DNA of 64,000 bases from Granulicella mallensis (GTDB lineage Bacteria; Acidobacteriota; Terriglobia; Terriglobales; Acidobacteriaceae). Below the pieces are notes generated by a model that made no database searches, had not been told where the DNA came from, and saw only the letters and a program-made list of their open reading frames with translations. The stretch spans positions 1 to 64,000 of the forward strand of contig NZ_JACHIO010000023.1 of the NCBI RefSeq assembly GCF_014203225.1. The letters run 5' to 3'. Position 1 is the stretch's first letter, and every line of letters begins with the position of its first letter. Shown here one piece after another: positions 1-64,000 of the stretch. The position numbers and the translations under genes are program-made.

Positions 1-126
1 ACAATGGAGACAAACTCTTCCCCAATCTCCTTACCTCTTAGAAAATCTTCACCCTAACTAGGAAAAGTCCTTGCTTCTCAAGAGAGAATCTTCCGGTTCG
101 CGACTCAGCAGAACTACGCAGACGGA

Positions 127-155
127 GCTACCTCGAATGAGAGATTCGAGGTAGC
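127..155 (-). terminator. hairpin terminator after the S1 gene
   Basis: A perfect 12-bp inverted repeat (127-138 with 144-155, arm GCTACCTCGAAT) encloses a 5-nt loop and starts 2 nt past the S1 stop codon. There is no long T tract. Position and stability fit a transcription or mRNA 3'-end terminator. I see no gene in bases 1-126. Confidence 0.6.
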
Positions 156-157
156 GC

Positions 158-1858
158 TTAAGCCAGCTCTACTTCGATCTGCTGCGCCTCTGGATCGAGC
201 TTTACCAGCCGGAAGCTGCGAACCTGGCCGACACCAAGCGGCTCCGGTTGACTGCCTGCGGCAGGCGCACCCGTCTTCCAGCGAGCATTCAGCATGGAGG
301 TCAGCGATGAGAGGTCCAGGGCAGCGCCGCTGTCGCTCTTGGCCTCAACTGCCGCCTTGGCAGACTTCAGGCAGGTGACGCGAATTCCGTCGCCAAGCTC
401 GACAATAGCCGAATCCGCCGACTGCTCAACGACGCGGCCGGAGACCACATCGCCCACCTTGTGCTCTTCCATATACTCTGCAAAGCCCGTGGGGATCAAC
501 TGCTTCATGCTGAGCCGGAGCTGCCGCTTCTCGGGGTCGAGGCCAATCACCTGGGCCTTGACGACCTCTCCGACCCGCAGCACATCCTGCGGATGGTTAA
601 TACGTTTGTCCGCGGTGATCTCACTGATATGAACCAGACCCTCGACGCCTTCCGACAACGCCACGAAGGCGCCGAACTTCATCAGGCGCGTGACAGGACC
701 TTCGATGGCTGCGCCCACAGGAAACTTCTTCGGAACCTCTGCCCAGGGATCTCCGAGTGCCTGCTTCAGGCCAAGAGAGATGCGACGCTCGCCCTGGCTC
801 ACCGACAACACCATCGCATCGACCGAGTCCCCGGCCTTGAGCAGATCGCTGGGCTTCCGCACCTTCTGGACCCACGACATCTCCGAGACATGGATGAGGC
901 CTTCGATCCCCGGCTCCAGCTCAACGAATGCGCCGAAGTCCATCAACCGCGTGACCGTGCCGGTGATGCGCTGGCCTTCCTTGTACTTCTCTCCCGCAGC
1001 CTCCCAGGGCTCCGCCTCGAGCTGTTTGAGTCCGAGGGAAATCCGTTTGCTCTCCGGTTCGACTTTGAGGACCTTGAGCTGAAGCTGTTGGCCGACGGTC
1101 AGAACATCCTCCGGCGTGCCTACGCGGCTCCAGGAGATATCGCTGATATGCAGCAGGCCATCGATACCGCCGAGATCGACAAACGCGCCGTAGCTCGCGA
1201 GGCTGCGAACCTGACCGCTGATGATATCGCCTTCCTTGAGCTCGGCGTAGCGGCTCTGTTCGAGCACGCGAGCCTGTTCCTCCACGAGGACGCGCCGGTC
1301 GACGACGACATCTTCCTCCTCCGTATCCAGCTTGATGATGCGGCAGGTGATCTCCTGGCCGACGAGCTTCTCCATCTCGGCGGCATCGCGCACGCCGCTG
1401 CGAGAGGCCGGCATAAACGCACGCATGCCGACATCGACCGTAAGGCCGCCCTTCACGACTGCCGTCACAACCCCAGAGACCGCGGCCTTCTGCGCAAAGG
1501 CCTCCTCCAGAGAGGTCCAGTCCTTGGGCTGCGCCACGTGAATGCGGGAGAGCTCGTAGTAGCCCTCGGGATTGCGGCCCTTTACCGAGACCGGAAACTT
1601 GCTTCCTGCAGCCAGGCCTTCGGCGTTGTTCTCAAAGGCGGTTCGCGGCAGAACTCCCTCGGTCTTGAAGCCGATGTCCAGATACACGGACTCCGCATCG
1701 ACCGTAACCACGATGCCTTCCAGCTGCTTTGCGCCGTCTTCTGTTTTATGGGAATGGCTGTGCTCGAACTGCGCGAGCAAATCGCCAAACGACTCAGTGG
1801 ACGATTCGGTTGTGTTTTCGACGGGAGGCAAGGAGGTAGGGATCATTTCGTTAGGCAT
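158..1858 (-). CDS. rpsA: 30S ribosomal protein S1 (multi-S1-domain protein)
   Basis: This 566-aa protein is built almost entirely of S1 (OB-fold) RNA-binding repeats. Two divergent N-terminal copies lie near residues 45-110 and 125-190. Three canonical copies follow at about 210-280, 295-365 and 380-450, with recurring GxVxxxxxFGAFV, GxEGLxHxSE and RxISLGLKQ signatures. A degenerate C-terminal copy follows. Number and order match bacterial ribosomal protein S1, which holds mRNA on the 30S subunit during initiation; length is typical. The start (MPNEM) has only a weak upstream AGG. A hairpin follows the stop. I am confident of the family. A non-ribosomal S1-repeat RNA-binding protein is the only alternative. 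Confidence 0.88.
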   Translation of the reverse strand: MPNEMIPTSLPPVENTTESSTESFGDLLAQFEHSHSHKTEDGAKQLEGIVVTVDAESVYLDIGFKTEGVLPRTAFENNAEGLAAGSKFPVSVKGRNPEGYYELSRIHVAQPKDWTSLEEAFAQKAAVSGVVTAVVKGGLTVDVGMRAFMPASRSGVRDAAEMEKLVGQEITCRIIKLDTEEEDVVVDRRVLVEEQARVLEQSRYAELKEGDIISGQVRSLASYGAFVDLGGIDGLLHISDISWSRVGTPEDVLTVGQQLQLKVLKVEPESKRISLGLKQLEAEPWEAAGEKYKEGQRITGTVTRLMDFGAFVELEPGIEGLIHVSEMSWVQKVRKPSDLLKAGDSVDAMVLSVSQGERRISLGLKQALGDPWAEVPKKFPVGAAIEGPVTRLMKFGAFVALSEGVEGLVHISEITADKRINHPQDVLRVGEVVKAQVIGLDPEKRQLRLSMKQLIPTGFAEYMEEHKVGDVVSGRVVEQSADSAIVELGDGIRVTCLKSAKAAVEAKSDSGAALDLSSLTSMLNARWKTGAPAAGSQPEPLGVGQVRSFRLVKLDPEAQQIEVELA

Positions 1859-2000
1859 GATGGTCTGCCTATTATTTTGTCACGAACCACGAATGGGTCG
1901 TCGGACCCTTGCTGTTGAGACCTTTCCCCCACGAACATTCAGGCTCGAGCGCTTGGGGTAGAAAGGTCCGAAGGGCATAGGGAAGACTGTACCCCCCGGG

Positions 2001-2050
2001 GTCCTTCGACTGCGCGTCCCCTGAAGCCGGGACGCTTCGCTCAGGATGAC
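2001..2050. repeat. REP-like intergenic palindromic element
   Basis: The core is a 7-bp inverted repeat, GCGTCCC (2014-2020) and GGGACGC (2029-2035), with an 8-nt loop. It is flanked by GTCCTTCGAC on one side and GCTTCGCTCAGGATGAC on the other. From memory, sequence of this style is common between genes in acidobacteria; only one copy is seen here. Family membership is inferred. Confidence 0.4.
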
Positions 2051-2082
2051 GATTCTGTGGGGAGACCTAAAACAAAAGCTAT

Positions 2083-2125
2083 GTGTGCAGCGGGACGCGT
2101 CAGACTCGATGCGTCCCGCCCACAC
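2083..2125 (-). terminator. hairpin downstream of the S53 protease gene
   Basis: A 9-bp perfect stem (GCGGGACGC 2090-2098 with 2111-2119) is extended by a 5-bp GTGTG/CACAC stem (2083-2087 with 2121-2125) across a small internal loop. Read on the minus strand it is followed by a T-rich stretch near 2066-2080. It lies about 115 nt past the protease stop and fits an intrinsic terminator separating that gene from rpsA. Confidence 0.55.
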
Positions 2126-2239
2126 GCTTAGAGCAGTATTGCTGATACTATCCCCCGGAAGACGGAGAGGAGTGTCGTTTTTGTTGAGAAAAACGACCCT
2201 GAGATTCATGCCCTCGGGTATACCTTCAGCAATACGGCT

Positions 2240-5200
2240 CTACCGCCGGGAGGAATCTCCCTGTACGACGATCGGTACTGAGACGTCATGCGTTGCCGCG
2301 CCTGTCGTTCCGGTAATGACCGCCGTATAGGTTCCAGCGGGAATGGCGGAAGAGCGCCGACCGAACACTTCCGTGTTGAGCAGCACAATCGAAGTGGAAG
2401 GGCGAAGGGTCTGGACGATCGCTGTAGGAGGAACCAGGCAGCTCGGCAACTCCTTGTTCCCACTTGGACCGCCGGTCACCTTGCAACTGAGATTGACTCC
2501 ACCGCTGAAGTTATTGAGCCCCTGCAGTTCCAGGAACGCTACTCCAGACTCGCCGGAACGGATGTTGACGTTCTGCGTGGTTGCGATCAGCGTAAAGTCA
2601 TTTCCGTTTTCAGTGTAGGTAGTCAAAGGGGAGAAGGCATCCTGATAGTTGGCATCTCCTATGTACAGCACCCACAGCTCATTGACACCGCCATAAAGAG
2701 AAGCCCCGCGGAAGCTGATCTGCCCCGTGGCCGTGGCACCGCTCGAGGAAGGCACGAGAACCCCCTCCCCGATCAGAGTTCCCTCATCTACAAGAGCGAA
2801 CTCCCCCGTCGGTGCGATGGTAGCTCCCGAGCCGCCGGAGACAGTGATCGTCGCAGTCAAAGGCGTTGTGGGTTGAATCGGACCAGTGCCCGCAGACGAA
2901 ACTGTAATCCTGGGGAAGGATGGCAGCAGCGGACTGACACCCGCGACCGTCAGATCTTCCCCTGCAGAGACAGAAGGTCCCCAGTTCTGGTCGCCAGGAT
3001 AAGAGGCTTTGATCGTATAGCTGCCGGCGGGAATATTCGCGAAGTAGGCTGCGGCGTAAGAGACTCCGCTGCCCTGCTCGAAGCCGCCGCCGATCTGGGG
3101 CCTCAAAGTCACAACCTGCGGAGGCAGATTGCCCGCGGTGAAGGTCACCTGTCCGGTGGGCGGTACTCCCCCGCCGGTTCCGCTGACCAGAACCTCAAAC
3201 ACAATATTGCCGCCAACCATGATAGAGACTGGAGCCGTCAGGTTAGGTGTAATGAGGCTGGGAGCCCTGACGACGGTGAAGTTGAGCGGCCCCGCCGAAC
3301 TCTGCGCGGTGGGCAGATAGCTCGAATCGCCGCTGTAGACGTATTGAAGGCTATGCTGGCCAATCGGGAGTGCGAGGTTCGAGTACGAGCTGGAACCGGT
3401 CACATCGATGGGGTTGGTCGAGATTGGAATCCCGCGATCGAGAAGCGTAGTTGAGCCGGTGGCCGGTGTACCGACCGTGCTGGCCGATTCTCTTGCCCCC
3501 GCGACCTGCAGGTCGACGAAGAAGACAGTGCCATAGGGGTAGGTCGCTCCATTCTTGATCGGGCCAAGATCGGTCACTGTTGCCACGCCATTCGGGTAAG
3601 TGAGAGTCTCGGCATCGGTCGTGGGACGCAGGACACTCCTTTCCGGACTGATGGAGAACGAGACGGGCTCCGACTGGCTGCCGCTGTATCTCGCATCCCC
3701 GCCATACTGTGCGGTGAGCGAATACGTGCCGCCAGGAAGCTGGTTCGTGGTGAGAGCTCCATGACCCTCTGTATTGAGAGCGATGGTGCCAAGCCCCGTG
3801 GAGGCATACTGAGGGAGGGTTGTGACCAGCGCGACGTTTCCGGTCGGGATGCCGTTACTGCCAAGCACACTCGCGTTCAGATTGACGGACTGGCCATGAA
3901 CGAAGTTCCTGGACGAGGCGCTGAGGGTAGTGCGAGTGCCCTGGAAGCTGACCGTGCCCCAATTGGAGATCAGCTTGCTAACGTCGACCGAACCAAGACC
4001 GCTGGCCAGATCGTAGCCGGGTGTAGCACTCCAACCACCAATCGAGGAGGTCCCACCAGTGGCGTCAGGAACGCATTCAATGGACAGGGCCGTCGTGGAG
4101 CTGCAAGGCACGTTGTTGCTGCCCACCGTAATGTCGTGGAAGACAGCCGGCACGCGCTGAGCCAGGGGATAGAGCACCGTGTTGGCCTGCCCCTGCGGTC
4201 CATACTTCTGGTTCACCAGGGCCATAACACCGGCAAACACCGGAGTAGAGGCAGAGGTTCCGCCGATCTGGGTGACCTGAAGCTGAGTGGTGCCAGGGAC
4301 ATCCCCGGAGCAATCTCCAGGCTCTTCGCAGGTGACATAGGAACTCCCGTTATCGCCATTGGCAGCGAACAGCGAGATATCCGGCAGATCGCGAACGCCA
4401 TCGGCAGGAACGCCGGGGCCGGTCTGCCAGGCTGGCTTGGGATAACCCGTATATTGAGCGCAATCCAGAGTCGTATCAACACCCGAGAGCACCACTACGA
4501 TGCCGTTCAGTGGGTCCTTGCCGGCACCGGGGATCGCACAGGCGCTCTGGCCACCACCGCCGCCTCCAACCTCATCGAGGTTTCCAAGATTCTTGCCGTA
4601 GATGCTGTTGTCCCAGGGCTGCTCCGGAAGTGATTGCAACAGAGAACCATTCTTGTTGTCGTTGGTCTGGCTCCAGAAGTTGAAGACGGTATTCAAGCCA
4701 CCGGGATAGTAGAAGTCGGTACCGCCAACCGAGATGTTCCAGGGCGTGGAGCCGAGTCCATTGACCTGTCTGCCGAACTCGGCAAACTCAGAGCCTGCAA
4801 GGTCGCAACCTGCGGAACCCGCGTCACCGCTGGATACCATCACGGTCTGGCCCTGGGCCGCAGCCTGTTCCCACTCATTGTTGTAGAAGACGTTGCCGAA
4901 GGGAACGTTGAAGGCCTCGCAACCACCGAAGCTGAGACTGAGCACGCTGGCAGCATCGTCCTCCACCGCGCGGGTAACGGCGAGGCTGAGTCCATCGCTG
5001 TAGTCGTTACCGGCTGCGGTGTAGAGGCGAACCGTAGCCTGGGGAGCGATAGCTCCTGAAAGCTCTACGTCGAGATAGGCCTCGATCGAGTCTCCGTTGA
5101 CGCCGGGATCGTTGCCGTCGATGACGACCTGCGGCAGGTTCGGATTGGAGGGATTGGCATCGAGCTTGAAGAGCTTGCGATACGCGGCGACCAGACTGAG

Positions 5201-6025
5201 GTCGATGTTGGTGTCGTTGATGATTCCGATGGTCTGACCGGCACCCGTGATGCCCTGGGAGTAAGCAGGCTGAATATCGTATTGCGTGGCGAGGTCTTCC
5301 GGTGCGAGACCGAGGTCAAAGTCTGCCACGGAAAGGGTGAACTGGGGCTTGAGCTTATGGTTCTGTGGATTGAACTCGGCCGAGCCCAGCAGATGAGAGA
5401 GCGGCTTGGGATGGAAGTCGTTCAATGGGCCGACAGCCGCGATCACCGAACTCAGGGCCGTGGGGATCTGCAGCTCCGACGAGTTCGAATGATGGATCTC
5501 CCCGTTGAGAGAGTACTTATGGAGCGAGGTCTTCAGTGCCGCGCCTACCTGACCGGCCGTGCCGGAGAACTGGATGGCGCTCTTTCCCGCGCTCACCTTC
5601 TCCACCTTCAATCCCTGCGACTCCAGCCAGGAGGTGACGGCGGTCATATCGGAGTCGGCCAGGCCGAACTGCTGGCCGAACTGAGCCGGGGTCAGCCACT
5701 TGTGATAGCTGGGCGAGCCCTGGCTGTGCACGTCGCTCAGGAACTGCTGCAGGGCCTGCTCCTGCGCCTGGGGACGCTTGAGCAGCAGCGTGATGCGACC
5801 GGTCGGGGTGCTGTCGGGAACAGCGCCAAGGTCAGCGGCAGCGCCTTTGCGCACCAGGGGATGCACGGAGCCCTTCAGGGGAGTGACAGCTCCAACATCC
5901 ACCTGGCGCGTGACCTGGGGAGCGGCTTGGCCCTGCGCGGAATGCGCAGCGACCGTTACGAGGAGAGCGAGCGAGAGGAGGCGTAACAACGATTGAGAGA
6001 ATCGACGTGCATCAAACAGGGGCAT
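2240..6025 (-). CDS. secreted pro-kumamolisin / sedolisin (S53) protease with C-terminal Ig-like repeats
   Basis: This is a predicted secreted acid serine-carboxyl protease of 1261 aa. A signal peptide (hydrophobic LLRLLSLALLVTVAA, then AQGQA) is followed by a pro-kumamolisin activation domain (about 60-215) and the S53 catalytic domain (about 235-700). Catalytic residues are visible: E315 and D319 in EAYLDVE, D401 in SSGDAG and S591 in IGGTSAS. A Ca-site-like FHDITVG and GYDLASGLG follow. The C-terminal half consists of several Ig-like (Big_3-type) repeats, possibly for substrate or wall binding. I chose the ATG at 6025 because GGAGAAAG precedes it by about 7 nt and the signal peptide follows directly; a start at 6052 is possible. 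Confidence 0.9.
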   Translation of the reverse strand: MPLFDARRFSQSLLRLLSLALLVTVAAHSAQGQAAPQVTRQVDVGAVTPLKGSVHPLVRKGAAADLGAVPDSTPTGRITLLLKRPQAQEQALQQFLSDVHSQGSPSYHKWLTPAQFGQQFGLADSDMTAVTSWLESQGLKVEKVSAGKSAIQFSGTAGQVGAALKTSLHKYSLNGEIHHSNSSELQIPTALSSVIAAVGPLNDFHPKPLSHLLGSAEFNPQNHKLKPQFTLSVADFDLGLAPEDLATQYDIQPAYSQGITGAGQTIGIINDTNIDLSLVAAYRKLFKLDANPSNPNLPQVVIDGNDPGVNGDSIEAYLDVELSGAIAPQATVRLYTAAGNDYSDGLSLAVTRAVEDDAASVLSLSFGGCEAFNVPFGNVFYNNEWEQAAAQGQTVMVSSGDAGSAGCDLAGSEFAEFGRQVNGLGSTPWNISVGGTDFYYPGGLNTVFNFWSQTNDNKNGSLLQSLPEQPWDNSIYGKNLGNLDEVGGGGGGQSACAIPGAGKDPLNGIVVVLSGVDTTLDCAQYTGYPKPAWQTGPGVPADGVRDLPDISLFAANGDNGSSYVTCEEPGDCSGDVPGTTQLQVTQIGGTSASTPVFAGVMALVNQKYGPQGQANTVLYPLAQRVPAVFHDITVGSNNVPCSSTTALSIECVPDATGGTSSIGGWSATPGYDLASGLGSVDVSKLISNWGTVSFQGTRTTLSASSRNFVHGQSVNLNASVLGSNGIPTGNVALVTTLPQYASTGLGTIALNTEGHGALTTNQLPGGTYSLTAQYGGDARYSGSQSEPVSFSISPERSVLRPTTDAETLTYPNGVATVTDLGPIKNGATYPYGTVFFVDLQVAGARESASTVGTPATGSTTLLDRGIPISTNPIDVTGSSSYSNLALPIGQHSLQYVYSGDSSYLPTAQSSAGPLNFTVVRAPSLITPNLTAPVSIMVGGNIVFEVLVSGTGGGVPPTGQVTFTAGNLPPQVVTLRPQIGGGFEQGSGVSYAAAYFANIPAGSYTIKASYPGDQNWGPSVSAGEDLTVAGVSPLLPSFPRITVSSAGTGPIQPTTPLTATITVSGGSGATIAPTGEFALVDEGTLIGEGVLVPSSSGATATGQISFRGASLYGGVNELWVLYIGDANYQDAFSPLTTYTENGNDFTLIATTQNVNIRSGESGVAFLELQGLNNFSGGVNLSCKVTGGPSGNKELPSCLVPPTAIVQTLRPSTSIVLLNTEVFGRRSSAIPAGTYTAVITGTTGAATHDVSVPIVVQGDSSRR

Positions 6026-6241
6026 GGTTTCTTTCTCCGGCCTTGCAGGCATGGAATACGAAAGCTGGACGAACCTGATGAAAAACTGGACGAATTGAAT
6101 GGAAGTGAACTGCGAATTGCTGATAAGTCTCCATCAACTTTTGCAGAGACGAAAGCCCCATTGGGATTGAATTCCTATGGCCCTTTGGTATATCCACACC
6201 CCACCGGGACAAACATCCGGAAGGTATGCGCTTCGCCAAAT

Positions 6242-6595
6242 TTACTTGCGGGATGGAATGCTCAGGAGCTGACGTCCGAACAGCCGCGCATCTACTGAGT
6301 AAGCACCCGGCCCCAGCAAAGCGACCGCGCCGCTGTTCAGGATAGACATGGCAAGATGGAAGCTGTTATTGCCCCCGGTCTTGAGAAGAACCACAAATTG
6401 GATGAGGCAGCAGAGCATCGAGCCGTAAGGCGTGAACAGCCCGACAACCAGGGAAAACGCGGGCAAGAGAAAGACAATCAGAATCCAGAGCGAAGTCACC
6501 GATGCCCAGTTCGCCGTTCCATCTACGATCAGGGTCGTAGCGGCCGCAACCCGCAGAAGGAGGAGCGCAACGCCTGCCCTTCCAGCCGGAAACAT
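6242..6595 (-). CDS. small DoxX-like integral membrane protein
   Basis: This 117-aa hydrophobic protein has three to four membrane segments (VALLLLRVAAATTLIV, LWILIVFLLPAFSLVVGLF, MLCCLIQFVVLL, MSILNSGAVALLG). It ends in GPGAYSVDARLFG, which resembles the C-terminal motif of DoxX/DoxD-family proteins. Function is unknown. The reading frame stays open to 7315, but that extension lies antisense to the kinase and has no membrane character, so it is not used. The ATG at 6595 is a conservative start; a TTG or GTG up to about 60 nt upstream (for example the GTG before QRLFSMF) is possible. It is divergent from the kinase gene, with 129 bp between. Confidence 0.6.
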   Translation of the reverse strand: MFPAGRAGVALLLLRVAAATTLIVDGTANWASVTSLWILIVFLLPAFSLVVGLFTPYGSMLCCLIQFVVLLKTGGNNSFHLAMSILNSGAVALLGPGAYSVDARLFGRQLLSIPSRK

Positions 6596-6724
6596 GGAGA
6601 ACAGTCTCTGCACGACTCCGAGACTAGCTGCCCCTCCACGACTCAACAACCCCCAACAGGAGGGTCCGGCATCTATCCTTCTGGAAACCGGCTCTTCCTG
6701 CTCTGGAATAAGATACGGATTATC

Positions 6725-9700
6725 ATGCCTGTACCAGCTGACACCCTGAGCGATGCACGGAAGGCATTCGTGCATCGCCTCGCGCTGTTGGCTTATCGGC
6801 TTACAGTCATCCTCCTGCCCGCGCTCCTGTGCCTGCCCGGCTTTGCGCTGAATCCTAATCGAAGCATCTCGCAGTATTCGCACGCCACCTGGCGCATGCA
6901 GGAAGGGTTCTTCAACGGCCGGGCAACCGTGGTTGCACAGACAACCGATGGCTACCTGTGGATCGGAACCCATAATGGGTTGCTGCGCTTCGACGGCGTT
7001 CGATTCAGGCCCTGGACCCCGCCTCTCGGAACAAGGCTGCCGCAAGATGATATCCGGGCACTTCGGGGAGCGCACGACGGAAGTCTCTGGATTGGCACCA
7101 GGGACGGCTTGTTTCACTGGAAGGGCCAGAAGTTGGTACATATCTCCGGCATTTCCGGATCGGTGATCGCAATCGTCGAGGACCGGCAGGGAGATATCTG
7201 GGTAGCGCGCGGAGGACCGGGCGATCCCCAGGGAGTTCTCTGCCAGATCGTTGACGACAAGGCACAATGCTTCAACCAGAACAACGGTCTCCCTGCCGGC
7301 ATCTCGGACGGCCAATCGCTGCTTGTGGATCCAGGCGGCGACCTCTGGATGGGAGCCAACCGTCTGCTGGTTCGGTGGAGAGGAGGTTCCCCTTCGCTCT
7401 ACACGCCGCCCGGACTCTCATCGAACAGCAACGTTGGAATCGACGCACTGGCCGCGTCCCCCGACGGCTCCATGTGGGTGGGACTGGACGAACCGGGCCG
7501 TGGCCTGGGGCTGGAGCGTCTGGTCGAAGGAAACTGGGCCCCGTTTCCTTCACCGGAGCTGGATGGCAGCAAGCTACAGGTGACGGACCTCTTCTCCGAC
7601 CGCGACGGAGCTCTTTGGATTGGAACCGCAGACCAGGGAATCTACCACTATTACAACGGCAGGGTCGATCAATTTCGCAGGACCGATGGCCTTTCCAGCG
7701 ATTTTATCTCTACCTTCTTTCAGGATAAAGAAGGCACCGTGTGGGTAGTTACACCTCAAGGCGTCGACAGCTTCCACGATATCAATGTCACCACCTGGTC
7801 AGCACGCGAAGGACTTACAACCGACAACGTTGTTTCCGTGGCAGCCTCCCATGATGGGACGGTATGGGTCGGCAACGCCGGTGGCCTGGACTCCATCAAG
7901 AGCGGAAAAATATCGTCGATTCGCGAAGGCAAAGGTCTGCCGGGGAACCAGGTACGATCAGTCTTCGAAGACCAGGAGAATCGATTATGGGTTGGAGTCG
8001 ACAACGATCTCACGCTCTACCAGGGCGGCCACTTCAAAAAAATATCCAGGCTGGATGGATCCTCCATAGGGCCGGTCTCCAGCATCACGGAAGATCCCCA
8101 GAAGAATCTCTGGGTCGAGTCTGTACACAACAAGAAGCTCCTGAGAATCCGTGACCTCAAGATTCAGGAAGAGTTCCCGCTCTCGGATATTGATCCAACT
8201 CGTGCTCTGGCAGCCGACGCTCAAGGCAACCTGTGGTTAGGCCTAAGAGAAGGTGGCCTTGCACGTTTTCAGAACGGACACGTGGAGAAGATCCATTTCC
8301 CGCACTCCATGAACTCTCGCGTGCGCCAGATGATTGTCAATCCAGATGGATCCATCTTTGCAGCAAGCAGCTCGGGGATTCTTGCCTGGAAAGAAGGACG
8401 GACGTTCGTTCTGGGAACCCGTAACGGTCTTCCCTGCGATGGGATCAACGGCATGATAGGCGATGAACACAGCAACCTATGGCTGCATGCCTCCTGCGGT
8501 GTGATTGAGATCGATCAATCAGAACTACAGCAATGGTGGAAACATCCGGCAAACACGGTACAGTTCAGATTCTTCGATATGCTCGATGGCACACAGCCTG
8601 GAAATGCCTTCTATGAGCCGGCGGCAAGATCGAAAGATGGACTTCTGTGGTTTGCAAATGGCAGCGTTCTACAGATGGTCGATCCATCCAATCTAATCAG
8701 GAATCCGGTCCCTCCTCCGGTACACGTGGAAGAGATCATAGCGGATCGAAAGCATTACTCCCCCCAGGGGATCATGCGTCTTCCTCGACTTACCAGGGAC
8801 CTGGAGATTGACTACACAGCGTTGAGCTTTGTGGCTCCGCAGAAGATGCGTTTTCGTTATCGGCTGGATGGCCACGATAAAGATTGGCAGGAGGCAGGGA
8901 CCAGGAGACAGGCCTTCTATACCGATCTCTCCCCTGGAAACTATCGCTTTCGGGTACTCGCCTGTAATAACGATGGAGTGTGGAACGAGAGTGGAGCGAC
9001 CCTCTCCTTCTTCATTGTGCCCGCGTTCTATCAAACCTCGTGGTTTCATATTCTTTGCGTGATAGCCGCCGGCAGCATCTTCTGCATCTTTTACCTGGCT
9101 CATCTGAAACGAGTGACGCGCCGCCTTCAGGAACAGCTCGCGGCTCGCCTGGAGGAACGCGAACGGATCGCACGTGAACTTCACGACACCCTGCTGCAGG
9201 GGTTTCAGGGCCTGATGCTGCGCTTCCAATCGGTGCTGAAGAATATTCCCAGCGAAGGACCAGCGCAGCAGATGATGGAGAGCGCTCTGGACCGCGCGGA
9301 CAAGGTGTTGTTAGAAGGACGGCAACGGGTTCATGACCTCCGCGAGGGGAGCATAAACGGCGATGGTCTGTGGAACGACCTGGCACTCTGGGGCGAAGAA
9401 CTCGCAATGGACCGCAGCACTCGATTCAGCGCGACGATCATCGGCACACCCCAACCGCTTACCCCTGCCGCGTCGAATGAGGTCTACCAGATAGGCCGCG
9501 AGGCTTTGACCAATGCCTTCCGTCATGCCTTTGCTGACCGGATTGAAATAGAGATCACCTATGACCATTTAAAGGTAAGGTTGATTATTCGCGATGACGG
9601 AAAAGGCATGGACAATGAGATCCTTAAGCGTGGCCGCTTCGGCCATTGGGGATTGTCCGGCATGCGTGAGCGCGCTCAAAAAATCGGCGCGCAGTTGAAC

Positions 9701-9841
9701 ATCTGGAGCCACGGAGGAGCCGGCACCGAAATCGACCTCAGCATCCCCGCCAAGCTGGCCTACCAGCGGCCACGGAAAAAGTTTGGATGGCATGAATTCA
9801 AGCAAAGAATCATGGGACATCCGGGACAGGAATCATCATGA
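6725..9841 (+). CDS. two-component sensor histidine kinase with Reg_prop beta-propellers and Y_Y_Y domain
   Basis: This 1038-aa membrane sensor kinase has a signal anchor near residues 18-40. A long periplasmic part carries about a dozen Reg_prop blades (GYLWIGTHNGLLRFDG, GSLWIGTRDGLFHW and so on), likely two seven-blade propellers. A Y_Y_Y domain (about 670-760), a TM segment (about 772-795), a HisKA_3 dimerisation domain with phospho-acceptor H820 (ARELHDTLLQG) and a HATPase domain (EALTNAFRHA near 926, DDGKGMD) follow. It should sense an extracytoplasmic ligand, often a glycan fragment in related proteins, and phosphorylate the adjacent regulator, which it overlaps by ATGA. The start is placed at MPVPAD, since the upstream frame overlaps the divergent membrane-protein gene. 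Confidence 0.9.
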   Translation: MPVPADTLSDARKAFVHRLALLAYRLTVILLPALLCLPGFALNPNRSISQYSHATWRMQEGFFNGRATVVAQTTDGYLWIGTHNGLLRFDGVRFRPWTPPLGTRLPQDDIRALRGAHDGSLWIGTRDGLFHWKGQKLVHISGISGSVIAIVEDRQGDIWVARGGPGDPQGVLCQIVDDKAQCFNQNNGLPAGISDGQSLLVDPGGDLWMGANRLLVRWRGGSPSLYTPPGLSSNSNVGIDALAASPDGSMWVGLDEPGRGLGLERLVEGNWAPFPSPELDGSKLQVTDLFSDRDGALWIGTADQGIYHYYNGRVDQFRRTDGLSSDFISTFFQDKEGTVWVVTPQGVDSFHDINVTTWSAREGLTTDNVVSVAASHDGTVWVGNAGGLDSIKSGKISSIREGKGLPGNQVRSVFEDQENRLWVGVDNDLTLYQGGHFKKISRLDGSSIGPVSSITEDPQKNLWVESVHNKKLLRIRDLKIQEEFPLSDIDPTRALAADAQGNLWLGLREGGLARFQNGHVEKIHFPHSMNSRVRQMIVNPDGSIFAASSSGILAWKEGRTFVLGTRNGLPCDGINGMIGDEHSNLWLHASCGVIEIDQSELQQWWKHPANTVQFRFFDMLDGTQPGNAFYEPAARSKDGLLWFANGSVLQMVDPSNLIRNPVPPPVHVEEIIADRKHYSPQGIMRLPRLTRDLEIDYTALSFVAPQKMRFRYRLDGHDKDWQEAGTRRQAFYTDLSPGNYRFRVLACNNDGVWNESGATLSFFIVPAFYQTSWFHILCVIAAGSIFCIFYLAHLKRVTRRLQEQLAARLEERERIARELHDTLLQGFQGLMLRFQSVLKNIPSEGPAQQMMESALDRADKVLLEGRQRVHDLREGSINGDGLWNDLALWGEELAMDRSTRFSATIIGTPQPLTPAASNEVYQIGREALTNAFRHAFADRIEIEITYDHLKVRLIIRDDGKGMDNEILKRGRFGHWGLSGMRERAQKIGAQLNIWSHGGAGTEIDLSIPAKLAYQRPRKKFGWHEFKQRIMGHPGQESS

Positions 9842-10458
9842 AAACAATAAAAGTGCTCACCGTGGACGATCATCCTCTTTTGCGCGAGGGCATCGCGGCT
9901 GTCATCCAGGGAGAACCTGACATGGCATTGGTAGGCGAAGCTACCAACGGACAGGAAGCCATCGAAAGCTTCCGGCGACACCACCCGGATGTCACACTCA
10001 TGGATATTCAGATGCCCGGAATGAATGGTATCGATGCGATGATCGCTATACGCAGTGAATTTCCTAATGCTCGCTTTATTGTATTGACCACTTATCAGGG
10101 AGACGTCCAGGCCCTGCGCGCGATCAAGGCTGGAGCCGCCGGGTATCTGCTAAAAAATATGCTGCGAAAAGATCTGCTGGACACGATCCGCGCTGTCCAT
10201 GCGGGAAAACGAATCATCCCACCTGTCATTGCAGCAGACCTTGTAGAACATCTGGCGGACGATGCACTCTCCGAGCGTGAGATTGAGGTGCTGCGCAGCG
10301 TAGCTTCGGGGAACTCCAACAAGCTCGTCGCGGAACAGCTTGCGGTCTCAGAAGCTACGGTAAAGGGCCATATGAAGAGCATTCTCTCTAAGCTTGGAGC
10401 ACAGGACCGTACCCACGCAGTCACCATTGCACTGAAGCGAGGATTTATTCTGGATTGA
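9838..10458 (+). CDS. NarL/FixJ (LuxR-HTH) family response regulator
   Basis: This 206-aa cytoplasmic transcription factor has an N-terminal receiver domain (acidic DD at 10-11, phospho-acceptor D56 in LMDIQMPG, conserved T and K downstream). The C-terminal LuxR-type HTH (about 140-200) contains LSEREIEVL and AEQLAVSEATVKGHMKSILSKL. Its ATG overlaps the kinase stop (ATGA), so the two are translationally coupled and form a cognate pair. Targets cannot be deduced, although the glycan locus starts only 3 kb downstream. A weak GGCCG/CGGCC repeat in the convergent 10459-10572 gap is the only terminator candidate. Confidence 0.95.
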   Translation: MKTIKVLTVDDHPLLREGIAAVIQGEPDMALVGEATNGQEAIESFRRHHPDVTLMDIQMPGMNGIDAMIAIRSEFPNARFIVLTTYQGDVQALRAIKAGAAGYLLKNMLRKDLLDTIRAVHAGKRIIPPVIAADLVEHLADDALSEREIEVLRSVASGNSNKLVAEQLAVSEATVKGHMKSILSKLGAQDRTHAVTIALKRGFILD

Positions 10459-10572
10459 CCTGGCCGTTCCAATAGACCGGCCGCCCCTAACTCGGATCTG
10501 ACACTCATCCCCCTCTTCGCTGGATCTCTCGTAGCTCTCTGCTGGCCCCAAACCCCGTAGACCGCAGCTGTT

Positions 10573-12960
10573 TTAATCCTGCAACGATGACGCCGAATCA
10601 AAGCGATCCGCCGTGGATTGGAAAGAGGGCATCGACGAGCTAAGCAGCTTGGAATCCCGTCCGCTGTCTGAAGTCCTGTTTTTTACACCGTGCTGTTTTT
10701 CCTCAACACGAGCTATATGCGTTTCAGCCTCTGCAAGATGCTCTCTCGTCTGTGGGTAATTCGGATTTAGCTTAAGGATTCTGTTGTACTCAACGGCAGC
10801 TTCTTCATATCGCCCAAGCTGCAACTCGGCATTCGCGAGACAATCCTCGTAGATATCCATACCTGAGCTGGGAGGTAGATGTTCCAGCGCCGTTTTAAAG
10901 TCGGCAAGGGCCTGCTGCGCGTTTCCCTTATGAAGATCGATATAGCCCAGGTAGTAAAACTTCGTCCGCTGATCGCCCGGCGTGCCCCGTTCCTGGGTTG
11001 GTATATTTTTAAAGAGAATCTGCTCGAGATGACTTTCAGTCTTATAGTCCGATTTCTTTAGTGCAATCACCAGAGAGGGCCAGACCGCGTTCGGATTACT
11101 TTTCAATCCAAGCGTTGCTGCCTGCTCGGCCTCAGGCATCTTTTTCATTGCGAGGTAGACCGTCGCCAGATCCTCATAACCCAGGGCCTGTGCATCTTCC
11201 GTACGAGTTACCTGAATATAGTGTTGATAGAGTTCGATGGCCTTATCGAACTGGCCGGTCTGGTAATACACATCACCCATATGGATAATAGCTGGCTCAA
11301 ACTGCGGATTCAGTGAGAGGGCCTTGTTAAACTGCAAAATGGCGTTTGGGTAGTCGCCCGACTGCTGATAAGCCATTCCCAGACTGTCGTAAGGATTTGG
11401 CTCGTCTGGAGCTAGCGTCACATATTTTTTCTCCGCGGCAATCGCCTCGGAGTAACGATGCAGGCACAGCAATATAAATCCCAGGGTGTTATTCAGGTTT
11501 TTATCGTTTGGACTGTAGGCCAGACCGCGCTTGAGGATTTCAATTCCTTCAGCCGGGTGCTCGTCCGCTCGGCTTAGGCGCGCCAATCGCCAATAAGCCT
11601 CCGTCTCCTGGGGGTATAACTCGGTAATCCTGGTAAGAGTTTGCTCTGCCTCTTTGACATCGCCTTTGGAGATGGCATACCAGGAATTAACGTAGAGCCT
11701 GTCCTTTTCGGAGAGCCGAGCCGATAATTGCAGTGCTTTCTGCAAATAAGGCTGCCCCTTCTCTGGGGCAAAGTCAACCATCGCGTAGGTATAACCGATC
11801 CTTGCGTAGGCCATGGCGAAATTAGGATCCAGCTCAGTGGCTTGCTTCAGGAGATTGAGTGCCTGGGCATTTTCAAACTCCTGCGCCTTTTCCACCCCCA
11901 GGGAGTAATACTGATAGGCTTCTACATTTTTGGTAGTCTCAGCCGCAAGATCCGGTTTGACGACTGGATTCAGGGCCATCTTAGTTTCCAGATGAGCCGC
12001 AAGGACATCCACCTGGCTCAAAATATCGCTCGAATCCTGGAAGACGCTATGGTCGGCAAAGAGGATCTGGCCGGTACGGGAATCATGGAGTTGGATGTCA
12101 ATGCGGAAATGCCCTGCAAGCGCGGTGAAGCTGCCGGTAAGGAAGTTCGTGGCATGCACCGTCTCCGCGATGTGCATGGGGTCCGCACGGCTTCCCCCAA
12201 AAGACTTATCCGTGGCCTCGAGAAGAGGAGCTAGCTGCTCCCGGCTCAGAACACGTAACGCCCCCGAGCGGGACATGTCCGTGATCATCATGTCTGCAAG
12301 TCCCTGACTCAGCCAGTCGAAGTCACGATTCTGAGATTCATTCTCGAAGTACATGACAGCAAGCTGCTGTCCCGCGGTGGCGGAGCTCACAGGAGATGCA
12401 GTATCCACTCTTCGATAGCCTTTTGTAATTCCCCAGACGAGCAGTGAGATTGAGATAAGAACCAGCAAGCCGAGAAGGATTCGCTTCGCCTTTTGTCTGT
12501 CGGGAAAAGGCCCAGTCTGTCCGGTCGCGGGAACGGCATCCGGTTTCAAGGCCGAGTCTTCCACCTTAGTTACCGGGAAACTTTCATCGGGTGTGATTTC
12601 CGGCTTGAAGGCGTCCGGCGCTTGACTGACTTCTATGGTTTCAATAGGAGCGACAAACTGATAGCCAACCTTTGAAATTGTCTTAATGTAGCTCGGGTGC
12701 CGTGAGTCATCCCCGAATGCCTTCCGGATCTCCGCAATACATTGCGTCAGGGCATTATCTGTAACCGCCGCGTCGGACCAGATCGCTGCTGTTAGTTCTT
12801 CCTTGGAGACAAGCTTCCCTCCCTGCTGCAAAAGATAGAGCAGGACGTGGAAGGTCTGATATCGCAGGACGTAGTCGACCCCCTCGCGGCGCACACAATT
12901 CCCGGAGACATCAACCTCTATTTGGTTAACCCGATAAATAAGTCCAACGGCGATACTCAA
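10573..12960 (-). CDS. CadC-like membrane transcriptional regulator with TPR sensor domain
   Basis: The 795-aa protein starts with an OmpR/PhoB-type winged-helix DNA-binding domain (about 10-103; LVSKEELTAAIW, TQCIAEIRKAFGDD, YIKTISKVGYQF). A linker and a single TM helix (161-178, LLGLLVLISISLLVWG) follow. Next comes a TolB/FlgO-like alpha/beta domain (about 195-330) and then about seven TPR motifs to the C terminus. This one-component layout lets an extracytoplasmic TPR domain control a cytoplasmic DNA-binding head without phosphorylation. The gene is divergent from the TonB receptor at 13305 and shares a 344-bp intergenic region containing tandem 11-bp repeats of the kind PhoB/OmpR wHTH proteins bind. 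It is therefore the likely regulator of the glycan locus (inference). Confidence 0.85.
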   Translation of the reverse strand: MSIAVGLIYRVNQIEVDVSGNCVRREGVDYVLRYQTFHVLLYLLQQGGKLVSKEELTAAIWSDAAVTDNALTQCIAEIRKAFGDDSRHPSYIKTISKVGYQFVAPIETIEVSQAPDAFKPEITPDESFPVTKVEDSALKPDAVPATGQTGPFPDRQKAKRILLGLLVLISISLLVWGITKGYRRVDTASPVSSATAGQQLAVMYFENESQNRDFDWLSQGLADMMITDMSRSGALRVLSREQLAPLLEATDKSFGGSRADPMHIAETVHATNFLTGSFTALAGHFRIDIQLHDSRTGQILFADHSVFQDSSDILSQVDVLAAHLETKMALNPVVKPDLAAETTKNVEAYQYYSLGVEKAQEFENAQALNLLKQATELDPNFAMAYARIGYTYAMVDFAPEKGQPYLQKALQLSARLSEKDRLYVNSWYAISKGDVKEAEQTLTRITELYPQETEAYWRLARLSRADEHPAEGIEILKRGLAYSPNDKNLNNTLGFILLCLHRYSEAIAAEKKYVTLAPDEPNPYDSLGMAYQQSGDYPNAILQFNKALSLNPQFEPAIIHMGDVYYQTGQFDKAIELYQHYIQVTRTEDAQALGYEDLATVYLAMKKMPEAEQAATLGLKSNPNAVWPSLVIALKKSDYKTESHLEQILFKNIPTQERGTPGDQRTKFYYLGYIDLHKGNAQQALADFKTALEHLPPSSGMDIYEDCLANAELQLGRYEEAAVEYNRILKLNPNYPQTREHLAEAETHIARVEEKQHGVKNRTSDSGRDSKLLSSSMPSFQSTADRFDSASSLQD

Positions 12961-13304
12961 GCAAAGCCTCCACGGAAGCTCAGTTAAAGGTGGAGAGGTG
13001 CGCCCTGACTCTCAGGTGGCGCTTGTGGGTTTGCTGGTGGGAGCAATCTTACCAGACATCCCCCACAATCTCGAACGAGACCGGCTTCCTTACGGGCTAC
13101 TCCTGGCGGGAATACAAATATCCGGTGAAAGCTCAAAACGCTACATAACTGAATAATTCGCCCTATTTATGGGTTTCAGATGGATTTCACAAAAATTTCA
13201 GAACATCTCAGGACTTTACCGCTTACGGAGCATAGGGTTTGGCAAACCAAACATCTGGGCCGAATCCTCGCTTAGGCGACCAGAAATTCATTTGGGGGCT
13301 GGCA
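12961..13304. promoter_or_regulatory. divergent regulatory region between the CadC-like gene and the TonB receptor
   Basis: These 344 bp have no credible gene. They hold the tandem repeats at 13174-13213 and an odd palindrome GGTTTGGCAAACC at 13236-13248. A GGGGGCT Shine-Dalgarno lies just before the ATG at 13305. I see no clear sigma-70 -35/-10 pair, which would fit activator-dependent expression. Confidence 0.6.
13174..13213 (+). promoter_or_regulatory. Pho-box-like tandem repeats (7-bp units every 11 bp)
   Basis: TTTCAGA (13174), TTTCACA (13185) and TTTCAGA (13196) repeat at exactly 11 bp, separated by 4-bp spacers. A degraded fourth unit, TCTCAGG, lies at 13206. OmpR/PhoB-type winged-helix proteins bind 7-bp direct repeats with 4-bp spacers in this geometry, and the divergent gene encodes such a domain. 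Assignment as its operator is inference. Confidence 0.5.
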
Positions 13305-16300
13305 ATGCATAAACTCAAAAAGGCCGCACACATAAGTGGCATCCTCTTTCTTCTCATAGGGCTATTTACCGGAATAGGGAAGGCGCAGGAGTATCGCGGA
13401 ACGATCTCCGGACAGGTTCTGGATCCATCCGGAGCTGTAATTCCTGGGGCGAAGGTGGTCGCAAAGGGTCCTCAGCAGACGTACAAGGCCGTCTCTGCGG
13501 CCAACGGTCAGTTCGTGGTCCCTTTCGTCGACCTGGGCACCTATACTGTTTCGGTCGAGGCGCCCGGCTTCGCCATTGAGTCCCAGATAAATGTCCATAT
13601 CGACGTCTCCTCCAAGGTCGCCCTCACCTTCCGCCTAATGGCGGGGGGTGCGAATGAGACGGTCACCGTTACCGACACCAGCGCCGGCATCAACACCTCG
13701 GATGCCTCCCTGGGTACCGTCCTCGATCCTGAAAAGATCCAGAACCTCCCGCTCAATGGCCGCCAGCTTTACACCCTGCTCGGCCTCACCCCCGGCACTC
13801 GCTTCACCACGACCACCTTTGGTCCGGGCGGCAACTCCGGCACGCGCGCCTGGGATCAGACCAACGCGTACTCCATCAACGGACAATCCGGCACCCAGAA
13901 TCAGTTCTCTCTGAACGGAGCTCCCGTCTCCGCACAAGGAGGAGGAGGCGCCGGCACCTGGAACGTCGCCCCCACCATTGACGCGGTGGAAGAGTTCAAA
14001 GTCATGACGAATACCTACGACGCGCAGTACGGCCGCGAAACCGGTGGAACCGTCAACACGGTGATGAAGAGCGGCAACGACACTTACCATGGCACGCTGT
14101 ACGACTTCTGGCGCAACTCCATCCTCGACGCCAACACCTTCCAGCTCAACCAGCAGAATGCGGCCAAGCCCTTCCACAACCAGCACCAGTTCGGCGGCAC
14201 TGTCGGTGGCTATGCCTGGCGCAAGCACACCTACTTCTTCTTCTCCTTCGAAGGATGGCGTGAAGTCCTTCCCGTCGGCGTCGTCACCGGCGTCGCTACT
14301 GCGGACATGCTTCCAGGAATCGATGGCAGTGTCAACCTCACCAACTACCTCGCCGCGACCAGCGGACACGACATCTACGACCCCGCCACCACACGCTGCA
14401 AGACAATCGGCCAAAACCCCTGCCAGAATTACACTCGCGACCAGTTTCCGAACAACACCATCCCCGCCAACCGCATCAGCGCTATCGGCCTCGGCTTCCT
14501 CAAGCTCCTACCCAAGCCCAACATAGTCAACGACACGTACAGCAATAATTACGTTGCTGCCGATCCCGGTCGCTACACCTACAACCAGCCAATGGTTCGT
14601 GTCGATCACGACTTCTCCGACAAGACCCGTGCTTACGGCATGTTCGTCTACTTCGGCGGACAGGAGTATCGCAACTCTTCCGGCCTCCCCGCTCCCATCT
14701 CCCAGGGCGACATCGATAATCACCGCACCACCTACACGTCCGTCTTCGACATCACCCACACCTTCTCCCCGACCCGCGTCCTTGACGTCCGCGCCGCCTG
14801 GAATCGCGCGATCAGCAAAGATCCCGACGGTGGAGCCGCAGCCGGCCTCGCCCCCGCCTCCTTCACCGCAGCCAGCATGGGTCTCAACATGCCCGTCATT
14901 CCCACTTCACCTGCTACCCTCCCACCCGAAATCAACATGTACAACTGCTGCACGGCCAACTTCATCGGCAATCACCTCTCCGCCGACTCCACCTTCGAGA
15001 CCTACGACCTCGCCATCTCCCAGAACCAGACCGTCGGCCCTCACAGCCTGCACTACGGCTTCGAAGGCATGCTCTTCCACGACGTTCCCAGCGGCATCAG
15101 CGGCAACAACGGCCCGAACGGTCAGTTCACCTTTGCCCAGCAGTTCACCCAGCAGGACCCCTACCATAATGTCGGCGATGGCGATGGCATCGCTGCCATC
15201 CTCCTCGGCGATCCTGACAGCGGCGCCGTCGACTGGTACGACTCCCGCTACGAGAGCTATAACTACTACGCCGCCTACATCCAGGATGACTGGAAGGCCA
15301 GCAAGAATCTGACCTTTAACCTTGGCCTCCGCTGGGAGACCGAAACTTCCCCCATGGATCGCAACCAGGAGCTCACTGCGGGATTCTGCTCGACCTGCGT
15401 CAACCCTCTCACCTCCGTCCTCAACGGAGCAGGCGGCATTCCCAACCCGCTCCTCGGCGGCTACCAGTTTGCCTCTTCCAACTTCACCGCCTACCAGAAC
15501 TTCGTTGGCGACTTCCTGCCCAAGATCGGCGTCTCCTTTGCCATTACCCCCACGTTCGTTCTTCGCGGCGGCTTTGGACTCGCCACCGGTCTCGGTATCG
15601 AACTTGGCGGCCAAAGCAGCTGGCAGCAGACGACCAACTACGCCGCCAGCCTTGACGGCGGCCGAACCCCAAGCGGCTACTTCAACACGGGCACACCCTA
15701 CCCCACCGGTGCCATCGCGCCTCCGGGCAGCGCCCCTGGCCTTCTCAGCGAGGTCGGCAACTCCATCGGTTACGATCAGCGCAATCGTAAGATTCCCCTC
15801 GTCCGCCAATACTCCTTTGGCATCCAGGCGGCTGGTCCCTTCAAAACCATCTTTGACGTGTCGTATGTTGGTAACGTCACCACACGCCTCCGTGTTGGAA
15901 CCCAGATGAACGGACTTACACCTACACAGTTCGCACAGGGCCACTCCGACAATGGTGCGTACCTCAACAATCAGGTCGCAAATCCCTTTTACGGCCATAT
16001 CGATCCCGCATCCAATCTTGGCCAGAGCTCTACCACCAAACAGGCGCAGCTCCTCACACCGTTTCCCCAGTTCACCTCTGTCTACGACAACAACGTGCCT
16101 ATCGGATACAGCGACTACAACGCACTGCAGGCTAAGCTGGAGCGCCGTGTCTCGGACCAACACTCCCTCCTTGGCGGCCTGAGTGTCCTCGTCTCTTTCA
16201 CCTACTCCAAAACAATGGGTGCCACCAACCGCCTCAACAACACTAACGCCAGCCTCGTCGACCCTCTTCCCTACTATGCTGTCGACGGCGCAGACCGTCC

Positions 16301-16934
16301 CTACGACCTTTCCATCAGCGGCCTCTATACCCTTCCCTTCGGTCGCGGAGCCGCTTTCCTCAACCACACCAACGGCGTCGTCAGCCAACTCGTCAGCCGC
16401 TGGCAGCTCGACTGGATCTTCCAGAACTCCGGCGGTACTCCCATTGGTGGGACCCCCGGCAACAACAACCTTCAGACCAACTACACCTACGCCTGCGGTG
16501 GGCAATATGACATCCGTCCCACCGGACACCGCAGCTACAAGTCCTGGCTCAACAACTCCGACAACGTTCAGGCATTTGGCACAGGCAAGTCCGCCAACTG
16601 CCAGGTCGCCTTTGGACCCTACACCGCCACCACGATCCTTCCCATCACCAGCAAGGTTCGCGCTCCCTACGCACAGCAGACTCAGATCGGCGTCGAAAAG
16701 CGGGTCAGCCTCTACCGCGCCTCCGAACTCCAGTTCAAGGCCGAAGCCTTCAATCTGACCAACACCCCGATCTTCGGTGGTCCTACCCTCGGCAACGTCA
16801 ACGATCCCCTGACTCGTAACAATCAGGTGACCAACCCCAATGATCCTGGCGCCTGGTCCGGCTACGGTACCGTCGGAGCCACCCAGCAGAACTTCCCGCG
16901 CCAGATACAGCTCTCACTCAAAGTCCTCTTCTAA
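13305..16934 (+). CDS. TonB-dependent outer-membrane receptor with carboxypeptidase-regulatory-like N-terminus
   Basis: This 1209-aa outer-membrane transporter has a signal peptide (ISGILFLLIGLFTGIGKAQ). A carboxypeptidase-regulatory-like domain (about 30-110; GTISGQVLDPSGAVIPGAKV) is followed by a plug domain (about 125-230) and a large barrel ending in QIQLSLKVLF, whose terminal aromatic is typical of barrel insertion. The acidobacterial family imports large substrates, often oligosaccharides, using TonB energy. The ATG at 13305 is preferred over an in-frame upstream one because a G-rich Shine-Dalgarno precedes it and the signal peptide follows. It heads a run with GH38, S53 and GH92 genes, so a mannose-containing glycan or glycopeptide is the likely cargo (inference). 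Third codon positions are strongly C-biased compared with the neighbours. Confidence 0.9.
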   Translation: MHKLKKAAHISGILFLLIGLFTGIGKAQEYRGTISGQVLDPSGAVIPGAKVVAKGPQQTYKAVSAANGQFVVPFVDLGTYTVSVEAPGFAIESQINVHIDVSSKVALTFRLMAGGANETVTVTDTSAGINTSDASLGTVLDPEKIQNLPLNGRQLYTLLGLTPGTRFTTTTFGPGGNSGTRAWDQTNAYSINGQSGTQNQFSLNGAPVSAQGGGGAGTWNVAPTIDAVEEFKVMTNTYDAQYGRETGGTVNTVMKSGNDTYHGTLYDFWRNSILDANTFQLNQQNAAKPFHNQHQFGGTVGGYAWRKHTYFFFSFEGWREVLPVGVVTGVATADMLPGIDGSVNLTNYLAATSGHDIYDPATTRCKTIGQNPCQNYTRDQFPNNTIPANRISAIGLGFLKLLPKPNIVNDTYSNNYVAADPGRYTYNQPMVRVDHDFSDKTRAYGMFVYFGGQEYRNSSGLPAPISQGDIDNHRTTYTSVFDITHTFSPTRVLDVRAAWNRAISKDPDGGAAAGLAPASFTAASMGLNMPVIPTSPATLPPEINMYNCCTANFIGNHLSADSTFETYDLAISQNQTVGPHSLHYGFEGMLFHDVPSGISGNNGPNGQFTFAQQFTQQDPYHNVGDGDGIAAILLGDPDSGAVDWYDSRYESYNYYAAYIQDDWKASKNLTFNLGLRWETETSPMDRNQELTAGFCSTCVNPLTSVLNGAGGIPNPLLGGYQFASSNFTAYQNFVGDFLPKIGVSFAITPTFVLRGGFGLATGLGIELGGQSSWQQTTNYAASLDGGRTPSGYFNTGTPYPTGAIAPPGSAPGLLSEVGNSIGYDQRNRKIPLVRQYSFGIQAAGPFKTIFDVSYVGNVTTRLRVGTQMNGLTPTQFAQGHSDNGAYLNNQVANPFYGHIDPASNLGQSSTTKQAQLLTPFPQFTSVYDNNVPIGYSDYNALQAKLERRVSDQHSLLGGLSVLVSFTYSKTMGATNRLNNTNASLVDPLPYYAVDGADRPYDLSISGLYTLPFGRGAAFLNHTNGVVSQLVSRWQLDWIFQNSGGTPIGGTPGNNNLQTNYTYACGGQYDIRPTGHRSYKSWLNNSDNVQAFGTGKSANCQVAFGPYTATTILPITSKVRAPYAQQTQIGVEKRVSLYRASELQFKAEAFNLTNTPIFGGPTLGNVNDPLTRNNQVTNPNDPGAWSGYGTVGATQQNFPRQIQLSLKVLF

Positions 16935-16947
16935 CCCATTGGCATAT

Positions 16948-16994
16948 CGGAGGGAACTCTGCATGCAGTAACAACGCATGCAGAGTTCCCTCCG
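16948..16994 (+). terminator. perfect 19-bp hairpin after the TonB receptor gene
   Basis: CGGAGGGAACTCTGCATGC (16948-16966) and its exact reverse complement (16976-16994) enclose a 9-nt loop. It begins 13 nt after the receptor stop and ends 45 nt before the GH38 start. There is no U tract. It probably stabilises or ends receptor mRNA and lowers readthrough into the enzyme genes. Confidence 0.7.
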
Positions 16995-17039
16995 AACGCC
17001 TTCTCCTCAACCCAAATCAATTGTTTGAAGGGGTCCATC

Positions 17040-20000
17040 GTGACAGTGTCTTTGCTCTTGAAGCCCATTTCCAGATCGTTTGCATGTGTTTTGCTGAGTG
17101 CCGGAGTAGCAGGTCTTGCCCTCGCGCAATCATCCCCTAACTCCGAAAAAGCAATGAAGTCGCTCTCTGCGCACTCGCAGGAGGTTGTAACTCGTCTGGG
17201 AGGGCTGAGCCAACTTCCGCCGACTTCGTGGAAGTGTCACTCAGGAGATGTAGCTCACGGAGAAGATCAGGATCTAGACGACACCTCATGGAAGCCCCTC
17301 GAAGTGAAGACCAAGCCTTCTGAGTGGAGCGAATATCCAAAGGAGGCCCTCTGGTGCAGAAGCTGGATTGAAGTGCCAGAGACGCTGCATGGCTATAGCT
17401 TGTCCGGCACTCGCATCTGGTTTAACTTCCATGCCGCGGCAGATGATGCGATGCCAGAGATTATCTATTTCAATGGCCGCCGCGTGGCGCTGGGAGAAGA
17501 CCTCGAACCCATTGTCCTCTTCGACAAGGCAAAGCCAGGAGAGAAGGCGCTGGTCGCAGTGAAACTGCTGCAGACTACCGGAACGAAATATCTGCAGCCC
17601 GCAAGCCTGAAGATTGATTTCGCCGCGAACCGCCCGAACCCGGAGGATTTTCGTTCGGAGATCCTATCTGCGGCCCTCTTGATACCAAGCCTTACATCTG
17701 ATGATTCCAGCAAGGTTCCCGGCCTGGATAAGACCCTGGAACAAGTGGATCTGAAGGCCCTTGACTCCCACGATCAGCAACGTTTTGACACCTCATTGAC
17801 CCAGGCACAGCAATCGATGAATAGCCTGAGCGCTTCGCTCAAACAATTCACCTTTCATCTCACCGGCAACTCTCACATCGACGCGGCCTGGCTGTGGCCC
17901 TGGACGGAGACCGTTGATGCGGTGAAGAGAACCTTCGGAACAGCATTGCAATTGATGAATGAATATCCGGAGTACACCTATACCCAATCCGCCGCGCAGT
18001 ATAACGACTGGCTTGCAGAGAAGTATCCCGACATGAACGACCAGATCAAGCAGCGCATCAAGGATGGCCGCTGGGAGATTGTAGGTGGCATGTGGGTAGA
18101 ACCAGACCTGAATATGCCTGACGGAGAATCGCAGGTCAGAACACTATTGATTGGAAAACGCTGGTATCAGCAGCACTACGGGGTTGACGTTCGCATCGGC
18201 TGGAACCCCGATTCGTTTGGATACAACTGGCAGCTCCCACAGATCTATAAGAAGTCGGGCATCGATTACTTTGTCACGCAGAAGATGTCATGGAACGACA
18301 CCAACCATCTACCGCTCAAGCTCTTCTGGTGGGAGTCGCCGGACGGCAGCAAAGTTCTGACCTACTTTCCGCATGGATACGACGATAAAAACCTGGAGCC
18401 CGTACACCTCTCCTCCGATCTGGTGCAGGCCCGCAAAGACGCCCCCGGCATGACCGAGATGATGGACCTGTACGGCGTAGGCGATCACGGCGGAGGGCCC
18501 ACTCGCGCCATGCTCGACGAAGGCACCCATTGGGCGCATGCCTCCAGCATCGTTCCGAACTTCAAGTTTGGAACCGCGACCGCGTTCTTTGGCAATGCAG
18601 AGAGCAAGCTGGCCTCCGAGTCCAAAACATGGAACTACGACTCGATCGCCAAAGGCTATACGTCCCCCGATCCCGTCGAAGGCAAGATCTCCATCCCCAC
18701 CTGGAAGGACGAACTCTACCTCGAATACCACCGCGGAGTCTTCACCACCCAGGCCGACCACAAGCGCAACATGAGAGACAGCGAAGAGTGGGCATTGAAT
18801 GCTGAAAAGTATGCCTCGCTCGCCTGGCTGGACGGCAAGACCTATCCCTCAACAGAGCTGACAGAGGCATGGAAGAAGATCACCTTCAATGACTTTCATG
18901 ACCTGGCCGCCGGTTCAGGAGTCGGCGTTATCTACAAGGACGCTCAACGCGACTTCGATCAGGTGCACTGGGCCACCAATGAGATCTCTCAAGATGCGCT
19001 CAAGACGCTCGTCTCAAGAATCGATACCTCTGCCGCAGGAAAGGTGCCCGTCGTGGTCTTCAATCCCCTTGCCTGGGAGAGGTCGGGAGTCTTCACGGTA
19101 GACGTACAGATGCCGGAGGCCGTCAAAGGCGATATCTCGATCGTCGATAACAAAAACCATGTGATCCCTTCCGAGGTTCTTTCGCATGATGCTTCGACGG
19201 GCAGCTACAAGCTTCTGGTCAAAGCTGACCATGTTCCCTCGCTGGGATACACCGTGCTCAACGCAGTCCCCGGAAAGAGGGAGTTTGTCAGCGATCTTAA
19301 AGCCAGTGGCTTGACGCTTGAAAACACCAAGGTCCGCGTTGCAATCGATGCACACACAGGCTGCATCACCAGCCTGTACGACAAAGCCTCTAAAGCCGAG
19401 ATTCTGGCACCGGGAAGTTGCGGCAATGAGTTAGAAGCCTTCAAAGACACACCGAAGAACTTCGACGCGTGGAATATCGATCCGGGAACCCTGGATCAAC
19501 CGCCGACAAAGCTCAATACAGCCGACTCCGTCGAGGTAGTCGAAAAGAGCCCACTGCGCGCGGTGATTCGTGTAACTCGTACCTGGCAGAAATCAAAGTT
19601 CGTTCAAAACATCATCCTCTATACCGGAGCAGACCAGGTCGAGGTTGAGAACGACATCGATTGGCACGAGACACACGTTCTCCTGAAGAGCGCTTTTGCT
19701 CTGAAAGAGAGCAGCCCCAAGGCGACTTACGAGATTCCTTATGGAACGATCGAGCGCCCCACCACACGAGATAACAGCTGGGAGAAAGCAAGGTTTGAAG
19801 TACCGGCCTTGCGTTGGGCCGACCTCGGCTCAACAGCCGAGGGCTTGAGCCTCATCAATGAATCGAAGTACGGCTATGACGCTACCGGCAATATCCTGCG
19901 GTTGTCCCTGCTGCGTTCGCCGATCTCGCCTGATCCAGACGCAGATCGCGAACATCATCACTTCAGCTATGCTCTCTACCCTCACAGCGGCGACTGGAAG

Positions 20001-20375
20001 CAGGCGCTCACCGTACGCCATGGCTATGAGTTCAACTACAAACTAGCTGCCATGCAGGCGGGAATCCATGCAGGAGAGATGCCGCTTGAGCATAGCTATG
20101 TCTCTGTCAAACCAGAGAACGTCGTGCTCACAGCTCTCAAGAAAGCGGAGGATAGCGATGGACTTATCTTCCGTGTCTATGAGTGGAAGGGCAAGGAAGA
20201 AGATCTAAAGATCCAGGTGCCACCGGGTGCCACGGATGCAACCGTAGTCAATCTGCTGGAAAAGCCAGAGGGAGATCCTATCCCTGTGGCTAACGGCGAG
20301 ATGCATGTTCCTATTCATCCCTACGAAATCCTCACGATTCGCGTCCACTATCCAAACCACGCCCAAGGGAAGTAA
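17040..20375 (+). CDS. secreted GH38 alpha-mannosidase
   Basis: This 1111-aa exo-acting, zinc-dependent alpha-mannosidase has a signal peptide (ACVLLSAGVAGLALAQ). The GH38 catalytic domain shows Zn ligands H279 and D281 (GNSHIDAAWLW), nucleophile D391 (WNPDSFGYN) and a further Zn histidine H483 (GDHGGGPT). A middle domain (about 580-680) and C-terminal GH38 beta domains (about 720-1100) follow. The family releases mannose from N-glycans or mannoproteins. GTG at 17040 is taken as start because AAGGGG precedes it by 6 nt; a TTG at 17025 is also open. Together with the downstream GH92 enzyme it would strip alpha-linked mannose in the periplasm or outside the cell. Confidence 0.93.
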   Translation: MTVSLLLKPISRSFACVLLSAGVAGLALAQSSPNSEKAMKSLSAHSQEVVTRLGGLSQLPPTSWKCHSGDVAHGEDQDLDDTSWKPLEVKTKPSEWSEYPKEALWCRSWIEVPETLHGYSLSGTRIWFNFHAAADDAMPEIIYFNGRRVALGEDLEPIVLFDKAKPGEKALVAVKLLQTTGTKYLQPASLKIDFAANRPNPEDFRSEILSAALLIPSLTSDDSSKVPGLDKTLEQVDLKALDSHDQQRFDTSLTQAQQSMNSLSASLKQFTFHLTGNSHIDAAWLWPWTETVDAVKRTFGTALQLMNEYPEYTYTQSAAQYNDWLAEKYPDMNDQIKQRIKDGRWEIVGGMWVEPDLNMPDGESQVRTLLIGKRWYQQHYGVDVRIGWNPDSFGYNWQLPQIYKKSGIDYFVTQKMSWNDTNHLPLKLFWWESPDGSKVLTYFPHGYDDKNLEPVHLSSDLVQARKDAPGMTEMMDLYGVGDHGGGPTRAMLDEGTHWAHASSIVPNFKFGTATAFFGNAESKLASESKTWNYDSIAKGYTSPDPVEGKISIPTWKDELYLEYHRGVFTTQADHKRNMRDSEEWALNAEKYASLAWLDGKTYPSTELTEAWKKITFNDFHDLAAGSGVGVIYKDAQRDFDQVHWATNEISQDALKTLVSRIDTSAAGKVPVVVFNPLAWERSGVFTVDVQMPEAVKGDISIVDNKNHVIPSEVLSHDASTGSYKLLVKADHVPSLGYTVLNAVPGKREFVSDLKASGLTLENTKVRVAIDAHTGCITSLYDKASKAEILAPGSCGNELEAFKDTPKNFDAWNIDPGTLDQPPTKLNTADSVEVVEKSPLRAVIRVTRTWQKSKFVQNIILYTGADQVEVENDIDWHETHVLLKSAFALKESSPKATYEIPYGTIERPTTRDNSWEKARFEVPALRWADLGSTAEGLSLINESKYGYDATGNILRLSLLRSPISPDPDADREHHHFSYALYPHSGDWKQALTVRHGYEFNYKLAAMQAGIHAGEMPLEHSYVSVKPENVVLTALKKAEDSDGLIFRVYEWKGKEEDLKIQVPPGATDATVVNLLEKPEGDPIPVANGEMHVPIHPYEILTIRVHYPNHAQGK

Positions 20376-20435
20376 AGCTGTAACGATTTCATCTGCCTTT
20401 TGCCCGAAATAAATGAGTCAACTGGAGGCACGAAA

Positions 20436-23400
20436 ATGTTTCTCGTCAGCCGTAAATCATTTTTCAAGTCAGTTCTCTTCTCTCTTATGGTTTGCACCAC
20501 TGCCAACGCATGGTTATCTGTTCATGCTCAATCTCAGCGCCGCAATCTGCCCGCCAGTGTTGCTGCACCCTCCAACGCCAAGAGCCTGGGACAACTCCCA
20601 GGCTCGCAGCCTCTCAATCTTTCCATCACCCTGCCCCTGCGGAACGTGGCACAACTCCAGACGCTGCTCCAGCAGCTTCACGATCCGGCCAGCCCGCAGT
20701 ATGGGAAGTACCTTACCGTCCAGCAGTTCACAGAACAGTTTGGCCCGACCGAGGCGGATTACAACAAAGTTGTTAGCTATGCCCAATCGAAGGGGATGAC
20801 CGTAACCCGCACCCATACAAACCGGATGCTGGTGAACGTAAGCGCTCCGGTCTCTGTGGTAAATCAAACCTTCGGAGTGAAGATAGGAACATATCATCAC
20901 CCCACAGAAAACCGGACCTTTTTCGCGCCGAACGTCGAACCTACCCTCGAGCCTGGATTGCCGATTCTGGATGTCCATGGTTTGAGCAACTACAACCAGC
21001 CTCGCTCGATGCTGAAGCTAGCCGATAGCCATGCGGCACAGAGCTTCACCACCGGCTCCGGGCCAAGCGGTCAGTTCCTCGGCAGCGATATGCGCGCCGC
21101 CTATGCTCCCGGAGTAACCCTGGATGGTTCCGGCCAGACGGTAGCACTTGTCGAACTGGGGCCCTATAACCTCAGCGACGTACAGGCCTACTACAGCACC
21201 ATCGGCCAGCAGCTCAAGGTGCCGATCTATAACGTGTTGCTAGGGGTAGATGGCATCTGCTCTGGAACACCGGCGACAAATGGTTGTGACGATGGTGAAG
21301 AGGTGATCGACATTGAACAGGCTACCTCGATGGCGCCCAATCTTTCCGCGCTGATCATCTATGAGACCAATGGACCGAACACCGATGCCCAGACAGCTTT
21401 CACACAAGCCGCTGAAGACGACATCGCAAAACAGATCAGCCTCTCCTTCGGTTGGGGTGGAACGCCAGCTACAGAGCCGGGCTACGAACAGGTCTTCATG
21501 GAGCTTCAAGCGCAGGGACAGAACGTATTCGTGTCCTCCGGCGACGCCGGTGCCGCAGTCGGCACGGTAGGTTATCCCGGCAACAGCCCGAACATCGTAG
21601 CGGTAGGCGGTACAGATCTTGTTACTTCAGGGCCGGGCGGAGTCTGGGTCTCTGAATCAGGATGGATAGGCAGTGGCGGCGGATGGAACACGCAGTCACC
21701 CATCCCGGCCTATCAGACTCCGGTTATCACCGGGCTGAACCAGGGATCGGCGAGCTTCCGCAATATTCCCGATGTTGCGATGGAAGCGAACCAGGATAAC
21801 TACTTCTGCGCGAACGGCACCTGCAGCAATGGAATCGGCGGCACAAGCCTCGCGGCACCGCGCTGGGCAGGATACCTTGCGCTGGCCAACGAACAGGCCA
21901 ATGGTCATCCGATCGGCTTCCTGAATACGACGGTCTATACCCTGGGCCAGTCGTCCGCCTACACAAGGCTCTTCCATGACATCACGACAGGCAACAACTT
22001 CAACAGCAGCAGCCCCAGCCTGTTTTCCGCAACGACGGGATACGACCTGGTCACCGGATGGGGTTCTCCCAACGGGCAGACCATGCTGGATACACTCGCT
22101 CCGGTAAATGCCTCCAGCCCGAACTTCAGCCTCTCTGCTACACCTTCCAAAATCGAGTTGAAGCCAGGAGAGACAAGCCAGGCAACGATCACCGTAGTCC
22201 CCACGAATAGCTTCAACGGAGCCGTCAATCTCGCGGTAACGATTCTTGGTGCGCCTGCGGGAGTGACAGCTACTCTTAGTCCCTCTTCCATCACTGGGAC
22301 CGGTTCGTCGACGCTGAACATCACAACGACAAGCGCGGCTCCAGCGGGAAATATCCTGATCGAGATCTCTGGCAGCAGTGAAGGAATCTCACAGTCGGCT
22401 TATATCTCGCTGGGCCTGCCGGACTTCGGATTAAAGGTCTCACCCACTACTCTCTACATCAACCAGGATGACTTTACGACGGCGTCGGTGACTACGGCTT
22501 CAGAAAACGGCTTTGACGGCAACGTAAAACTCTCGCTCAACGCCGCTCTTCCAACAGGAGTACAGGGCAAGATCTTCAAAAGCGGAAAGCAAGGCAATAG
22601 CACGCTGATTCTGACTGCCGACAGCAAGGCGCTGACGGGGATCGGCAACATGGTCTCTGTCGGTGCACAGTCTGGCAGTATCTCGCAGAGCTTCTCTGCC
22701 GTATCCCTTGCTGTCAATGCCGGAACAGGTAGAAGAGGAACGGGTGTTCCAGTCGATCTATCGTCGGCTTACAACGTGGATAGCTTCTATAGCGATGGCA
22801 CCAACTTCACAACGCAGGGCGGGCTGGCAGGGTTTGCCTTCTCGTCGAACCTGCTCACTCCATCGCGTGTTCTGAATGGCGTTCAATTCAACTTCGGCAA
22901 AGCCAATGTAGCGAATGCCGTTGCCGGTGCAGGACAGATCATCACTCTCCCCGAAGGCCGCTTTGCCACACTGCAGTTGTTGGCATCAGGCATCAATGGC
23001 AATCAAGCGTCGCAACCCATCGTTGTCACCTACACCGATGGGACAACTTCCAAGTTCACCCAGAGCTTCAGCGATTGGTTCTCCCCTTCGAACAACCTCG
23101 GAGAGGCAGAAGCCGTAGCCATGCCCTATCGCAACATAGCGAGCGGCACACAAGACGACCGGCCCTTCAATCTGTATGGATACACCTTCCTTTTGGACAA
23201 CACGAAGCACGTGAAGAGCCTAACCCTGCCTTCCGATTCGAGTGTCATCGTGTTGGCGGCAACCCTGGCTAACCCCTATCTGGGGACCCAGGTCAATCTA
23301 GCCAGTGCATTCAACGCAACTGGGCTTTATACAGACGGAACCTCCTTTGACGGCAGCGGCGGCATTGACGCTGGCGGCACGGCCTATTCAGCAAACCTGC

Positions 23401-23894
23401 TGGGCGTTCAAAGTGGTCCGGCGAGCGTGGCCATCAACGGAATCAAGTACAACCTCGCAGCCGCCAACCAACCGAACATTGTGTTCGGCGCTGGCACCGC
23501 AATCACTCTGCCTGCCGGACACTTCAACCAGCTCCGTCTGCTGGGAACCGGAGTCCAGGGAGCCGAGACAGATCAATCGGTCATCGTCACCTACACCGAC
23601 GGATCAAGAGAGAAGAAGACACTGCAGCAGACGCTCACGCAGAGTTTCAGCGACTGGTTCTCGCCAGGCTCGTTCCCCAACGAATACAGGGTGTTCGCCA
23701 TGCCCTATCGCGATCTGTCGGATGGCACGCAGGATGACCGGACCTTCAACCTCTACCAGTACATCCTGCCGCTCGATGCCGGAAAAGCCATCCAGTCCAT
23801 CGAGTTGCCGAACAATCGCGATGTAATCACGCTGGCCATCACCCTGCTCTCTGACGAGGAGGCGTCGTCCTGGCCATTTCGTAACAACTATTAG
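20436..23894 (+). CDS. secreted S53 (pro-kumamolisin) protease with Ig-like and duplicated C-terminal domains
   Basis: This 1152-aa predicted extracellular acid protease starts with a signal peptide (SVLFSLMVCTTANAWLSVHA). A pro-kumamolisin domain (about 55-190) and the S53 domain (about 205-560) follow, with E288 and D292 in GEEVIDIE, D370 in SSGDAGAA, S471 in IGGTSLAAP, and FHDITTG plus GYDLVTGWG near the Ca site. After an Ig-like domain (about 565-710) comes a domain of about 190 aa in two tandem copies (about 715-915 and 920-1140), each containing SFSDWFSP, MPYR and DGTQDDR-type motifs. The start is set by GGAGG 7 nt before ATG 20436. It is probably co-transcribed with the GH38 gene (60-nt gap) and suited to attack the peptide part of glycoproteins. 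Confidence 0.9.
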   Translation: MFLVSRKSFFKSVLFSLMVCTTANAWLSVHAQSQRRNLPASVAAPSNAKSLGQLPGSQPLNLSITLPLRNVAQLQTLLQQLHDPASPQYGKYLTVQQFTEQFGPTEADYNKVVSYAQSKGMTVTRTHTNRMLVNVSAPVSVVNQTFGVKIGTYHHPTENRTFFAPNVEPTLEPGLPILDVHGLSNYNQPRSMLKLADSHAAQSFTTGSGPSGQFLGSDMRAAYAPGVTLDGSGQTVALVELGPYNLSDVQAYYSTIGQQLKVPIYNVLLGVDGICSGTPATNGCDDGEEVIDIEQATSMAPNLSALIIYETNGPNTDAQTAFTQAAEDDIAKQISLSFGWGGTPATEPGYEQVFMELQAQGQNVFVSSGDAGAAVGTVGYPGNSPNIVAVGGTDLVTSGPGGVWVSESGWIGSGGGWNTQSPIPAYQTPVITGLNQGSASFRNIPDVAMEANQDNYFCANGTCSNGIGGTSLAAPRWAGYLALANEQANGHPIGFLNTTVYTLGQSSAYTRLFHDITTGNNFNSSSPSLFSATTGYDLVTGWGSPNGQTMLDTLAPVNASSPNFSLSATPSKIELKPGETSQATITVVPTNSFNGAVNLAVTILGAPAGVTATLSPSSITGTGSSTLNITTTSAAPAGNILIEISGSSEGISQSAYISLGLPDFGLKVSPTTLYINQDDFTTASVTTASENGFDGNVKLSLNAALPTGVQGKIFKSGKQGNSTLILTADSKALTGIGNMVSVGAQSGSISQSFSAVSLAVNAGTGRRGTGVPVDLSSAYNVDSFYSDGTNFTTQGGLAGFAFSSNLLTPSRVLNGVQFNFGKANVANAVAGAGQIITLPEGRFATLQLLASGINGNQASQPIVVTYTDGTTSKFTQSFSDWFSPSNNLGEAEAVAMPYRNIASGTQDDRPFNLYGYTFLLDNTKHVKSLTLPSDSSVIVLAATLANPYLGTQVNLASAFNATGLYTDGTSFDGSGGIDAGGTAYSANLLGVQSGPASVAINGIKYNLAAANQPNIVFGAGTAITLPAGHFNQLRLLGTGVQGAETDQSVIVTYTDGSREKKTLQQTLTQSFSDWFSPGSFPNEYRVFAMPYRDLSDGTQDDRTFNLYQYILPLDAGKAIQSIELPNNRDVITLAITLLSDEEASSWPFRNNY

Positions 23895-23910
23895 TCGATT
23901 GCGATTCGTC

Positions 23911-23962
23911 TCTGCTCCGGACCGTCAGGGCTTATTCGTGAACCCTGAAAGTCCGGAGCAGA
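23911..23962 (+). terminator. 18-bp hairpin after the second S53 gene
   Basis: The arms are 23911-23930 and 23943-23962. TCTGCTCCGGAC pairs with GTCCGGAGCAGA, a 2-nt mismatch follows, then TCAGGG pairs with CCCTGA, around a 12-nt loop. It lies 16 nt past the stop and lacks a U tract. Likely terminator or mRNA 3'-end stabiliser. Confidence 0.65.
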
Positions 23963-23986
23963 TGTCGCGATAAGCTATGGAAGAGA

Positions 23987-24006
23987 CCTGAGAATCCATT
24001 CTCAGG
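23987..24006. promoter_or_regulatory. 20-bp inverted repeat in the GH92 leader
   Basis: CCTGAGAAT (23987-23995) and ATTCTCAGG (23998-24006) form a 9+2+9 palindrome 24 nt before the GH92 start codon. It could be a repressor operator or a leader hairpin. It shares the 8-mer TCTCAGGA with the end of the repeat array at 13206, which may be chance. Confidence 0.4.
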
Positions 24007-24030
24007 AAAGGTAGTGGAGAGCAAGATCAG

Positions 24031-26442
24031 ATGACTTTGTTGAATGTTCGTAGTGTTGTATTGGGTGTTATAGCTATAGCTGCTGTAGCCGGTATCAGCG
24101 AAGGGCAGACGCAGGGACCGGTCTCCCTGGTAAATCCACTGATTGGAACCACTGCCGGAGGAAATGTGTTTCCCGGCGCGACCCTGCCCTTCGGCATGGT
24201 GCAGTTCAGTCCTGAGGCCAGTCCAGTTAAGCCGACTGGGATGATTGCCGCTCCCGGCGGCTATGAATACAAGGCAACACAGATAAGAGGTTTCAGCCTT
24301 ACCAACGTGGAAGGATGGGGCTGCGCCGGAGGATCGGGAGATATTCCCTTGATGCCCATTACAGAAGACGTTAAGGAATCACCCTCTTCGGACTTCAGAC
24401 ATGCCTACGCCTCTGGCTTCAGCCACTCCAAAGAGATCGCACATCCTGGCTATTACCACGTGGACTTAGACAACGGTGTGGGCGTCGACCTTACCGCCTC
24501 CGTGCACTCCGGCTCTGCTCTCTTCCACTTCCCTCAAGGTTCAGCCGCAACCGTTTTGATTCGCACCTCGGACTCCGAGGTAGGCTCTACAGATGCCCAT
24601 ACCTCTGTAGACGCAAAGGCCCGCACCGTCTCAGGCTCGGTTACAAGCGGTAACTTCTGCGGGTACATCGACAAGGTAGATCAACGCAGCTACTACACGG
24701 TCTACTTCGTGGCTCAGTTCGACCAACCCATTCTTCAATCAGGCACCTGGCAGAATGCAAAGCTGACACCCGATAGCCAGGAAGCTTCAGGCGGAACTGG
24801 ATATGGACAGAAAGGCTTTCCTGAAAAGGGACAAGGGTCGGGAGCCTGGATCAGCTTCGATCCTGCACAGGCAAAGCAGGTGCATGTTCGGGTTGGCATC
24901 TCTTACGTCAGCGAAGCCGATGCGCGGGAGAATTTGAAAGCGGAGAATCCTGAAGGAATGACCTTCGAGGCTTTGCGCGAGAAGGCCGAGGCTGCCTGGA
25001 ATCAGAAGCTGAACCAGATTGAGATTGAGGGTGGAACGAAGGATCAGCAGACGATCTTCACCACGGCGCTCTATCACTCCTTGATGACACCAACTATCGC
25101 CAGCGACGTGAACGGAAAGTATCGCGGCATGGATGGACAGGTCCACGAGGTAGCCAAAGGACAACGCGCGCAGTACGCAAACTTCTCGGGATGGGATGTC
25201 TACCGCTCGCAGCTCCAGTTGCTGACGTGGCTCGACCCGGCTCTAGGCAGCGACATCGCACAGAGCCTCCTGAATCAGGCACAAGCGAGCGACGGAACGT
25301 GGGATCGCTGGACACACAACTCCGGCGCCACGCATGTGATGAACGGAGATCCTGCAGCTCCCGCGCTGGCCGATATCTGGGCCTTTGGCGGTCACGGGTT
25401 CGATGCTCATACCTCACTTGATCTGCTGGTCCGCGCGGCAGAGCAACCGACCAAGGCCGATCTAAGCGATGCGGGCTGCCCTGTTGAATGTGCTGGAGAA
25501 CGCCCCGGCCTCGACCAGTGGCTCAAGCTGCACTACATCCCCGTGGGCGCTCCAGCATGGGGGCCGACAGCAGACACGCTGGAGGATGTTACGGCTGAGT
25601 TCGGTATCTCCTCCCTCGCTCGCCGCCTGGGCGAGAAAGAGATTGCCGATCGCTTTGCCAAGCGTGCCGAATATTGGCGCAATCTATGGAACCCCCATGC
25701 CACTCCAGAAGGAGGCTACTTCCAGAATCGGAATGCCGATGGAACATGGGCTCTGGTAAAAGACGACAACGATAAAGCCGCACATCCTTTTGTTCCCTCC
25801 ACCGAAGATGGCTTCGTAGAAGGCACCGCCGCTCAATACGTCTGGATGGTGCCCTTCAATGTGCGCGGCCTGTTTGATGTGATGGGTGGCAACCAAAAAG
25901 CTACCGCTCGGCTGGATGCATTCTTCTACGACGCGAAAGGTGCCCCTGCTGTAACAAACGCTGGGCCGCTACATGCCGAGTTGAATAATGAACCTTCGAT
26001 CGAAACACCCTGGCTTTATGATTTTGCCGGCCAGCCCTGGAAGACGCAGCAGCTAGTCCAAACGGTACTGGCCCATGTATGGAAGAACGCTCCCGATGGC
26101 ATTCCAGGAAACGACGATCTTGGAGAGATGTCCTCCTGGGCTGTATTTGCATCCCTGGGTCTATATCCGGAGATTCCCGGCCGGGCGGAGTTGCTATTGG
26201 GTAGCCCGATCTTTACAAAAGCCGTGGTGCACCGGGCCGCTGGAGACATCATCATTCATGCGCCTGCGGCGAATCCAGAGGCACTCTACGTAACAGCCCT
26301 GAAGGTCGACGGCAAAGCCCAGACAAAGCCCTGGCTGCCTGAGACCTTTGCTCTTCATGGCGGAACGTTGGATTTCGATCTATCGGCCACACCGAACAAG
26401 AGCTGGGGTGCGAATCCAAAGGATCAGCCACCCTCCTTCTGA
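24031..26442 (+). CDS. secreted GH92 family alpha-mannosidase
   Basis: This 803-aa Ca-dependent exo-alpha-mannosidase has a signal peptide (VVLGVIAIAAVAGISEG). The N-terminal beta domain (about 28-260) starts with the family signature NPLIGTTAGGNVFPGATLPFG. The (alpha/alpha)6 catalytic domain (about 290-760) shows ALYHSLMTP, GWDVYRSQLQLL and GNDDLGEMSSW, with likely catalytic acid E699. The C-terminal strands include LGSPIFTKAVVH. Family members act on alpha-1,2/1,3/1,6 mannose of high-mannose glycans and fungal mannans. It ends the plus-strand glycan locus. ATG 24031 has a GTGGAGAG-type Shine-Dalgarno and an inverted repeat (23987-24006) upstream. Confidence 0.93.
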   Translation: MTLLNVRSVVLGVIAIAAVAGISEGQTQGPVSLVNPLIGTTAGGNVFPGATLPFGMVQFSPEASPVKPTGMIAAPGGYEYKATQIRGFSLTNVEGWGCAGGSGDIPLMPITEDVKESPSSDFRHAYASGFSHSKEIAHPGYYHVDLDNGVGVDLTASVHSGSALFHFPQGSAATVLIRTSDSEVGSTDAHTSVDAKARTVSGSVTSGNFCGYIDKVDQRSYYTVYFVAQFDQPILQSGTWQNAKLTPDSQEASGGTGYGQKGFPEKGQGSGAWISFDPAQAKQVHVRVGISYVSEADARENLKAENPEGMTFEALREKAEAAWNQKLNQIEIEGGTKDQQTIFTTALYHSLMTPTIASDVNGKYRGMDGQVHEVAKGQRAQYANFSGWDVYRSQLQLLTWLDPALGSDIAQSLLNQAQASDGTWDRWTHNSGATHVMNGDPAAPALADIWAFGGHGFDAHTSLDLLVRAAEQPTKADLSDAGCPVECAGERPGLDQWLKLHYIPVGAPAWGPTADTLEDVTAEFGISSLARRLGEKEIADRFAKRAEYWRNLWNPHATPEGGYFQNRNADGTWALVKDDNDKAAHPFVPSTEDGFVEGTAAQYVWMVPFNVRGLFDVMGGNQKATARLDAFFYDAKGAPAVTNAGPLHAELNNEPSIETPWLYDFAGQPWKTQQLVQTVLAHVWKNAPDGIPGNDDLGEMSSWAVFASLGLYPEIPGRAELLLGSPIFTKAVVHRAAGDIIIHAPAANPEALYVTALKVDGKAQTKPWLPETFALHGGTLDFDLSATPNKSWGANPKDQPPSF

Positions 26443-26481
26443 TTTACACATCTAGATTCAGATCTGCCGATCAAGCACATG

Positions 26482-26516
26482 GGCCGCGTACGCAAGAAGA
26501 GTTTGCGTACGCGGCC
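26482..26516. terminator. 14-bp perfect hairpin between convergent genes
   Basis: GGCCGCGTACGCAA (26482-26495) pairs exactly with 26503-26516 around a 7-nt loop. It lies 39 nt past the GH92 stop and 30 nt before the stop of the opposing gene, followed on the plus strand by TGTGTACTTAAAAG. Probably a bidirectional terminator. Confidence 0.75.
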
Positions 26517-26546
26517 TGTGTACTTAAAAGAATAACGAGTATCTAG

Positions 26547-27032
26547 TTATGAATTTGACGAAGGCATAGCCGACAAGGCCTCAGCTCGACTGGCGATCTC
26601 ACGTCCGGCAGGTGTATCCAATGGAATTGGATTCGGAGCGCGGCATCGAGGACACGAAAGCACTGGGGCAACAGCACTGTAGAGCTTCGCTGTATTCCGT
26701 GCTCCTGGCCCGAAAAACCACTGTCTACCGCGAATGTAGGGCATGGAGACGGTATAGCAATTACGACAGATATACGGCTCTTTCACCTGCCGTTCAGGGT
26801 TTCGGAAGGCAAAGATCAGCGCGAGTATCCAACCGATGACCGTCCATCCCAGGAATAGATTGGCGAGAAAGATTCTCCCTGCCCCTGAACGGTGCCGAAA
26901 CAAGGCCACCCAGGTAGGAAGAAAAGTTAAAACGACCACCGAGATTAAATATGGAACAAAGAGGATCTGCTTCAGCGGAGAAAGCGGATGCGAGTACGGA
27001 GGAATGTGAGTCTGTCCCGTCAGCAAGAACAT
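26547..27032 (-). CDS. small membrane protein of the superinfection-immunity family with zinc-ribbon-like cysteines
   Basis: The 161-aa protein has two TM segments (ILFVPYLISVVVLTFLPTWVALF and IFLANLFLGWTVIGWILALIFAF). The NLFLGWT-IGW signature is typical of the Imm_superinfect family (phage T4 Imm-like), which is widespread in bacterial chromosomes and not phage-specific there. The cytoplasmic tail has two CxxC pairs (CRNC and CPRC) that could bind zinc. Function is unknown; it is not evidence of a prophage. It is convergent with the GH92 gene. The 27033-27162 gap upstream shows no clear promoter. Confidence 0.7.
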   Translation of the reverse strand: MFLLTGQTHIPPYSHPLSPLKQILFVPYLISVVVLTFLPTWVALFRHRSGAGRIFLANLFLGWTVIGWILALIFAFRNPERQVKEPYICRNCYTVSMPYIRGRQWFFGPGARNTAKLYSAVAPVLSCPRCRAPNPIPLDTPAGREIASRAEALSAMPSSNS

Positions 27033-27162
27033 GCCAGCCCCTTCTTGATGCTCCCTTCTTAAAGTATCGGAGTTTTCTTGCTAGAGGGAAGGCTGCTGCT
27101 TCTTGTGGAGTCTCCCGAATCGGCCTGCGCAGGCGATGTCTACATTCCTATCTTTACTCCAG

Positions 27163-27972
27163 TCAACGGGTTGGCACAGCTAACACCTGCGATAGAAGCC
27201 AGTGAAATAATTCGGGCTCTGCGTAGGCCTTGTCCCAGATCTCGTGCCCTGCCCCTGGATATTCTGTATATCGAAAATCCGAGTGAGACTCTTTGAGAGC
27301 CACGGCCATCTGCCGAGACTCTTCTACCGATACAACCGGATCGGCGCTGCCGTGGAAGAACCACACAGGGGTCTTGCCGATACGGCGAGCGGTTTCGGCA
27401 TAGGGATCTGCAATGGCAGGATCAGCCGCTACTGACACGCGTGCATCGGGCACTTTAGGCGGGCCATGAATCCCTCCGCAGATAGGAACGAAGGCCGCAA
27501 ATCGCCCCGGATATTGGGCCGCCATCTCCCAGACACCAAATCCTCCCATCGAAATCCCCGTGAGATAGATGCGTGTTCTATCGCCATGAAACTCATGAAC
27601 AGAAGCATCCAGCTCGGCCAGAACCATCTTCTGCATAGCCGGAACTACCCACTTCTTATCCTTGCCACACTGTGGCATCACAACGATAAAAGGAAAGCGG
27701 TCCCGGTCGATGCGGATGGCATGCGCTATACCGAAGTCGCCCGGCTGTAAGCCGTCGTCGCCACGCTGACTTACCGAGTGCAAAAACAGAATCACCGGCC
27801 ATGATTTCTTTTTATCGAAGTCAGCCGGAAGATAGACCTGATATCGATAGGTTTGCCCATCTATATTGATGGACCTATCCAGAAAACCGGTGTCCCCTTT
27901 CGCAAATGCGAAAGGAGACACCGCAAACAAAACGGCAGCGACAACGGCAACTCGGAGTCCAGAGAGAGTCAT
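27163..27972 (-). CDS. secreted alpha/beta-hydrolase (esterase/peptidase-like)
   Basis: The 269-aa protein has a signal peptide (VAVVAAVLFAVSPFAFA) and an alpha/beta-hydrolase fold. The oxyanion-loop region is LFLHSVSQRGDDG, the nucleophile elbow GISMGGFG carries S141, the acid is D211 (HGSADPVV) and the base H243 (GAGHEIW). It resembles LpqC/PHB-depolymerase-like or feruloyl-esterase-like enzymes that remove ester groups from polysaccharides; exact substrate unknown. Its ATG overlaps the TAA of the preceding gene (TAATG), so it is the last gene of the ribokinase operon. Deacylation of the imported glycan before transport is plausible inference. Confidence 0.8.
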   Translation of the reverse strand: MTLSGLRVAVVAAVLFAVSPFAFAKGDTGFLDRSINIDGQTYRYQVYLPADFDKKKSWPVILFLHSVSQRGDDGLQPGDFGIAHAIRIDRDRFPFIVVMPQCGKDKKWVVPAMQKMVLAELDASVHEFHGDRTRIYLTGISMGGFGVWEMAAQYPGRFAAFVPICGGIHGPPKVPDARVSVAADPAIADPYAETARRIGKTPVWFFHGSADPVVSVEESRQMAVALKESHSDFRYTEYPGAGHEIWDKAYAEPELFHWLLSQVLAVPTR

Positions 27973-30161
27973 TACTGAGCATCCATCACACAGCGGAAGC
28001 CCACTGTGCCTGCACGATCTTCGCTGGGAGCCATGAGCAGAAACTTCCCATGAGAATCGTTTTTGTAGGCCTGCGGGAAGTACCAGATAGATCCGCCCGG
28101 CTGATAGTAGCTGCCACCGCGAAGCACTGCGGCACGCGTGTGGTCGTCCTGGTATTCATCGGTCCACTGCCAGACGTTGCCCACCATGTCCTGAATTCCG
28201 AACGGACTTGCCCCATGGGGGTGAGCACCTACAACATCCGGAGAAGTAAGAGAACGTCCCGTGTCAGGAGTCGGCACTGCTTCGGCGTTCCAGGAGTTTC
28301 CCCACGGATATCTCCTATCGTCGGTTCCCTGTGCCGCGTACTGCCACTCCCACTCATGCGGAAGCCGTTTGCCCGCCCAGGTTGCATAGGCACGCGCATC
28401 TTCGAGCGAAACCCATGTGACGGGCTTGTCCGCCCAATCCCTGGGATAGGTTCCCTTCTCCCAGTCGCGCAGGAAGTTTTTAGCATCCGCCGGCTTGTAA
28501 TGGGTGGCGTCCATAAACTTTTTGAACTGCGCGTTTGTCACGAGGTTCGTGTCCATCCAGAAAGACTTCACGTTCATCACGTGATCGTGATATCTGCGCG
28601 GCGAAGGCTCCCAGGGATACTGAAAGTCCACACCCACGTCATCGCGCCCTTCGATCTCAATGCCGTCGACCCGGAATCGATAGGACACCGCGGGAATCTT
28701 GGTCATGGCCGCTGGGGCGTCCGATGCGGGCTTTGTTGCCGCAATCTCTACCAGTGTTTGCGGCAGGAAGTTCCATTCAGCGCTGTAGCTCTCAAGCGGC
28801 TTCTGCGTCATCTCCTTCATCTTCGACAGCAGGCTCTGCTCACTCGCACTCAGCACGCCATTTACCTGCAGCACAGCTCCGAAGCCATGAGGTCCAACAT
28901 CGAACGACAGTACAGCATCTTTGCCTTCCATCCTCGGCGTCAGCTCCACACCCTGATACACGTCATAAAATTTGGCTCCGGAGGGCGCGTCCTTTACACG
29001 CAGCAGCTCTCCCTGCATGGCATAGTCGCTGCGATTCACCAATGTCCAGGCAGCGCTTGTCTTCAGCGGCCAGTAGCTGGCAAAGAGTCCACGGCTTTCG
29101 GTGGGGTAATAAGGCTGCCAATCCTCACTTACCAGGAACGGTGCAAGCCCCCGCTCCATCGTAGCCATACGACGAATGGCCTCACCATCATGTGGAGTAA
29201 TGCCGTTCCAGATGCCCCAGACATTTTCCCAGCTCTCAAACCCAACTCCATTGAAGAAAGCAGCCTGCAGATAATCGGTCTTGTTGTGGCTCCAGCGAGC
29301 ACTTACATTCACCATGGAACGCGGCTCCAGCCACTTGCTGCGGCTCACATCCGGCGCATACGGGTACAACCAGTAGCCCCAGGACATCGTGTTCCAGGCA
29401 AGCATCTCGTCGTGTCCTGGAAAGGCTTCGGGCTCTAATGCCAGAGGGTGCCCGATCTTGATAGCCGCATCATTAAAGGCCTTCGGGAGGCCGTCCATCG
29501 TATCGCCATTCACTCCGTCCGCATCGATCTCTTTCATCATCTCCGCAGTGGCGGTCCAATTGGGTTTTCCTTCATCGCGCGTGCCCTGATCCCACACCAT
29601 TACGGGAAAGAACACCTTAACGCCGCGACGATGAAAATCGGCGACCATCTGCTTTACAGCGGGGATGCCACCCGGCATATCGCGGATGAGATCGTACTGA
29701 TTGCGATCGTCGATGCCGATGTTCGTATAGGTATGCCAGATGAGCACGGCATCAATGCCTCCATAGCGTTTCTCGGTGTCGTCAAGGTAGCGATCGACCG
29801 TGTACTTGCCAGCCGCGACATCGTAGAAGTATCGATCTTCCATCATCATCTGCGGTTGGATAAAGCTGGACTGCGTCCACTGGAGCGCAGGCAGATCGTA
29901 CATATCGCTGCTGTAGCCCATGCGGATATGCCGGTTCGTGCGCCATCCACGCAGCTCCGACAACCATGTCTGATAGCCCTGTGGAGAGCAAGTCTGCGTC
30001 CCTCCAATCAGCAGCTTTCCCACATCGTTACAGTCCGGTGCGGTAATGCCTTCGGTGGTTAGTTTGAGGTGCGGATAGTCGATCTGCGCGTGCATTCCAA
30101 GGGAGCACGCACAGCAGATTGCGGCCGCAACTGCTTTAGTTCCGAACGATAACTTTTGCAT
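27972..30161 (-). CDS. exported fusion: glycosidase-like barrel plus FGE-like (SUMF1/EgtB/PvdO) domain
   Basis: The 729-aa protein has a signal peptide (AVAAAICCACSLGMHAQ). Residues about 40-430 resemble a TIM-barrel glycoside hydrolase: VLIWHTYTNIG, GVKVFFPVMVWDQG, DADGVNGDTMDG and PLALEPEAFPG carry acidic residues at barrel strand ends. A C-terminal FGE-sulfatase fold (about 500-727) follows, with MDTNLVTNAQFKKFM, RLPHEWEWQYAAQG, YPWGN, MVGNVWQWTDE, RGGSYY and VGFRC. The RGGS...FRC stretch has no cysteine pair where true formylglycine-generating enzymes have their catalytic ones, and no sulfatase is nearby, so that activity is unlikely. It overlaps the ribokinase end by 26 nt, with GGGGG just upstream as Shine-Dalgarno. 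Confidence 0.75.
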   Translation of the reverse strand: MQKLSFGTKAVAAAICCACSLGMHAQIDYPHLKLTTEGITAPDCNDVGKLLIGGTQTCSPQGYQTWLSELRGWRTNRHIRMGYSSDMYDLPALQWTQSSFIQPQMMMEDRYFYDVAAGKYTVDRYLDDTEKRYGGIDAVLIWHTYTNIGIDDRNQYDLIRDMPGGIPAVKQMVADFHRRGVKVFFPVMVWDQGTRDEGKPNWTATAEMMKEIDADGVNGDTMDGLPKAFNDAAIKIGHPLALEPEAFPGHDEMLAWNTMSWGYWLYPYAPDVSRSKWLEPRSMVNVSARWSHNKTDYLQAAFFNGVGFESWENVWGIWNGITPHDGEAIRRMATMERGLAPFLVSEDWQPYYPTESRGLFASYWPLKTSAAWTLVNRSDYAMQGELLRVKDAPSGAKFYDVYQGVELTPRMEGKDAVLSFDVGPHGFGAVLQVNGVLSASEQSLLSKMKEMTQKPLESYSAEWNFLPQTLVEIAATKPASDAPAAMTKIPAVSYRFRVDGIEIEGRDDVGVDFQYPWEPSPRRYHDHVMNVKSFWMDTNLVTNAQFKKFMDATHYKPADAKNFLRDWEKGTYPRDWADKPVTWVSLEDARAYATWAGKRLPHEWEWQYAAQGTDDRRYPWGNSWNAEAVPTPDTGRSLTSPDVVGAHPHGASPFGIQDMVGNVWQWTDEYQDDHTRAAVLRGGSYYQPGGSIWYFPQAYKNDSHGKFLLMAPSEDRAGTVGFRCVMDAQ

Positions 30162-31125
30162 TGTTTCCCCCAGTAGGTTCCTCGTTATGTCGGCTGCTCC
30201 GACGTTTCGTTAAATCGCTCCACGACGCCATGACTTCATCCCAGGTTGCCAGCGATGGTTGCGCCCCCGCTCGTGTCACAGAGATAGCTGCTGAGACGCT
30301 TGCAAATTCGGCACTTTTGACTGGTTCATATCCCTTCATCAGGCCGACAGCAAACGCAGCATTGAAGGCATCACCGGCAGCCGTGGTATCTATGGCGCGC
30401 ACGGCATGGGCTGCGATGCGATGCGTAATCCGGTCTTCGCCAGCCAGTACGGAGCCAAGTGCGCCACGCTTCAAAATGACCCCGTGAGCCCCCGCTTTGA
30501 AGAGCATGTTCACCAACTCCTCTTCCGTAGTCGCACCCTTGGCGTAGAACTGCGCCTCGGTTTCATTCGGGGTCATCCAGGTGACGCCATGAAGCGTCTC
30601 TGCCGGAAGAGTCTGCGCTGGTGCCGGGTCGAGGATGAGCGGCACATTCATCTCAGCGCACATCTCCGAAAGACACAAAACAGTCTCAACTGGAATCTCC
30701 AACTGCGTGAGAACAGCCCCTGCGGTGCGAAGAATCTCGGACTTACTCCTCAGCAGATCCGGGGTAACATGCAGGTTTGCTCCAGCCGTAACAACAATAC
30801 TGTTCTCTCCGGCATCGTCGACAAAGATGCTGGCGATTCCCGTAGCATCGTCGACATCACCCACGCTCGTCATGTCGACGCCTTCCTTCGAAAGATGCTC
30901 ACGCATCTCTTTTCCGAAGGCATCTCGACCAACCATGCCGATCATCTTGACTACACCTCCGAGCCGCGCGATACCCACCGCCTGGTTTGCGCCCTTTCCT
31001 CCAGGATGTGTTTGAAAGCCGTACCCAAAGATTGTTTCCCCGGCACGTGGAATGCGAGGCACTCTCGAAACCAGGTCGATGTTGATACTGCCCACGACAA
31101 CAATGGGGCGCGAGTCGCTTTGCAT
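30136..31125 (-). CDS. rbsK: ribokinase (PfkB-family sugar kinase)
   Basis: The 329-aa cytoplasmic kinase phosphorylates ribose or a similar sugar at the 5 position with ATP. Visible motifs are VVGSINIDLVSRVPRIPRAGET, the PfkB signature HPGGKGANQAVGIARLGG, and the anion-hole/catalytic DTTAAGDAFNAAF with base D252. PNETEA near residue 186 and the ribokinase-like C terminus support ribokinase over fructokinase. ATG 31125 is chosen for CTGGAGA 5 nt upstream; a longer frame to 31332 would overlap the permease gene. Its 3' end overlaps the next gene. Neighbours suggest the operon handles a pentose- or nucleoside-like sugar. Deoxyribokinase or another furanose kinase is the alternative. Confidence 0.87.
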   Translation of the reverse strand: MQSDSRPIVVVGSINIDLVSRVPRIPRAGETIFGYGFQTHPGGKGANQAVGIARLGGVVKMIGMVGRDAFGKEMREHLSKEGVDMTSVGDVDDATGIASIFVDDAGENSIVVTAGANLHVTPDLLRSKSEILRTAGAVLTQLEIPVETVLCLSEMCAEMNVPLILDPAPAQTLPAETLHGVTWMTPNETEAQFYAKGATTEEELVNMLFKAGAHGVILKRGALGSVLAGEDRITHRIAAHAVRAIDTTAAGDAFNAAFAVGLMKGYEPVKSAEFASVSAAISVTRAGAQPSLATWDEVMASWSDLTKRRSSRHNEEPTGGNNAKVIVRN

Positions 31126-31141
31126 TGATTTCTCCAGAGCG

Positions 31142-32140
31142 TCAATTGTGAGCGAAGAGGGGCGCTGCTGCGATTGCCCCGAGGCCGAGAAGGAAGAAAA
31201 GAAACATGAAACCCAAAAGCATCTTGATGCGAGAAGAAGTCCCCGCAAACTCACGCCAGACAAAGACGCCCCACGCTGCGGAGACCATCGTTGCCCCCTG
31301 TCCGATGGAGTACGAAACCGCCGGTCCGACAAAGTGTGTACGAGAGGCCACGAAGTTAAAGATCGCTCCTGTGCACCAGATCACACCGCCCAGGATGCCC
31401 CAGAGATGCCAGCTCTTTGGCGCGCTAAGGAAGCCGGAGAAATCAACCGCCGCCTGCCCGTCGATGGGTTTCCTCATGAGCAGGTAGTTTGTTGGAATCG
31501 CACAAAGTGCAACGCCAACAACGAAGAAAAACGCTACCGCGTAGGGTCCGGATGCGCCAGGGGTAAACATCGCCTTCGAGACAAACGGATAGAAGCTCCC
31601 CATCAATACGCCGGAGAGAAGGCTGAGAAGAATCCCCTTGGTCCCAGCGCTCTTCCTGCTCTTCTCCCGCAGCCTGTAAGCCATCGCATCCATAACAATA
31701 GCTGCAACGACAAAAGCGATTCCGCCAAAGAGTAACAGAGGATTTCCCGCCGGATTGATGACATAGTTGCTGATCGCGCCAATCACCAGGGCCAACCCAA
31801 TCCCCACCGGAAAAGCCACAGCCAGCCCCGCGATATCGATAGCCGCAACGAGCAGCAGGTTCGCCAGATTGAAGATGACTCCGCCCAGCAGCGCCATGCC
31901 AAGGTGGTAAGGATGCACCTGTTTTAAATCGGCTAGAAAGGCTACGCCCACCTGACCTGTGCTTCCAAGGGTGAGCCCCCAAAGGACAGCTCCGACAAGA
32001 AGCCCGACGACATAATCCCAATAAAACAGTTGAAAGCGATAGCCGGGACAAAGCTTCATGGTGTTGGCCCACGAACCCCAGCAACTCATGCTCACCAGCA
32101 TGAAGAATAAGGTGCTTGCATAGATCTCTGGTTGATACAC
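31142..32140 (-). CDS. DMT-superfamily sugar/nucleoside-type permease
   Basis: The 332-aa inner-membrane protein has about ten TM helices, beginning with LFFMLVSMSCWGSWANTMKL and ending with MLLGFMFLFFLLGLGAIAAAP. The architecture and the CWGSWANT opening resemble the glucose/ribose porter (GRP, RbsU-like), RhaT and plant ureide permease group. It probably carries the sugar across the inner membrane to the ribokinase encoded 16 nt downstream. The start is GTG 32140 with GGAG 5 nt upstream. Substrate is inferred only from context. Confidence 0.75.
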   Translation of the reverse strand: MYQPEIYASTLFFMLVSMSCWGSWANTMKLCPGYRFQLFYWDYVVGLLVGAVLWGLTLGSTGQVGVAFLADLKQVHPYHLGMALLGGVIFNLANLLLVAAIDIAGLAVAFPVGIGLALVIGAISNYVINPAGNPLLLFGGIAFVVAAIVMDAMAYRLREKSRKSAGTKGILLSLLSGVLMGSFYPFVSKAMFTPGASGPYAVAFFFVVGVALCAIPTNYLLMRKPIDGQAAVDFSGFLSAPKSWHLWGILGGVIWCTGAIFNFVASRTHFVGPAVSYSIGQGATMVSAAWGVFVWREFAGTSSRIKMLLGFMFLFFLLGLGAIAAAPLFAHN

Positions 32141-32162
32141 AAGGTCTCCATTCGGTACAGCG

Positions 32163-32188
32163 GCACGAGCCAGTCACCTGGCCCGTGC
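32163..32188 (-). terminator. intercistronic hairpin between receptor and permease genes
   Basis: Arms 32163-32173 and 32178-32188 pair at 10 of 11 positions around a 4-nt loop. It sits in the 59-nt gap between the TonB receptor stop and the permease start. It may attenuate or stabilise the transcript so that the receptor is made in excess over the cytoplasmic genes. Confidence 0.5.
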
Positions 32189-32199
32189 GGTGAATTGAA

Positions 32200-35100
32200 T
32201 TAGAAAGCCAACTTCACGGCCAACTGAACGATACGCGCCTCTCGAGCACCGGTCGCCGCACCGAAAGGAACGCCGCTACGTGTACCGGTCTTGGTCTGAT
32301 ACGTCTGGGCCCCGTTCCATTGCGTGTGATTCAACGCATTGAAAGCATCCGCGCGGAACTCAGCATGGAAGCGGTTGAAGATAGGAAATGTCTTTGCCAA
32401 GGATAAGTCCAGATTATTCTGCCCTGGGCCGCGAATCGTACCGAGCCCAGAGTTGCCGCGTATTCCGACTACAGGAATGGAGAAGGCTGCGATATTGAAC
32501 TGATTGAAGAAGTTCTTTTGTCCATGGCCTATGTTCGGGCTTCCGGAGACGAACAATTCATCCGTACCTGCATGGTCCTGAGCACTGGTAGCGTCGTTGA
32601 TGATGGTAAGAGCATCGCCGGATTCAATGGTGCCAATGGCAGACAAACGCCAGTCGCTCAGCACTTCGCGAAGCGGCGGATACCAGGTCTTTCCGTAGAC
32701 GGGAGACAGAATTCCGCTATAGACGAACCTGTGGCGATGCGAGAGCGTGCTCTCACCCCGGTTGTATACCTCCGGATATTGGAAGCCGTTGAACCCTCCC
32801 TCACCATTCGCCGCCAGGGTATTGACAGTGGGATAGTCCGAGACAGTCTTGCCCCACGTGTAGTTACTCAGGATCTGGAAGCCATGCGTGAACTGGTGTT
32901 GAAATTGCACGACCGCGGCGTTGTAGAACGAATTGAGATTTGGGCGTTGAACATAGATATCGCCGAACCTTCCGGCATTATTGGGTCGCGCGGCATCGAA
33001 GGCATTCTGCGTCGGCCAGTTCAGGCGATAGGCCGGCAGATTTTCGTTTACGTAGTTCGATCCCTTGCGGCCCTGCGCTCCAAGGTAGGAGAGCGTGATG
33101 GTATCGCGCGGGGTAAGCTGATGCTGCACGTCCAGCATGAAACGCTGGTAGTACGGCAATGGGGTCGACTTCTGGTCGTAGTAGTAGACCGTCGATAGCT
33201 CTCCGTCACCGAAATAGCCCTGACCAGCGCCAGTGCTCACGGGATAGCTGCCGGGTGTAAGCGGTGGCGAAGTCTGAAAGATATTCGAGAGGTTCAGCAC
33301 AGGCGTATCGCTGAGCGCTCCTTGTGTCACGTTCGTAATTTCATTGCCGCTGAAGTACCCGGGTACGCCGTTCAGCGCGTTTCCTACTTCGGTGGAGATC
33401 TGCGTCGCGCCTACGTCATAAAAGATCGCATACCCGGCGCGAACGACCGTGTCCTTATCCAGGTTGTACGCGATGCTCAGGCGTGGGGCGAAGTCCTTCT
33501 TCGGGGTAGAAAGATAGTGCTGAGGCACCCCCTGTGCAATGCCGGGCAGCTTCAATACTCCGCCGTCGACAGTCGGCTGATAGATCGCGCAGCATAGGTT
33601 ATTGTTCGCGTACAACGGCACGGAGAGATCATAGCGCAGGCCTACATTCATGGTGAGCCGGGGCGACAGCGTGATCTTGTCGTTGATATAAAAACCGATA
33701 TAGGGGAGCGTCACGTCGAGTTCCGGCGAGGTGGCATCCCCTCCGGTGAAGTCATAGCGCTGATGAATCAGCTCCGGCAACCCCATAGCCAGGTCGGCCA
33801 TCGCATCTCCCCCCGCATACTGCTCCAAGGCTCCGCCGGTGCTGAACTTCTGCTGAAACTCCACATAGCGGGCGAAGTCCCAGTCGAACTCACCTTTGCG
33901 GAAGTAGTTTCCACCAAAGGCAAGCGCGTGGCGTCCCTTCGTCCAGCTCACATTGTCGGAGAACTGCAGCACCTTGTTCTCAGCGCGGAACACCTGGTTG
34001 AAGCCTGGGCTTGCATAGTTATCGACCTCCATTTGGAGCACGCCTCGTGTAGTCCCTGAACCGGTATTCTGGAACACCTTGTTCAAGGGATTCGCATCAC
34101 TGTTCAGATAGGCGATCTGACTCGGATCGACAGTCTGCAAGGCCGAGTCACCGATACCGAAGATGAATTCGTTCACCAGAGAGGGAGTAAACGTGTGGGC
34201 ATAGTTCACCGTCGTGAGATAGGCGAAATCATCAACGTCCGAGATGTAAAGCTGTGACGGCGGCAGGTTCCCCGTATTGTCGTTGGTGCCGTGCGACTTG
34301 GAGTAGGTGACAAAGACATTGTCCTTGGCCGTGAGATTGAAGTCGAAGCGGGTGTCGAAGTGGTACACCGAAAAGCCGAGCTTCTGTGTCGTGACATAGT
34401 TCGGCTGGTAAGAAGGCACACCAGCAATATTCGGCAAAGGATACAGCGCCATCAAAGCCGCCGACCCAGGATCGAAGACAGGAGCTCCATCCGGCCTCGT
34501 GGCAAGGTCGAGGCGGTTGTTAGGAATAGCAGGACGACTGCTGACACCATCACCGTTGTAGGTCGTATAGAACGGGTTATAAAGCTGCAGTGGGCTGCTT
34601 CCACCGAGAAGTTCGCTGAAATCTCCGGTGCGCTCCCCGGCCGAAGGCACATTCTGGTAAACCTGCTGGTTCCCATCGCTTTCAATAAAGTTCTCGTAGT
34701 TTGCAAAGAAGAAGATCTTCTTCTGGAACCATGGCAGGATCTTCGGGATGTAGACAGGACCGCCTACGCCTCCCCCAAACTGATTGCGCCGCAGCGTGGG
34801 TGCAATGGGATTGGAGTTACCACTGTAAGCAGCAAAGGCCTTGGTGAAGGGATTGACCGCGTTGAAAGCATCGTTCTCGATAAAGTCATACGCTTCCCCA
34901 TGAAAGGTCGACGTACCGCCCTTGGTCTGCATGCTGAGCGTTGAATAATCATGTCCATTCGCGGCTGAAAAATCGGCAACCTGCAAGGTTCCCGTGCTGA
35001 GCGCTTCGACGGAAGGCTCATAGCTCAGGCTGGTTTCGTAGTTGTCCGTGATGTTTACACCGTTGACGTAGAAGCCGTTGTCGCGCGAACCCTGGACAAG

Positions 35101-35691
35101 ACCTCCCGAGGTAAACGCCACGCCGCCCGAGGCGAACTGTGCGCCGACAGAAAAAGTCCCCCCTGGATTCAGGTTTGCCTGAGGCTGTGTCGACACACCC
35201 GGCGAGAGCGCGGCAACCGAGGTGAAGTTACGGCCGTTGAGCGGAAGCTGTTCGAACTGCTTCTCCGAAAGGTTCGTGTCGAGGCTTACCTGCCCGGTCT
35301 CCATCACTGCGGTTGAGCTATCGACCGAGACTTCTTCTGTCTGTGCGCCGATCTGGAGCTTCAAATCGAACCGCGCATTGGTTCCCAGGTTCACCGCAAT
35401 CACTGTCGATTTCGCAACAGCAAACCCAGCATGCGACGCCGCAACCTGGTAGGTGCCTGCGGTGATCTCCGAAAAACTGTAGTGCCCGGCACTGTCCGAA
35501 AGAGTCTCTTTGGTCGTCTTCTGTTCGAGTGCGAACAGCGTGACCTTCGCTCCGGGGAGGGCAGCTCCTGTCGAATCGGTTACGACGCCTTCGACGCCAC
35601 CACGTTGCGCAAACTGTCCCAGACACATCGCAGGCAGCATGCAAATTGTCACCACAAACATCCAAACCAACCACCGTGTGAGTTTATGCAC
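32200..35691 (-). CDS. TonB-dependent outer-membrane receptor with carboxypeptidase-regulatory-like N-terminus
   Basis: This 1163-aa receptor has a signal peptide (WMFVVTICMLPAMCLGQ). A carboxypeptidase-regulatory-like domain (about 35-115; GGVEGVVTDSTGAALPGAKVTLF), a plug (about 130-240; LPLNGRNFTSVAALSPG) and a barrel ending in VQLAVKLAF follow. GTG at 35691 is the best start because GGAGG lies 6 nt upstream; the frame extends to 35847 but would then run through the -10, the -35 and the operator. It is the first gene of the LacI-controlled operon (receptor, permease, ribokinase, fusion protein, esterase), so it should import the glycan whose sugar is phosphorylated by the ribokinase (inference). 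Confidence 0.9.
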   Translation of the reverse strand: MHKLTRWLVWMFVVTICMLPAMCLGQFAQRGGVEGVVTDSTGAALPGAKVTLFALEQKTTKETLSDSAGHYSFSEITAGTYQVAASHAGFAVAKSTVIAVNLGTNARFDLKLQIGAQTEEVSVDSSTAVMETGQVSLDTNLSEKQFEQLPLNGRNFTSVAALSPGVSTQPQANLNPGGTFSVGAQFASGGVAFTSGGLVQGSRDNGFYVNGVNITDNYETSLSYEPSVEALSTGTLQVADFSAANGHDYSTLSMQTKGGTSTFHGEAYDFIENDAFNAVNPFTKAFAAYSGNSNPIAPTLRRNQFGGGVGGPVYIPKILPWFQKKIFFFANYENFIESDGNQQVYQNVPSAGERTGDFSELLGGSSPLQLYNPFYTTYNGDGVSSRPAIPNNRLDLATRPDGAPVFDPGSAALMALYPLPNIAGVPSYQPNYVTTQKLGFSVYHFDTRFDFNLTAKDNVFVTYSKSHGTNDNTGNLPPSQLYISDVDDFAYLTTVNYAHTFTPSLVNEFIFGIGDSALQTVDPSQIAYLNSDANPLNKVFQNTGSGTTRGVLQMEVDNYASPGFNQVFRAENKVLQFSDNVSWTKGRHALAFGGNYFRKGEFDWDFARYVEFQQKFSTGGALEQYAGGDAMADLAMGLPELIHQRYDFTGGDATSPELDVTLPYIGFYINDKITLSPRLTMNVGLRYDLSVPLYANNNLCCAIYQPTVDGGVLKLPGIAQGVPQHYLSTPKKDFAPRLSIAYNLDKDTVVRAGYAIFYDVGATQISTEVGNALNGVPGYFSGNEITNVTQGALSDTPVLNLSNIFQTSPPLTPGSYPVSTGAGQGYFGDGELSTVYYYDQKSTPLPYYQRFMLDVQHQLTPRDTITLSYLGAQGRKGSNYVNENLPAYRLNWPTQNAFDAARPNNAGRFGDIYVQRPNLNSFYNAAVVQFQHQFTHGFQILSNYTWGKTVSDYPTVNTLAANGEGGFNGFQYPEVYNRGESTLSHRHRFVYSGILSPVYGKTWYPPLREVLSDWRLSAIGTIESGDALTIINDATSAQDHAGTDELFVSGSPNIGHGQKNFFNQFNIAAFSIPVVGIRGNSGLGTIRGPGQNNLDLSLAKTFPIFNRFHAEFRADAFNALNHTQWNGAQTYQTKTGTRSGVPFGAATGAREARIVQLAVKLAF

Positions 35692-35710
35692 CGGAGACCT
35701 CCAAAGTTTC

Positions 35711-35724
35711 TTGAAACGTTTCAA
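35711..35724. promoter_or_regulatory. LacI-type operator O1
   Basis: TTGAAACGTTTCAA is a perfect 14-bp palindrome with the central CG typical of LacI-family sites. It lies 15 nt downstream of the receptor promoter -10 and 19 nt before its GTG start, so binding would block initiation or early elongation. Confidence 0.7.
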
Positions 35725-35739
35725 ATCGGAACGTGGATG

Positions 35740-35769
35740 CTTATAGTCAAAATGATTCAGAGATGTCAA
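35740..35769 (-). promoter_or_regulatory. sigma-70-type promoter of the receptor operon
   Basis: TTGACA (35764-35769) and TATAAG (35740-35745) are separated by 18 bp on the minus strand, a near-consensus pair. Transcription would start about 35733, just upstream of operator O1. Confidence 0.7.
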
Positions 35770-35852
35770 GGTATTTTTTTGAGGCTGAATGGGCAGCGTA
35801 TCTAAAGACGATTCCTCTCTTCTCCCCAAGACGGCCACAACGGGCACTGATC

Positions 35853-35858
35853 TAAAAT
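35853..35858 (+). promoter_or_regulatory. -10 box of the lacI-family gene
   Basis: TAAAAT matches the -10 consensus at five of six positions. The -35 region upstream is poor. It lies 15 nt before the second operator. Confidence 0.4.
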
Positions 35859-35873
35859 CGATTCTGGAACAAA

Positions 35874-35887
35874 ATGAAGCTTTTCAA
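35874..35887. promoter_or_regulatory. second LacI-type operator O2
   Basis: Read on the minus strand, TTGAAAAGCTTCAT matches operator O1 at 11 of 14 positions. It lies 15 nt after the lacI-gene -10, the same spacing as O1 to its -10, which suggests autoregulation. O1 and O2 centres are 163 bp apart, so looping is possible. Confidence 0.5.
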
Positions 35888-35898
35888 ACAGGTGCCGC

Positions 35899-36960
35899 AT
35901 GCCCACCATGAATGAGATCGCGCGGCTCGCCGAAGTTTCACTCGGCACCGTTTCGAACGTCCTGAACAACTCCGCCAAAGTACGCGAACCCCTGCGCCGC
36001 AGGGTGATGGACGCCGTGGCAGCGCTGGGTTATGAGCCAAGCGAACTGGCTCGCGGATTGCGCCGCGACAAGACAAACATGATCGGCATGATCATCCCGG
36101 ACATCACGAACCCCTTTTTTCCGGCGGTCGTACGGGGCGCGGAAGACGCTGCCTTCGGCAGCGGCTATCGATTGGTGCTGTGCAATGCGGACAACAACCA
36201 GTCCAAAGAAATTGCCTACATGACCCAGCTGCGAACGTATCTGCCGACCGGCATCCTCGTGATTCCTTCGAACTTCAGCGAGATGACCATGCAGTTAGGC
36301 AGCTCCAAACGCAGCGGTCCCGTTATCGTTTGTCTCGATCGAATGCCCCGACACTGGAAGGGCGATACCGTTACCGTAGCGAACGAAGAGGGCGCCGTGC
36401 AGGCGACCCAACACCTGATCGATCTGGGCCATAAGCACATCGCTACCATCACAGGACCGCTGCATCTGAGCGGGGCACACGCACGGCTTATGGGATTTCG
36501 CCGCGCGCTCAAGCAGGCAGCCATCCAGGTCCCGATGGAGTATGTGCAGGAAAGCTCATTCGACAGGGCTGGCGGGTACTCCGCTGCGCTAGGCTTGCTA
36601 CAGATGCAACCTCGCCCGACAGCTATCTTCGCGCAGAATGACATGATCGCAATGGGTGTAGCGATGGCCATTCGCGAACTGGGGCTCCTTTGCCCACGTG
36701 ACGTCTCACTCGTCGGCTTTGACGGTCTCGATGTAACGGAGTTGATGGATCCTCCGCTGGCTTCCGTAATGCAGCCTGGCTATCAGCTTGGCGCGATGGG
36801 GATTCAACTGTTGCTGGAACGCGTCAAGGAACCAGACCGGCTGTTTAGGCACCACGTACTTCCCACAACGCTGCGGCTCGGAGCCTCCATTGGACCGCCC
36901 CCTCCGGTGCGTCCCGCCAAGAAGACCAGAAGCTCCGCCGCAACAAAATCGAAGAAATAG
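35899..36960 (+). CDS. LacI-family transcriptional repressor
   Basis: The 353-aa protein has an N-terminal LacI HTH (residues 4-25; MNEIARLAEVSLGTVSNVLNN) and the hinge helix ELARGLR. A periplasmic-binding-protein-like ligand domain follows (about 60-335; MIGMIIPDITNPFF, VCLDRMP, AIFAQNDMIAMGVAMAIRELG, VSLVGFDGLDVTELMDPPLASV). It should bind O1 and O2 and release them when a sugar ligand, perhaps the ribokinase substrate or product, accumulates. ATG 35899 follows AGGTG by 4 nt. The C-terminal tail is basic and low-complexity. It is divergent from the receptor operon. Confidence 0.92.
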   Translation: MPTMNEIARLAEVSLGTVSNVLNNSAKVREPLRRRVMDAVAALGYEPSELARGLRRDKTNMIGMIIPDITNPFFPAVVRGAEDAAFGSGYRLVLCNADNNQSKEIAYMTQLRTYLPTGILVIPSNFSEMTMQLGSSKRSGPVIVCLDRMPRHWKGDTVTVANEEGAVQATQHLIDLGHKHIATITGPLHLSGAHARLMGFRRALKQAAIQVPMEYVQESSFDRAGGYSAALGLLQMQPRPTAIFAQNDMIAMGVAMAIRELGLLCPRDVSLVGFDGLDVTELMDPPLASVMQPGYQLGAMGIQLLLERVKEPDRLFRHHVLPTTLRLGASIGPPPPVRPAKKTRSSAATKSKK

Positions 36961-36968
36961 CCTGCGCC

Positions 36969-37691
36969 TTATGGAAGCACCTTCTTGCGCTTCACTCCTG
37001 CCTTGGCGCCTCCGAGTGCCTGTGTCAGTTCGGAGGCCTTTGCCACTACGAGCGATTTCCAGGACAACCTCCAGCGATGGGTCGGCATGGTCAGGGTGAG
37101 CGCACCAACGAGCTCTCCCCGTGCATTGAAGACCGGCGCGGAGATGCCCGACAGCTCCGGCAACCTTCCACCCACAGAAGTCGCATACCCCTGCCCTCGT
37201 ACCTGTTCCGCGTTCTTGCCGCCGGCGCCCGAGAAGGCACGCAGAACCAGGCCGCCAGCTCCACGATCGAGCGGCAGTTCTTCCCCCAGAGTCACATGCT
37301 CGCGCAATGGCTGCGGCGAGTCGATCCAGAACTGACGCACACGATGTCCCTCTCGGCGAACATGCAGTGCGGCCGTCTCACGCGTTAGAGCTACCAGATC
37401 GCGCAGGACTGGCATCACCGCTGCCTGCAATCCGTCCGCAGCCTCATGAATCCCCTGCAAGCGAGCCACCTCAGGGCCTATCCGATAGGTAGCCTGCACC
37501 GTTCGGATCAGGAATCCCTTCCCTTCCAACGAATGCAACAGGCGCAGTGCGGTGCTCTTGTAAAGGCCCGTACGAGTAGCGAGTTCTGCGAGACTGAGCT
37601 CCGCATCCTCGGCTTGAAAGGCTGAAAGCAACGCAAGCACTCGATCGGCGGTTGAAGAGCCTCCCGTAGCTGAAACCGGAATCCGTGGCAA
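36969..37691 (-). CDS. IclR-family transcriptional regulator
   Basis: The 240-aa regulator has an N-terminal winged helix (about 15-75; ADRVLALLSAFQ, SLAELATRTGLYKSTALRLLHSLEGKGFL). The C-terminal IclR effector domain (about 85-235) includes GEELPLDRGAGGLVLRAFSG, GYATSVGGRLPELSGISAPVFNARGELVGALTL. The start is TTG 37691, because AAGGAGG lies exactly 5 nt upstream; the frame to 37751 has no Shine-Dalgarno. It is divergent from the 2-hydroxycarboxylate transporter operon and is its probable regulator, with a small inverted repeat at 37745-37757 as candidate operator. Its stop is 9 nt from the convergent LacI gene. Confidence 0.88.
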   Translation of the reverse strand: MPRIPVSATGGSSTADRVLALLSAFQAEDAELSLAELATRTGLYKSTALRLLHSLEGKGFLIRTVQATYRIGPEVARLQGIHEAADGLQAAVMPVLRDLVALTRETAALHVRREGHRVRQFWIDSPQPLREHVTLGEELPLDRGAGGLVLRAFSGAGGKNAEQVRGQGYATSVGGRLPELSGISAPVFNARGELVGALTLTMPTHRWRLSWKSLVVAKASELTQALGGAKAGVKRKKVLP

Positions 37692-37744
37692 AGTAGCCTC
37701 CTTGACAGAGTGGCCGGAGTAAGCCGACACTCTTCGTGCATAAC

Positions 37745-37757
37745 AGAACACCGTTCT
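37745..37757. promoter_or_regulatory. inverted repeat between the IclR gene and the transporter operon
   Basis: AGAAC-ACC-GTTCT is a 5+3+5 palindrome centred 32 bp upstream of the transporter ATG and 60 bp upstream of the IclR start. An AT-rich -10-like TATTTTAT follows. It is a candidate IclR operator, by position and symmetry only. Confidence 0.4.
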
Positions 37758-37782
37758 ATTTTATCAACTTTGACAGGCAGCG

Positions 37783-39114
37783 ATGGTTCAGACGGAACGC
37801 GAAGTGGCGAAGGACACCGGGAGTTGGCGCGATGGGCTTTCCTATCGTGTCGGAGCATTACCCCTGCCTGTCTTTGTCCTGCTCTTCGCCGCCGTCGGAG
37901 CCCTGACGGCAGCCCATGCACTGACCACCGATGTCTCCATCATGATCGCCACTCTGACCGTTGGCGGCAGTCTGTGTGCCTGGCTCGGAGGGGTGATCCC
38001 TCAGGTTCGCCGCCTGGGCGGCCCGGCGATCACTGCGGCATTTCTTCCGTCTTACCTGCTCTACCGGCATTGGCTTCCGGCAAATCTGGTTGAGACCGTA
38101 ACGGCGTTCACCAAGGGCACGAGCTTCATCTACCTGTACATCACAGCGATTATCGTGGGCAGTATCCTCGGCATGAACCGAAAGGTATTGCTGCAAGGCC
38201 TCGTTAAAATCCTCGTGCCCCTGCTGGCCGGATCATTGCTTGCGCTCCTGCTCGGCTCCCTTGCAGGTGCGGCACTGGGACTCCACATGTCCACAGTCAT
38301 TCCCATGGTCCTCGTGCCGGTAATGGCCGGAGGAGTGGGTGAGGGCGCCATTCCACTGTCACTCGGTTATGCCGAAATCCAGCATGGCAATGCGGGTGAA
38401 CTTCTTGCTCACATCCTGCCGGTAGTGCTCTTTGCAAACCTCGTAGCGATTGTTCTCGCCGGATGCCTGAACTCGCTTGGAAGCCGCTATCCCGCACTGA
38501 CCGGCAATGGCGTATTGCAACCGGTCTCGAACTCCACGGCATTTCTATCGGCACCTCTCGAAGAGAAGTTCCCTTTGACGATCGGGCGCCTGTTTGCCGC
38601 CTCAGCATTCGGGATAGCCCTTTACCTGCTCGGTGTTCTCCTTCATGCGCTCATCGCCTTTCCAGCACCGGTCATGATGCTGATCCTGGCGGTTCTTCTT
38701 AAAGTTTCCAACCTGCTTCCCTCCTGGCTGGATCAAGCGGCAGCCACCGTAGGACGATTCTTCGCTGTGACCGTAACCTACCCACTCCTCTTCGCCGTTG
38801 CGGTCGCTCTGACGCCATGGTCGGCAGTGAAAGAAGCACTCCACCCCACGAACCTTCTGCTGATTACACTCATCGTGGTCACACTCACGGCAACGGGTTT
38901 CTTTGTCGGACGATGGATGCAGATGTTTCCCATCGAAACGGCACTCATCAATGCCTGCCACACCGGCTCCGGAGGTACAGGCGATGTCGCCATTCTCACC
39001 GCGGCAGAACGCCTTGAGCTAATGCCCTTTGCACAGATTGCGACGCGCATCGGCGGAGCTATTACGGTGACTCTTACCCTTCTCATCCTGCGAACACTCG
39101 CACACGGACGCTGA
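37783..39114 (+). CDS. 2-hydroxycarboxylate transporter (2-HCT/CitS family)
   Basis: The 443-aa inner-membrane symporter has about eleven hydrophobic segments. It carries both family re-entrant-loop signatures, GGVGEGAIPLS (183-193) and NACHTGSGGTGDVAIL (390-405), with the conserved arginine in QIATRIGG just after. CitS, MaeN and CimH relatives take up citrate, malate or related 2-hydroxy acids with Na+ or H+. The next two genes encode a CoA-transferase and a CitE-type lyase, so a 2-hydroxy dicarboxylate such as malate or citramalate is the favoured substrate (inference). The stop lies 2 nt before the next ATG. Confidence 0.9.
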   Translation: MVQTEREVAKDTGSWRDGLSYRVGALPLPVFVLLFAAVGALTAAHALTTDVSIMIATLTVGGSLCAWLGGVIPQVRRLGGPAITAAFLPSYLLYRHWLPANLVETVTAFTKGTSFIYLYITAIIVGSILGMNRKVLLQGLVKILVPLLAGSLLALLLGSLAGAALGLHMSTVIPMVLVPVMAGGVGEGAIPLSLGYAEIQHGNAGELLAHILPVVLFANLVAIVLAGCLNSLGSRYPALTGNGVLQPVSNSTAFLSAPLEEKFPLTIGRLFAASAFGIALYLLGVLLHALIAFPAPVMMLILAVLLKVSNLLPSWLDQAAATVGRFFAVTVTYPLLFAVAVALTPWSAVKEALHPTNLLLITLIVVTLTATGFFVGRWMQMFPIETALINACHTGSGGTGDVAILTAAERLELMPFAQIATRIGGAITVTLTLLILRTLAHGR

Positions 39115-39116
39115 CC

Positions 39117-40349
39117 ATGTTTGAACGAATTGAATTTAGCGCCACTCCCAGCGGCCCCTTGAAGGGTGTTCGAATCATTGACCTGTCGCGTCTTGTGGCC
39201 GGCAATACGCTCACCATGACCCTCGGCGATCTCGGCGCCGACGTAATCAAGGTGGAACCGCTTGCTGGCGATACCCTGCGCGAATGGCGCGTCGCAAATA
39301 TTGAAACAGCCTGGAAGACCTACAGCCGCAACAAGCGGAGTCTGTGCCTGGATCTGAGGCATCCAGACTCGCGCGATATTATGTTGCGCCTCATCGCGGG
39401 AGCGCACGTGATGGTGGAGAGCTTTCGCCCGGGCACCCTGGAGAGCATGGATCTTTCTCCCGAACTGCTTCTTGCGGTGAACCCTGCGCTCGTTCTGGCA
39501 CGTATCTCCGGATGGGGCCAGACAGGCCCGTACGCTGACCGGCCCGGATTCGGAACGCTGGTCGAAGGGATGTCGGGATTTGCTTCGATGAATGGGTTCG
39601 CGGACCGCGAGCCTGTGCTGCCTCCCATCTATCTTGGAGACATGACGGCCGGTCTCTATGGTGCGATCGGCATTCTTGCCGCGCTACGCCACGTAGAGGT
39701 TACCGGAGGCCAGGGACAGGTAATCGATATTCCTTTGCTCGATCCGTTGTTCTCCATCCTTGGGCCGCAGGCTGCGAACTACCGTCTTACAGGCAAAGTA
39801 AAGCCACGCACAGGCAGCAGGTCTACAAACAGCGCGCCACGCGATGTCTATCGAACGGCGGACGGACATTGGATCTGCCTCTCTGCTTCAACCCAGAGCA
39901 TGACAGAAAAGCTGTTCGGCGCCATTGGGCGTCCGGAACTCACTGCAGATCCGCGCTTCGCGACCAATTCACTACGGCTGAAGAATGTTGAGGCGCTGGA
40001 TGAGATCGTTGCAGGTTATATAGGCAGCCTTACACAAAAAGACTGTCTTGAATTCTTTCAGCAGAATGGCATAACCGTCGGACCTGTCTACGATATGGCC
40101 GATATCGAACAGGACACCCACTTCCACGCCCGCCAGATTATCGTCGAGTTGCCCGATGCGGAGATGGGGACCATCCCCGTACACGCGATTTCTCCGCGAC
40201 TCGCAAAGACGCCCGGAGGCTTTCACAGAGCCGCACCACATCTCGGGGCAGACACTCGAGATGTTCTGCGCGAGGTTGGATACGACAGGTCTGAGATCGA
40301 AGCTCTTGAGCTAAACAGCATTGTTAAACCACCGGAGAAATCCGATTAG
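39117..40349 (+). CDS. CaiB/BaiF (family III) CoA-transferase
   Basis: The 410-aa cytoplasmic enzyme moves CoA from a donor such as succinyl-CoA to a carboxylic acid. The family opening GPLKGVRIIDLSRLVAGNTLTMTLGDLGADVIKVE and the catalytic aspartate D175 (YLGDMTAGLYGAIG) are clear, as are ARISGWGQTGPYADRPGFG and the C-terminal PRLAKTPGGFHRAAPHLGADT. Genes on both sides suggest it activates the 2-hydroxycarboxylate brought in by the transporter, comparable to succinyl-CoA:malate/citramalate CoA-transferases. Start ATG 39117 is separated by 2 nt from the transporter stop, indicating coupling. Confidence 0.92.
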   Translation: MFERIEFSATPSGPLKGVRIIDLSRLVAGNTLTMTLGDLGADVIKVEPLAGDTLREWRVANIETAWKTYSRNKRSLCLDLRHPDSRDIMLRLIAGAHVMVESFRPGTLESMDLSPELLLAVNPALVLARISGWGQTGPYADRPGFGTLVEGMSGFASMNGFADREPVLPPIYLGDMTAGLYGAIGILAALRHVEVTGGQGQVIDIPLLDPLFSILGPQAANYRLTGKVKPRTGSRSTNSAPRDVYRTADGHWICLSASTQSMTEKLFGAIGRPELTADPRFATNSLRLKNVEALDEIVAGYIGSLTQKDCLEFFQQNGITVGPVYDMADIEQDTHFHARQIIVELPDAEMGTIPVHAISPRLAKTPGGFHRAAPHLGADTRDVLREVGYDRSEIEALELNSIVKPPEKSD

Positions 40350-40357
40350 GAGCCGGT

Positions 40358-41209
40358 ATGATGCGCAGCAAATTATTTGTTCCTGCCGACCGTCCGGAGC
40401 TCTTCGAGAAGGCCTTGCGCTCAGGCGCCAACGCTATCTGCTTCGACCTGGAAGATGCTGTCATCGCTGGCCGAAAAGTTGAAGCCCGCGAAAATCTACG
40501 CTCGTTCTTTTATAAACATGTAGCTGATGGATATCCGCTTCTGCTCGTCCGAACAAACCCCGTTGGATCGTCCCATTTCCATCAGGATATAGAGTGCGCG
40601 CTGTGGCCCTCACTCTATGCGATTGCGCTTCCCAAGGTGGAACGGCTCGAAGATATAAGCGCTGCGGTATGCGAGATGGAACGAGTGGAACGCTTGCGCA
40701 ATTTGCTCCCCCCTGTCCGAATTCTTCCCACCATCGAGTCGCCCCGAGGCCTGCGGATTGCAGCGGAGATCTCCATGAGTTCTCCGCGTGTACTGGGTCT
40801 GCAGATGGGCTTTGCCGATCTGATGGAACCACTGGGAATCGCTCCGGAGAATACGCTTGCACGTAACCAGGTCCGTCTTATGCTGCGTCTTGCGGCGGCA
40901 GAAGGCGGATTAAATTGCTACGACTCAGCCTTCCCCGATTTTAGAGATCCAGTTGGATATGTGAGCTCCCTTCAATCAGCACGGGCACTCGGATTTGCCG
41001 GAGCCAGTTGCATTCACCCTAGCCAGATCGCCGCCGCGAACCTTGCGTTTTCACCGACCGAAAAAGAACTCCTCTATGCCCAGCGCGTTGTGGATGCCGC
41101 CAGACAGGCAGCAGAGTCCGGGAATGCTGTTACATCGGTGGATGGCAAAATGATCGACGAACCATTTATCCAACGAGCGCGAGCACTTCTCAAATCTGTC
41201 GGTCGCTAA
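40358..41209 (+). CDS. HpcH/HpaI-family lyase, CitE-like (malyl/citramalyl-CoA lyase type)
   Basis: The 283-aa TIM-barrel lyase opens MRSKLFVPADRPELFEKALRSG and has FDLEDAVI, substrate arginine R65 (LLVRTN) and Mg ligands E127 (TIESPRGL) and D154 (MGFADL). The C-terminal IHPSQI loop is present. CitE-like stand-alone proteins cleave (S)-citramalyl-CoA, malyl-CoA or beta-methylmalyl-CoA. Following a 2-HCT transporter and a CoA-transferase by 8 nt, it would split the CoA-ester formed by the latter. The other citrate lyase subunits (CitD, CitF) are absent, so true citrate lyase is unlikely. Which ester is cut cannot be read from sequence. Confidence 0.88.
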   Translation: MMRSKLFVPADRPELFEKALRSGANAICFDLEDAVIAGRKVEARENLRSFFYKHVADGYPLLLVRTNPVGSSHFHQDIECALWPSLYAIALPKVERLEDISAAVCEMERVERLRNLLPPVRILPTIESPRGLRIAAEISMSSPRVLGLQMGFADLMEPLGIAPENTLARNQVRLMLRLAAAEGGLNCYDSAFPDFRDPVGYVSSLQSARALGFAGASCIHPSQIAAANLAFSPTEKELLYAQRVVDAARQAAESGNAVTSVDGKMIDEPFIQRARALLKSVGR

Positions 41210-41265
41210 GATTAGTCATACAAAATTATTCTGCTGATTTCAAACCCGTCACAATCGTTGATATG

Positions 41266-41649
41266 TCAGCGCTTCGGCTTGTTCTTGCCTTTGAGATTGA
41301 GTGCCACAGCAGCGCGGATGAGATCCTTCAAGGCCGCCTCATCGATCTTGTCGCCTTCGTGAATGTCGATAGCTCGCCTGACATTTCCTTCAAGGCTGGA
41401 GTTGAACAGCCCTGAAGGGTCTTCCAACGCAGCGCCCTTGGCAAAGGTCAGTTTGACGGCGCTCTTGTACGTCTCTCCCGTGCAGATGATGCCACCGTGG
41501 GAAAAGACAGGCGTCCCCCTCCACTTCACCTCTTCGACAATCTCAGGGTCTGCCTTGTGAATGACTTCGCGCACCTTCGAGAGCGTCTTTCCGCGCCAGT
41601 CTCCGAGTTCCTTGATCTTTTCGTCGATGAATGCAGAGGCGGATTCCAT
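41266..41649 (-). CDS. DUF1801 domain protein
   Basis: The 127-aa protein belongs to the DUF1801 (YdhG-like) family: VIHKADPEIVEEVKWRGTPVFSHGGIICTGE, VKLTFAKGAALEDPSGLFN and a C-terminal ID-LI-AAV segment. Some relatives are called iron chaperones by analogy with frataxin-like folds, but the bacterial role is not established. ATG 41649 (MESASAF) is preferred to the upstream TTG (41679) because AAGGAG precedes it. It stands alone, convergent with the lyase gene, with a 56-nt gap that has no clear terminator. Confidence 0.82.
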   Translation of the reverse strand: MESASAFIDEKIKELGDWRGKTLSKVREVIHKADPEIVEEVKWRGTPVFSHGGIICTGETYKSAVKLTFAKGAALEDPSGLFNSSLEGNVRRAIDIHEGDKIDEAALKDLIRAAVALNLKGKNKPKR

Positions 41650-41975
41650 CAGGACAGGCTCCTTTATGTTCAGTTCCAACTCTCGCAGCTATCTCGCTGC
41701 GCACAGCTTACGCTGCAACCGGTGGAACGTACAATCCGAAAGTCTGAGAACGTCAGTAAAAGCAGTGCGCTTCGGGTTGCCTGCACCATCCATCCCCATG
41801 GCTCGTCTGCATAACGACGAAGTGGATAAGGCGGCGCGCCTGGCTGCCCCAAAAAGTTATCGCATTTGTAGCGTGACTGGCCGGAGCTTCCGCCTAAGTC
41901 GCATCCAATGGATTGGGTCGTCAGAACTTGCAGGGCGGCATGCTGCGCCTCAAAACCATGCAGAAGGGGAATCCC
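41650..41975. other. intergenic region between divergent DUF1801 and oxidoreductase genes
   Basis: These 326 bp contain no convincing gene. They should hold two divergent promoters, but I find no good -35/-10 pair or strong palindrome. The only clear elements are the Shine-Dalgarno sequences at the two ends. Confidence 0.5.
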
Positions 41976-42974
41976 TTGAAGGCAATATTTTTTGAGAAGT
42001 TCGGTACACGCGATGTCTTGCAGTTCGGCGACAGGCCAGAACCTGCACCTCAACAAAAGGAACTACTCATCGAGGTGCAACGGTCGAGCGTCAACTTCGT
42101 CGACATCCGGGAACGGCAAGGCACCTATAACCGCCCAGAGACACACGTCGGCGGCATCGAATTACCACACATCTCGGGCCTCCAGGCGGTGGGCACCGTC
42201 ATTGCAGCTGGCTCTAAGGAAGACACGGCCTGGATTGGAAAGAAGGTGGTGGCGTACACGCCCAAAGGTGGTGGCTACGCTCAAAAAGTCGTCGCTGAAA
42301 CCGGCTTCTGCGTTGAGATTCCTGAGTCGGCAAATGCCGATCTCTTTGCGGCTCTACCCAACCAGGGTCTTACTGCGTACCTCCTTTTGACGGCATCGAC
42401 GCAGATTCAGCCCGGAGAATCGGTACTGGTTCAGGGTGCTTCAGGAGGCGTGGGGAGTCTCGCGGTTCAGATTGCGAAGATCCTTGGCGCAGGAACGGTC
42501 CTCGGAACAGCGAGTACAAGCGAAAAACTGGACTTCATCCGCAGCCTGGGCGCGGACGATGCGATCGACTACACGCGTGAGGATTGGACCAAGCGCGTCC
42601 TTGAGAACACCAGCGGGCGCGGGGTAGATGTGATTCTCGAGTCGATCGGCGGCGACATCTTCGAGCAGAACTTTGAATGCCTCGCACCCTTTGGCCGCCA
42701 CATTATCTTCGGATCGACGCGCGGCCCCGGACAGCCCTTCGCGCCGCGCCGGCTCATGCAAAAGTCTCAAACGATGACGGGGTTTTATCTGCCGGTCTTC
42801 CTGGCTAAGCTTGAGTTGATCCGGGCAGGAATGGAGTTCCTGGTCAAGGCCACGCTGGAAGAGAAGCTGCGCCCTTCCATCGCTCGCATACTTCCATTGA
42901 GTCAAACAGCAGAAGCACATCGTCTCCTGGAAGACAGGGAAGTTCAAGGGACGATTCTTCTAGACACAAAATAA
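41976..42974 (+). CDS. zinc-independent quinone oxidoreductase (MDR family, NADPH-dependent)
   Basis: The 332-aa medium-chain dehydrogenase/reductase has an N-terminal GroES-like domain (KAIFFEKFGTRDVLQFGDRPEPAP, SSVNFVDIRERQGTY) and a Rossmann NADPH domain with GASGGVGSLAVQIAK. GFYLPVF and C-terminal LPLSQTAEAHRLLEDREVQGTILL match QorA-type NADPH:quinone reductases. Structural-zinc cysteines are absent, typical of that branch. TTG 41976 is chosen because AAGGGGA precedes it by 6 nt and it opens directly on the family N-terminus; ATG 41958 is an alternative. It is 9 nt upstream of the interrupted hydrolase, so the two probably share a transcript. Confidence 0.85.
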   Translation: MKAIFFEKFGTRDVLQFGDRPEPAPQQKELLIEVQRSSVNFVDIRERQGTYNRPETHVGGIELPHISGLQAVGTVIAAGSKEDTAWIGKKVVAYTPKGGGYAQKVVAETGFCVEIPESANADLFAALPNQGLTAYLLLTASTQIQPGESVLVQGASGGVGSLAVQIAKILGAGTVLGTASTSEKLDFIRSLGADDAIDYTREDWTKRVLENTSGRGVDVILESIGGDIFEQNFECLAPFGRHIIFGSTRGPGQPFAPRRLMQKSQTMTGFYLPVFLAKLELIRAGMEFLVKATLEEKLRPSIARILPLSQTAEAHRLLEDREVQGTILLDTK

Positions 42975-42983
42975 GGAGACAGC

Positions 42984-43868
42984 ATGTCCCAGGATGAATC
43001 GACAGAGCTTCACGTGATACACGGAATGGCACAACTGGAGCCGGGTCTTCGTCTCCATTACGTCACAGCAGGAGAGGGAGACCGCACCATAGTTCTTCTG
43101 CACGGTTTTCCGCAGACCTGGTGGGAGTGGCGTCGCGTGATTCCGATCCTTGTAAAGGCGGGCTATCGCGTCATTGCGCCAGACTATCGAGGTGCCGGAC
43201 ACTCTTCACGACCCGCAGCAGGATACGACAAACGCACAATGGCAGGAGACATTCATCGCCTGTTGAGAGAGCATCTCCAGATCCAACAACCGGTGGCGAT
43301 GGTAGGTCACGATATTGGACTAATGGTCGCTTATGCGTATGCGGAGAGGTTCCGCGAGGATGTCTCTCATCTTGTTGTGATGGACGCTCCGCTGCCGGGG
43401 ACCGAGGTTTTTGACAGGCTTCGTGTTGACCCTCGCGTCTGGCACTTTGCCTTCCACGGTACGCGAGACGTTCCCGAGATGCTCGTCGCCGGCCGGGAGC
43501 GTCAGTAGCTGCAGCTCTTCTATAACGCGCGCATCTTCGATCCCTCTGCCATCAGCGAAGAAGATCTGGACATCTACGAGTCAGCGTATAGCGCTGCGGG
43601 AGCGATGCGTGCAGGCTTTGAACTCTACCGTGCCTTCGACCAGGATGCGCAGGAGAATCGGTCAGCGCTTGAACGAAACGGAAAGCTTAAAATTCCGATT
43701 CTCTCTATCTTCGGGGCAATCAGTAATACCGGCTCGGGCGTCGTAGAGATGATGCATGAAGTCGGCGAGGACATCACAGGTCTTGAAATCCCACGCGCTG
43801 CCCATTGGATCGCGGAAGAAAACCCGGAAAAATTCGGAGCAGCCCTACAGCAATTTCTGGATCGATAA
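42984..43868 (+). pseudogene. alpha/beta-hydrolase (epoxide hydrolase-like) interrupted by an in-frame TAG
   Basis: The frame reads as one 294-residue alpha/beta-hydrolase except for TAG at 43506-43508 (codon 175). Before it are VLLHGFPQTWWEWRRV, PDYRGAGHSSRP and nucleophile D110 in MVGHDIGLMVAYAYA. After it the same frame continues with LFYNARIFDPSAISEEDL, AMRAGFELYRAF and PRAAHWIAEENPEKF, which carries the catalytic histidine region and the true C terminus. From memory, homologues have an aromatic residue (…ER-x-YLQQF-type) at this spot, so a single base change Tyr to amber explains it. The Shine-Dalgarno AAGGAGAC is intact. It could be a recent pseudogene, a sequencing error, or (less likely) stop readthrough. 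Confidence 0.85.
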
Positions 43869-43935
43869 CGACCACGTCACGCGCTCCTATAAATCTGCTC
43901 TCGATTCGAGATGAGCCTACCGCTCCAGAACAATA

Positions 43936-43965
43936 TTGACGGGAGTAAAAGAACCCAGGTATAGG
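43936..43965 (+). promoter_or_regulatory. predicted sigma-70 promoter of the ChaN/EreA-like gene
   Basis: TTGACG (43936-43941) and TATAGG (43960-43965) have an 18-bp spacer and give a leader of about 30 nt before ATG 44004. Only four of six -10 positions match the consensus. Confidence 0.4.
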
Positions 43966-44003
43966 CGCGGGAACTTTTACCAGGTTTGGCACGTTATCTT
44001 TCC

Positions 44004-45146
44004 ATGAAATCCCGACTGGCCCTTGCGATCTCTCTGAGCCTTTTCCTTATTTCAGGATCACTCCTTGCTGCTCCTGTCGTTACCGAAGATGCCATTCGAG
44101 CAACGCTAGCTGCACACGCAGTACCACTACACGGTGCTGGAGAAGCTCGCTTGCTTGTTGAAGCACGCAGCCACGATTTCTTTCTGTTAGGAGAACTTCA
44201 TGGCGAACATGAGATACCGGAACTCATGAAAGATCTGTGGCCTCAGCTATGGACGGCTGGATACCGTCATGTTGCAGGGGAGTTGAGTCCCTGGGCGGCA
44301 GAGCACTTGGATCAAGCCAAAGGGCTGTGGACACAAGACCAGGCCGCGTTGGTCGATCAGTTCGCGGGGCCCAACCACCATGTTGTTTGGGGGTGCGATA
44401 TAGACGAAGGCCAACCTGAACGCCTTATTGCGGATATTGCCAAGCTCAATCCCGAGGATGCCACACTAAAGCAAATGGTGGCCCTCACCGCTCAGGGCTA
44501 TAACCGGAAGCAAGCCCCTCAACTACTAAGCCTGTCAGAGACAGATCATCCAGCCAGGGACATAACGACTGGCGGCATCTCTCTCTGGAACAATCTTCGT
44601 CAGACTTTGCGCGTTGAAGCACTTCGCTCAAATCCCGGCACCAGGCTTGGGGCCTCCGAAGCCAGGGAGTTAGTGATGAAGGAACTTTTCCTTAGCCATT
44701 ATCGGCAGGCACCCGAGGGTAAAGTCTTCCTGCGATTCGGACGTAACCATCTTCATCGCGGCTATGATGCACGCGGTGTTTCCACGCTGGGCAACTTTGT
44801 AGCGGAGTTGGCGGTCGCCGAAAATAAATCCGTTTTCAATGTGGGTGCCTTTGCAGCAGGGGGCAAAGAACATCTTGCTGGCGAAACTTTCAATGCGGAT
44901 GAGAGGCAAGATGAACTTTCATTCGCTCTTCTGGCTCAACTTGCCGGAACAGATGCGACTTTATTCGACCTCCGTATGCTTCGTCCCATGCTCCACTCCA
45001 TAGCGCCGGAAAAACGCACACCTCTTGAGACCAACCTGACCTACTGGGCAGATAGCTATGATTTTCTTATCTGCTATCCCGTCGTTTCGCCACTTATGAA
45101 TGATTTACCGCGGGGAGTTGCAGGAGGTGAAATGGAAAGGCGTTAG
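44004..45146 (+). CDS. secreted protein with ChaN/EreA-like GExH motif
   Basis: The 380-aa protein has a signal peptide (LALAISLSLFLISGSLLAA). Residues 60-70 read FLLGELHGEHE (E64, H66, E68, H69), resembling the metal/heme or catalytic motif of the ChaN, Tiki and erythromycin-esterase superfamily. A second conserved-looking block is RFGRNHLHRGYDARGVSTLGNFVAE (about 248-272), similar to the C-terminal GNxH...G...LG motif of these folds. It could be a periplasmic metallohydrolase or a heme-binding protein; substrate unknown. The upstream TTG (43986) is less likely because the ATG leads straight into the signal peptide. No Shine-Dalgarno is evident. Confidence 0.6.
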   Translation: MKSRLALAISLSLFLISGSLLAAPVVTEDAIRATLAAHAVPLHGAGEARLLVEARSHDFFLLGELHGEHEIPELMKDLWPQLWTAGYRHVAGELSPWAAEHLDQAKGLWTQDQAALVDQFAGPNHHVVWGCDIDEGQPERLIADIAKLNPEDATLKQMVALTAQGYNRKQAPQLLSLSETDHPARDITTGGISLWNNLRQTLRVEALRSNPGTRLGASEARELVMKELFLSHYRQAPEGKVFLRFGRNHLHRGYDARGVSTLGNFVAELAVAENKSVFNVGAFAAGGKEHLAGETFNADERQDELSFALLAQLAGTDATLFDLRMLRPMLHSIAPEKRTPLETNLTYWADSYDFLICYPVVSPLMNDLPRGVAGGEMERR

Positions 45147-45171
45147 GTCCCTTGCGAAGTGCCCTCAAAAC

Positions 45172-45912
45172 TTATGAATCCATGGCCTCGCAAACAAGAA
45201 AGCTCTGCCTGCCGGGGCGGTATTCATCTTCTTCCCCTTTCCTGTTCTGAATGGGAATGACCTGTGTCTTATGTGGCCACTGGAGCGCAGGGAGTACCTG
45301 TTCGGCTGATCCGTGCAGTTCAATCAACAGATCCCACCGCCTCGTCAATTCCAGGGTCGTCGGAGTGAAGAGAGTCTCTTCAAATCCCTCGCAGTCGCAC
45401 ACCACAAGCACCCTTTGCAAAGAAAACTCCTTCATGTCGCTGGGTGTGAACAGGTTTCCAGCCTTCACCAGGTGGGCAACGTTGTTAAGCTTGGCCATAG
45501 AGATCGTAAAGGCCTTCTCTTTAGGCTCCGGGTCGTAGGCATGCACCGGAATGTTAAGCATCCTGGCTAGCCCGCAAGCGTAGTAGCCCTCCGCACTCCC
45601 GATGTCGATCACGCAGTCATAACCCTTCATCCCGGCTTGAAAAAGAAAGGGGTGGAGTTCCTTCTCGTAGCTGCCGACAAGTTTGGGGACACACCATCGA
45701 ATAAGGGCAGAATCTGGAGGATAGGTCATACCTGCAAATGGACCGTCCAGAACCTTGAGCCCCTTGCAGGCAATATGTTTCTTCACTTGAGTGAGTAGGC
45801 CTGAATGGCGGAGGAACGATACCTGCCATTGCCGTGATCGGATGGCTCTGATGCGTTCAAAAACCCACCTGGGGAGAACCTGCTCTGCGAGTGCCCTCAT
45901 CGGTCTGCTCAA
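45172..45912 (-). CDS. class I SAM-dependent methyltransferase-like protein
   Basis: The 246-aa cytoplasmic protein has the SAM-binding motif I VIDIGSAEGYYACGLA (about 100-115), followed by acidic VHAYDPEP (motif II) and VLVVCDCEGFEETLF. The layout recalls FkbM-like methyltransferases, but I do not recognise the substrate. The basic N terminus (LPRWVFERIRAIRSRQW) could be a membrane-associating amphipathic helix. The start is a TTG (45912) with AGAGAGG about 7 nt upstream; ATG 45900 is the alternative. It is convergent with the ChaN-like gene, with a 25-nt gap. Confidence 0.65.
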   Translation of the reverse strand: MSRPMRALAEQVLPRWVFERIRAIRSRQWQVSFLRHSGLLTQVKKHIACKGLKVLDGPFAGMTYPPDSALIRWCVPKLVGSYEKELHPFLFQAGMKGYDCVIDIGSAEGYYACGLARMLNIPVHAYDPEPKEKAFTISMAKLNNVAHLVKAGNLFTPSDMKEFSLQRVLVVCDCEGFEETLFTPTTLELTRRWDLLIELHGSAEQVLPALQWPHKTQVIPIQNRKGEEDEYRPGRQSFLVCEAMDS

Positions 45913-46073
45913 TGATGTGCCTCTCTAGGTGTAGCAGCTTGAAGCAGAAACACCTTGCTCAATTACTGGCCCTTGGAAGCGATTGAACTTAAGTGCAGAC
46001 GGCTATACACCATCTCGCTCAAGCATGCCCACTGCTAGGAAGTTTACGCCATTGAGATGTCACGAGTCCTGTT

Positions 46074-47597
46074 TCAATTCGACTGCAGCAGGTAGATGGC
46101 CCAGGGCTGGGTGGAATCCAGTCCGATAAGGAAGATGGCATATTGGCTACCCAGTTGTCCGGCGATGGCCACGGCCTGGAAGGGATACGCGGCGCCGGTT
46201 GAATTGCCCGGATACATTTTGCCGACACAGACCTTGGCCTGGCGATATAAGCCGTTATTCGAAGTGTCCTGCGGGCCGAGGTCGATGACGAAGTCGTTGT
46301 TCCCATACGGATAGTTGGGGTTTTGGTGATTGTCGGAGCCGGGGTCAGGGAGCCCCGTTGTCAGGTTCACGGGGAAGTCTCCGCCATAGATCAGGGTAGA
46401 GCTGGAGGCGTCAGCGTCCACGGACGGACAACCGGTGGACCCGGTGGGCACGCTGGGGAAGCCGAACGAGGCGAGATTCGAGGACCAGGTCACACCCTGG
46501 TCGTTGTTTCCGGCTTCATAGATGAAGCCAAGATACTGCTTGCCGACGACTGTACTGGTGTCCAGCGGGCTGGACGGCTTGGGCAGACCGACTGCGCCGG
46601 TGCCCGCGCCGAGAACATTGTTGTATTGAAGGGCAGGAGCTGTATGGGGAAGAAAGCCCTGCCCAGTGTGGCCGTTATCTTCGACCAGAAGGCCGGTCGA
46701 ACCGATGCCCACCACTGCCTGCGGCGGATTCGATTCGTCTTGTCCTCCGGGATCGGTGATGACCAACTGCCCAGGGACGTTGGTGATATTGCCAAAGAAC
46801 GTGGGCCCACAAGCTCCCGGTACCGGTACCGAAGAGGAGGGGGATTGTGCCGGCGACGTTCCCTTTCCATCGGCAGCGACTTCAGAAGGAAGTCTGTATT
46901 GCTGGATGTTCTGAAAAGTGACGGTACTGCCGCTGGAGACGACATCTACGCTGCCATAGGCGGTATCGGTTGCTGGGTTCCAGATGTTCAGCGGCTGATA
47001 AATGGGTGGTTGGCCGGGTAGGCCGGTCAAGAGTTGCTTGCTCTCCGTAGACGGGATGGTGACGAACTGGTAGGTCTGCGCGGAGGAGAAACTCGGGCAT
47101 TGCGTGGCGGCGACGAGAGGCTGGACCGGCTGCCCGACCAACTGCACCAGCCCCCCGGCCTGACCGGCGAGTTCCACCGCGAAGCTGCCAGGCTTAGATG
47201 GGTTGTAAGCCGTACCTTCATACGAAGGGGTGCCGTTGTTGATGATTTCGTTGTACGTAGCTGTAATACCCAAGGTTCGCAGACCGCGCTGGCTGATCGT
47301 AAAACTACCGGCATTGAGAACCTGAGGGCCGGGCTGGGTCTGAGGCTGGTAGGTTGTCTGCGAGAACGCCAACCCCACATCGTCAAGGGTATAAGTCAGA
47401 GGAGACTGCCCAGCGCTCGATCCAAAAACATACGGTGCAAAGTAGGTTTGCACGCTTGGTGCGGGTGCTGGTGCGGCGGCCTGCGTGGCCGGAATCGGGC
47501 TTGAGCTGCATCCGGCAAGCCAGCCGAGAAACAGAACTGTCCCCAGGCAAGCTGCCACCCGCATGAATTGTCCGGATTGAGATTCGAAACACTGCAT
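46074..47597 (-). CDS. lipoprotein of unknown function (end of the ECF sigma operon)
   Basis: The 507-aa protein has a lipoprotein signal (VAACLGTVLFLGWLAGC, lipobox LAGC) and an Ala/Pro-rich linker. A long mature region rich in Ser, Gly, Thr and Pro without a recognised domain follows; cysteines such as ATQCPSF and GACGPTF may form disulfides. It is probably surface-exposed or periplasmic. It begins 16 nt after the TonB receptor stop, with GAGGAAA as Shine-Dalgarno, and may serve as a SusD-like or accessory ligand-binding lipoprotein by position; sequence does not support SusD homology. The 45913-46073 stretch after it shows no strong terminator. Confidence 0.65.
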   Translation of the reverse strand: MQCFESQSGQFMRVAACLGTVLFLGWLAGCSSSPIPATQAAAPAPAPSVQTYFAPYVFGSSAGQSPLTYTLDDVGLAFSQTTYQPQTQPGPQVLNAGSFTISQRGLRTLGITATYNEIINNGTPSYEGTAYNPSKPGSFAVELAGQAGGLVQLVGQPVQPLVAATQCPSFSSAQTYQFVTIPSTESKQLLTGLPGQPPIYQPLNIWNPATDTAYGSVDVVSSGSTVTFQNIQQYRLPSEVAADGKGTSPAQSPSSSVPVPGACGPTFFGNITNVPGQLVITDPGGQDESNPPQAVVGIGSTGLLVEDNGHTGQGFLPHTAPALQYNNVLGAGTGAVGLPKPSSPLDTSTVVGKQYLGFIYEAGNNDQGVTWSSNLASFGFPSVPTGSTGCPSVDADASSSTLIYGGDFPVNLTTGLPDPGSDNHQNPNYPYGNNDFVIDLGPQDTSNNGLYRQAKVCVGKMYPGNSTGAAYPFQAVAIAGQLGSQYAIFLIGLDSTQPWAIYLLQSN

Positions 47598-47613
47598 AAC
47601 GATTTCCTCTTTG

Positions 47614-50600
47614 CTAGAAGCTGCCCTTCAGGCCGAACTGCAGGATGCGCGGATCGTGCGCGTCCACCGGATGCAGGAAGGAGTTCCCGGCGAGGCAGCC
47701 GGAGGCGCCCGCGGAGTAGAGTTCGGTCTGGCTGCCGTAACAGTTGATGACGTTGTTGCCGGTATTGCCCGGATGGCTGGGGTCGGTGATGCGGAACTGG
47801 GTGTGATTGAAGACGTTGAAGGCTTCGGCGCGAAACTCGATATCCAGGCGCTTCGTCGGCTTGAAGTGTTTGAACAGCGAGACGTTGAAGTTGATGCGCG
47901 AAGGATTGTTCAGGGAGTTGCGTCCGGCGTCGCCGAAGGTTAGACCGCGCGGCGCGGCGAAGGCGCCCGGGTTCAGCAGCAGCGGCCCCACATTATTGGA
48001 GTTCTGCGCAACAAACGGCTTGCCTACGCGCGCTTTGCCGATCACATCCGGATAGGACCCGATCCCCAGCCCGTCGCCTACGCCGGCATTGTCCGCCGCG
48101 CCGGTGCCGTCTCCGCCACCCCCGTTGATGACGCTGAAGGGCGTTCCGGTCGAGTAGGTGGTGATGCCGCTGATCTGCCAGTCTCCCAGCACCGTCTTCA
48201 TAACGGGCGAGAAGTCCGGTGCGTTGGGAGCTGCGGCGACAGGAGTAGCCTCATCGTCCGAATCGTCGCCATTGCCTACCAGGTGCGTGAAGCCGTGGAG
48301 CAGGCGCAGCAGCGGAAGATCGTAGATATAGCTGACGTTCAGCAGTTGCCGCTGGTCGAAGTCCGAGGTGGCGTGGTTGGAGTGAATGTCGAGAGAGTTG
48401 GCGAAGTTGGCCGAGGCACGGTCGGAGGAGTCGTCCAGGGAGTGGCTGTAGGTATAGGCGATACCGACAGTCAGCGGCCCGGTCGTCTGGCGGAGCGTGG
48501 CCTGAAAGGCATCGTACTCGGAGTCGGCGCTGTTCTGCACCGCGATGATATTGCTGAAGCCGAGATACGGCCGCAGGGCATCGGCGCTTACGCCAAGCTT
48601 TGTAAAGCTGTTTGTAGCACCTTTTGCGAATCCCGGATTACCGGTACAGGCAATGAACGCATTCGCGTAGCCCGGATCGTTGGGGCCGATGGCAGCAGAA
48701 CTCGGAATGGTGATGCCGCCACCATTGGAAGCAGTATTCACACCCGCTGCAGAAAAGGCGCCATTCTGGGCTCCGCTGGAGCAGACACCGGCAGTGACGG
48801 GCTGCCCCGGCCCAAAGGGATTCAACCCTTTGCTGAGCGGCTGCAACTGATTGAGATCGCTCACTGCCGTCAGGTGCGTGCCCTTAGTGCCGACGTAGGC
48901 GATCTGTCCGATCATCCCCTTGTGCACTTCGCGCTGAATGCTCAGGCTCCATTGCTGGGTATAGGAGTACACGGCCTTTGTGGGGATCGAAGTTACGTTC
49001 AAGGGGAAGGTAGAACCCGTCCCTGTACTGTTCCCGCACTGTGTCGTGCCTGGCTGGCAGTAGCCCCCAATAAGGTTGTAGGCATCGGAAGGACTGGTTT
49101 GGCTCTGAATATTCGACTGGGTTTCGCTCAGAACCAGGGGCGCGCTGCCGATCAGCGAGCCGACATTGGCTTCGTAGCCGGTCCCGTGCTCCCAGAAGAG
49201 GCCATAGCCGCCGTGGATAGCGGTCTTGCCGTCACCCCAGGGATCCCAGGAAAAGCCTACGCGCGGCGAGGGATGGAACAGTTTATTGGACATGCAGCTA
49301 TCAGGCACAGGGCTGGCGCCGCACCGCACCAGTCCGTTCACGATCGCAGGATCGAGCGAGCCGAGAGTGTAGGGGCCGGTTTGGCTCAGGGAAATTGCTT
49401 TGCCGCTGGTCTTGGACACCAGGTTTCCCTGGTTCGGGTCGATATAGATGGACGAACCAAGGGATTGACTGAAGGCCTCGGGCCGCCAGTTGTAGGCCGT
49501 ACCGTTGGGGTTATACCAGGCGCCGAAGAGGCTGGCCCGGAAGCCGGCGTTGATTGTCAGGTGAGGGAGTATCCGCCAGTCGTCCTGCAGATAGAGATCG
49601 GCTGTCTTGTAGCGGTTGTGATACTCCCCCTGCCCGCTGTCCTGCGTGTAGCTCTTGATGGCCCCTTGGGGATTGGTTACGGCTCCGTTCGCGTTAGGAT
49701 TCGGCAAGAAGCCTGAGCCGGCCAGAAAGTCCACGAAGGCATTGCCCGAGGTGTGGGTCGATTGCTGATTGCTGAAGGTGAGTAGTCCCTGCAGGTCGCC
49801 GGAGTTGGCGCCGGTAACAGCGCTCAGCTCGTTCTGCTGCACATACGAGCCCCAGAATCCCCACTGCAAGGTATGCTTTCCGACGATCATGCTGGCGTCA
49901 TCGCGAATGGTAAAGGTGGGATTGTCCTGGGCCCACGGTGCGTAACCCGTATCCACGGCAAAGCCATGTCCCCCGTACGCTCCGTTGGTTCCCTGAAAGA
50001 CCAGTCCCGGTAGCTTGCCCCCGCCGTACCCATTGTTGAAGATGTACCCCATGGGGCACTCGGTCACGGACGCAGGATTAAAGGCTGCATTTGGCGCTGA
50101 AAAGACAGAGCACATCGTACCCTTGATTGGCATTCCTCCCTGCGAGGCTGGATCGGTCAAAGAATCCGGCCTGCTGAGAGACGAGACACCGACTCCCGGC
50201 TGCGGAGCGAGGGAGATGTGTTCGACCTCGTAACCTGCCGACACAAGGTTGATGATTCCATGCGGCAAGGTCTGTGCCAGAAGAACAACCATGTCCAGTC
50301 CGGGACCGTTGAACCGGTTTTCGACCGTAGGAAAGCTGTTCTGGACGATTCCCCACTGCGGAGCGAGCGTCACTGTATCCCAGCTATCGTGCACGTAGCG
50401 AAACGACAGACGTTCGCGCTCCGTCAGATTGTGGTCGATGCGAAACAACTCCTCCCGCCAGTGGGTCGGCGGCGAAACAGCGGCGACGAAGCAGTGAAAC
50501 AGCGGCGAGGCATTGGTCGAATTGCAGCCACTGGCCGAGTTGGGCGCGGGAATCAGCCCGGAGTTGAGAATCGCCGCACTCGTGTAATCCACCGGCACCT

Positions 50601-51870
50601 GCAGGCCGGCGTTATAGGTTGCGCCCGCAGTACTGTTGAAGGAGGTGGAGTTGGATACTCCTGCCTGCGGGCAATCGGGAAATTGTGACGGGCTGAACGT
50701 TCCGGACCCTCCTGGAACCGGCGTCGGGCATAGGTCGAAGAAGTTCCCGGCCCGCTCGGCCATGGTGGGCACAGCCTGGTTGTAATCGACCGGGGTCTTT
50801 TCGCGGCGAATCTCTTCGGAGAAGAAGAAGAAGGTCCTCGTCTTGCCGGTGTTGTAAACGCCAGGGATATAGATAGGGCCGCCGATGGTGCCGCCGAAGT
50901 CAAGCCTCCGATAGAGTGGCGTGCGATAGACGGACTTGCCCTGGAAACCCTGAGGTTCTGCATTCGGTTGATCGAAGTAGTTTCTGGCATTGAACATCTC
51001 ATTGCGCAGGAAACCGTAGGCGACGCCGTGAAAGTTCTCCGTGCCCGATTTCGTTGTCACCAGAACGCTTCCCGAGGCGCTCTTGCCGTAGAGCGCGCTG
51101 TAGTCGGCGGTAAGGATCTTCATGTCCTGAATGGAGTCAACGCTGGGATAGACAACCAGCGGCTCACCTTGTCCGCGGCTGGTATTGATGCTGGTGTTGA
51201 GCACATCGCTGCCGTCCACCTCGAAGGTGTTGTATTCCACGCGGCCGCCATTGACGCTGAACTTCGCGCTTCCGGATACGCCGACCTTGGCTTCGTCCTG
51301 GCCCGTCTGGTTACTGACGCCGGGAGAGAGTGCACTGAGAGACAGAAAGTTGCGGCCGTTCAATCCATAGCCGGTGACCTCGCTGCTGTTCAAGGTCGTA
51401 GACATGGACGCCGTGCCTGTATCGACCGTGGTGGGCGCCCCGGCACTGACATTTACATCCTGACTGACCTCATTGACTGCAATCTGAGCATTGAAGACGA
51501 TCGCCTGTCCGGCAGCGAGAGAAAGAATCTGGCTCGATCTCCGGCTGAATCCCTGCGCCTCCACGATGAGCTGATAGCGTCCGGGAGGAAGCCCGGGAAC
51601 GGTGTACGCACCCGTGCTGTCTGTTTTGGCCTCACGCTTCACCAGCGTTTCCTGATTGACGATCTGGATTGTTGCCGCGGGAATCGCGGCTCCATCGGGA
51701 TCGGTAACCTGCCCCGAAAAACGCCCGGTAGCAGTCTGTCCGGCAAGGCGCAGGGCGCTGAATACTGGAACCAGCGCCACTGCGAGCAGTAGCCATCGAA
51801 ATGATCGAAACATCTTCTGAAAGGCTCCTAGTCCTTGTTTTCGCTTTGCCGTTCCCATCTCCGTCTTCAT
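47614..51870 (-). CDS. very large TonB-dependent outer-membrane receptor
   Basis: At 1418 aa this is about 200 residues longer than the other two receptors here. It has a signal peptide (FRWLLLAVALVPVFSALRLAGQ), a carboxypeptidase-regulatory-like domain (about 48-130; GRFSGQVTDPDGAAIPAATIQIVNQ), a plug (about 150-260; GYGLNGRNFLSLSALSPG) and a barrel ending in ILQFGLKGSF. Its ATG abuts the porin stop codon (TAAATG), so translation is coupled. Starts at 51858 or 51813 (MFRSF, with AGGAG) are possible. It lies inside the sigma-factor operon beside a porin and lipoproteins, which suggests a dedicated import system under that sigma factor. Cargo unknown. Confidence 0.88.
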   Translation of the reverse strand: MKTEMGTAKRKQGLGAFQKMFRSFRWLLLAVALVPVFSALRLAGQTATGRFSGQVTDPDGAAIPAATIQIVNQETLVKREAKTDSTGAYTVPGLPPGRYQLIVEAQGFSRRSSQILSLAAGQAIVFNAQIAVNEVSQDVNVSAGAPTTVDTGTASMSTTLNSSEVTGYGLNGRNFLSLSALSPGVSNQTGQDEAKVGVSGSAKFSVNGGRVEYNTFEVDGSDVLNTSINTSRGQGEPLVVYPSVDSIQDMKILTADYSALYGKSASGSVLVTTKSGTENFHGVAYGFLRNEMFNARNYFDQPNAEPQGFQGKSVYRTPLYRRLDFGGTIGGPIYIPGVYNTGKTRTFFFFSEEIRREKTPVDYNQAVPTMAERAGNFFDLCPTPVPGGSGTFSPSQFPDCPQAGVSNSTSFNSTAGATYNAGLQVPVDYTSAAILNSGLIPAPNSASGCNSTNASPLFHCFVAAVSPPTHWREELFRIDHNLTERERLSFRYVHDSWDTVTLAPQWGIVQNSFPTVENRFNGPGLDMVVLLAQTLPHGIINLVSAGYEVEHISLAPQPGVGVSSLSRPDSLTDPASQGGMPIKGTMCSVFSAPNAAFNPASVTECPMGYIFNNGYGGGKLPGLVFQGTNGAYGGHGFAVDTGYAPWAQDNPTFTIRDDASMIVGKHTLQWGFWGSYVQQNELSAVTGANSGDLQGLLTFSNQQSTHTSGNAFVDFLAGSGFLPNPNANGAVTNPQGAIKSYTQDSGQGEYHNRYKTADLYLQDDWRILPHLTINAGFRASLFGAWYNPNGTAYNWRPEAFSQSLGSSIYIDPNQGNLVSKTSGKAISLSQTGPYTLGSLDPAIVNGLVRCGASPVPDSCMSNKLFHPSPRVGFSWDPWGDGKTAIHGGYGLFWEHGTGYEANVGSLIGSAPLVLSETQSNIQSQTSPSDAYNLIGGYCQPGTTQCGNSTGTGSTFPLNVTSIPTKAVYSYTQQWSLSIQREVHKGMIGQIAYVGTKGTHLTAVSDLNQLQPLSKGLNPFGPGQPVTAGVCSSGAQNGAFSAAGVNTASNGGGITIPSSAAIGPNDPGYANAFIACTGNPGFAKGATNSFTKLGVSADALRPYLGFSNIIAVQNSADSEYDAFQATLRQTTGPLTVGIAYTYSHSLDDSSDRASANFANSLDIHSNHATSDFDQRQLLNVSYIYDLPLLRLLHGFTHLVGNGDDSDDEATPVAAAPNAPDFSPVMKTVLGDWQISGITTYSTGTPFSVINGGGGDGTGAADNAGVGDGLGIGSYPDVIGKARVGKPFVAQNSNNVGPLLLNPGAFAAPRGLTFGDAGRNSLNNPSRINFNVSLFKHFKPTKRLDIEFRAEAFNVFNHTQFRITDPSHPGNTGNNVINCYGSQTELYSAGASGCLAGNSFLHPVDAHDPRILQFGLKGSF

Positions 51871-53763
51871 TTATTTAGGAAGGTAGTAACGAATCGATGT
51901 GAACCACATGTTGTCAATGGCCTTTGGAGAGTTGGTCAAGCCGGCTGCGGGATTGCCGATTCCCTGCCACGTCCGGCGCTCGGCATAGGAGTACTGAATT
52001 CCCTGCTGCAGCGTTCCGCGCGAACCCCGATAGAAGCGGAACCAGTAGCCAAAGGTTCCTTCCTGGATGTTGCGGTTATCCGCGTTGCAGTTGGAGGGGC
52101 CGGAAGCCACATTGCCACCGCCGTTTGGCGAGGTAACGGGCAGCACCTCGACATAGCAGCCGGCGACATTGTTGGTGGGCGCGCCATAGCCGCCCAGGAT
52201 CGGCTGACCCAGCGTGGGTCCGGCAGTCGTGACGGTATATCCGGTGTTGTACCAGGCACGCTTGGCATATTCGCCGCCGTAATACCCGTACAGATCGAGA
52301 CGCGGCGTTGCATGCCATTCGACCGATCCCAGAGCCGAGCCACCCGAGAGCAGTTCGAGCGAGCCGTCGGGATGTGCTGTAGCGTCCGGCAACTGCGCGC
52401 TGCTGTAGCGGCCGATACCGTTCCCGGCGAGGATATGCCCATCAATCTCCAACTTCTTGGCAAACAGCCACACGCGCGCATTCGCGCCTACGCCGCCGCC
52501 ATCGGCCTTCGTTGTGTAAGCGCCAAGCGCGGAGGTCGTAACCGGTTGTGCCGCACCGGCGGGAGCGGGGCCATTCGGATAGACACGATCACGGAAGAAG
52601 CGGCTGATGCCAAAGAGTTCGAAGTGTCCCCAGTTGGTTTCGTAGGCGGCCTTGGCAATCAGGTCCGGAGCTTCGTTGAAGCTATAGTTCGCCGTGGAGT
52701 TATAAAGCCCGCCACCGTTTCCTGTCTGCTGATAAGCAATCGTAGGAAGATTGTGGCCGCCGATGTTGAGCGTCTGCGACTCTTCGACGGCTCCGCCGAT
52801 CCAGAACTTGTTCGACAGCCTCTTCACGACACGAAAGCCGTACTGGCGTTCCCAGGTGAATCCGACGTTGTACTGTGCGTCGACCGTCAATGGTATGGCT
52901 TCGGAGTTGTTCTCCAGACCGTGCCGGTATTCGGTGGCGAGCGACCACATCTGACCGCCCGTCAGAATCCAGCCGTTGTTCAGCTCGGCCTGTGCCCATG
53001 CCTGGCGCAAACGCAACGGGTAGCTGTTGCTCTGGTTGTCGTTCGAAGTCGTTCCAGCGGACAGAAAATCCGCCTCGAAGTACCCGCGCAGTGTCGCGGC
53101 CGGGATCTTGCCTTCCGCCAACAGCGAAATACGCGACTGCCTGCCGCTCGCGTTGAACTCGGACAGCTCGCCTGCCGTTGTACCGGCGAACGGAATTCCG
53201 GTGAACTGGGTGTTCACATCGCCGCCGATCGCACGTTGCCGGTCGACGGTCTCAGCCGCGAGGAAGCCGCCCGGCTTGAGGCCGATTCCCATGAAGCGAA
53301 TCATGTCGGGATTTTCGAGCTTCTTCGTCTCTTCCTGGCTCGCCTGAACCTGCGTTGAAAGTGAACTCGATGTCGTCTTCAGGGTTGCCACATCGCCCTG
53401 CAGCGTCGTAACCGTGGAGCCATCCGTGCCGATAATAGCCTGAGTGGCCTCGAGCTTCTGCTTGGCGTCGGCGGCATCCTTGCGGGCCTGCTCCAACTCG
53501 GCATCACGCGCTGCCATGCGCTGCTGGAGAGCCTCGTACTTCTGCTCCAAGTCGTTCAACTTGCTGTTGACCTGATCGAGTTTTTGAAACTTCTCGTTCA
53601 ACTGCTCCAGCAGAATCTCTTCCTGCGTCGGTGCTTTCGTCTTCGTTTTCGCGACCTTTGTCCTGACTGGTTTGACTGGCGGCTGATCCGTACCGCTCTG
53701 TGCCTGCGCCACGACGCATGTTGCTAGAACCACTCCGGCCACCATCTGTCTAAATCTGTTCAT
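51871..53763 (-). CDS. DcaP-like outer-membrane porin with N-terminal coiled coil
   Basis: The 630-aa protein has a signal peptide (MVAGVVLATCVVAQAQ). A long coiled coil (about 45-145; LEQLNEKFQKLDQVNSKLNDLEQ, AARDAELEQARKDAADAKQKLE) is followed by a beta barrel from about 160 to the end (IRFMGIGLKPGGFLAAE, GRQSRISLLAEGK, GYFEADFLS, SYPLRLRQAWAQAE, FTSIRYYLPK). Coiled-coil plus barrel, with these motifs, resembles trimeric DcaP porins that pass dicarboxylates and other anionic solutes. ATG 53763 is chosen because GGGAGAAG precedes it by a few nt and the signal peptide follows. It sits 46 nt after the small Ig lipoprotein and directly before the TonB receptor. Confidence 0.75.
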   Translation of the reverse strand: MNRFRQMVAGVVLATCVVAQAQSGTDQPPVKPVRTKVAKTKTKAPTQEEILLEQLNEKFQKLDQVNSKLNDLEQKYEALQQRMAARDAELEQARKDAADAKQKLEATQAIIGTDGSTVTTLQGDVATLKTTSSSLSTQVQASQEETKKLENPDMIRFMGIGLKPGGFLAAETVDRQRAIGGDVNTQFTGIPFAGTTAGELSEFNASGRQSRISLLAEGKIPAATLRGYFEADFLSAGTTSNDNQSNSYPLRLRQAWAQAELNNGWILTGGQMWSLATEYRHGLENNSEAIPLTVDAQYNVGFTWERQYGFRVVKRLSNKFWIGGAVEESQTLNIGGHNLPTIAYQQTGNGGGLYNSTANYSFNEAPDLIAKAAYETNWGHFELFGISRFFRDRVYPNGPAPAGAAQPVTTSALGAYTTKADGGGVGANARVWLFAKKLEIDGHILAGNGIGRYSSAQLPDATAHPDGSLELLSGGSALGSVEWHATPRLDLYGYYGGEYAKRAWYNTGYTVTTAGPTLGQPILGGYGAPTNNVAGCYVEVLPVTSPNGGGNVASGPSNCNADNRNIQEGTFGYWFRFYRGSRGTLQQGIQYSYAERRTWQGIGNPAAGLTNSPKAIDNMWFTSIRYYLPK

Positions 53764-53809
53764 TTTCTTCTCCCTTGGTCCTGTCTTGTCCTGTGCGGAA
53801 ATATCTTTG

Positions 53810-54622
53810 TCAATCGATCGTGATCGTGGCGACGACGGCCTTTGTCGGGTCGGCAATCGAGGTGGCAGTCACCTTGACAATGTCGCCTTCCGGCACCGTT
53901 GCGGGAGCGGTGTAGACCGTATCCACAGCGCTTGTGGTCTTGGCCGGATTGAACGAGCCGCAGTCGCTCGATCCGCAGATCACAGTCCAATTCACCCCGG
54001 CATCTGTCACGTCGTTATTCAGCACCACTCTGAGCTGAGTGGTAGTGCCTGCCCTCAATGTGGCTAGCGGCGCAGGCGCGAATCCCACCGAGATCGGAAG
54101 GCCGCCAATGGTCAGCGTGGTGCTAGAGAACTTGCTGTGGTCGCTGGTCGAGATCGCATAGAGGGTGACCGTCCCTAGCTTCGGTGTGGCGGGGGGCGCG
54201 GTATAGAACGCCACATAGCCGGCGCCACTGGTTACGTAACTGGGCAGAGGCCCGCTTATCGTGTGCGCTGGAGTGAAGGTGCCGCACGATTGGTCCTGTG
54301 TCTGTCCCGGCGGCAGCGGAGCGCCTGGAGGCAGCGCGCTTCCGCAGTACGCGCTCCAGTCCGCACCCAGCAACTGCGGATCGTTCGTCAATGTCACGTC
54401 GACATACGTACCGTGGCTGGTCGTGAGCGACACCGGAGGACTCTTCAGGGGAGTTCCGTTCTCGTCGGTGAAGGTAATCGGCTTGACTACAATGTCGGAT
54501 ACGGAGCTGCCGGAGGAGCAGCCCGATACCGCTGCCAGACTGGCTAACAGCAAGGCAAGCGCTGCTGGCCGAAAGCTTTGTGAAATACAAATTCTCTTGA
54601 GCATGAGCACAGGGATCTTCAT
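53810..54622 (-). CDS. lipoprotein with Ig-like repeats (small)
   Basis: The 270-aa protein has a lipoprotein signal (PAALALLLASLAAVSGC). It has about two Ig-like repeats of the same type as in the upstream giant protein: NNDVTDAGVNWTVICGSSDCGSFNP then VYTAPATVPEGDIVKVTATS. Each repeat has a close cysteine pair. Function is unknown; such domains usually act as spacers or binding modules on the cell surface. The start at 54622 is supported by GAGGAAG 2-6 nt upstream and direct entry into the signal. It lies 59 nt after the giant protein and is probably in the same transcript. Confidence 0.75.
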   Translation of the reverse strand: MKIPVLMLKRICISQSFRPAALALLLASLAAVSGCSSGSSVSDIVVKPITFTDENGTPLKSPPVSLTTSHGTYVDVTLTNDPQLLGADWSAYCGSALPPGAPLPPGQTQDQSCGTFTPAHTISGPLPSYVTSGAGYVAFYTAPPATPKLGTVTLYAISTSDHSKFSSTTLTIGGLPISVGFAPAPLATLRAGTTTQLRVVLNNDVTDAGVNWTVICGSSDCGSFNPAKTTSAVDTVYTAPATVPEGDIVKVTATSIADPTKAVVATITID

Positions 54623-54681
54623 CACTTCCTCTTGTTCAGATATTCGGTAGGAACGGGCCGGCAACGATCCAACGACGTTTC

Positions 54682-57600
54682 TCATGGCTTCGCCGCCAGT
54701 TTGTTGTTCTTCATGCCCAACGCGATGGGTGTCACCACCGGTGTGGCAGTGCCGATGTGTTCAATGACGATGTTGTTGGCGAGCAGCACCCACACATTGC
54801 CCGCCCCATCCACGGCAGCACGCAACGATCCGGCATTTACGACATTGGGGACAGGGATAGAAACGCCAGCGCCAGCGTAATTTCCCATCGCATCGCGGAG
54901 AAATACACCCCCGCCCGGCCCGGTGATCCATAGACCTCCCGCACCGTCGAATGCAAGGCCCTGCTGGCTGGTGCCAATCAGTGCGTAGCTACTACTTTGC
55001 TGACTGAACCCCTGGTAGCACGTAGGTGTCAGGGTTGTTCCTAGCCCGCCGTAGGGTGGAGCTTCGCAGACATAACTTTCCCCGTTACCGACGGCGGATA
55101 CGCCCCAAATATCGCCTTTACCATCCGCAGCCAGTTGCGGAAGAATCGTTATTCCCTCCCCGGTCGGTGCGACGCCGCTATTGACAATTAACTCTCCACC
55201 CGGATTCGTAAGCTCGGAAAGAATGCCGGGAGCGGTGCTGATCGAATTTCCAATCCACACGTTGTTAGAACTGTCGATGTCCAAGGCGGTGATACTGGAG
55301 TTCCCGCTGTTGGTGAACCCGGATGCGGGTGACAGCTCCACGCCAAGATTGTTGAACTCGTTCACCCCTCCGCCGTTGGCAATCCACAGATTGTCCTGGG
55401 CGTCGAAGGCTATATCGCTGCCCCCGCCGGCCACACCACTAAAGGGACTTCCGAGTACGGTGGTTCCCAGGTTCGTCAGTTCGCTCAGGACGCTGTTGCC
55501 GGAGACCCATACATTTCCGCCGGCATCAATCGCAAGCAGACCGCCGCCCGCAGGAAAGCCGGTGGAGGGTGAGAGTGCCGCACCAACGGCGTTCCATTCA
55601 ATGACGTTGCCGCCCGTGGTGTCTGTAATCCAAAGATTCCCGCTGGCATCGACCGCGAAGGAGCCGACCGTGCTCGCGGTAGTAAGGCCTCCACCGCTCG
55701 TGTAATTCAACGAGACTGACCAGTCACCCGGCAGCGCCGTGAGGATCGGCTGAAAAGGAGAGCTGAAAGTCGCCAGACCGAAGAGGTGAGTGGAGTCCAC
55801 TGCGTAGCTGCTGCCAGCACTAACGGTCACCGGCACAGGGTGCTGCGCAATGTTGAACGCAGCCTGCAGTGTGTCGGATGGCGCAATGGTCCCGTTGAAT
55901 TTTCCTGCTGGGAGCGTATCCGTCGCTGTGAACAATACACCGCAAGGACTCCCGTCACCTTCCACGCCGCCCGAGGTTGCCGTGCAGGCATTCAAGGCAT
56001 CGGCGAGCGTGTCGATCTCCACATAGGGGACAGCTGCGTTCGCAGCGGGAACCACGAATCTTGCCTGCCCGGTTGTGATATCGACCAGGTTGTTCACAGC
56101 GGCGAACGCATTCGCCAGCCCGGTGGGATTCCCGCTGCTCGTGCCCAGATAGAGATAGCTGCTGTTGCCGGTGAGTTCGTCGTTGGCTGCAAAGGGAGAT
56201 GTTGCCCATGCCGAAGCAACGGTCGTGACCTCGTTGACGACAACCGCGCTGGAACCAAGCGCGTTGCAGCTTCCCAGCGCCGTCATCATGGAGAGATTCG
56301 GATTCGCGGCGTTGGTTCCAACTTTGCCGCCGGTCGCCACCAGGTACATCTGGCTGATGGGAGAGGGGCAGGTATAACCGGCAGGCACCGTAAACTTGCC
56401 GTTTTTGTCTGTCGTAGCTGCCGCAATCTGCGAAGAGGCCGAAGCATATCCGCTCGTCCCGGCGGCATACAGGAAGACGGAGGCGCCCACAACCGGCAGC
56501 GTTCCCGCCTGAACTGTGCCGTTCAGCGCTGGCCCGGTCGGGCTTGTGATGATAGCGATGGTTCCCGAGTTCGCCGTTGTCCGGTCCGCATGAGACAGAG
56601 CCTCCACTACAACCACGCCTGATGTCGGCGGATCGGATGGTGCCGTATAAGGAATCGACAGGCCATTGGACCAGGCCGGGACGCTGGTTGCCGTCACCGC
56701 CGGGACTGCCGGCACGTAGGGTGTCGTAGCTGTAGCCGGAATCGCCGGGATCGCGGGCTTCACCGTGAAGAAACCGCAGCCACTCGCGCATACCTGCCAG
56801 TCCACTCCGGCATTCATTGCATCATTGGCCACTGCGGCGGTGAGGTTCACAGTCGCATTCGTTTGGATCTGCGCAGGCAGTGAAGGGACGAAGCCGACCG
56901 AAAGAACTGTCGACGGATTGATCGTGATGGAACTTGAACTAAGGCTCACGCTCGGATCTGCGACCGATGTTGCGACGATCGTCACCGAGGCGATAGGCGG
57001 CGGCGGCGTGATAGGCTGCGTGACCGGCGGCGCAGGAAGCGTGACCGGCGGCGCGGGTGGCGCGGTGTAGACGGCCGTCGCTCCGCTCGCCGTCTGGGCA
57101 GGAGAGATCCAGCCACAACCGCCAGGGACCGTGCTGCTGCACTGCACGGACCAGTTGACGCCTCCCGGTGAAACATCGTTCGTAACCGTGGCGCTGACGG
57201 GAGCCTGGGACGCAGCTATCATCGGCGTCGGCGGCGCCTGCGTGAAGGCGAGAGTTGGTGGTGCAGCAACCACCATGGTGATCGCGATAGCAGGATTCGA
57301 CGGCGTGGATGCCGGCGAAGACGCGGTGATCGTCACCAGGCCGCCCGTGGGAACCGAGGCAGGGGCTGTGTAGATGATCTTCCCTGCGCTTGCCGTGTGC
57401 GCGGGAGACACATTGAAGCTGCCGCATCCGCTCGTACCGCCGCAACTCGCCGTCCAGTTCACACCCAGGCTCTTCGGATCGGAAGCTACCGTAGCCGCGA
57501 GCGTCGCTTGAGCTCCCGTAGTCAGCGCGGACGGTGGCGCGGAGGACATCGTGACGACAATCGGTGCAGTGGTAACGAATGTCGCGGTGATCGACGCCGA

Positions 57601-58677
57601 TACCGCCGGATTCGTCGTGGATGCGGCCGTAATGGTGACAGTCCCGCTGGGCGGAATGGAGATAGGACTCGTATAACTTACGGAGGCCCCACTCGCTGTG
57701 TGCGCCTTAGCCGATCCACCAAATGATCCACAACTCGATGCACCGCAACTGAGAGACCAGTCGACACCGGCGGCAGCCGGATCGTTGGCAACGATCGACG
57801 TCAAGGGGGTCGAGCGAGCTGAACCGGTGGTTGTCAAATACACGTTCGACTGCAACACGCTCACCGTGACCGGAACGGGCGGAGGCGGCGCAGTGATCTG
57901 CACTTTGGCGCTTGCCGATTTGCTCGTGTCGGTCAGCGAGGTAGCCGTGATCGTCACGATGCCGCCCGTCGGCACGACGGAGGGGGCCGTATAGGTTGTG
58001 GATTCCAGCGATGATGTTGGATTGAACGAGCCGCAGGCACTCGATCCGCACGTGGCCGTCCAGGTGACGCCCGCACCCAACGGATCGTTGGTCACCACGG
58101 CGTTGAAGACGTGGGTTGCGTTGATCTCCAGAGAAGCCGGCACCGCACCAGTGAACGCAACACTGATCGGCGTCGCGACGATGGTGAGGCTCACGCTGCT
58201 GCTCTGCGATGGGTTGCTGGTCACTGTCGCAGTGACAGTAATGGCGCCTCCGATCGGCGCTACGGACGGAGCCGTGTAGACCGTAGCCGCACCATCCGCC
58301 GTATGGGCGGGAGCCAGTGTGCCGCATGCGCCATTACTGATGCTGCCCGTAACGGGATTGCCCTCGCAGGTCACGATCCAATCGACGCCTGCGCTGCTTT
58401 TGTCTCCAACCGGCATCATGCTGAAATTCACAGCGGAACCCACGGCAAGGATGCTGGTCTTCACTGCTGTTCCGCTGGCCGTGCTCATCGCAATAGGCGC
58501 AGCGGCAGCCGCCGAAGAAGAGACACCGCCACTGCTGCAGCCGGCAGTAGCTGCTGCCAGGGCCGTTATACACAGTGCGCTGAAAAGACGGCCCATCGCA
58601 TGACCATCCTGCCGCCTTCGGCATGGCCGGGCAGGTGCAAAACGTGAAAGCGGACTGGAAATAATAATGGACTGCAT
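54682..58677 (-). CDS. giant lipoprotein: six Ig-like repeats plus NHL/Vgb-type propeller
   Basis: The 1331-aa predicted surface lipoprotein has a signal (FSALCITALAAATAGC, cysteine near residue 47). Six Ig-like repeats of 90-120 aa run from about 55 to 690, each with AGVDW/AGVNW, a short-spaced Cys pair (for example TCGSSACGSF) and YTAP...GTVTITATS. A carboxypeptidase-regulatory-like and alpha-helical middle (about 700-960) and a C-terminal propeller (about 970-1310; FAVDASGNLWITDTTGGNVIEW, LAIDAGGNVWVSG) like streptogramin-lyase/NHL folds follow. The start at 58677 is supported by TAGGAGA, whose TAG is the stop of the anti-sigma-like gene, implying coupling; ATG 58596 would shorten the signal. 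It is paralogous to the protein at 61383-64000. Confidence 0.78.
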   Translation of the reverse strand: MQSIIISSPLSRFAPARPCRRRQDGHAMGRLFSALCITALAAATAGCSSGGVSSSAAAAAPIAMSTASGTAVKTSILAVGSAVNFSMMPVGDKSSAGVDWIVTCEGNPVTGSISNGACGTLAPAHTADGAATVYTAPSVAPIGGAITVTATVTSNPSQSSSVSLTIVATPISVAFTGAVPASLEINATHVFNAVVTNDPLGAGVTWTATCGSSACGSFNPTSSLESTTYTAPSVVPTGGIVTITATSLTDTSKSASAKVQITAPPPPVPVTVSVLQSNVYLTTTGSARSTPLTSIVANDPAAAGVDWSLSCGASSCGSFGGSAKAHTASGASVSYTSPISIPPSGTVTITAASTTNPAVSASITATFVTTAPIVVTMSSAPPSALTTGAQATLAATVASDPKSLGVNWTASCGGTSGCGSFNVSPAHTASAGKIIYTAPASVPTGGLVTITASSPASTPSNPAIAITMVVAAPPTLAFTQAPPTPMIAASQAPVSATVTNDVSPGGVNWSVQCSSTVPGGCGWISPAQTASGATAVYTAPPAPPVTLPAPPVTQPITPPPPIASVTIVATSVADPSVSLSSSSITINPSTVLSVGFVPSLPAQIQTNATVNLTAAVANDAMNAGVDWQVCASGCGFFTVKPAIPAIPATATTPYVPAVPAVTATSVPAWSNGLSIPYTAPSDPPTSGVVVVEALSHADRTTANSGTIAIITSPTGPALNGTVQAGTLPVVGASVFLYAAGTSGYASASSQIAAATTDKNGKFTVPAGYTCPSPISQMYLVATGGKVGTNAANPNLSMMTALGSCNALGSSAVVVNEVTTVASAWATSPFAANDELTGNSSYLYLGTSSGNPTGLANAFAAVNNLVDITTGQARFVVPAANAAVPYVEIDTLADALNACTATSGGVEGDGSPCGVLFTATDTLPAGKFNGTIAPSDTLQAAFNIAQHPVPVTVSAGSSYAVDSTHLFGLATFSSPFQPILTALPGDWSVSLNYTSGGGLTTASTVGSFAVDASGNLWITDTTGGNVIEWNAVGAALSPSTGFPAGGGLLAIDAGGNVWVSGNSVLSELTNLGTTVLGSPFSGVAGGGSDIAFDAQDNLWIANGGGVNEFNNLGVELSPASGFTNSGNSSITALDIDSSNNVWIGNSISTAPGILSELTNPGGELIVNSGVAPTGEGITILPQLAADGKGDIWGVSAVGNGESYVCEAPPYGGLGTTLTPTCYQGFSQQSSSYALIGTSQQGLAFDGAGGLWITGPGGGVFLRDAMGNYAGAGVSIPVPNVVNAGSLRAAVDGAGNVWVLLANNIVIEHIGTATPVVTPIALGMKNNKLAAKP

Positions 58678-58689
58678 GACCGGGTTCTC

Positions 58690-60480
58690 CTACCTGTCTG
58701 TATTCCGGCGGGAGTCTTTTGCAGACTCCCCATAGGCTTGATCCGCAGCGCCGGCGATGCGATCCAGCGTTGAGGACATGTCCGCGAAGATCGCTTCCGC
58801 GTTTCGCTCAGCCGGAGCATCGGTCTGCGTCAGCTCCTTCACAAACACCAGATTCCTGGACGCCTCCTCGCTAAGCGAGGCCGAGCCCCGCGCAAGGATG
58901 CGTCCATTGAAAGAGGAGCCCCCCTCCATCTGCGCCAACAGCCCGCGCTCCTGGCGCAGAGCGGTTTCCAGGCGTGCGTGATGGCTGTAGAGCAACTCCA
59001 CGACCGTCGCCGAAGCTATGACCGGCATCTGCTCTGTGGCCACAAAGCGCGTCTTCAAATCGACCATTGCGCTGCTCTCATGGCTGATCGCGAGAGCAGC
59101 GGTGAAGGTCTGTTGCGCCATCGCATTGATGTCGTCAACCTTCCGCCCGCGCGACCGAAGATATGTTTCCAGCGCCGACGAGCGGTCGGGCAAAGATGTC
59201 GCCTGCACGCTAACGGATTCACTTCCGGTGAGCGGGGCTTCCCGCATCTGCGCCGCACTCTGGAGGACGAGCTTCAATCGCGGCACTGACCCAAGTTGAG
59301 ATTCCAACTGCCGCTTGCGCTCTTCCGTCTCGACCAGACCATCCACCTCGATGGCCTGCGGAAGCCGATGGATCTCGATCTGCTCACCGGTATCTGCTGC
59401 AAGCTGATTCAGAATGAGCCTGACTGTAAGCTCGGTTTCGTCCAGTTGTTCAGGAGTCGGCGCCAGCGGACGACGGGGCAAGGGGAGCAGAAGGGGCTGT
59501 AGTTGTGACCCGATCATCTTCGGGTCGCCCACTCCTCCCACCGGCTCAAAGACGCTTGGACCGACGGAGCTCCACGGCAGGATCGTGAAATCGACTTCGG
59601 CAATCTCCACAATCTCGCTGTCGCGGAAATCGACTCGCCGCGCAATCGGATGAAAATCGGTATCCCGCACTGTCAGCGATTCTTCCGACACCTCGCCATC
59701 CGGCACGGTCGTGGTCAGCGTTAGCAGATGAACACCGCTACGATCGATACGATCGGCACGCACATGCTGATGATCGTGCCATGCCTGATACGCGGAGGCG
59801 GAGATGGGCTGGTTCCAGTCCACTCCCGCCGCGCCAAGTGTCGAACGGAGTTGTTCTTCAGCAACGGACAAGGTTGCAGGCTTAGGCCGATGCCTTCCCT
59901 GCACATCCCAATAGATCGATCGATTCACAGTCTGCTTCGCCGTCTTGATTTGAATCGTCTGGTGCGCCACTCCGGGGTTCGCCGCGGTGTTGGGCATGTC
60001 CCAGCTCTCTGCACGAACGAGCAGAGCATTTGCGCTGATACTGGGAATGCGTTCCTGCCCCAAGAACGAAAACACCAAAGCTCCCGTAATCAGCCCAATC
60101 GCCACCCCGATGGATGCTGACGGCAGAGCCGATAAGAGGCTGTGCTTCCAGGCAGCAGAAGCTGGGACAGTCCACCTTTGTTGCGACGTCTCTCGCCGCA
60201 CCTGAAACTGCAGCCACGTGGCAAATGCCTCGCGGGGCTCTTCCTGAAGGATCGTGTCCACGCCCTCCAGGCTCTCGCGATAAAGCTGGATCATGTATTC
60301 GGCGCGCGGCCCTTCGAGACTCCGTTGACGCATCCGACATTCCCTGCACATGGCCAGGTGCCGCCGCGCCGTCCACCGCTCAAAGAGTGAAAGCTCGCCG
60401 CAAAACAAAGCCGCCAATCGCTCGTCGGAGAGATGGGTATCGGAGTTGGGAAGAAGATGCCGCAGCAGCTTATCGATCAC
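58690..60480 (-). CDS. zinc-finger anti-sigma-factor-like membrane protein
   Basis: The roughly 596-aa protein has an N-terminal zinc-finger-like segment (RRHLAMCRECRM, an H-x3-C-x2-C anti-sigma pattern) and one TM helix (about 128-148; SIGVAIGLITGALVFSFLG). The large extracytoplasmic region of about 440 aa has no recognised enzyme motif. This is the layout of a membrane anti-sigma factor that binds the sigma factor inside and senses outside. The start is uncertain: GTG 60480 (MIDKLLRHLLPNSD) overlaps the sigma stop by 11 nt, while ATGs at 60492 and 60504 are also open. Overlap with sigma and coupling to the giant lipoprotein support one operon. Confidence 0.72.
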   Translation of the reverse strand: MIDKLLRHLLPNSDTHLSDERLAALFCGELSLFERWTARRHLAMCRECRMRQRSLEGPRAEYMIQLYRESLEGVDTILQEEPREAFATWLQFQVRRETSQQRWTVPASAAWKHSLLSALPSASIGVAIGLITGALVFSFLGQERIPSISANALLVRAESWDMPNTAANPGVAHQTIQIKTAKQTVNRSIYWDVQGRHRPKPATLSVAEEQLRSTLGAAGVDWNQPISASAYQAWHDHQHVRADRIDRSGVHLLTLTTTVPDGEVSEESLTVRDTDFHPIARRVDFRDSEIVEIAEVDFTILPWSSVGPSVFEPVGGVGDPKMIGSQLQPLLLPLPRRPLAPTPEQLDETELTVRLILNQLAADTGEQIEIHRLPQAIEVDGLVETEERKRQLESQLGSVPRLKLVLQSAAQMREAPLTGSESVSVQATSLPDRSSALETYLRSRGRKVDDINAMAQQTFTAALAISHESSAMVDLKTRFVATEQMPVIASATVVELLYSHHARLETALRQERGLLAQMEGGSSFNGRILARGSASLSEEASRNLVFVKELTQTDAPAERNAEAIFADMSSTLDRIAGAADQAYGESAKDSRRNTDR

Positions 60481-61168
60481 CCTGCCCACCATTCCGCAAG
60501 CCATAGACTGCTGCCAGACGCACAGCCACCTGCTTCACCACGAAAGCAGCTCGTTGTTCGCTGAACCCAAGTGCGAGACCGATGTCTTTGTACGGGAAGC
60601 CTTGCGCCCGCATTTGAAAGCACTGCCGATGCTGCGGCTTCAGACTTGAAAGTACCGTCCTCATGAGCTTGACTTGCTCCTTATTCGAATAGCTCTCCTC
60701 CGGGCTCAACGCGGGATCGGCTAGATTCTCCATGACAAAACTGCGGGCCTCTTCATTCACGACTGTCCCGTGCTCCTTCTTCAACACGTTGATGGCGAGG
60801 TTGTGGGCCACCCGGACAATCCATCCCTGGACGTTTTCGATCTTGCTCTCCTTGAGAAGCTCTATGGTCAGGCGCATAAAGGTCTCCTGAATAATTTCGT
60901 CTGCATGATCGCGTCCCAACTGCATGCTGTGCATGTAACGGTAGAGCCTGGGCCGGTACTCGTCGTACAGGGCGAGGATGAACGCTTCCCTTGAATCGCC
61001 TTTGAGAGTCTGCACGGGGTCCTGCCGTTCCTTGTCTCCAGTGGGCGCTCGATCTTCAAGCAATGTCGGCGCAAGATAGGTTGCATCCTCCGTGGGTAGT
61101 TCCGGCTCCGTGAAGCTTGAGCCGCTGTTCCGTCGAATATGAATCTCCGTTCTCTGACAGATCTGCAT
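60470..61168 (-). CDS. ECF-type RNA polymerase sigma factor
   Basis: The 232-aa protein has sigma region 2 (about 65-130; FILALYDEYRPRLYRYMHSMQLGRDHADEIIQETFMRL) and region 4 (about 175-225; LSSLKPQHRQCFQMRAQGFPYKDIGLALGFSEQRAAFVVKQ). Regions 1 and 3 are absent, as in ECF sigma factors. It would direct RNA polymerase to its own promoters when released by the anti-sigma-like protein encoded next. ATG 61168 follows AGGAG by 8 nt; the frame extends to 61345, but that would cross the hairpin at 61252-61287. It heads the seven-gene series down to 46074, which may be its regulon (inference). Confidence 0.88.
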   Translation of the reverse strand: MQICQRTEIHIRRNSGSSFTEPELPTEDATYLAPTLLEDRAPTGDKERQDPVQTLKGDSREAFILALYDEYRPRLYRYMHSMQLGRDHADEIIQETFMRLTIELLKESKIENVQGWIVRVAHNLAINVLKKEHGTVVNEEARSFVMENLADPALSPEESYSNKEQVKLMRTVLSSLKPQHRQCFQMRAQGFPYKDIGLALGFSEQRAAFVVKQVAVRLAAVYGLRNGGQGDR

Positions 61169-61251
61169 TCTCGCTGCTCCTATACCCTGCCCGCAGGGCG
61201 CAACTCGTCCTTGACGCTTCGCATCTCCCAGCGAAGACGGATGTCGTCTTT

Positions 61252-61287
61252 CCTCTGTATCCAGAGCGTGAGCCTTGGATACAGAGG
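61252..61287 (-). terminator. 12-bp perfect hairpin between the giant TIG protein and the sigma gene
   Basis: CCTCTGTATCCA (61252-61263) pairs perfectly with 61276-61287 around a 12-nt loop, about 95 nt past the stop of the upstream gene. A weaker CTTCGC/GCGAAG stem follows. It probably ends that transcript, leaving the sigma operon with its own promoter somewhere in 61169-61251. Confidence 0.6.
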
Positions 61288-61382
61288 GCGGTGAAAGCAG
61301 AGTCGAGATTTGCATATCCATGCGAAACGGTTGCGATGCCCACATTATTTCTCCGAGTATTTTTCGCCCCTGCCTGCACTCG

Positions 61383-64000
61383 TCATGGACGCACTCCCAA
61401 CAAACCGTTCGCCAGTGCAGTCGAAGCAGGCGTGATCACCGGAGCTCCAATGCCGATGTACTCGACCAGCGCATTGCCTCGGACGTTGGAGCCGAATGAG
61501 TCGGCATTCAGCACCCAGAGGTCACCGGAGCTATCGATGGCCGCGCTGATCCCAGGAACCGGATTACCTAAAACGTTGGTATCTGTAATCAGTGTCGGAG
61601 TCTCTGTACTGCTGGTGCCCGTGTAACCGTTCGCCAGAGGTGAGATCAGCTTGCCGCCGGTTGTGAACTCATCGATATTCGTGTTGAAGTTGCCCACCCC
61701 TGAGCTGGTGGAAGGGTTGTTCAGCACCGAAAAGAGATGGCCCTGTCCATCGAGCACCAATTGCGTGCCGCAAGCTCTTTGGGTCGCGATCGGGTAGGTG
61801 TTCAGCACAGAGCCCGACTGGATCTCGTTGAGTTTCGTCCCGGTACCATCGCATCCGTAAATATGGCCACCGCCGTCCGCGGCCAGAGTTGTTGAGTAAC
61901 TAGCGGGCGAACTGCTCGACGGAAATGCGTCGTAGGAGATGCTTCCGTCCAACGTGCTGACCTGCAATACATCCCCACCGAAAGCAGGGTTTTTGCCGGC
62001 AGCCCACAGCCCGCCACCGACGTCGAAGGCCAGGTAACTCAGGTTGTAGCTGGAAAGGGTCGTTCCGGTAATGCCGATGGTCCCGTTGGCCTGGATGTCG
62101 CCGACATTGGTACCCGACACGATAAACCACGCGTTGCCACTGCCGTCGATGGCCATGCCTTGGGTAACCCCCACAGAAACAGGTTTCTGCGCAGAAAGAC
62201 TGGGGCTGGTGTTGATTTCCACCACATTGCCTGTGCCATCGTTCACCCATAGGTTCCCTGACTGGTCGATGGCGAGCGAAGTGATATCAGGGATTAGGTT
62301 CAGATTCGGCTCCGGGTTGTACCCGCCATAGGTCGGGGTTCCCGAACTCAGGGTAGTCGCAGGCGTCTGAGACAGAGGCGCACCCAGGGCGTTGAACCCC
62401 GCGATCATCAGGGCTGATGTTTGATAGGTATTTGTGCTAAAAATGCCTGCCCCAACCCAGATGTTTCCGGCGGCATCGACACCCATGGCCCCATTGAGGC
62501 TCCCCCCGTTGCTGCCGTCCGCGAATGTGACGCCAGGCCCAACTCCCAGTCCCGCTCCGGTGAAGGTGAGCGCCAGGGTCAGGTCTGTGGGCACGTCAGG
62601 ACCGGTCACGGCAAGGGGGCTGCTGCCGGGGTCCGGACTCGTAAGGCTGTAAGGCTGGGTCGTCATGGATGCGACCAGACCGAGCAGCGTTGCGACATTG
62701 TTGCCGGGGTTCTGCGCGATGTCGAGCGCCGCCTGCAGCGTGTCTCCCGGTTGCGTGCCGCCACTCGGCTTTGCCGATGCAAACAGGCCGCTGCCGCAGC
62801 TTGAGCCACTGCTCTCCACACAGGAGGCCAGCATATCCGCCAGCGCGTTGATGCGCGTGGTCGGCACCGTACTGTTGTTCAGGATATTCGGGTCGCCTGC
62901 CAGATCCACCTTATACGCCGGCGTGTTGGTAAGCGCCGTGCCTGTCCCCAGGTCCACAAGATTGGACACCGCTTTGAAGGCACTAGACAGCCCGGTGTAG
63001 TTGCAGGTTTCTATTCCTGTGCTTAGCCAACCGCTTGCGGCGTTGCAACTCAAGTCTGTTGTTGCTAATGCCGGCGCGCCCACCGTAATGCCGCCGCTCG
63101 TATTCACCGTGGCGAACGCTGACAACGCATAGGCCGAAGCGATTGTCGTCACTTCATTCAACGTGACGGACGAGGGAAGGGTGCCGCAGGTACCCAGCCC
63201 TGCCATCAGCGCGAGGCTGGAGTTAGCTCCACTTCCACTGTCCCCCCCGGTGGCAACCAGGTACATCTGGTCGCCGGGCGCGCCGCCTGCGGGGCAGGCG
63301 TATTGGAGCGTGAATGTCCCCTTGGAATCCGTGAGAATGGTGGCAGGTATCGTCGCAAGAGCGCTGGAGCCCTTGCCGTAGCCGGTGGTGCCTGCGGCAT
63401 ACAGCTGCACCGTCGCACCTGTAATCGGCGACGTGCCGCTGACGACTGTACCGTTGAGCGTGATGGCTCCAAAGATGAATTGATCGACAGTAGAAGTCAC
63501 GCTGGTTCCTCCCGGCGTGACCACCGTGATATCCACGGTGCCCGAACCCGCAGGAGAAACCGCTGTAATGCTGGTCGCGGAATTCACCGTAAGGCTGGTG
63601 GCAGGCGTGGCGCCAAAGTTGACCGCAGTCGCACCCGTGAAGTTCGTTCCTGTAATGGTCACAGACGTACCGCCCGCCGACGGGCCGGAAGCCGGACTGA
63701 TGCCCGTTACAGTCGGAGCATTAGCCGAATAAGTAAATTGATCGGCAGCCGCAGTCGCGCTGGTACCATTCGGCGCGACGACCTTTACATCCACGGTGCC
63801 CGAACCTGCAGGAGCAACCGCCGTAATGCTGGTAGCGGAGTTCACGTTAAAGCTGGTGGCTGGCGTAGCGCCAAAGTTGACCGCAGTCGCACCCGTGAAG
63901 TTGGTTCCTGTGATGGTCACAGAGGTGCCTGCAGCTCCTGAGGAAGGATTCAGGGCCGTGATCGTGGGCCCAACATTATTGATGGTGAAGGTTGTCGCTG
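61383..64000 (-). CDS. giant TIG/Ig-repeat protein with C-terminal propeller (5' end outside window)
   Basis: This is a partial gene: the minus-strand frame is open through 64000 (upstream residues include INNVGPTITALNPSSGAAG), so the N terminus and any signal peptide lie beyond the window. At least 872 residues are visible. Two complete IPT/TIG repeats of 86 aa (SVTITGTNFTGATAVNFG) are nearly identical at DNA level. A middle region follows with NGTVVSGTSPITGATVQLY, LNEVTTIASAYALSAFA and DTLQAALDIAQNP. The C-terminal propeller contains SLAIDQSGNLWVNDGTGNVVEI and AIDSSGDLWVLN. Middle and propeller match the 54682-58677 protein in order and motifs. Probable exported surface protein; role unknown. 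Confidence 0.8.
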   Translation of the reverse strand, partial: ATTFTINNVGPTITALNPSSGAAGTSVTITGTNFTGATAVNFGATPATSFNVNSATSITAVAPAGSGTVDVKVVAPNGTSATAAADQFTYSANAPTVTGISPASGPSAGGTSVTITGTNFTGATAVNFGATPATSLTVNSATSITAVSPAGSGTVDITVVTPGGTSVTSTVDQFIFGAITLNGTVVSGTSPITGATVQLYAAGTTGYGKGSSALATIPATILTDSKGTFTLQYACPAGGAPGDQMYLVATGGDSGSGANSSLALMAGLGTCGTLPSSVTLNEVTTIASAYALSAFATVNTSGGITVGAPALATTDLSCNAASGWLSTGIETCNYTGLSSAFKAVSNLVDLGTGTALTNTPAYKVDLAGDPNILNNSTVPTTRINALADMLASCVESSGSSCGSGLFASAKPSGGTQPGDTLQAALDIAQNPGNNVATLLGLVASMTTQPYSLTSPDPGSSPLAVTGPDVPTDLTLALTFTGAGLGVGPGVTFADGSNGGSLNGAMGVDAAGNIWVGAGIFSTNTYQTSALMIAGFNALGAPLSQTPATTLSSGTPTYGGYNPEPNLNLIPDITSLAIDQSGNLWVNDGTGNVVEINTSPSLSAQKPVSVGVTQGMAIDGSGNAWFIVSGTNVGDIQANGTIGITGTTLSSYNLSYLAFDVGGGLWAAGKNPAFGGDVLQVSTLDGSISYDAFPSSSSPASYSTTLAADGGGHIYGCDGTGTKLNEIQSGSVLNTYPIATQRACGTQLVLDGQGHLFSVLNNPSTSSGVGNFNTNIDEFTTGGKLISPLANGYTGTSSTETPTLITDTNVLGNPVPGISAAIDSSGDLWVLNADSFGSNVRGNALVEYIGIGAPVITPASTALANGLLGVRP
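63590..63924 (-). repeat. tandem 258-bp TIG-domain repeats, nearly identical in DNA
   Basis: The stretch around 63605-63664 recurs around 63863-63922 at a period of 258 bp (86 codons) with only a few base differences. Recently duplicated or homogenised units of this kind can change copy number by recombination. More units probably lie beyond the window edge. Confidence 0.7.

Follow-up and report, generated by a model that had tools for sequence, protein, structure and literature searches.

An ECF sigma factor, a putative zinc-finger anti-sigma protein and a TonB-dependent receptor in a conserved gene run of Granulicella mallensis: a possible surface-signalling operon

The gene run and its relatives

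The window, i.e., the whole 64,000-nt stretch that was analyzed, comprises positions 1 to 64,000 of contig C23 in the 6.47-Mb genome of Granulicella mallensis. Seven ORFs follow one another on its minus strand, and their positions, order, strand, and tight spacing are as an earlier note on this DNA had described them. The run is opened by a sigma factor (SIG, 60470..61168, 232 aa from the ATG at 61168) and a putative membrane anti-sigma protein (ANTI, 58690..60504, with a possible alternative GTG start at 60480). Subsequently, a giant Ig-repeat/propeller lipoprotein of 1331 aa (IgProp, 54682..58677), a small Ig lipoprotein (smIg, 53810..54685), a putative outer-membrane barrel protein with an N-terminal coiled coil (PORIN, 51871..53856), and a TonB-dependent receptor of 1418 aa (TBDR, 47614..51870) are encoded. 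The lipoprotein LP508 (46074..47597) is the final gene of the conserved set. With the listed ORF starts and SIG read from 61168, SIG and ANTI overlap by 35 nt, ANTI and IgProp are 12 nt apart, IgProp and smIg overlap by 4 nt, smIg and PORIN overlap by 47 nt (a gap of 46 nt if PORIN begins at the ATG at 53763), PORIN and TBDR abut with 0 nt between them, and 16 nt separate TBDR from LP508. The upper limit of 59 nt given previously for the gaps is correct and is also the maximum, provided that smIg starts at its inner ATG at 54622.

Upstream of SIG, a 214-nt leader on the minus strand (61169..61382), a candidate control element, is preceded by a gene for a TIG/propeller lipoprotein. This gene (61383..64000, minus strand) runs on past the window to about C23:64.86 kb, and its 1194-aa ORF carries the lipobox MAGC. 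The operon probably comprises eight genes, of which the TIG/propeller lipoprotein gene is the first, because a conserved promoter-like element precedes it. The operon proposed earlier for 61168-46074 thus stands as a gene run, while its upstream limit does not: the probable start lies one gene earlier and outside the window.

The TBDR is composed of a signal peptide, a CarboxypepD_reg domain at residues 52–129 (7.6e-20), a plug, and an OMP_b-brl_4 barrel (PF25183, 1e-141), and it lacks an STN domain. TonB receptors with this barrel go by the label Oar-like, and the window's genome encodes at least 65 receptors of the barrel type. Both the CarboxypepD_reg domain and the PF25183 barrel are found in 36/36 receptors scanned, a set that leaves aside the receptors of loci L107–L110 and L159–L161. 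The propeller of IgProp is less certain than the earlier note had it, as its Reg_prop match of 19.2 bits lies below the Pfam cut-off of 20.4. The label "DcaP-like" for PORIN is unsupported at the sequence level, as comparison with Pfam, NCBIfam, and PDB sequences yielded no DcaP match; that PORIN is a barrel at all is likewise the earlier note's label.

Searches with ANTI found matches in 22 of 150 genomes of the family Acidobacteriaceae (E ≤ 1e-3), and a profile of the protein matched 67 of 398 family genomes (E ≤ 1e-10). In the phylum as a whole, the profile matched 11 of 297 genomes at E ≤ 1e-20, of which three belong to other families; the window's own genome is included in each of these counts. 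Forty ANTI neighborhoods were examined. The receptor adjoins the sigma/anti-sigma unit at 39 of these 40 loci, including those that lack the other cassette genes; as the loci were mostly chosen around the strongest matches and many weak matches lie outside them, this figure describes mainly strong matches. The sole exception (L055) ends at a contig edge. Among the 39 receptor-paired loci, 14 have Ig and barrel genes between ANTI and the receptor, and at 23 the receptor comes next after ANTI (in L108 in pieces). At L058, which lies in the window's own genome, and at L059 the receptor stands before the sigma gene. Outside the family but within the phylum, the SIG-ANTI-TBDR order is kept at 3/3 loci.

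The complete seven-gene order recurs at 14 loci besides the window, from 12 genomes, and the gene run is therefore more than a chance arrangement. The expectation that the sigma-zinc-finger-Ig-porin-TonB order would be found in other Terriglobia is borne out by these loci, and the sigma/anti-sigma pair, the TonB receptor, and the surface proteins indeed share one conserved gene run. The TIG gene lies upstream of sigma at 11 of the 14 loci and after the last lipoprotein in the other three, namely L044, L095, and the place of L043 (seen in its longer copy L166).

A receptor-based search of named genomes was evaluated for the best 80 of 130 loci. All nine receptor-centered loci that reach 62% identity or more and have sufficient flank (L162–L169 and L178, including Silvibacterium bohemicum S15, Paracidobacterium acidisoli, and Granulicella sp. 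dw_53) have ANTI, IgProp, smIg, and PORIN in front of the receptor; eight of them were judged to be the same places as ANTI-centered loci, and only L164 is new. On the cut contig of L201, PORIN precedes the receptor, and at L175 the receptor lies beside an ANTI fused to sigma. At 69 of the best 80 loci, some with short flanks, ANTI is absent from the receptor's strand. From both neighborhood sets it follows that ANTI nearly always occurs with a receptor and that most such receptors occur without ANTI. In the window's genome, a same-strand receptor beside a sigma/anti-sigma pair was found for 3 of 29 sigma-70 region-2 matches, a 624-aa, RpoD-sized match being excluded from the 29. These are the window's pair and those at C1:102306 and C13:174981; L124, where the receptor follows 2 kb on and an opposite-strand gene intervenes, was left uncounted. 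The gene run is real and conserved. It belongs to an acidobacterial family of sigma factor, zinc-finger anti-sigma, and receptor, and no other branch seen in this family is as rich in genes.

Sigma factor, anti-sigma protein, and promoter-like element

SIG is a sigma factor of the ECF type, in which Sigma70_r2 (41.7 bits, cut-off 24) and Sigma70_r4_2 (26.6 bits, cut-off 25.7) exceed their Pfam cut-offs and a region-3 match is absent from the Pfam list. Its start at 61168, as given in the earlier note, is correct. A longer reading from the in-frame ATG at 61345 would add 59 N-terminal residues and was rejected as coding. In comparison with G201, a genome of the same genus, codons 1–59 of the longer ORF carry 1, 2, and 3 substitutions at the three codon positions, and codons 106–291 carry 6, 5, and 44; because the first stretch lacks the third-position excess present downstream, the protein begins at 61168.

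The leader holds a 12-bp hairpin and, in conserved form, the Shine–Dalgarno sequence and start codon (ATG/GTG/TTG) of an upstream reading frame. The case for the hairpin as a conserved RNA is only suggestive: one compensatory pair occurs among four close strains, with 126 of 500 shuffles reaching as many, and of eight leaders, three have fold z-scores lower than −3.9, with two of these three coming from one genus. Rfam has no match in the window at gathering scores.

ANTI carries an HxxxCxxC motif (H49/C53/C56) whose histidine and cysteines are invariant in 39/39 aligned ANTI proteins. A single transmembrane helix (about 130–148) is followed by a long periplasmic part of about 450 aa that was subdivided by eye into 152–345, 348–432, and 433–604. 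Pfam gave no match above cut-off for the protein. Below their cut-offs, it matches the ChrR anti-sigma model (E 1.4e-4, 21.8 bits, model cut-off 124.5) and zf-HC2 (0.55; 21 of the 39 ANTI proteins match at E ≤ 1), and the family profile matches the structure of ChrR (5e-4), DdvA (7e-3), and RsiW (0.05). These features suggest a single-pass membrane zinc-finger anti-sigma protein that is class I (ZAS)-like by its motif; its binding and inhibition of sigma are suggested only by adjacency and by the fusions described below. The periplasmic part has no match among PDB sequences and no convincing match to a Pfam sensor or to STN or BON, one member of the 39 reaching 0.054 against a Bon-like model. 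Judged by eye only, some of its segments look LolA/RseB-like and others BON/STN-like.

In 10 of the 39 aligned ANTI proteins, sigma region 2 is part of the same chain. These single chains of 929–994 aa start with the sigma domain. In each of them a membrane helix stands out clearly within residues 457–528, and L045 has an additional borderline helix at 353–371. In 6/6 fusions scanned alone, sigma region 2 exceeds the Pfam cut-off, and region 4 is weak or absent. The fusions adjoin receptors as well. At L050 and L104 the receptor is of a different subtype (1033 and 1086 aa), a hint that in these two the association of sigma/anti-sigma with a receptor persisted through an exchange of receptor. 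A further candidate, L052, was rejected as a fusion by eye, its sigma part being apparently frame-shifted. The window's own ANTI is not fused to sigma.

The promoter-like element lies outside the window at C23:64962-64987, about 100 nt before the TIG gene. It reads GTTGAGA-N15/16-GTCAT, and is located 199–234 nt before the lipobox Cys codon. Of 12 upstream regions, 11 have it at the matching place with 10 to 12 of the 12 letters of its boxes; G035 has 7/12 letters there and a 10/12 match only at −319. The core GTTGA...GTCA is exact in nine loci. When seven loci are anchored on their best match, they agree in ten box columns, as the anchoring favors. They also agree, without being forced to by the anchor, in an AAA that lies 17–19 nt ahead of box one, in two columns of the spacer, and in a T directly behind box two; most remaining columns show 14–52% identity. 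In an anchor-free test, one exact 6+5 dyad is common to 6 of 8 divergent loci, and at most two did so well in 30 shuffles. We infer that the window's sigma factor acts on this element. The pattern has nine matches genome-wide versus six for its reversed control, no clear excess of the kind a large regulon would give, and the element therefore looks local. A promoter common to the fused or minimal systems was looked for and not found.

Possible coupling of anti-sigma protein and receptor

Pairwise identities were compared for 35 ANTI/receptor pairs, drawn from 39 ANTI rows (alignment A2) and 36 receptor rows (A4). L107–L110 have no receptor row, L052 has no ANTI row (its ANTI is in alignment A1 and absent from A2 and A3, its receptor is in A4), and L055 is in neither. 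Over the 35 pairs, ANTI residues 152–604 correlate best with receptor segment 45–135, which holds CarboxypepD_reg (r 0.875, rank 1 of 43), followed by barrel segment 1005–1095 (r 0.865, rank 2). In the non-cassette set of 20 pairs, the order of the two is reversed: the barrel segment ranks first (r 0.779, on 87 of 190 pairs) and CarboxypepD_reg second of 43 (r 0.765). Given plug and barrel, the partial r between the periplasmic part and CarboxypepD_reg is 0.64 (35 pairs) and 0.62 (non-cassette), values reached by 0 of 1000 permutations in each set; once CarboxypepD_reg is accounted for, the barrel contributes 0.23 and −0.07, respectively.

The cytoplasmic zinc-finger segment of ANTI served as the control, with a mixed outcome. 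Over the 35 pairs it prefers CarboxypepD_reg too (0.656 vs. a segment median of 0.537, rank 3, partial r 0.44), and the bootstrap difference of differences spans −0.14 to 0.09. In the non-cassette set it has no such preference (rank 17; 0.04 to 0.46). A separation of the periplasmic part from this control is seen only in the non-cassette set taken in full. Among minimal loci alone, the periplasmic part gives 0.88 for CarboxypepD_reg versus 0.62 for plug and 0.78 for barrel, and the zinc finger 0.76 versus 0.57 and 0.70; among fusions alone, the values are 0.46 versus 0.17 and 0.18, and −0.07 versus −0.19 and −0.18. That CarboxypepD_reg tracks the periplasmic part better than plug or barrel does is evidence of coupling and is not proof of contact. 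Correlated distances can arise without contact.

An extra N-terminal domain on the ANTI-coupled receptors was not found in a crude test by motif spacing and consensus lines. It started from 36 coupled and 69 other receptors, of which 2 and 8 lack the first motif and a further 2 and 8 the second; spacing is 116–121 in the remaining 32 coupled receptors and has a median of 118 (range 12–237) in the 53 others. This fits both a re-used CarboxypepD_reg domain and receptors that do not signal.

We lean, without great assurance, toward a self-regulating import operon, i.e., a cell-surface-signalling switch with a FecIR-like working principle and different parts. The grounds for this are the seven-gene order kept at 14 loci in 12 genomes, the adjacency of ANTI and TBDR (39/40 loci; 3/3 outside the family), the sigma fusions among 10/39 ANTI proteins, the promoter-like element in 11/12 upstream regions, the correlation of the CarboxypepD_reg segment with the periplasmic part of ANTI, the invariant H/C/C in 39/39 ANTI proteins, and M50 (site-2-type) proteases, with three matches in the genome and the family matched in 14/14 control genomes too. 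In such a switch, ANTI would hold the sigma factor at the inner membrane, and its periplasmic part would meet the CarboxypepD_reg domain of the receptor. Substrate binding or transport would alter this contact and open ANTI to regulated proteolysis. The freed sigma factor would then transcribe the operon from the GTTGAGA-N15/16-GTCAT promoter, so that receptor, lipoproteins, sigma, and anti-sigma rise together. In the single-polypeptide branch, sigma release would need cleavage.

Alternatively, the locus may be an ECF-controlled uptake locus in which the anti-sigma protein senses a cue directly, be it a periplasmic solute or the envelope state, and the receptor is a regulated target only. The size of the periplasmic part, which could bind a ligand, agrees with this, as do the coupled receptors without an added domain, the 69 of the best 80 receptor-centered loci without ANTI nearby, and the zinc-finger control that does not separate cleanly in the full 35-pair set. 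ANTI stands beside a receptor at 39/40 loci, however, even without the other cassette genes, and its periplasmic part tracks CarboxypepD_reg above plug or barrel, which makes direct sensing rather unlikely in our judgment. RseA-like envelope-quality control, in which ANTI would be proteolyzed in response to receptor or barrel protein that has failed to assemble, is improbable: it would suit the zinc-finger single-pass architecture, which resembles class I anti-sigmas, the M50 protease in the genome, and operon products that are probable outer-membrane proteins, but a stress regulon would be broad and the promoter pattern has little genome-wide excess. RseA-type systems are also not known to be tied to one receptor gene. 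Very little speaks for an ordinary neighborhood of co-inherited and separately regulated sigma and import genes. The operon is indeed read from sequence alone, and the leader could uncouple expression of the TIG gene from that of sigma and the genes after it, but the genes abut, their order is kept across genera, and SIG-ANTI-TBDR is kept in other families of the phylum.

Within the favored surface-signalling switch, CarboxypepD_reg is a likely stand-in for STN, and its link to ANTI is a promising hypothesis of moderate probability. A wider proposal is more tentative and, on balance, doubtful: TonB receptors may have, in CarboxypepD_reg, a signalling domain of a second class, which in Acidobacteriota would replace STN and address a zinc-finger anti-sigma protein. 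Surface signalling of this kind would then be a lineage of separate origin from FecIR, and it would include sigma/anti-sigma pairs of two chains as well as single-chain ones. The domain is common on Bacteroidota receptors too, and such a signalling class, if true, would give it a testable role. The literature searched holds no account of how acidobacteria sense substrates for OMP_b-brl_4-type receptors; a readout of the sigma promoter would, if the switch is true, be a way to find them. For work on release by cleavage, the single-chain forms would be a compact system to use.

Comparison with known systems

In SusCD-type loci of Bacteroidota, a receptor with a CarboxypepD_reg-like domain is combined with surface lipoproteins. 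The window's operon resembles them in both respects and differs in that its lipoproteins have no SusD-like Pfam match. In the literature searched, to which the main ECF classification does not belong, no title or opening of an abstract describes the present arrangement.

The consulted parts of PMC9249621 and PMC11637429 describe FecI/FecR/FecA-type systems (PupIRB, FoxIRA, FpvI), which likewise bring together an ECF sigma factor, a single-pass anti-sigma protein, and a TonB receptor, and their receptor-gated model has its counterpart in the switch favored here. The genes for the three proteins are adjacent here as they are there. In FoxR, the signalling domain of the receptor is contacted through an STN-like domain (PMC11637429, in part). 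The earlier note had held the wiring to be unlike FecIR/FpvI, and this is correct: the receptor has CarboxypepD_reg instead of STN, the anti-sigma protein is of the zinc-finger and not the FecR type, and several surface lipoproteins are added in the window's operon. Membership in FecIR was rejected, as STN (PF07660) occurs in 0/36 receptors at E ≤ 0.01 and FecR (PF04773) in none of the 39 ANTI proteins at E ≤ 1. The genome's one STN match, a receptor that is FecA-like by eye, and its one FecR-domain match both lie on other contigs.

Zinc-finger membrane anti-sigmas are common according to the part of PMC7406223 consulted. ANTI shares the HxxxCxxC anti-sigma domain with the class I (ZAS) proteins ChrR and RsiW treated there, and with DdvA, and is set apart by its long periplasmic part without a match and its constant pairing with a TonB receptor. 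The fusions resemble actinobacterial ECF48, ECF52, and ECF53, in which sigma is fused to a zinc finger and a transmembrane segment; these belong to a different phylum, and the consulted part of PMC8999054 mentions no outer-membrane receptor partner for them. A further counterpart is IutY from Pseudomonas putida, a sigma/anti-sigma hybrid that works with the receptor IutA and is released by Prc and RseP (parts of PMC9249621 and PMC8999054). Like IutY, 10/39 ANTI proteins unite sigma and membrane anti-sigma in a single chain beside a TonB receptor. IutY is a 41-kDa protein with a FecR-like periplasmic part (PMC9249621, in part), whereas the acidobacterial fusions reach 929–994 aa and possess a further cytoplasmic segment and the HxxxCxxC motif.

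Leader of the sigma gene

The sigma gene is preceded by a leader at 61169-61382 of the window (minus strand), which holds a strong hairpin (z -4.42) and the start of an upstream reading frame. By script, a Shine-Dalgarno sequence followed by an ATG, GTG, or TTG reading-frame start was found in nine of 13 leaders, and in eight of these nine the frame extends beyond the likely sigma start, with G210b being ambiguous. The leader is a candidate element for translational coupling or attenuation.

Genes flanking and following the units

Two genes for secreted proteins, P0012 (L009:7986-9797) and P0013 (L009:9966-11048), lie on the plus strand within C23 ~65.99-69.05 kb and are divergent from the cassette. 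Pfam gives no family for P0012 and P0013 has a weak hydrolase match; in several relatives, genes that resemble them by eye are also divergent to the cassette. A GH92 glycoside hydrolase gene (L009:16261-18822, minus strand) is located ~9 kb beyond the TIG/propeller lipoprotein gene and is not part of the conserved cassette as delimited in this analysis.

In two cases (L047:10654-16872 and L049:5157-9344), a fused sigma/anti-sigma unit is followed by genes for a receptor, a lipoprotein, and giant Ig/NHL/MBG proteins, which is a similar surface theme built from other protein families. The receptor gene is followed directly by an enzyme gene in a further fused unit (S9 peptidase-like, below cut-off, at L050:8210-10633) and in a minimal unit (type I phosphodiesterase, at L053:8170-9534), which hints at substrates.

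Receptors and FecIR-type domains in the genome

The whole genome encodes at least 65 OMP_b-brl_4 receptors (65 of 142 candidates scored), the window's own receptor not being among those 65. The sole FecR match is found on a different contig from the sole STN-domain match (C36:32153-32284, L251), which is carried by a receptor that is FecA-like by eye.
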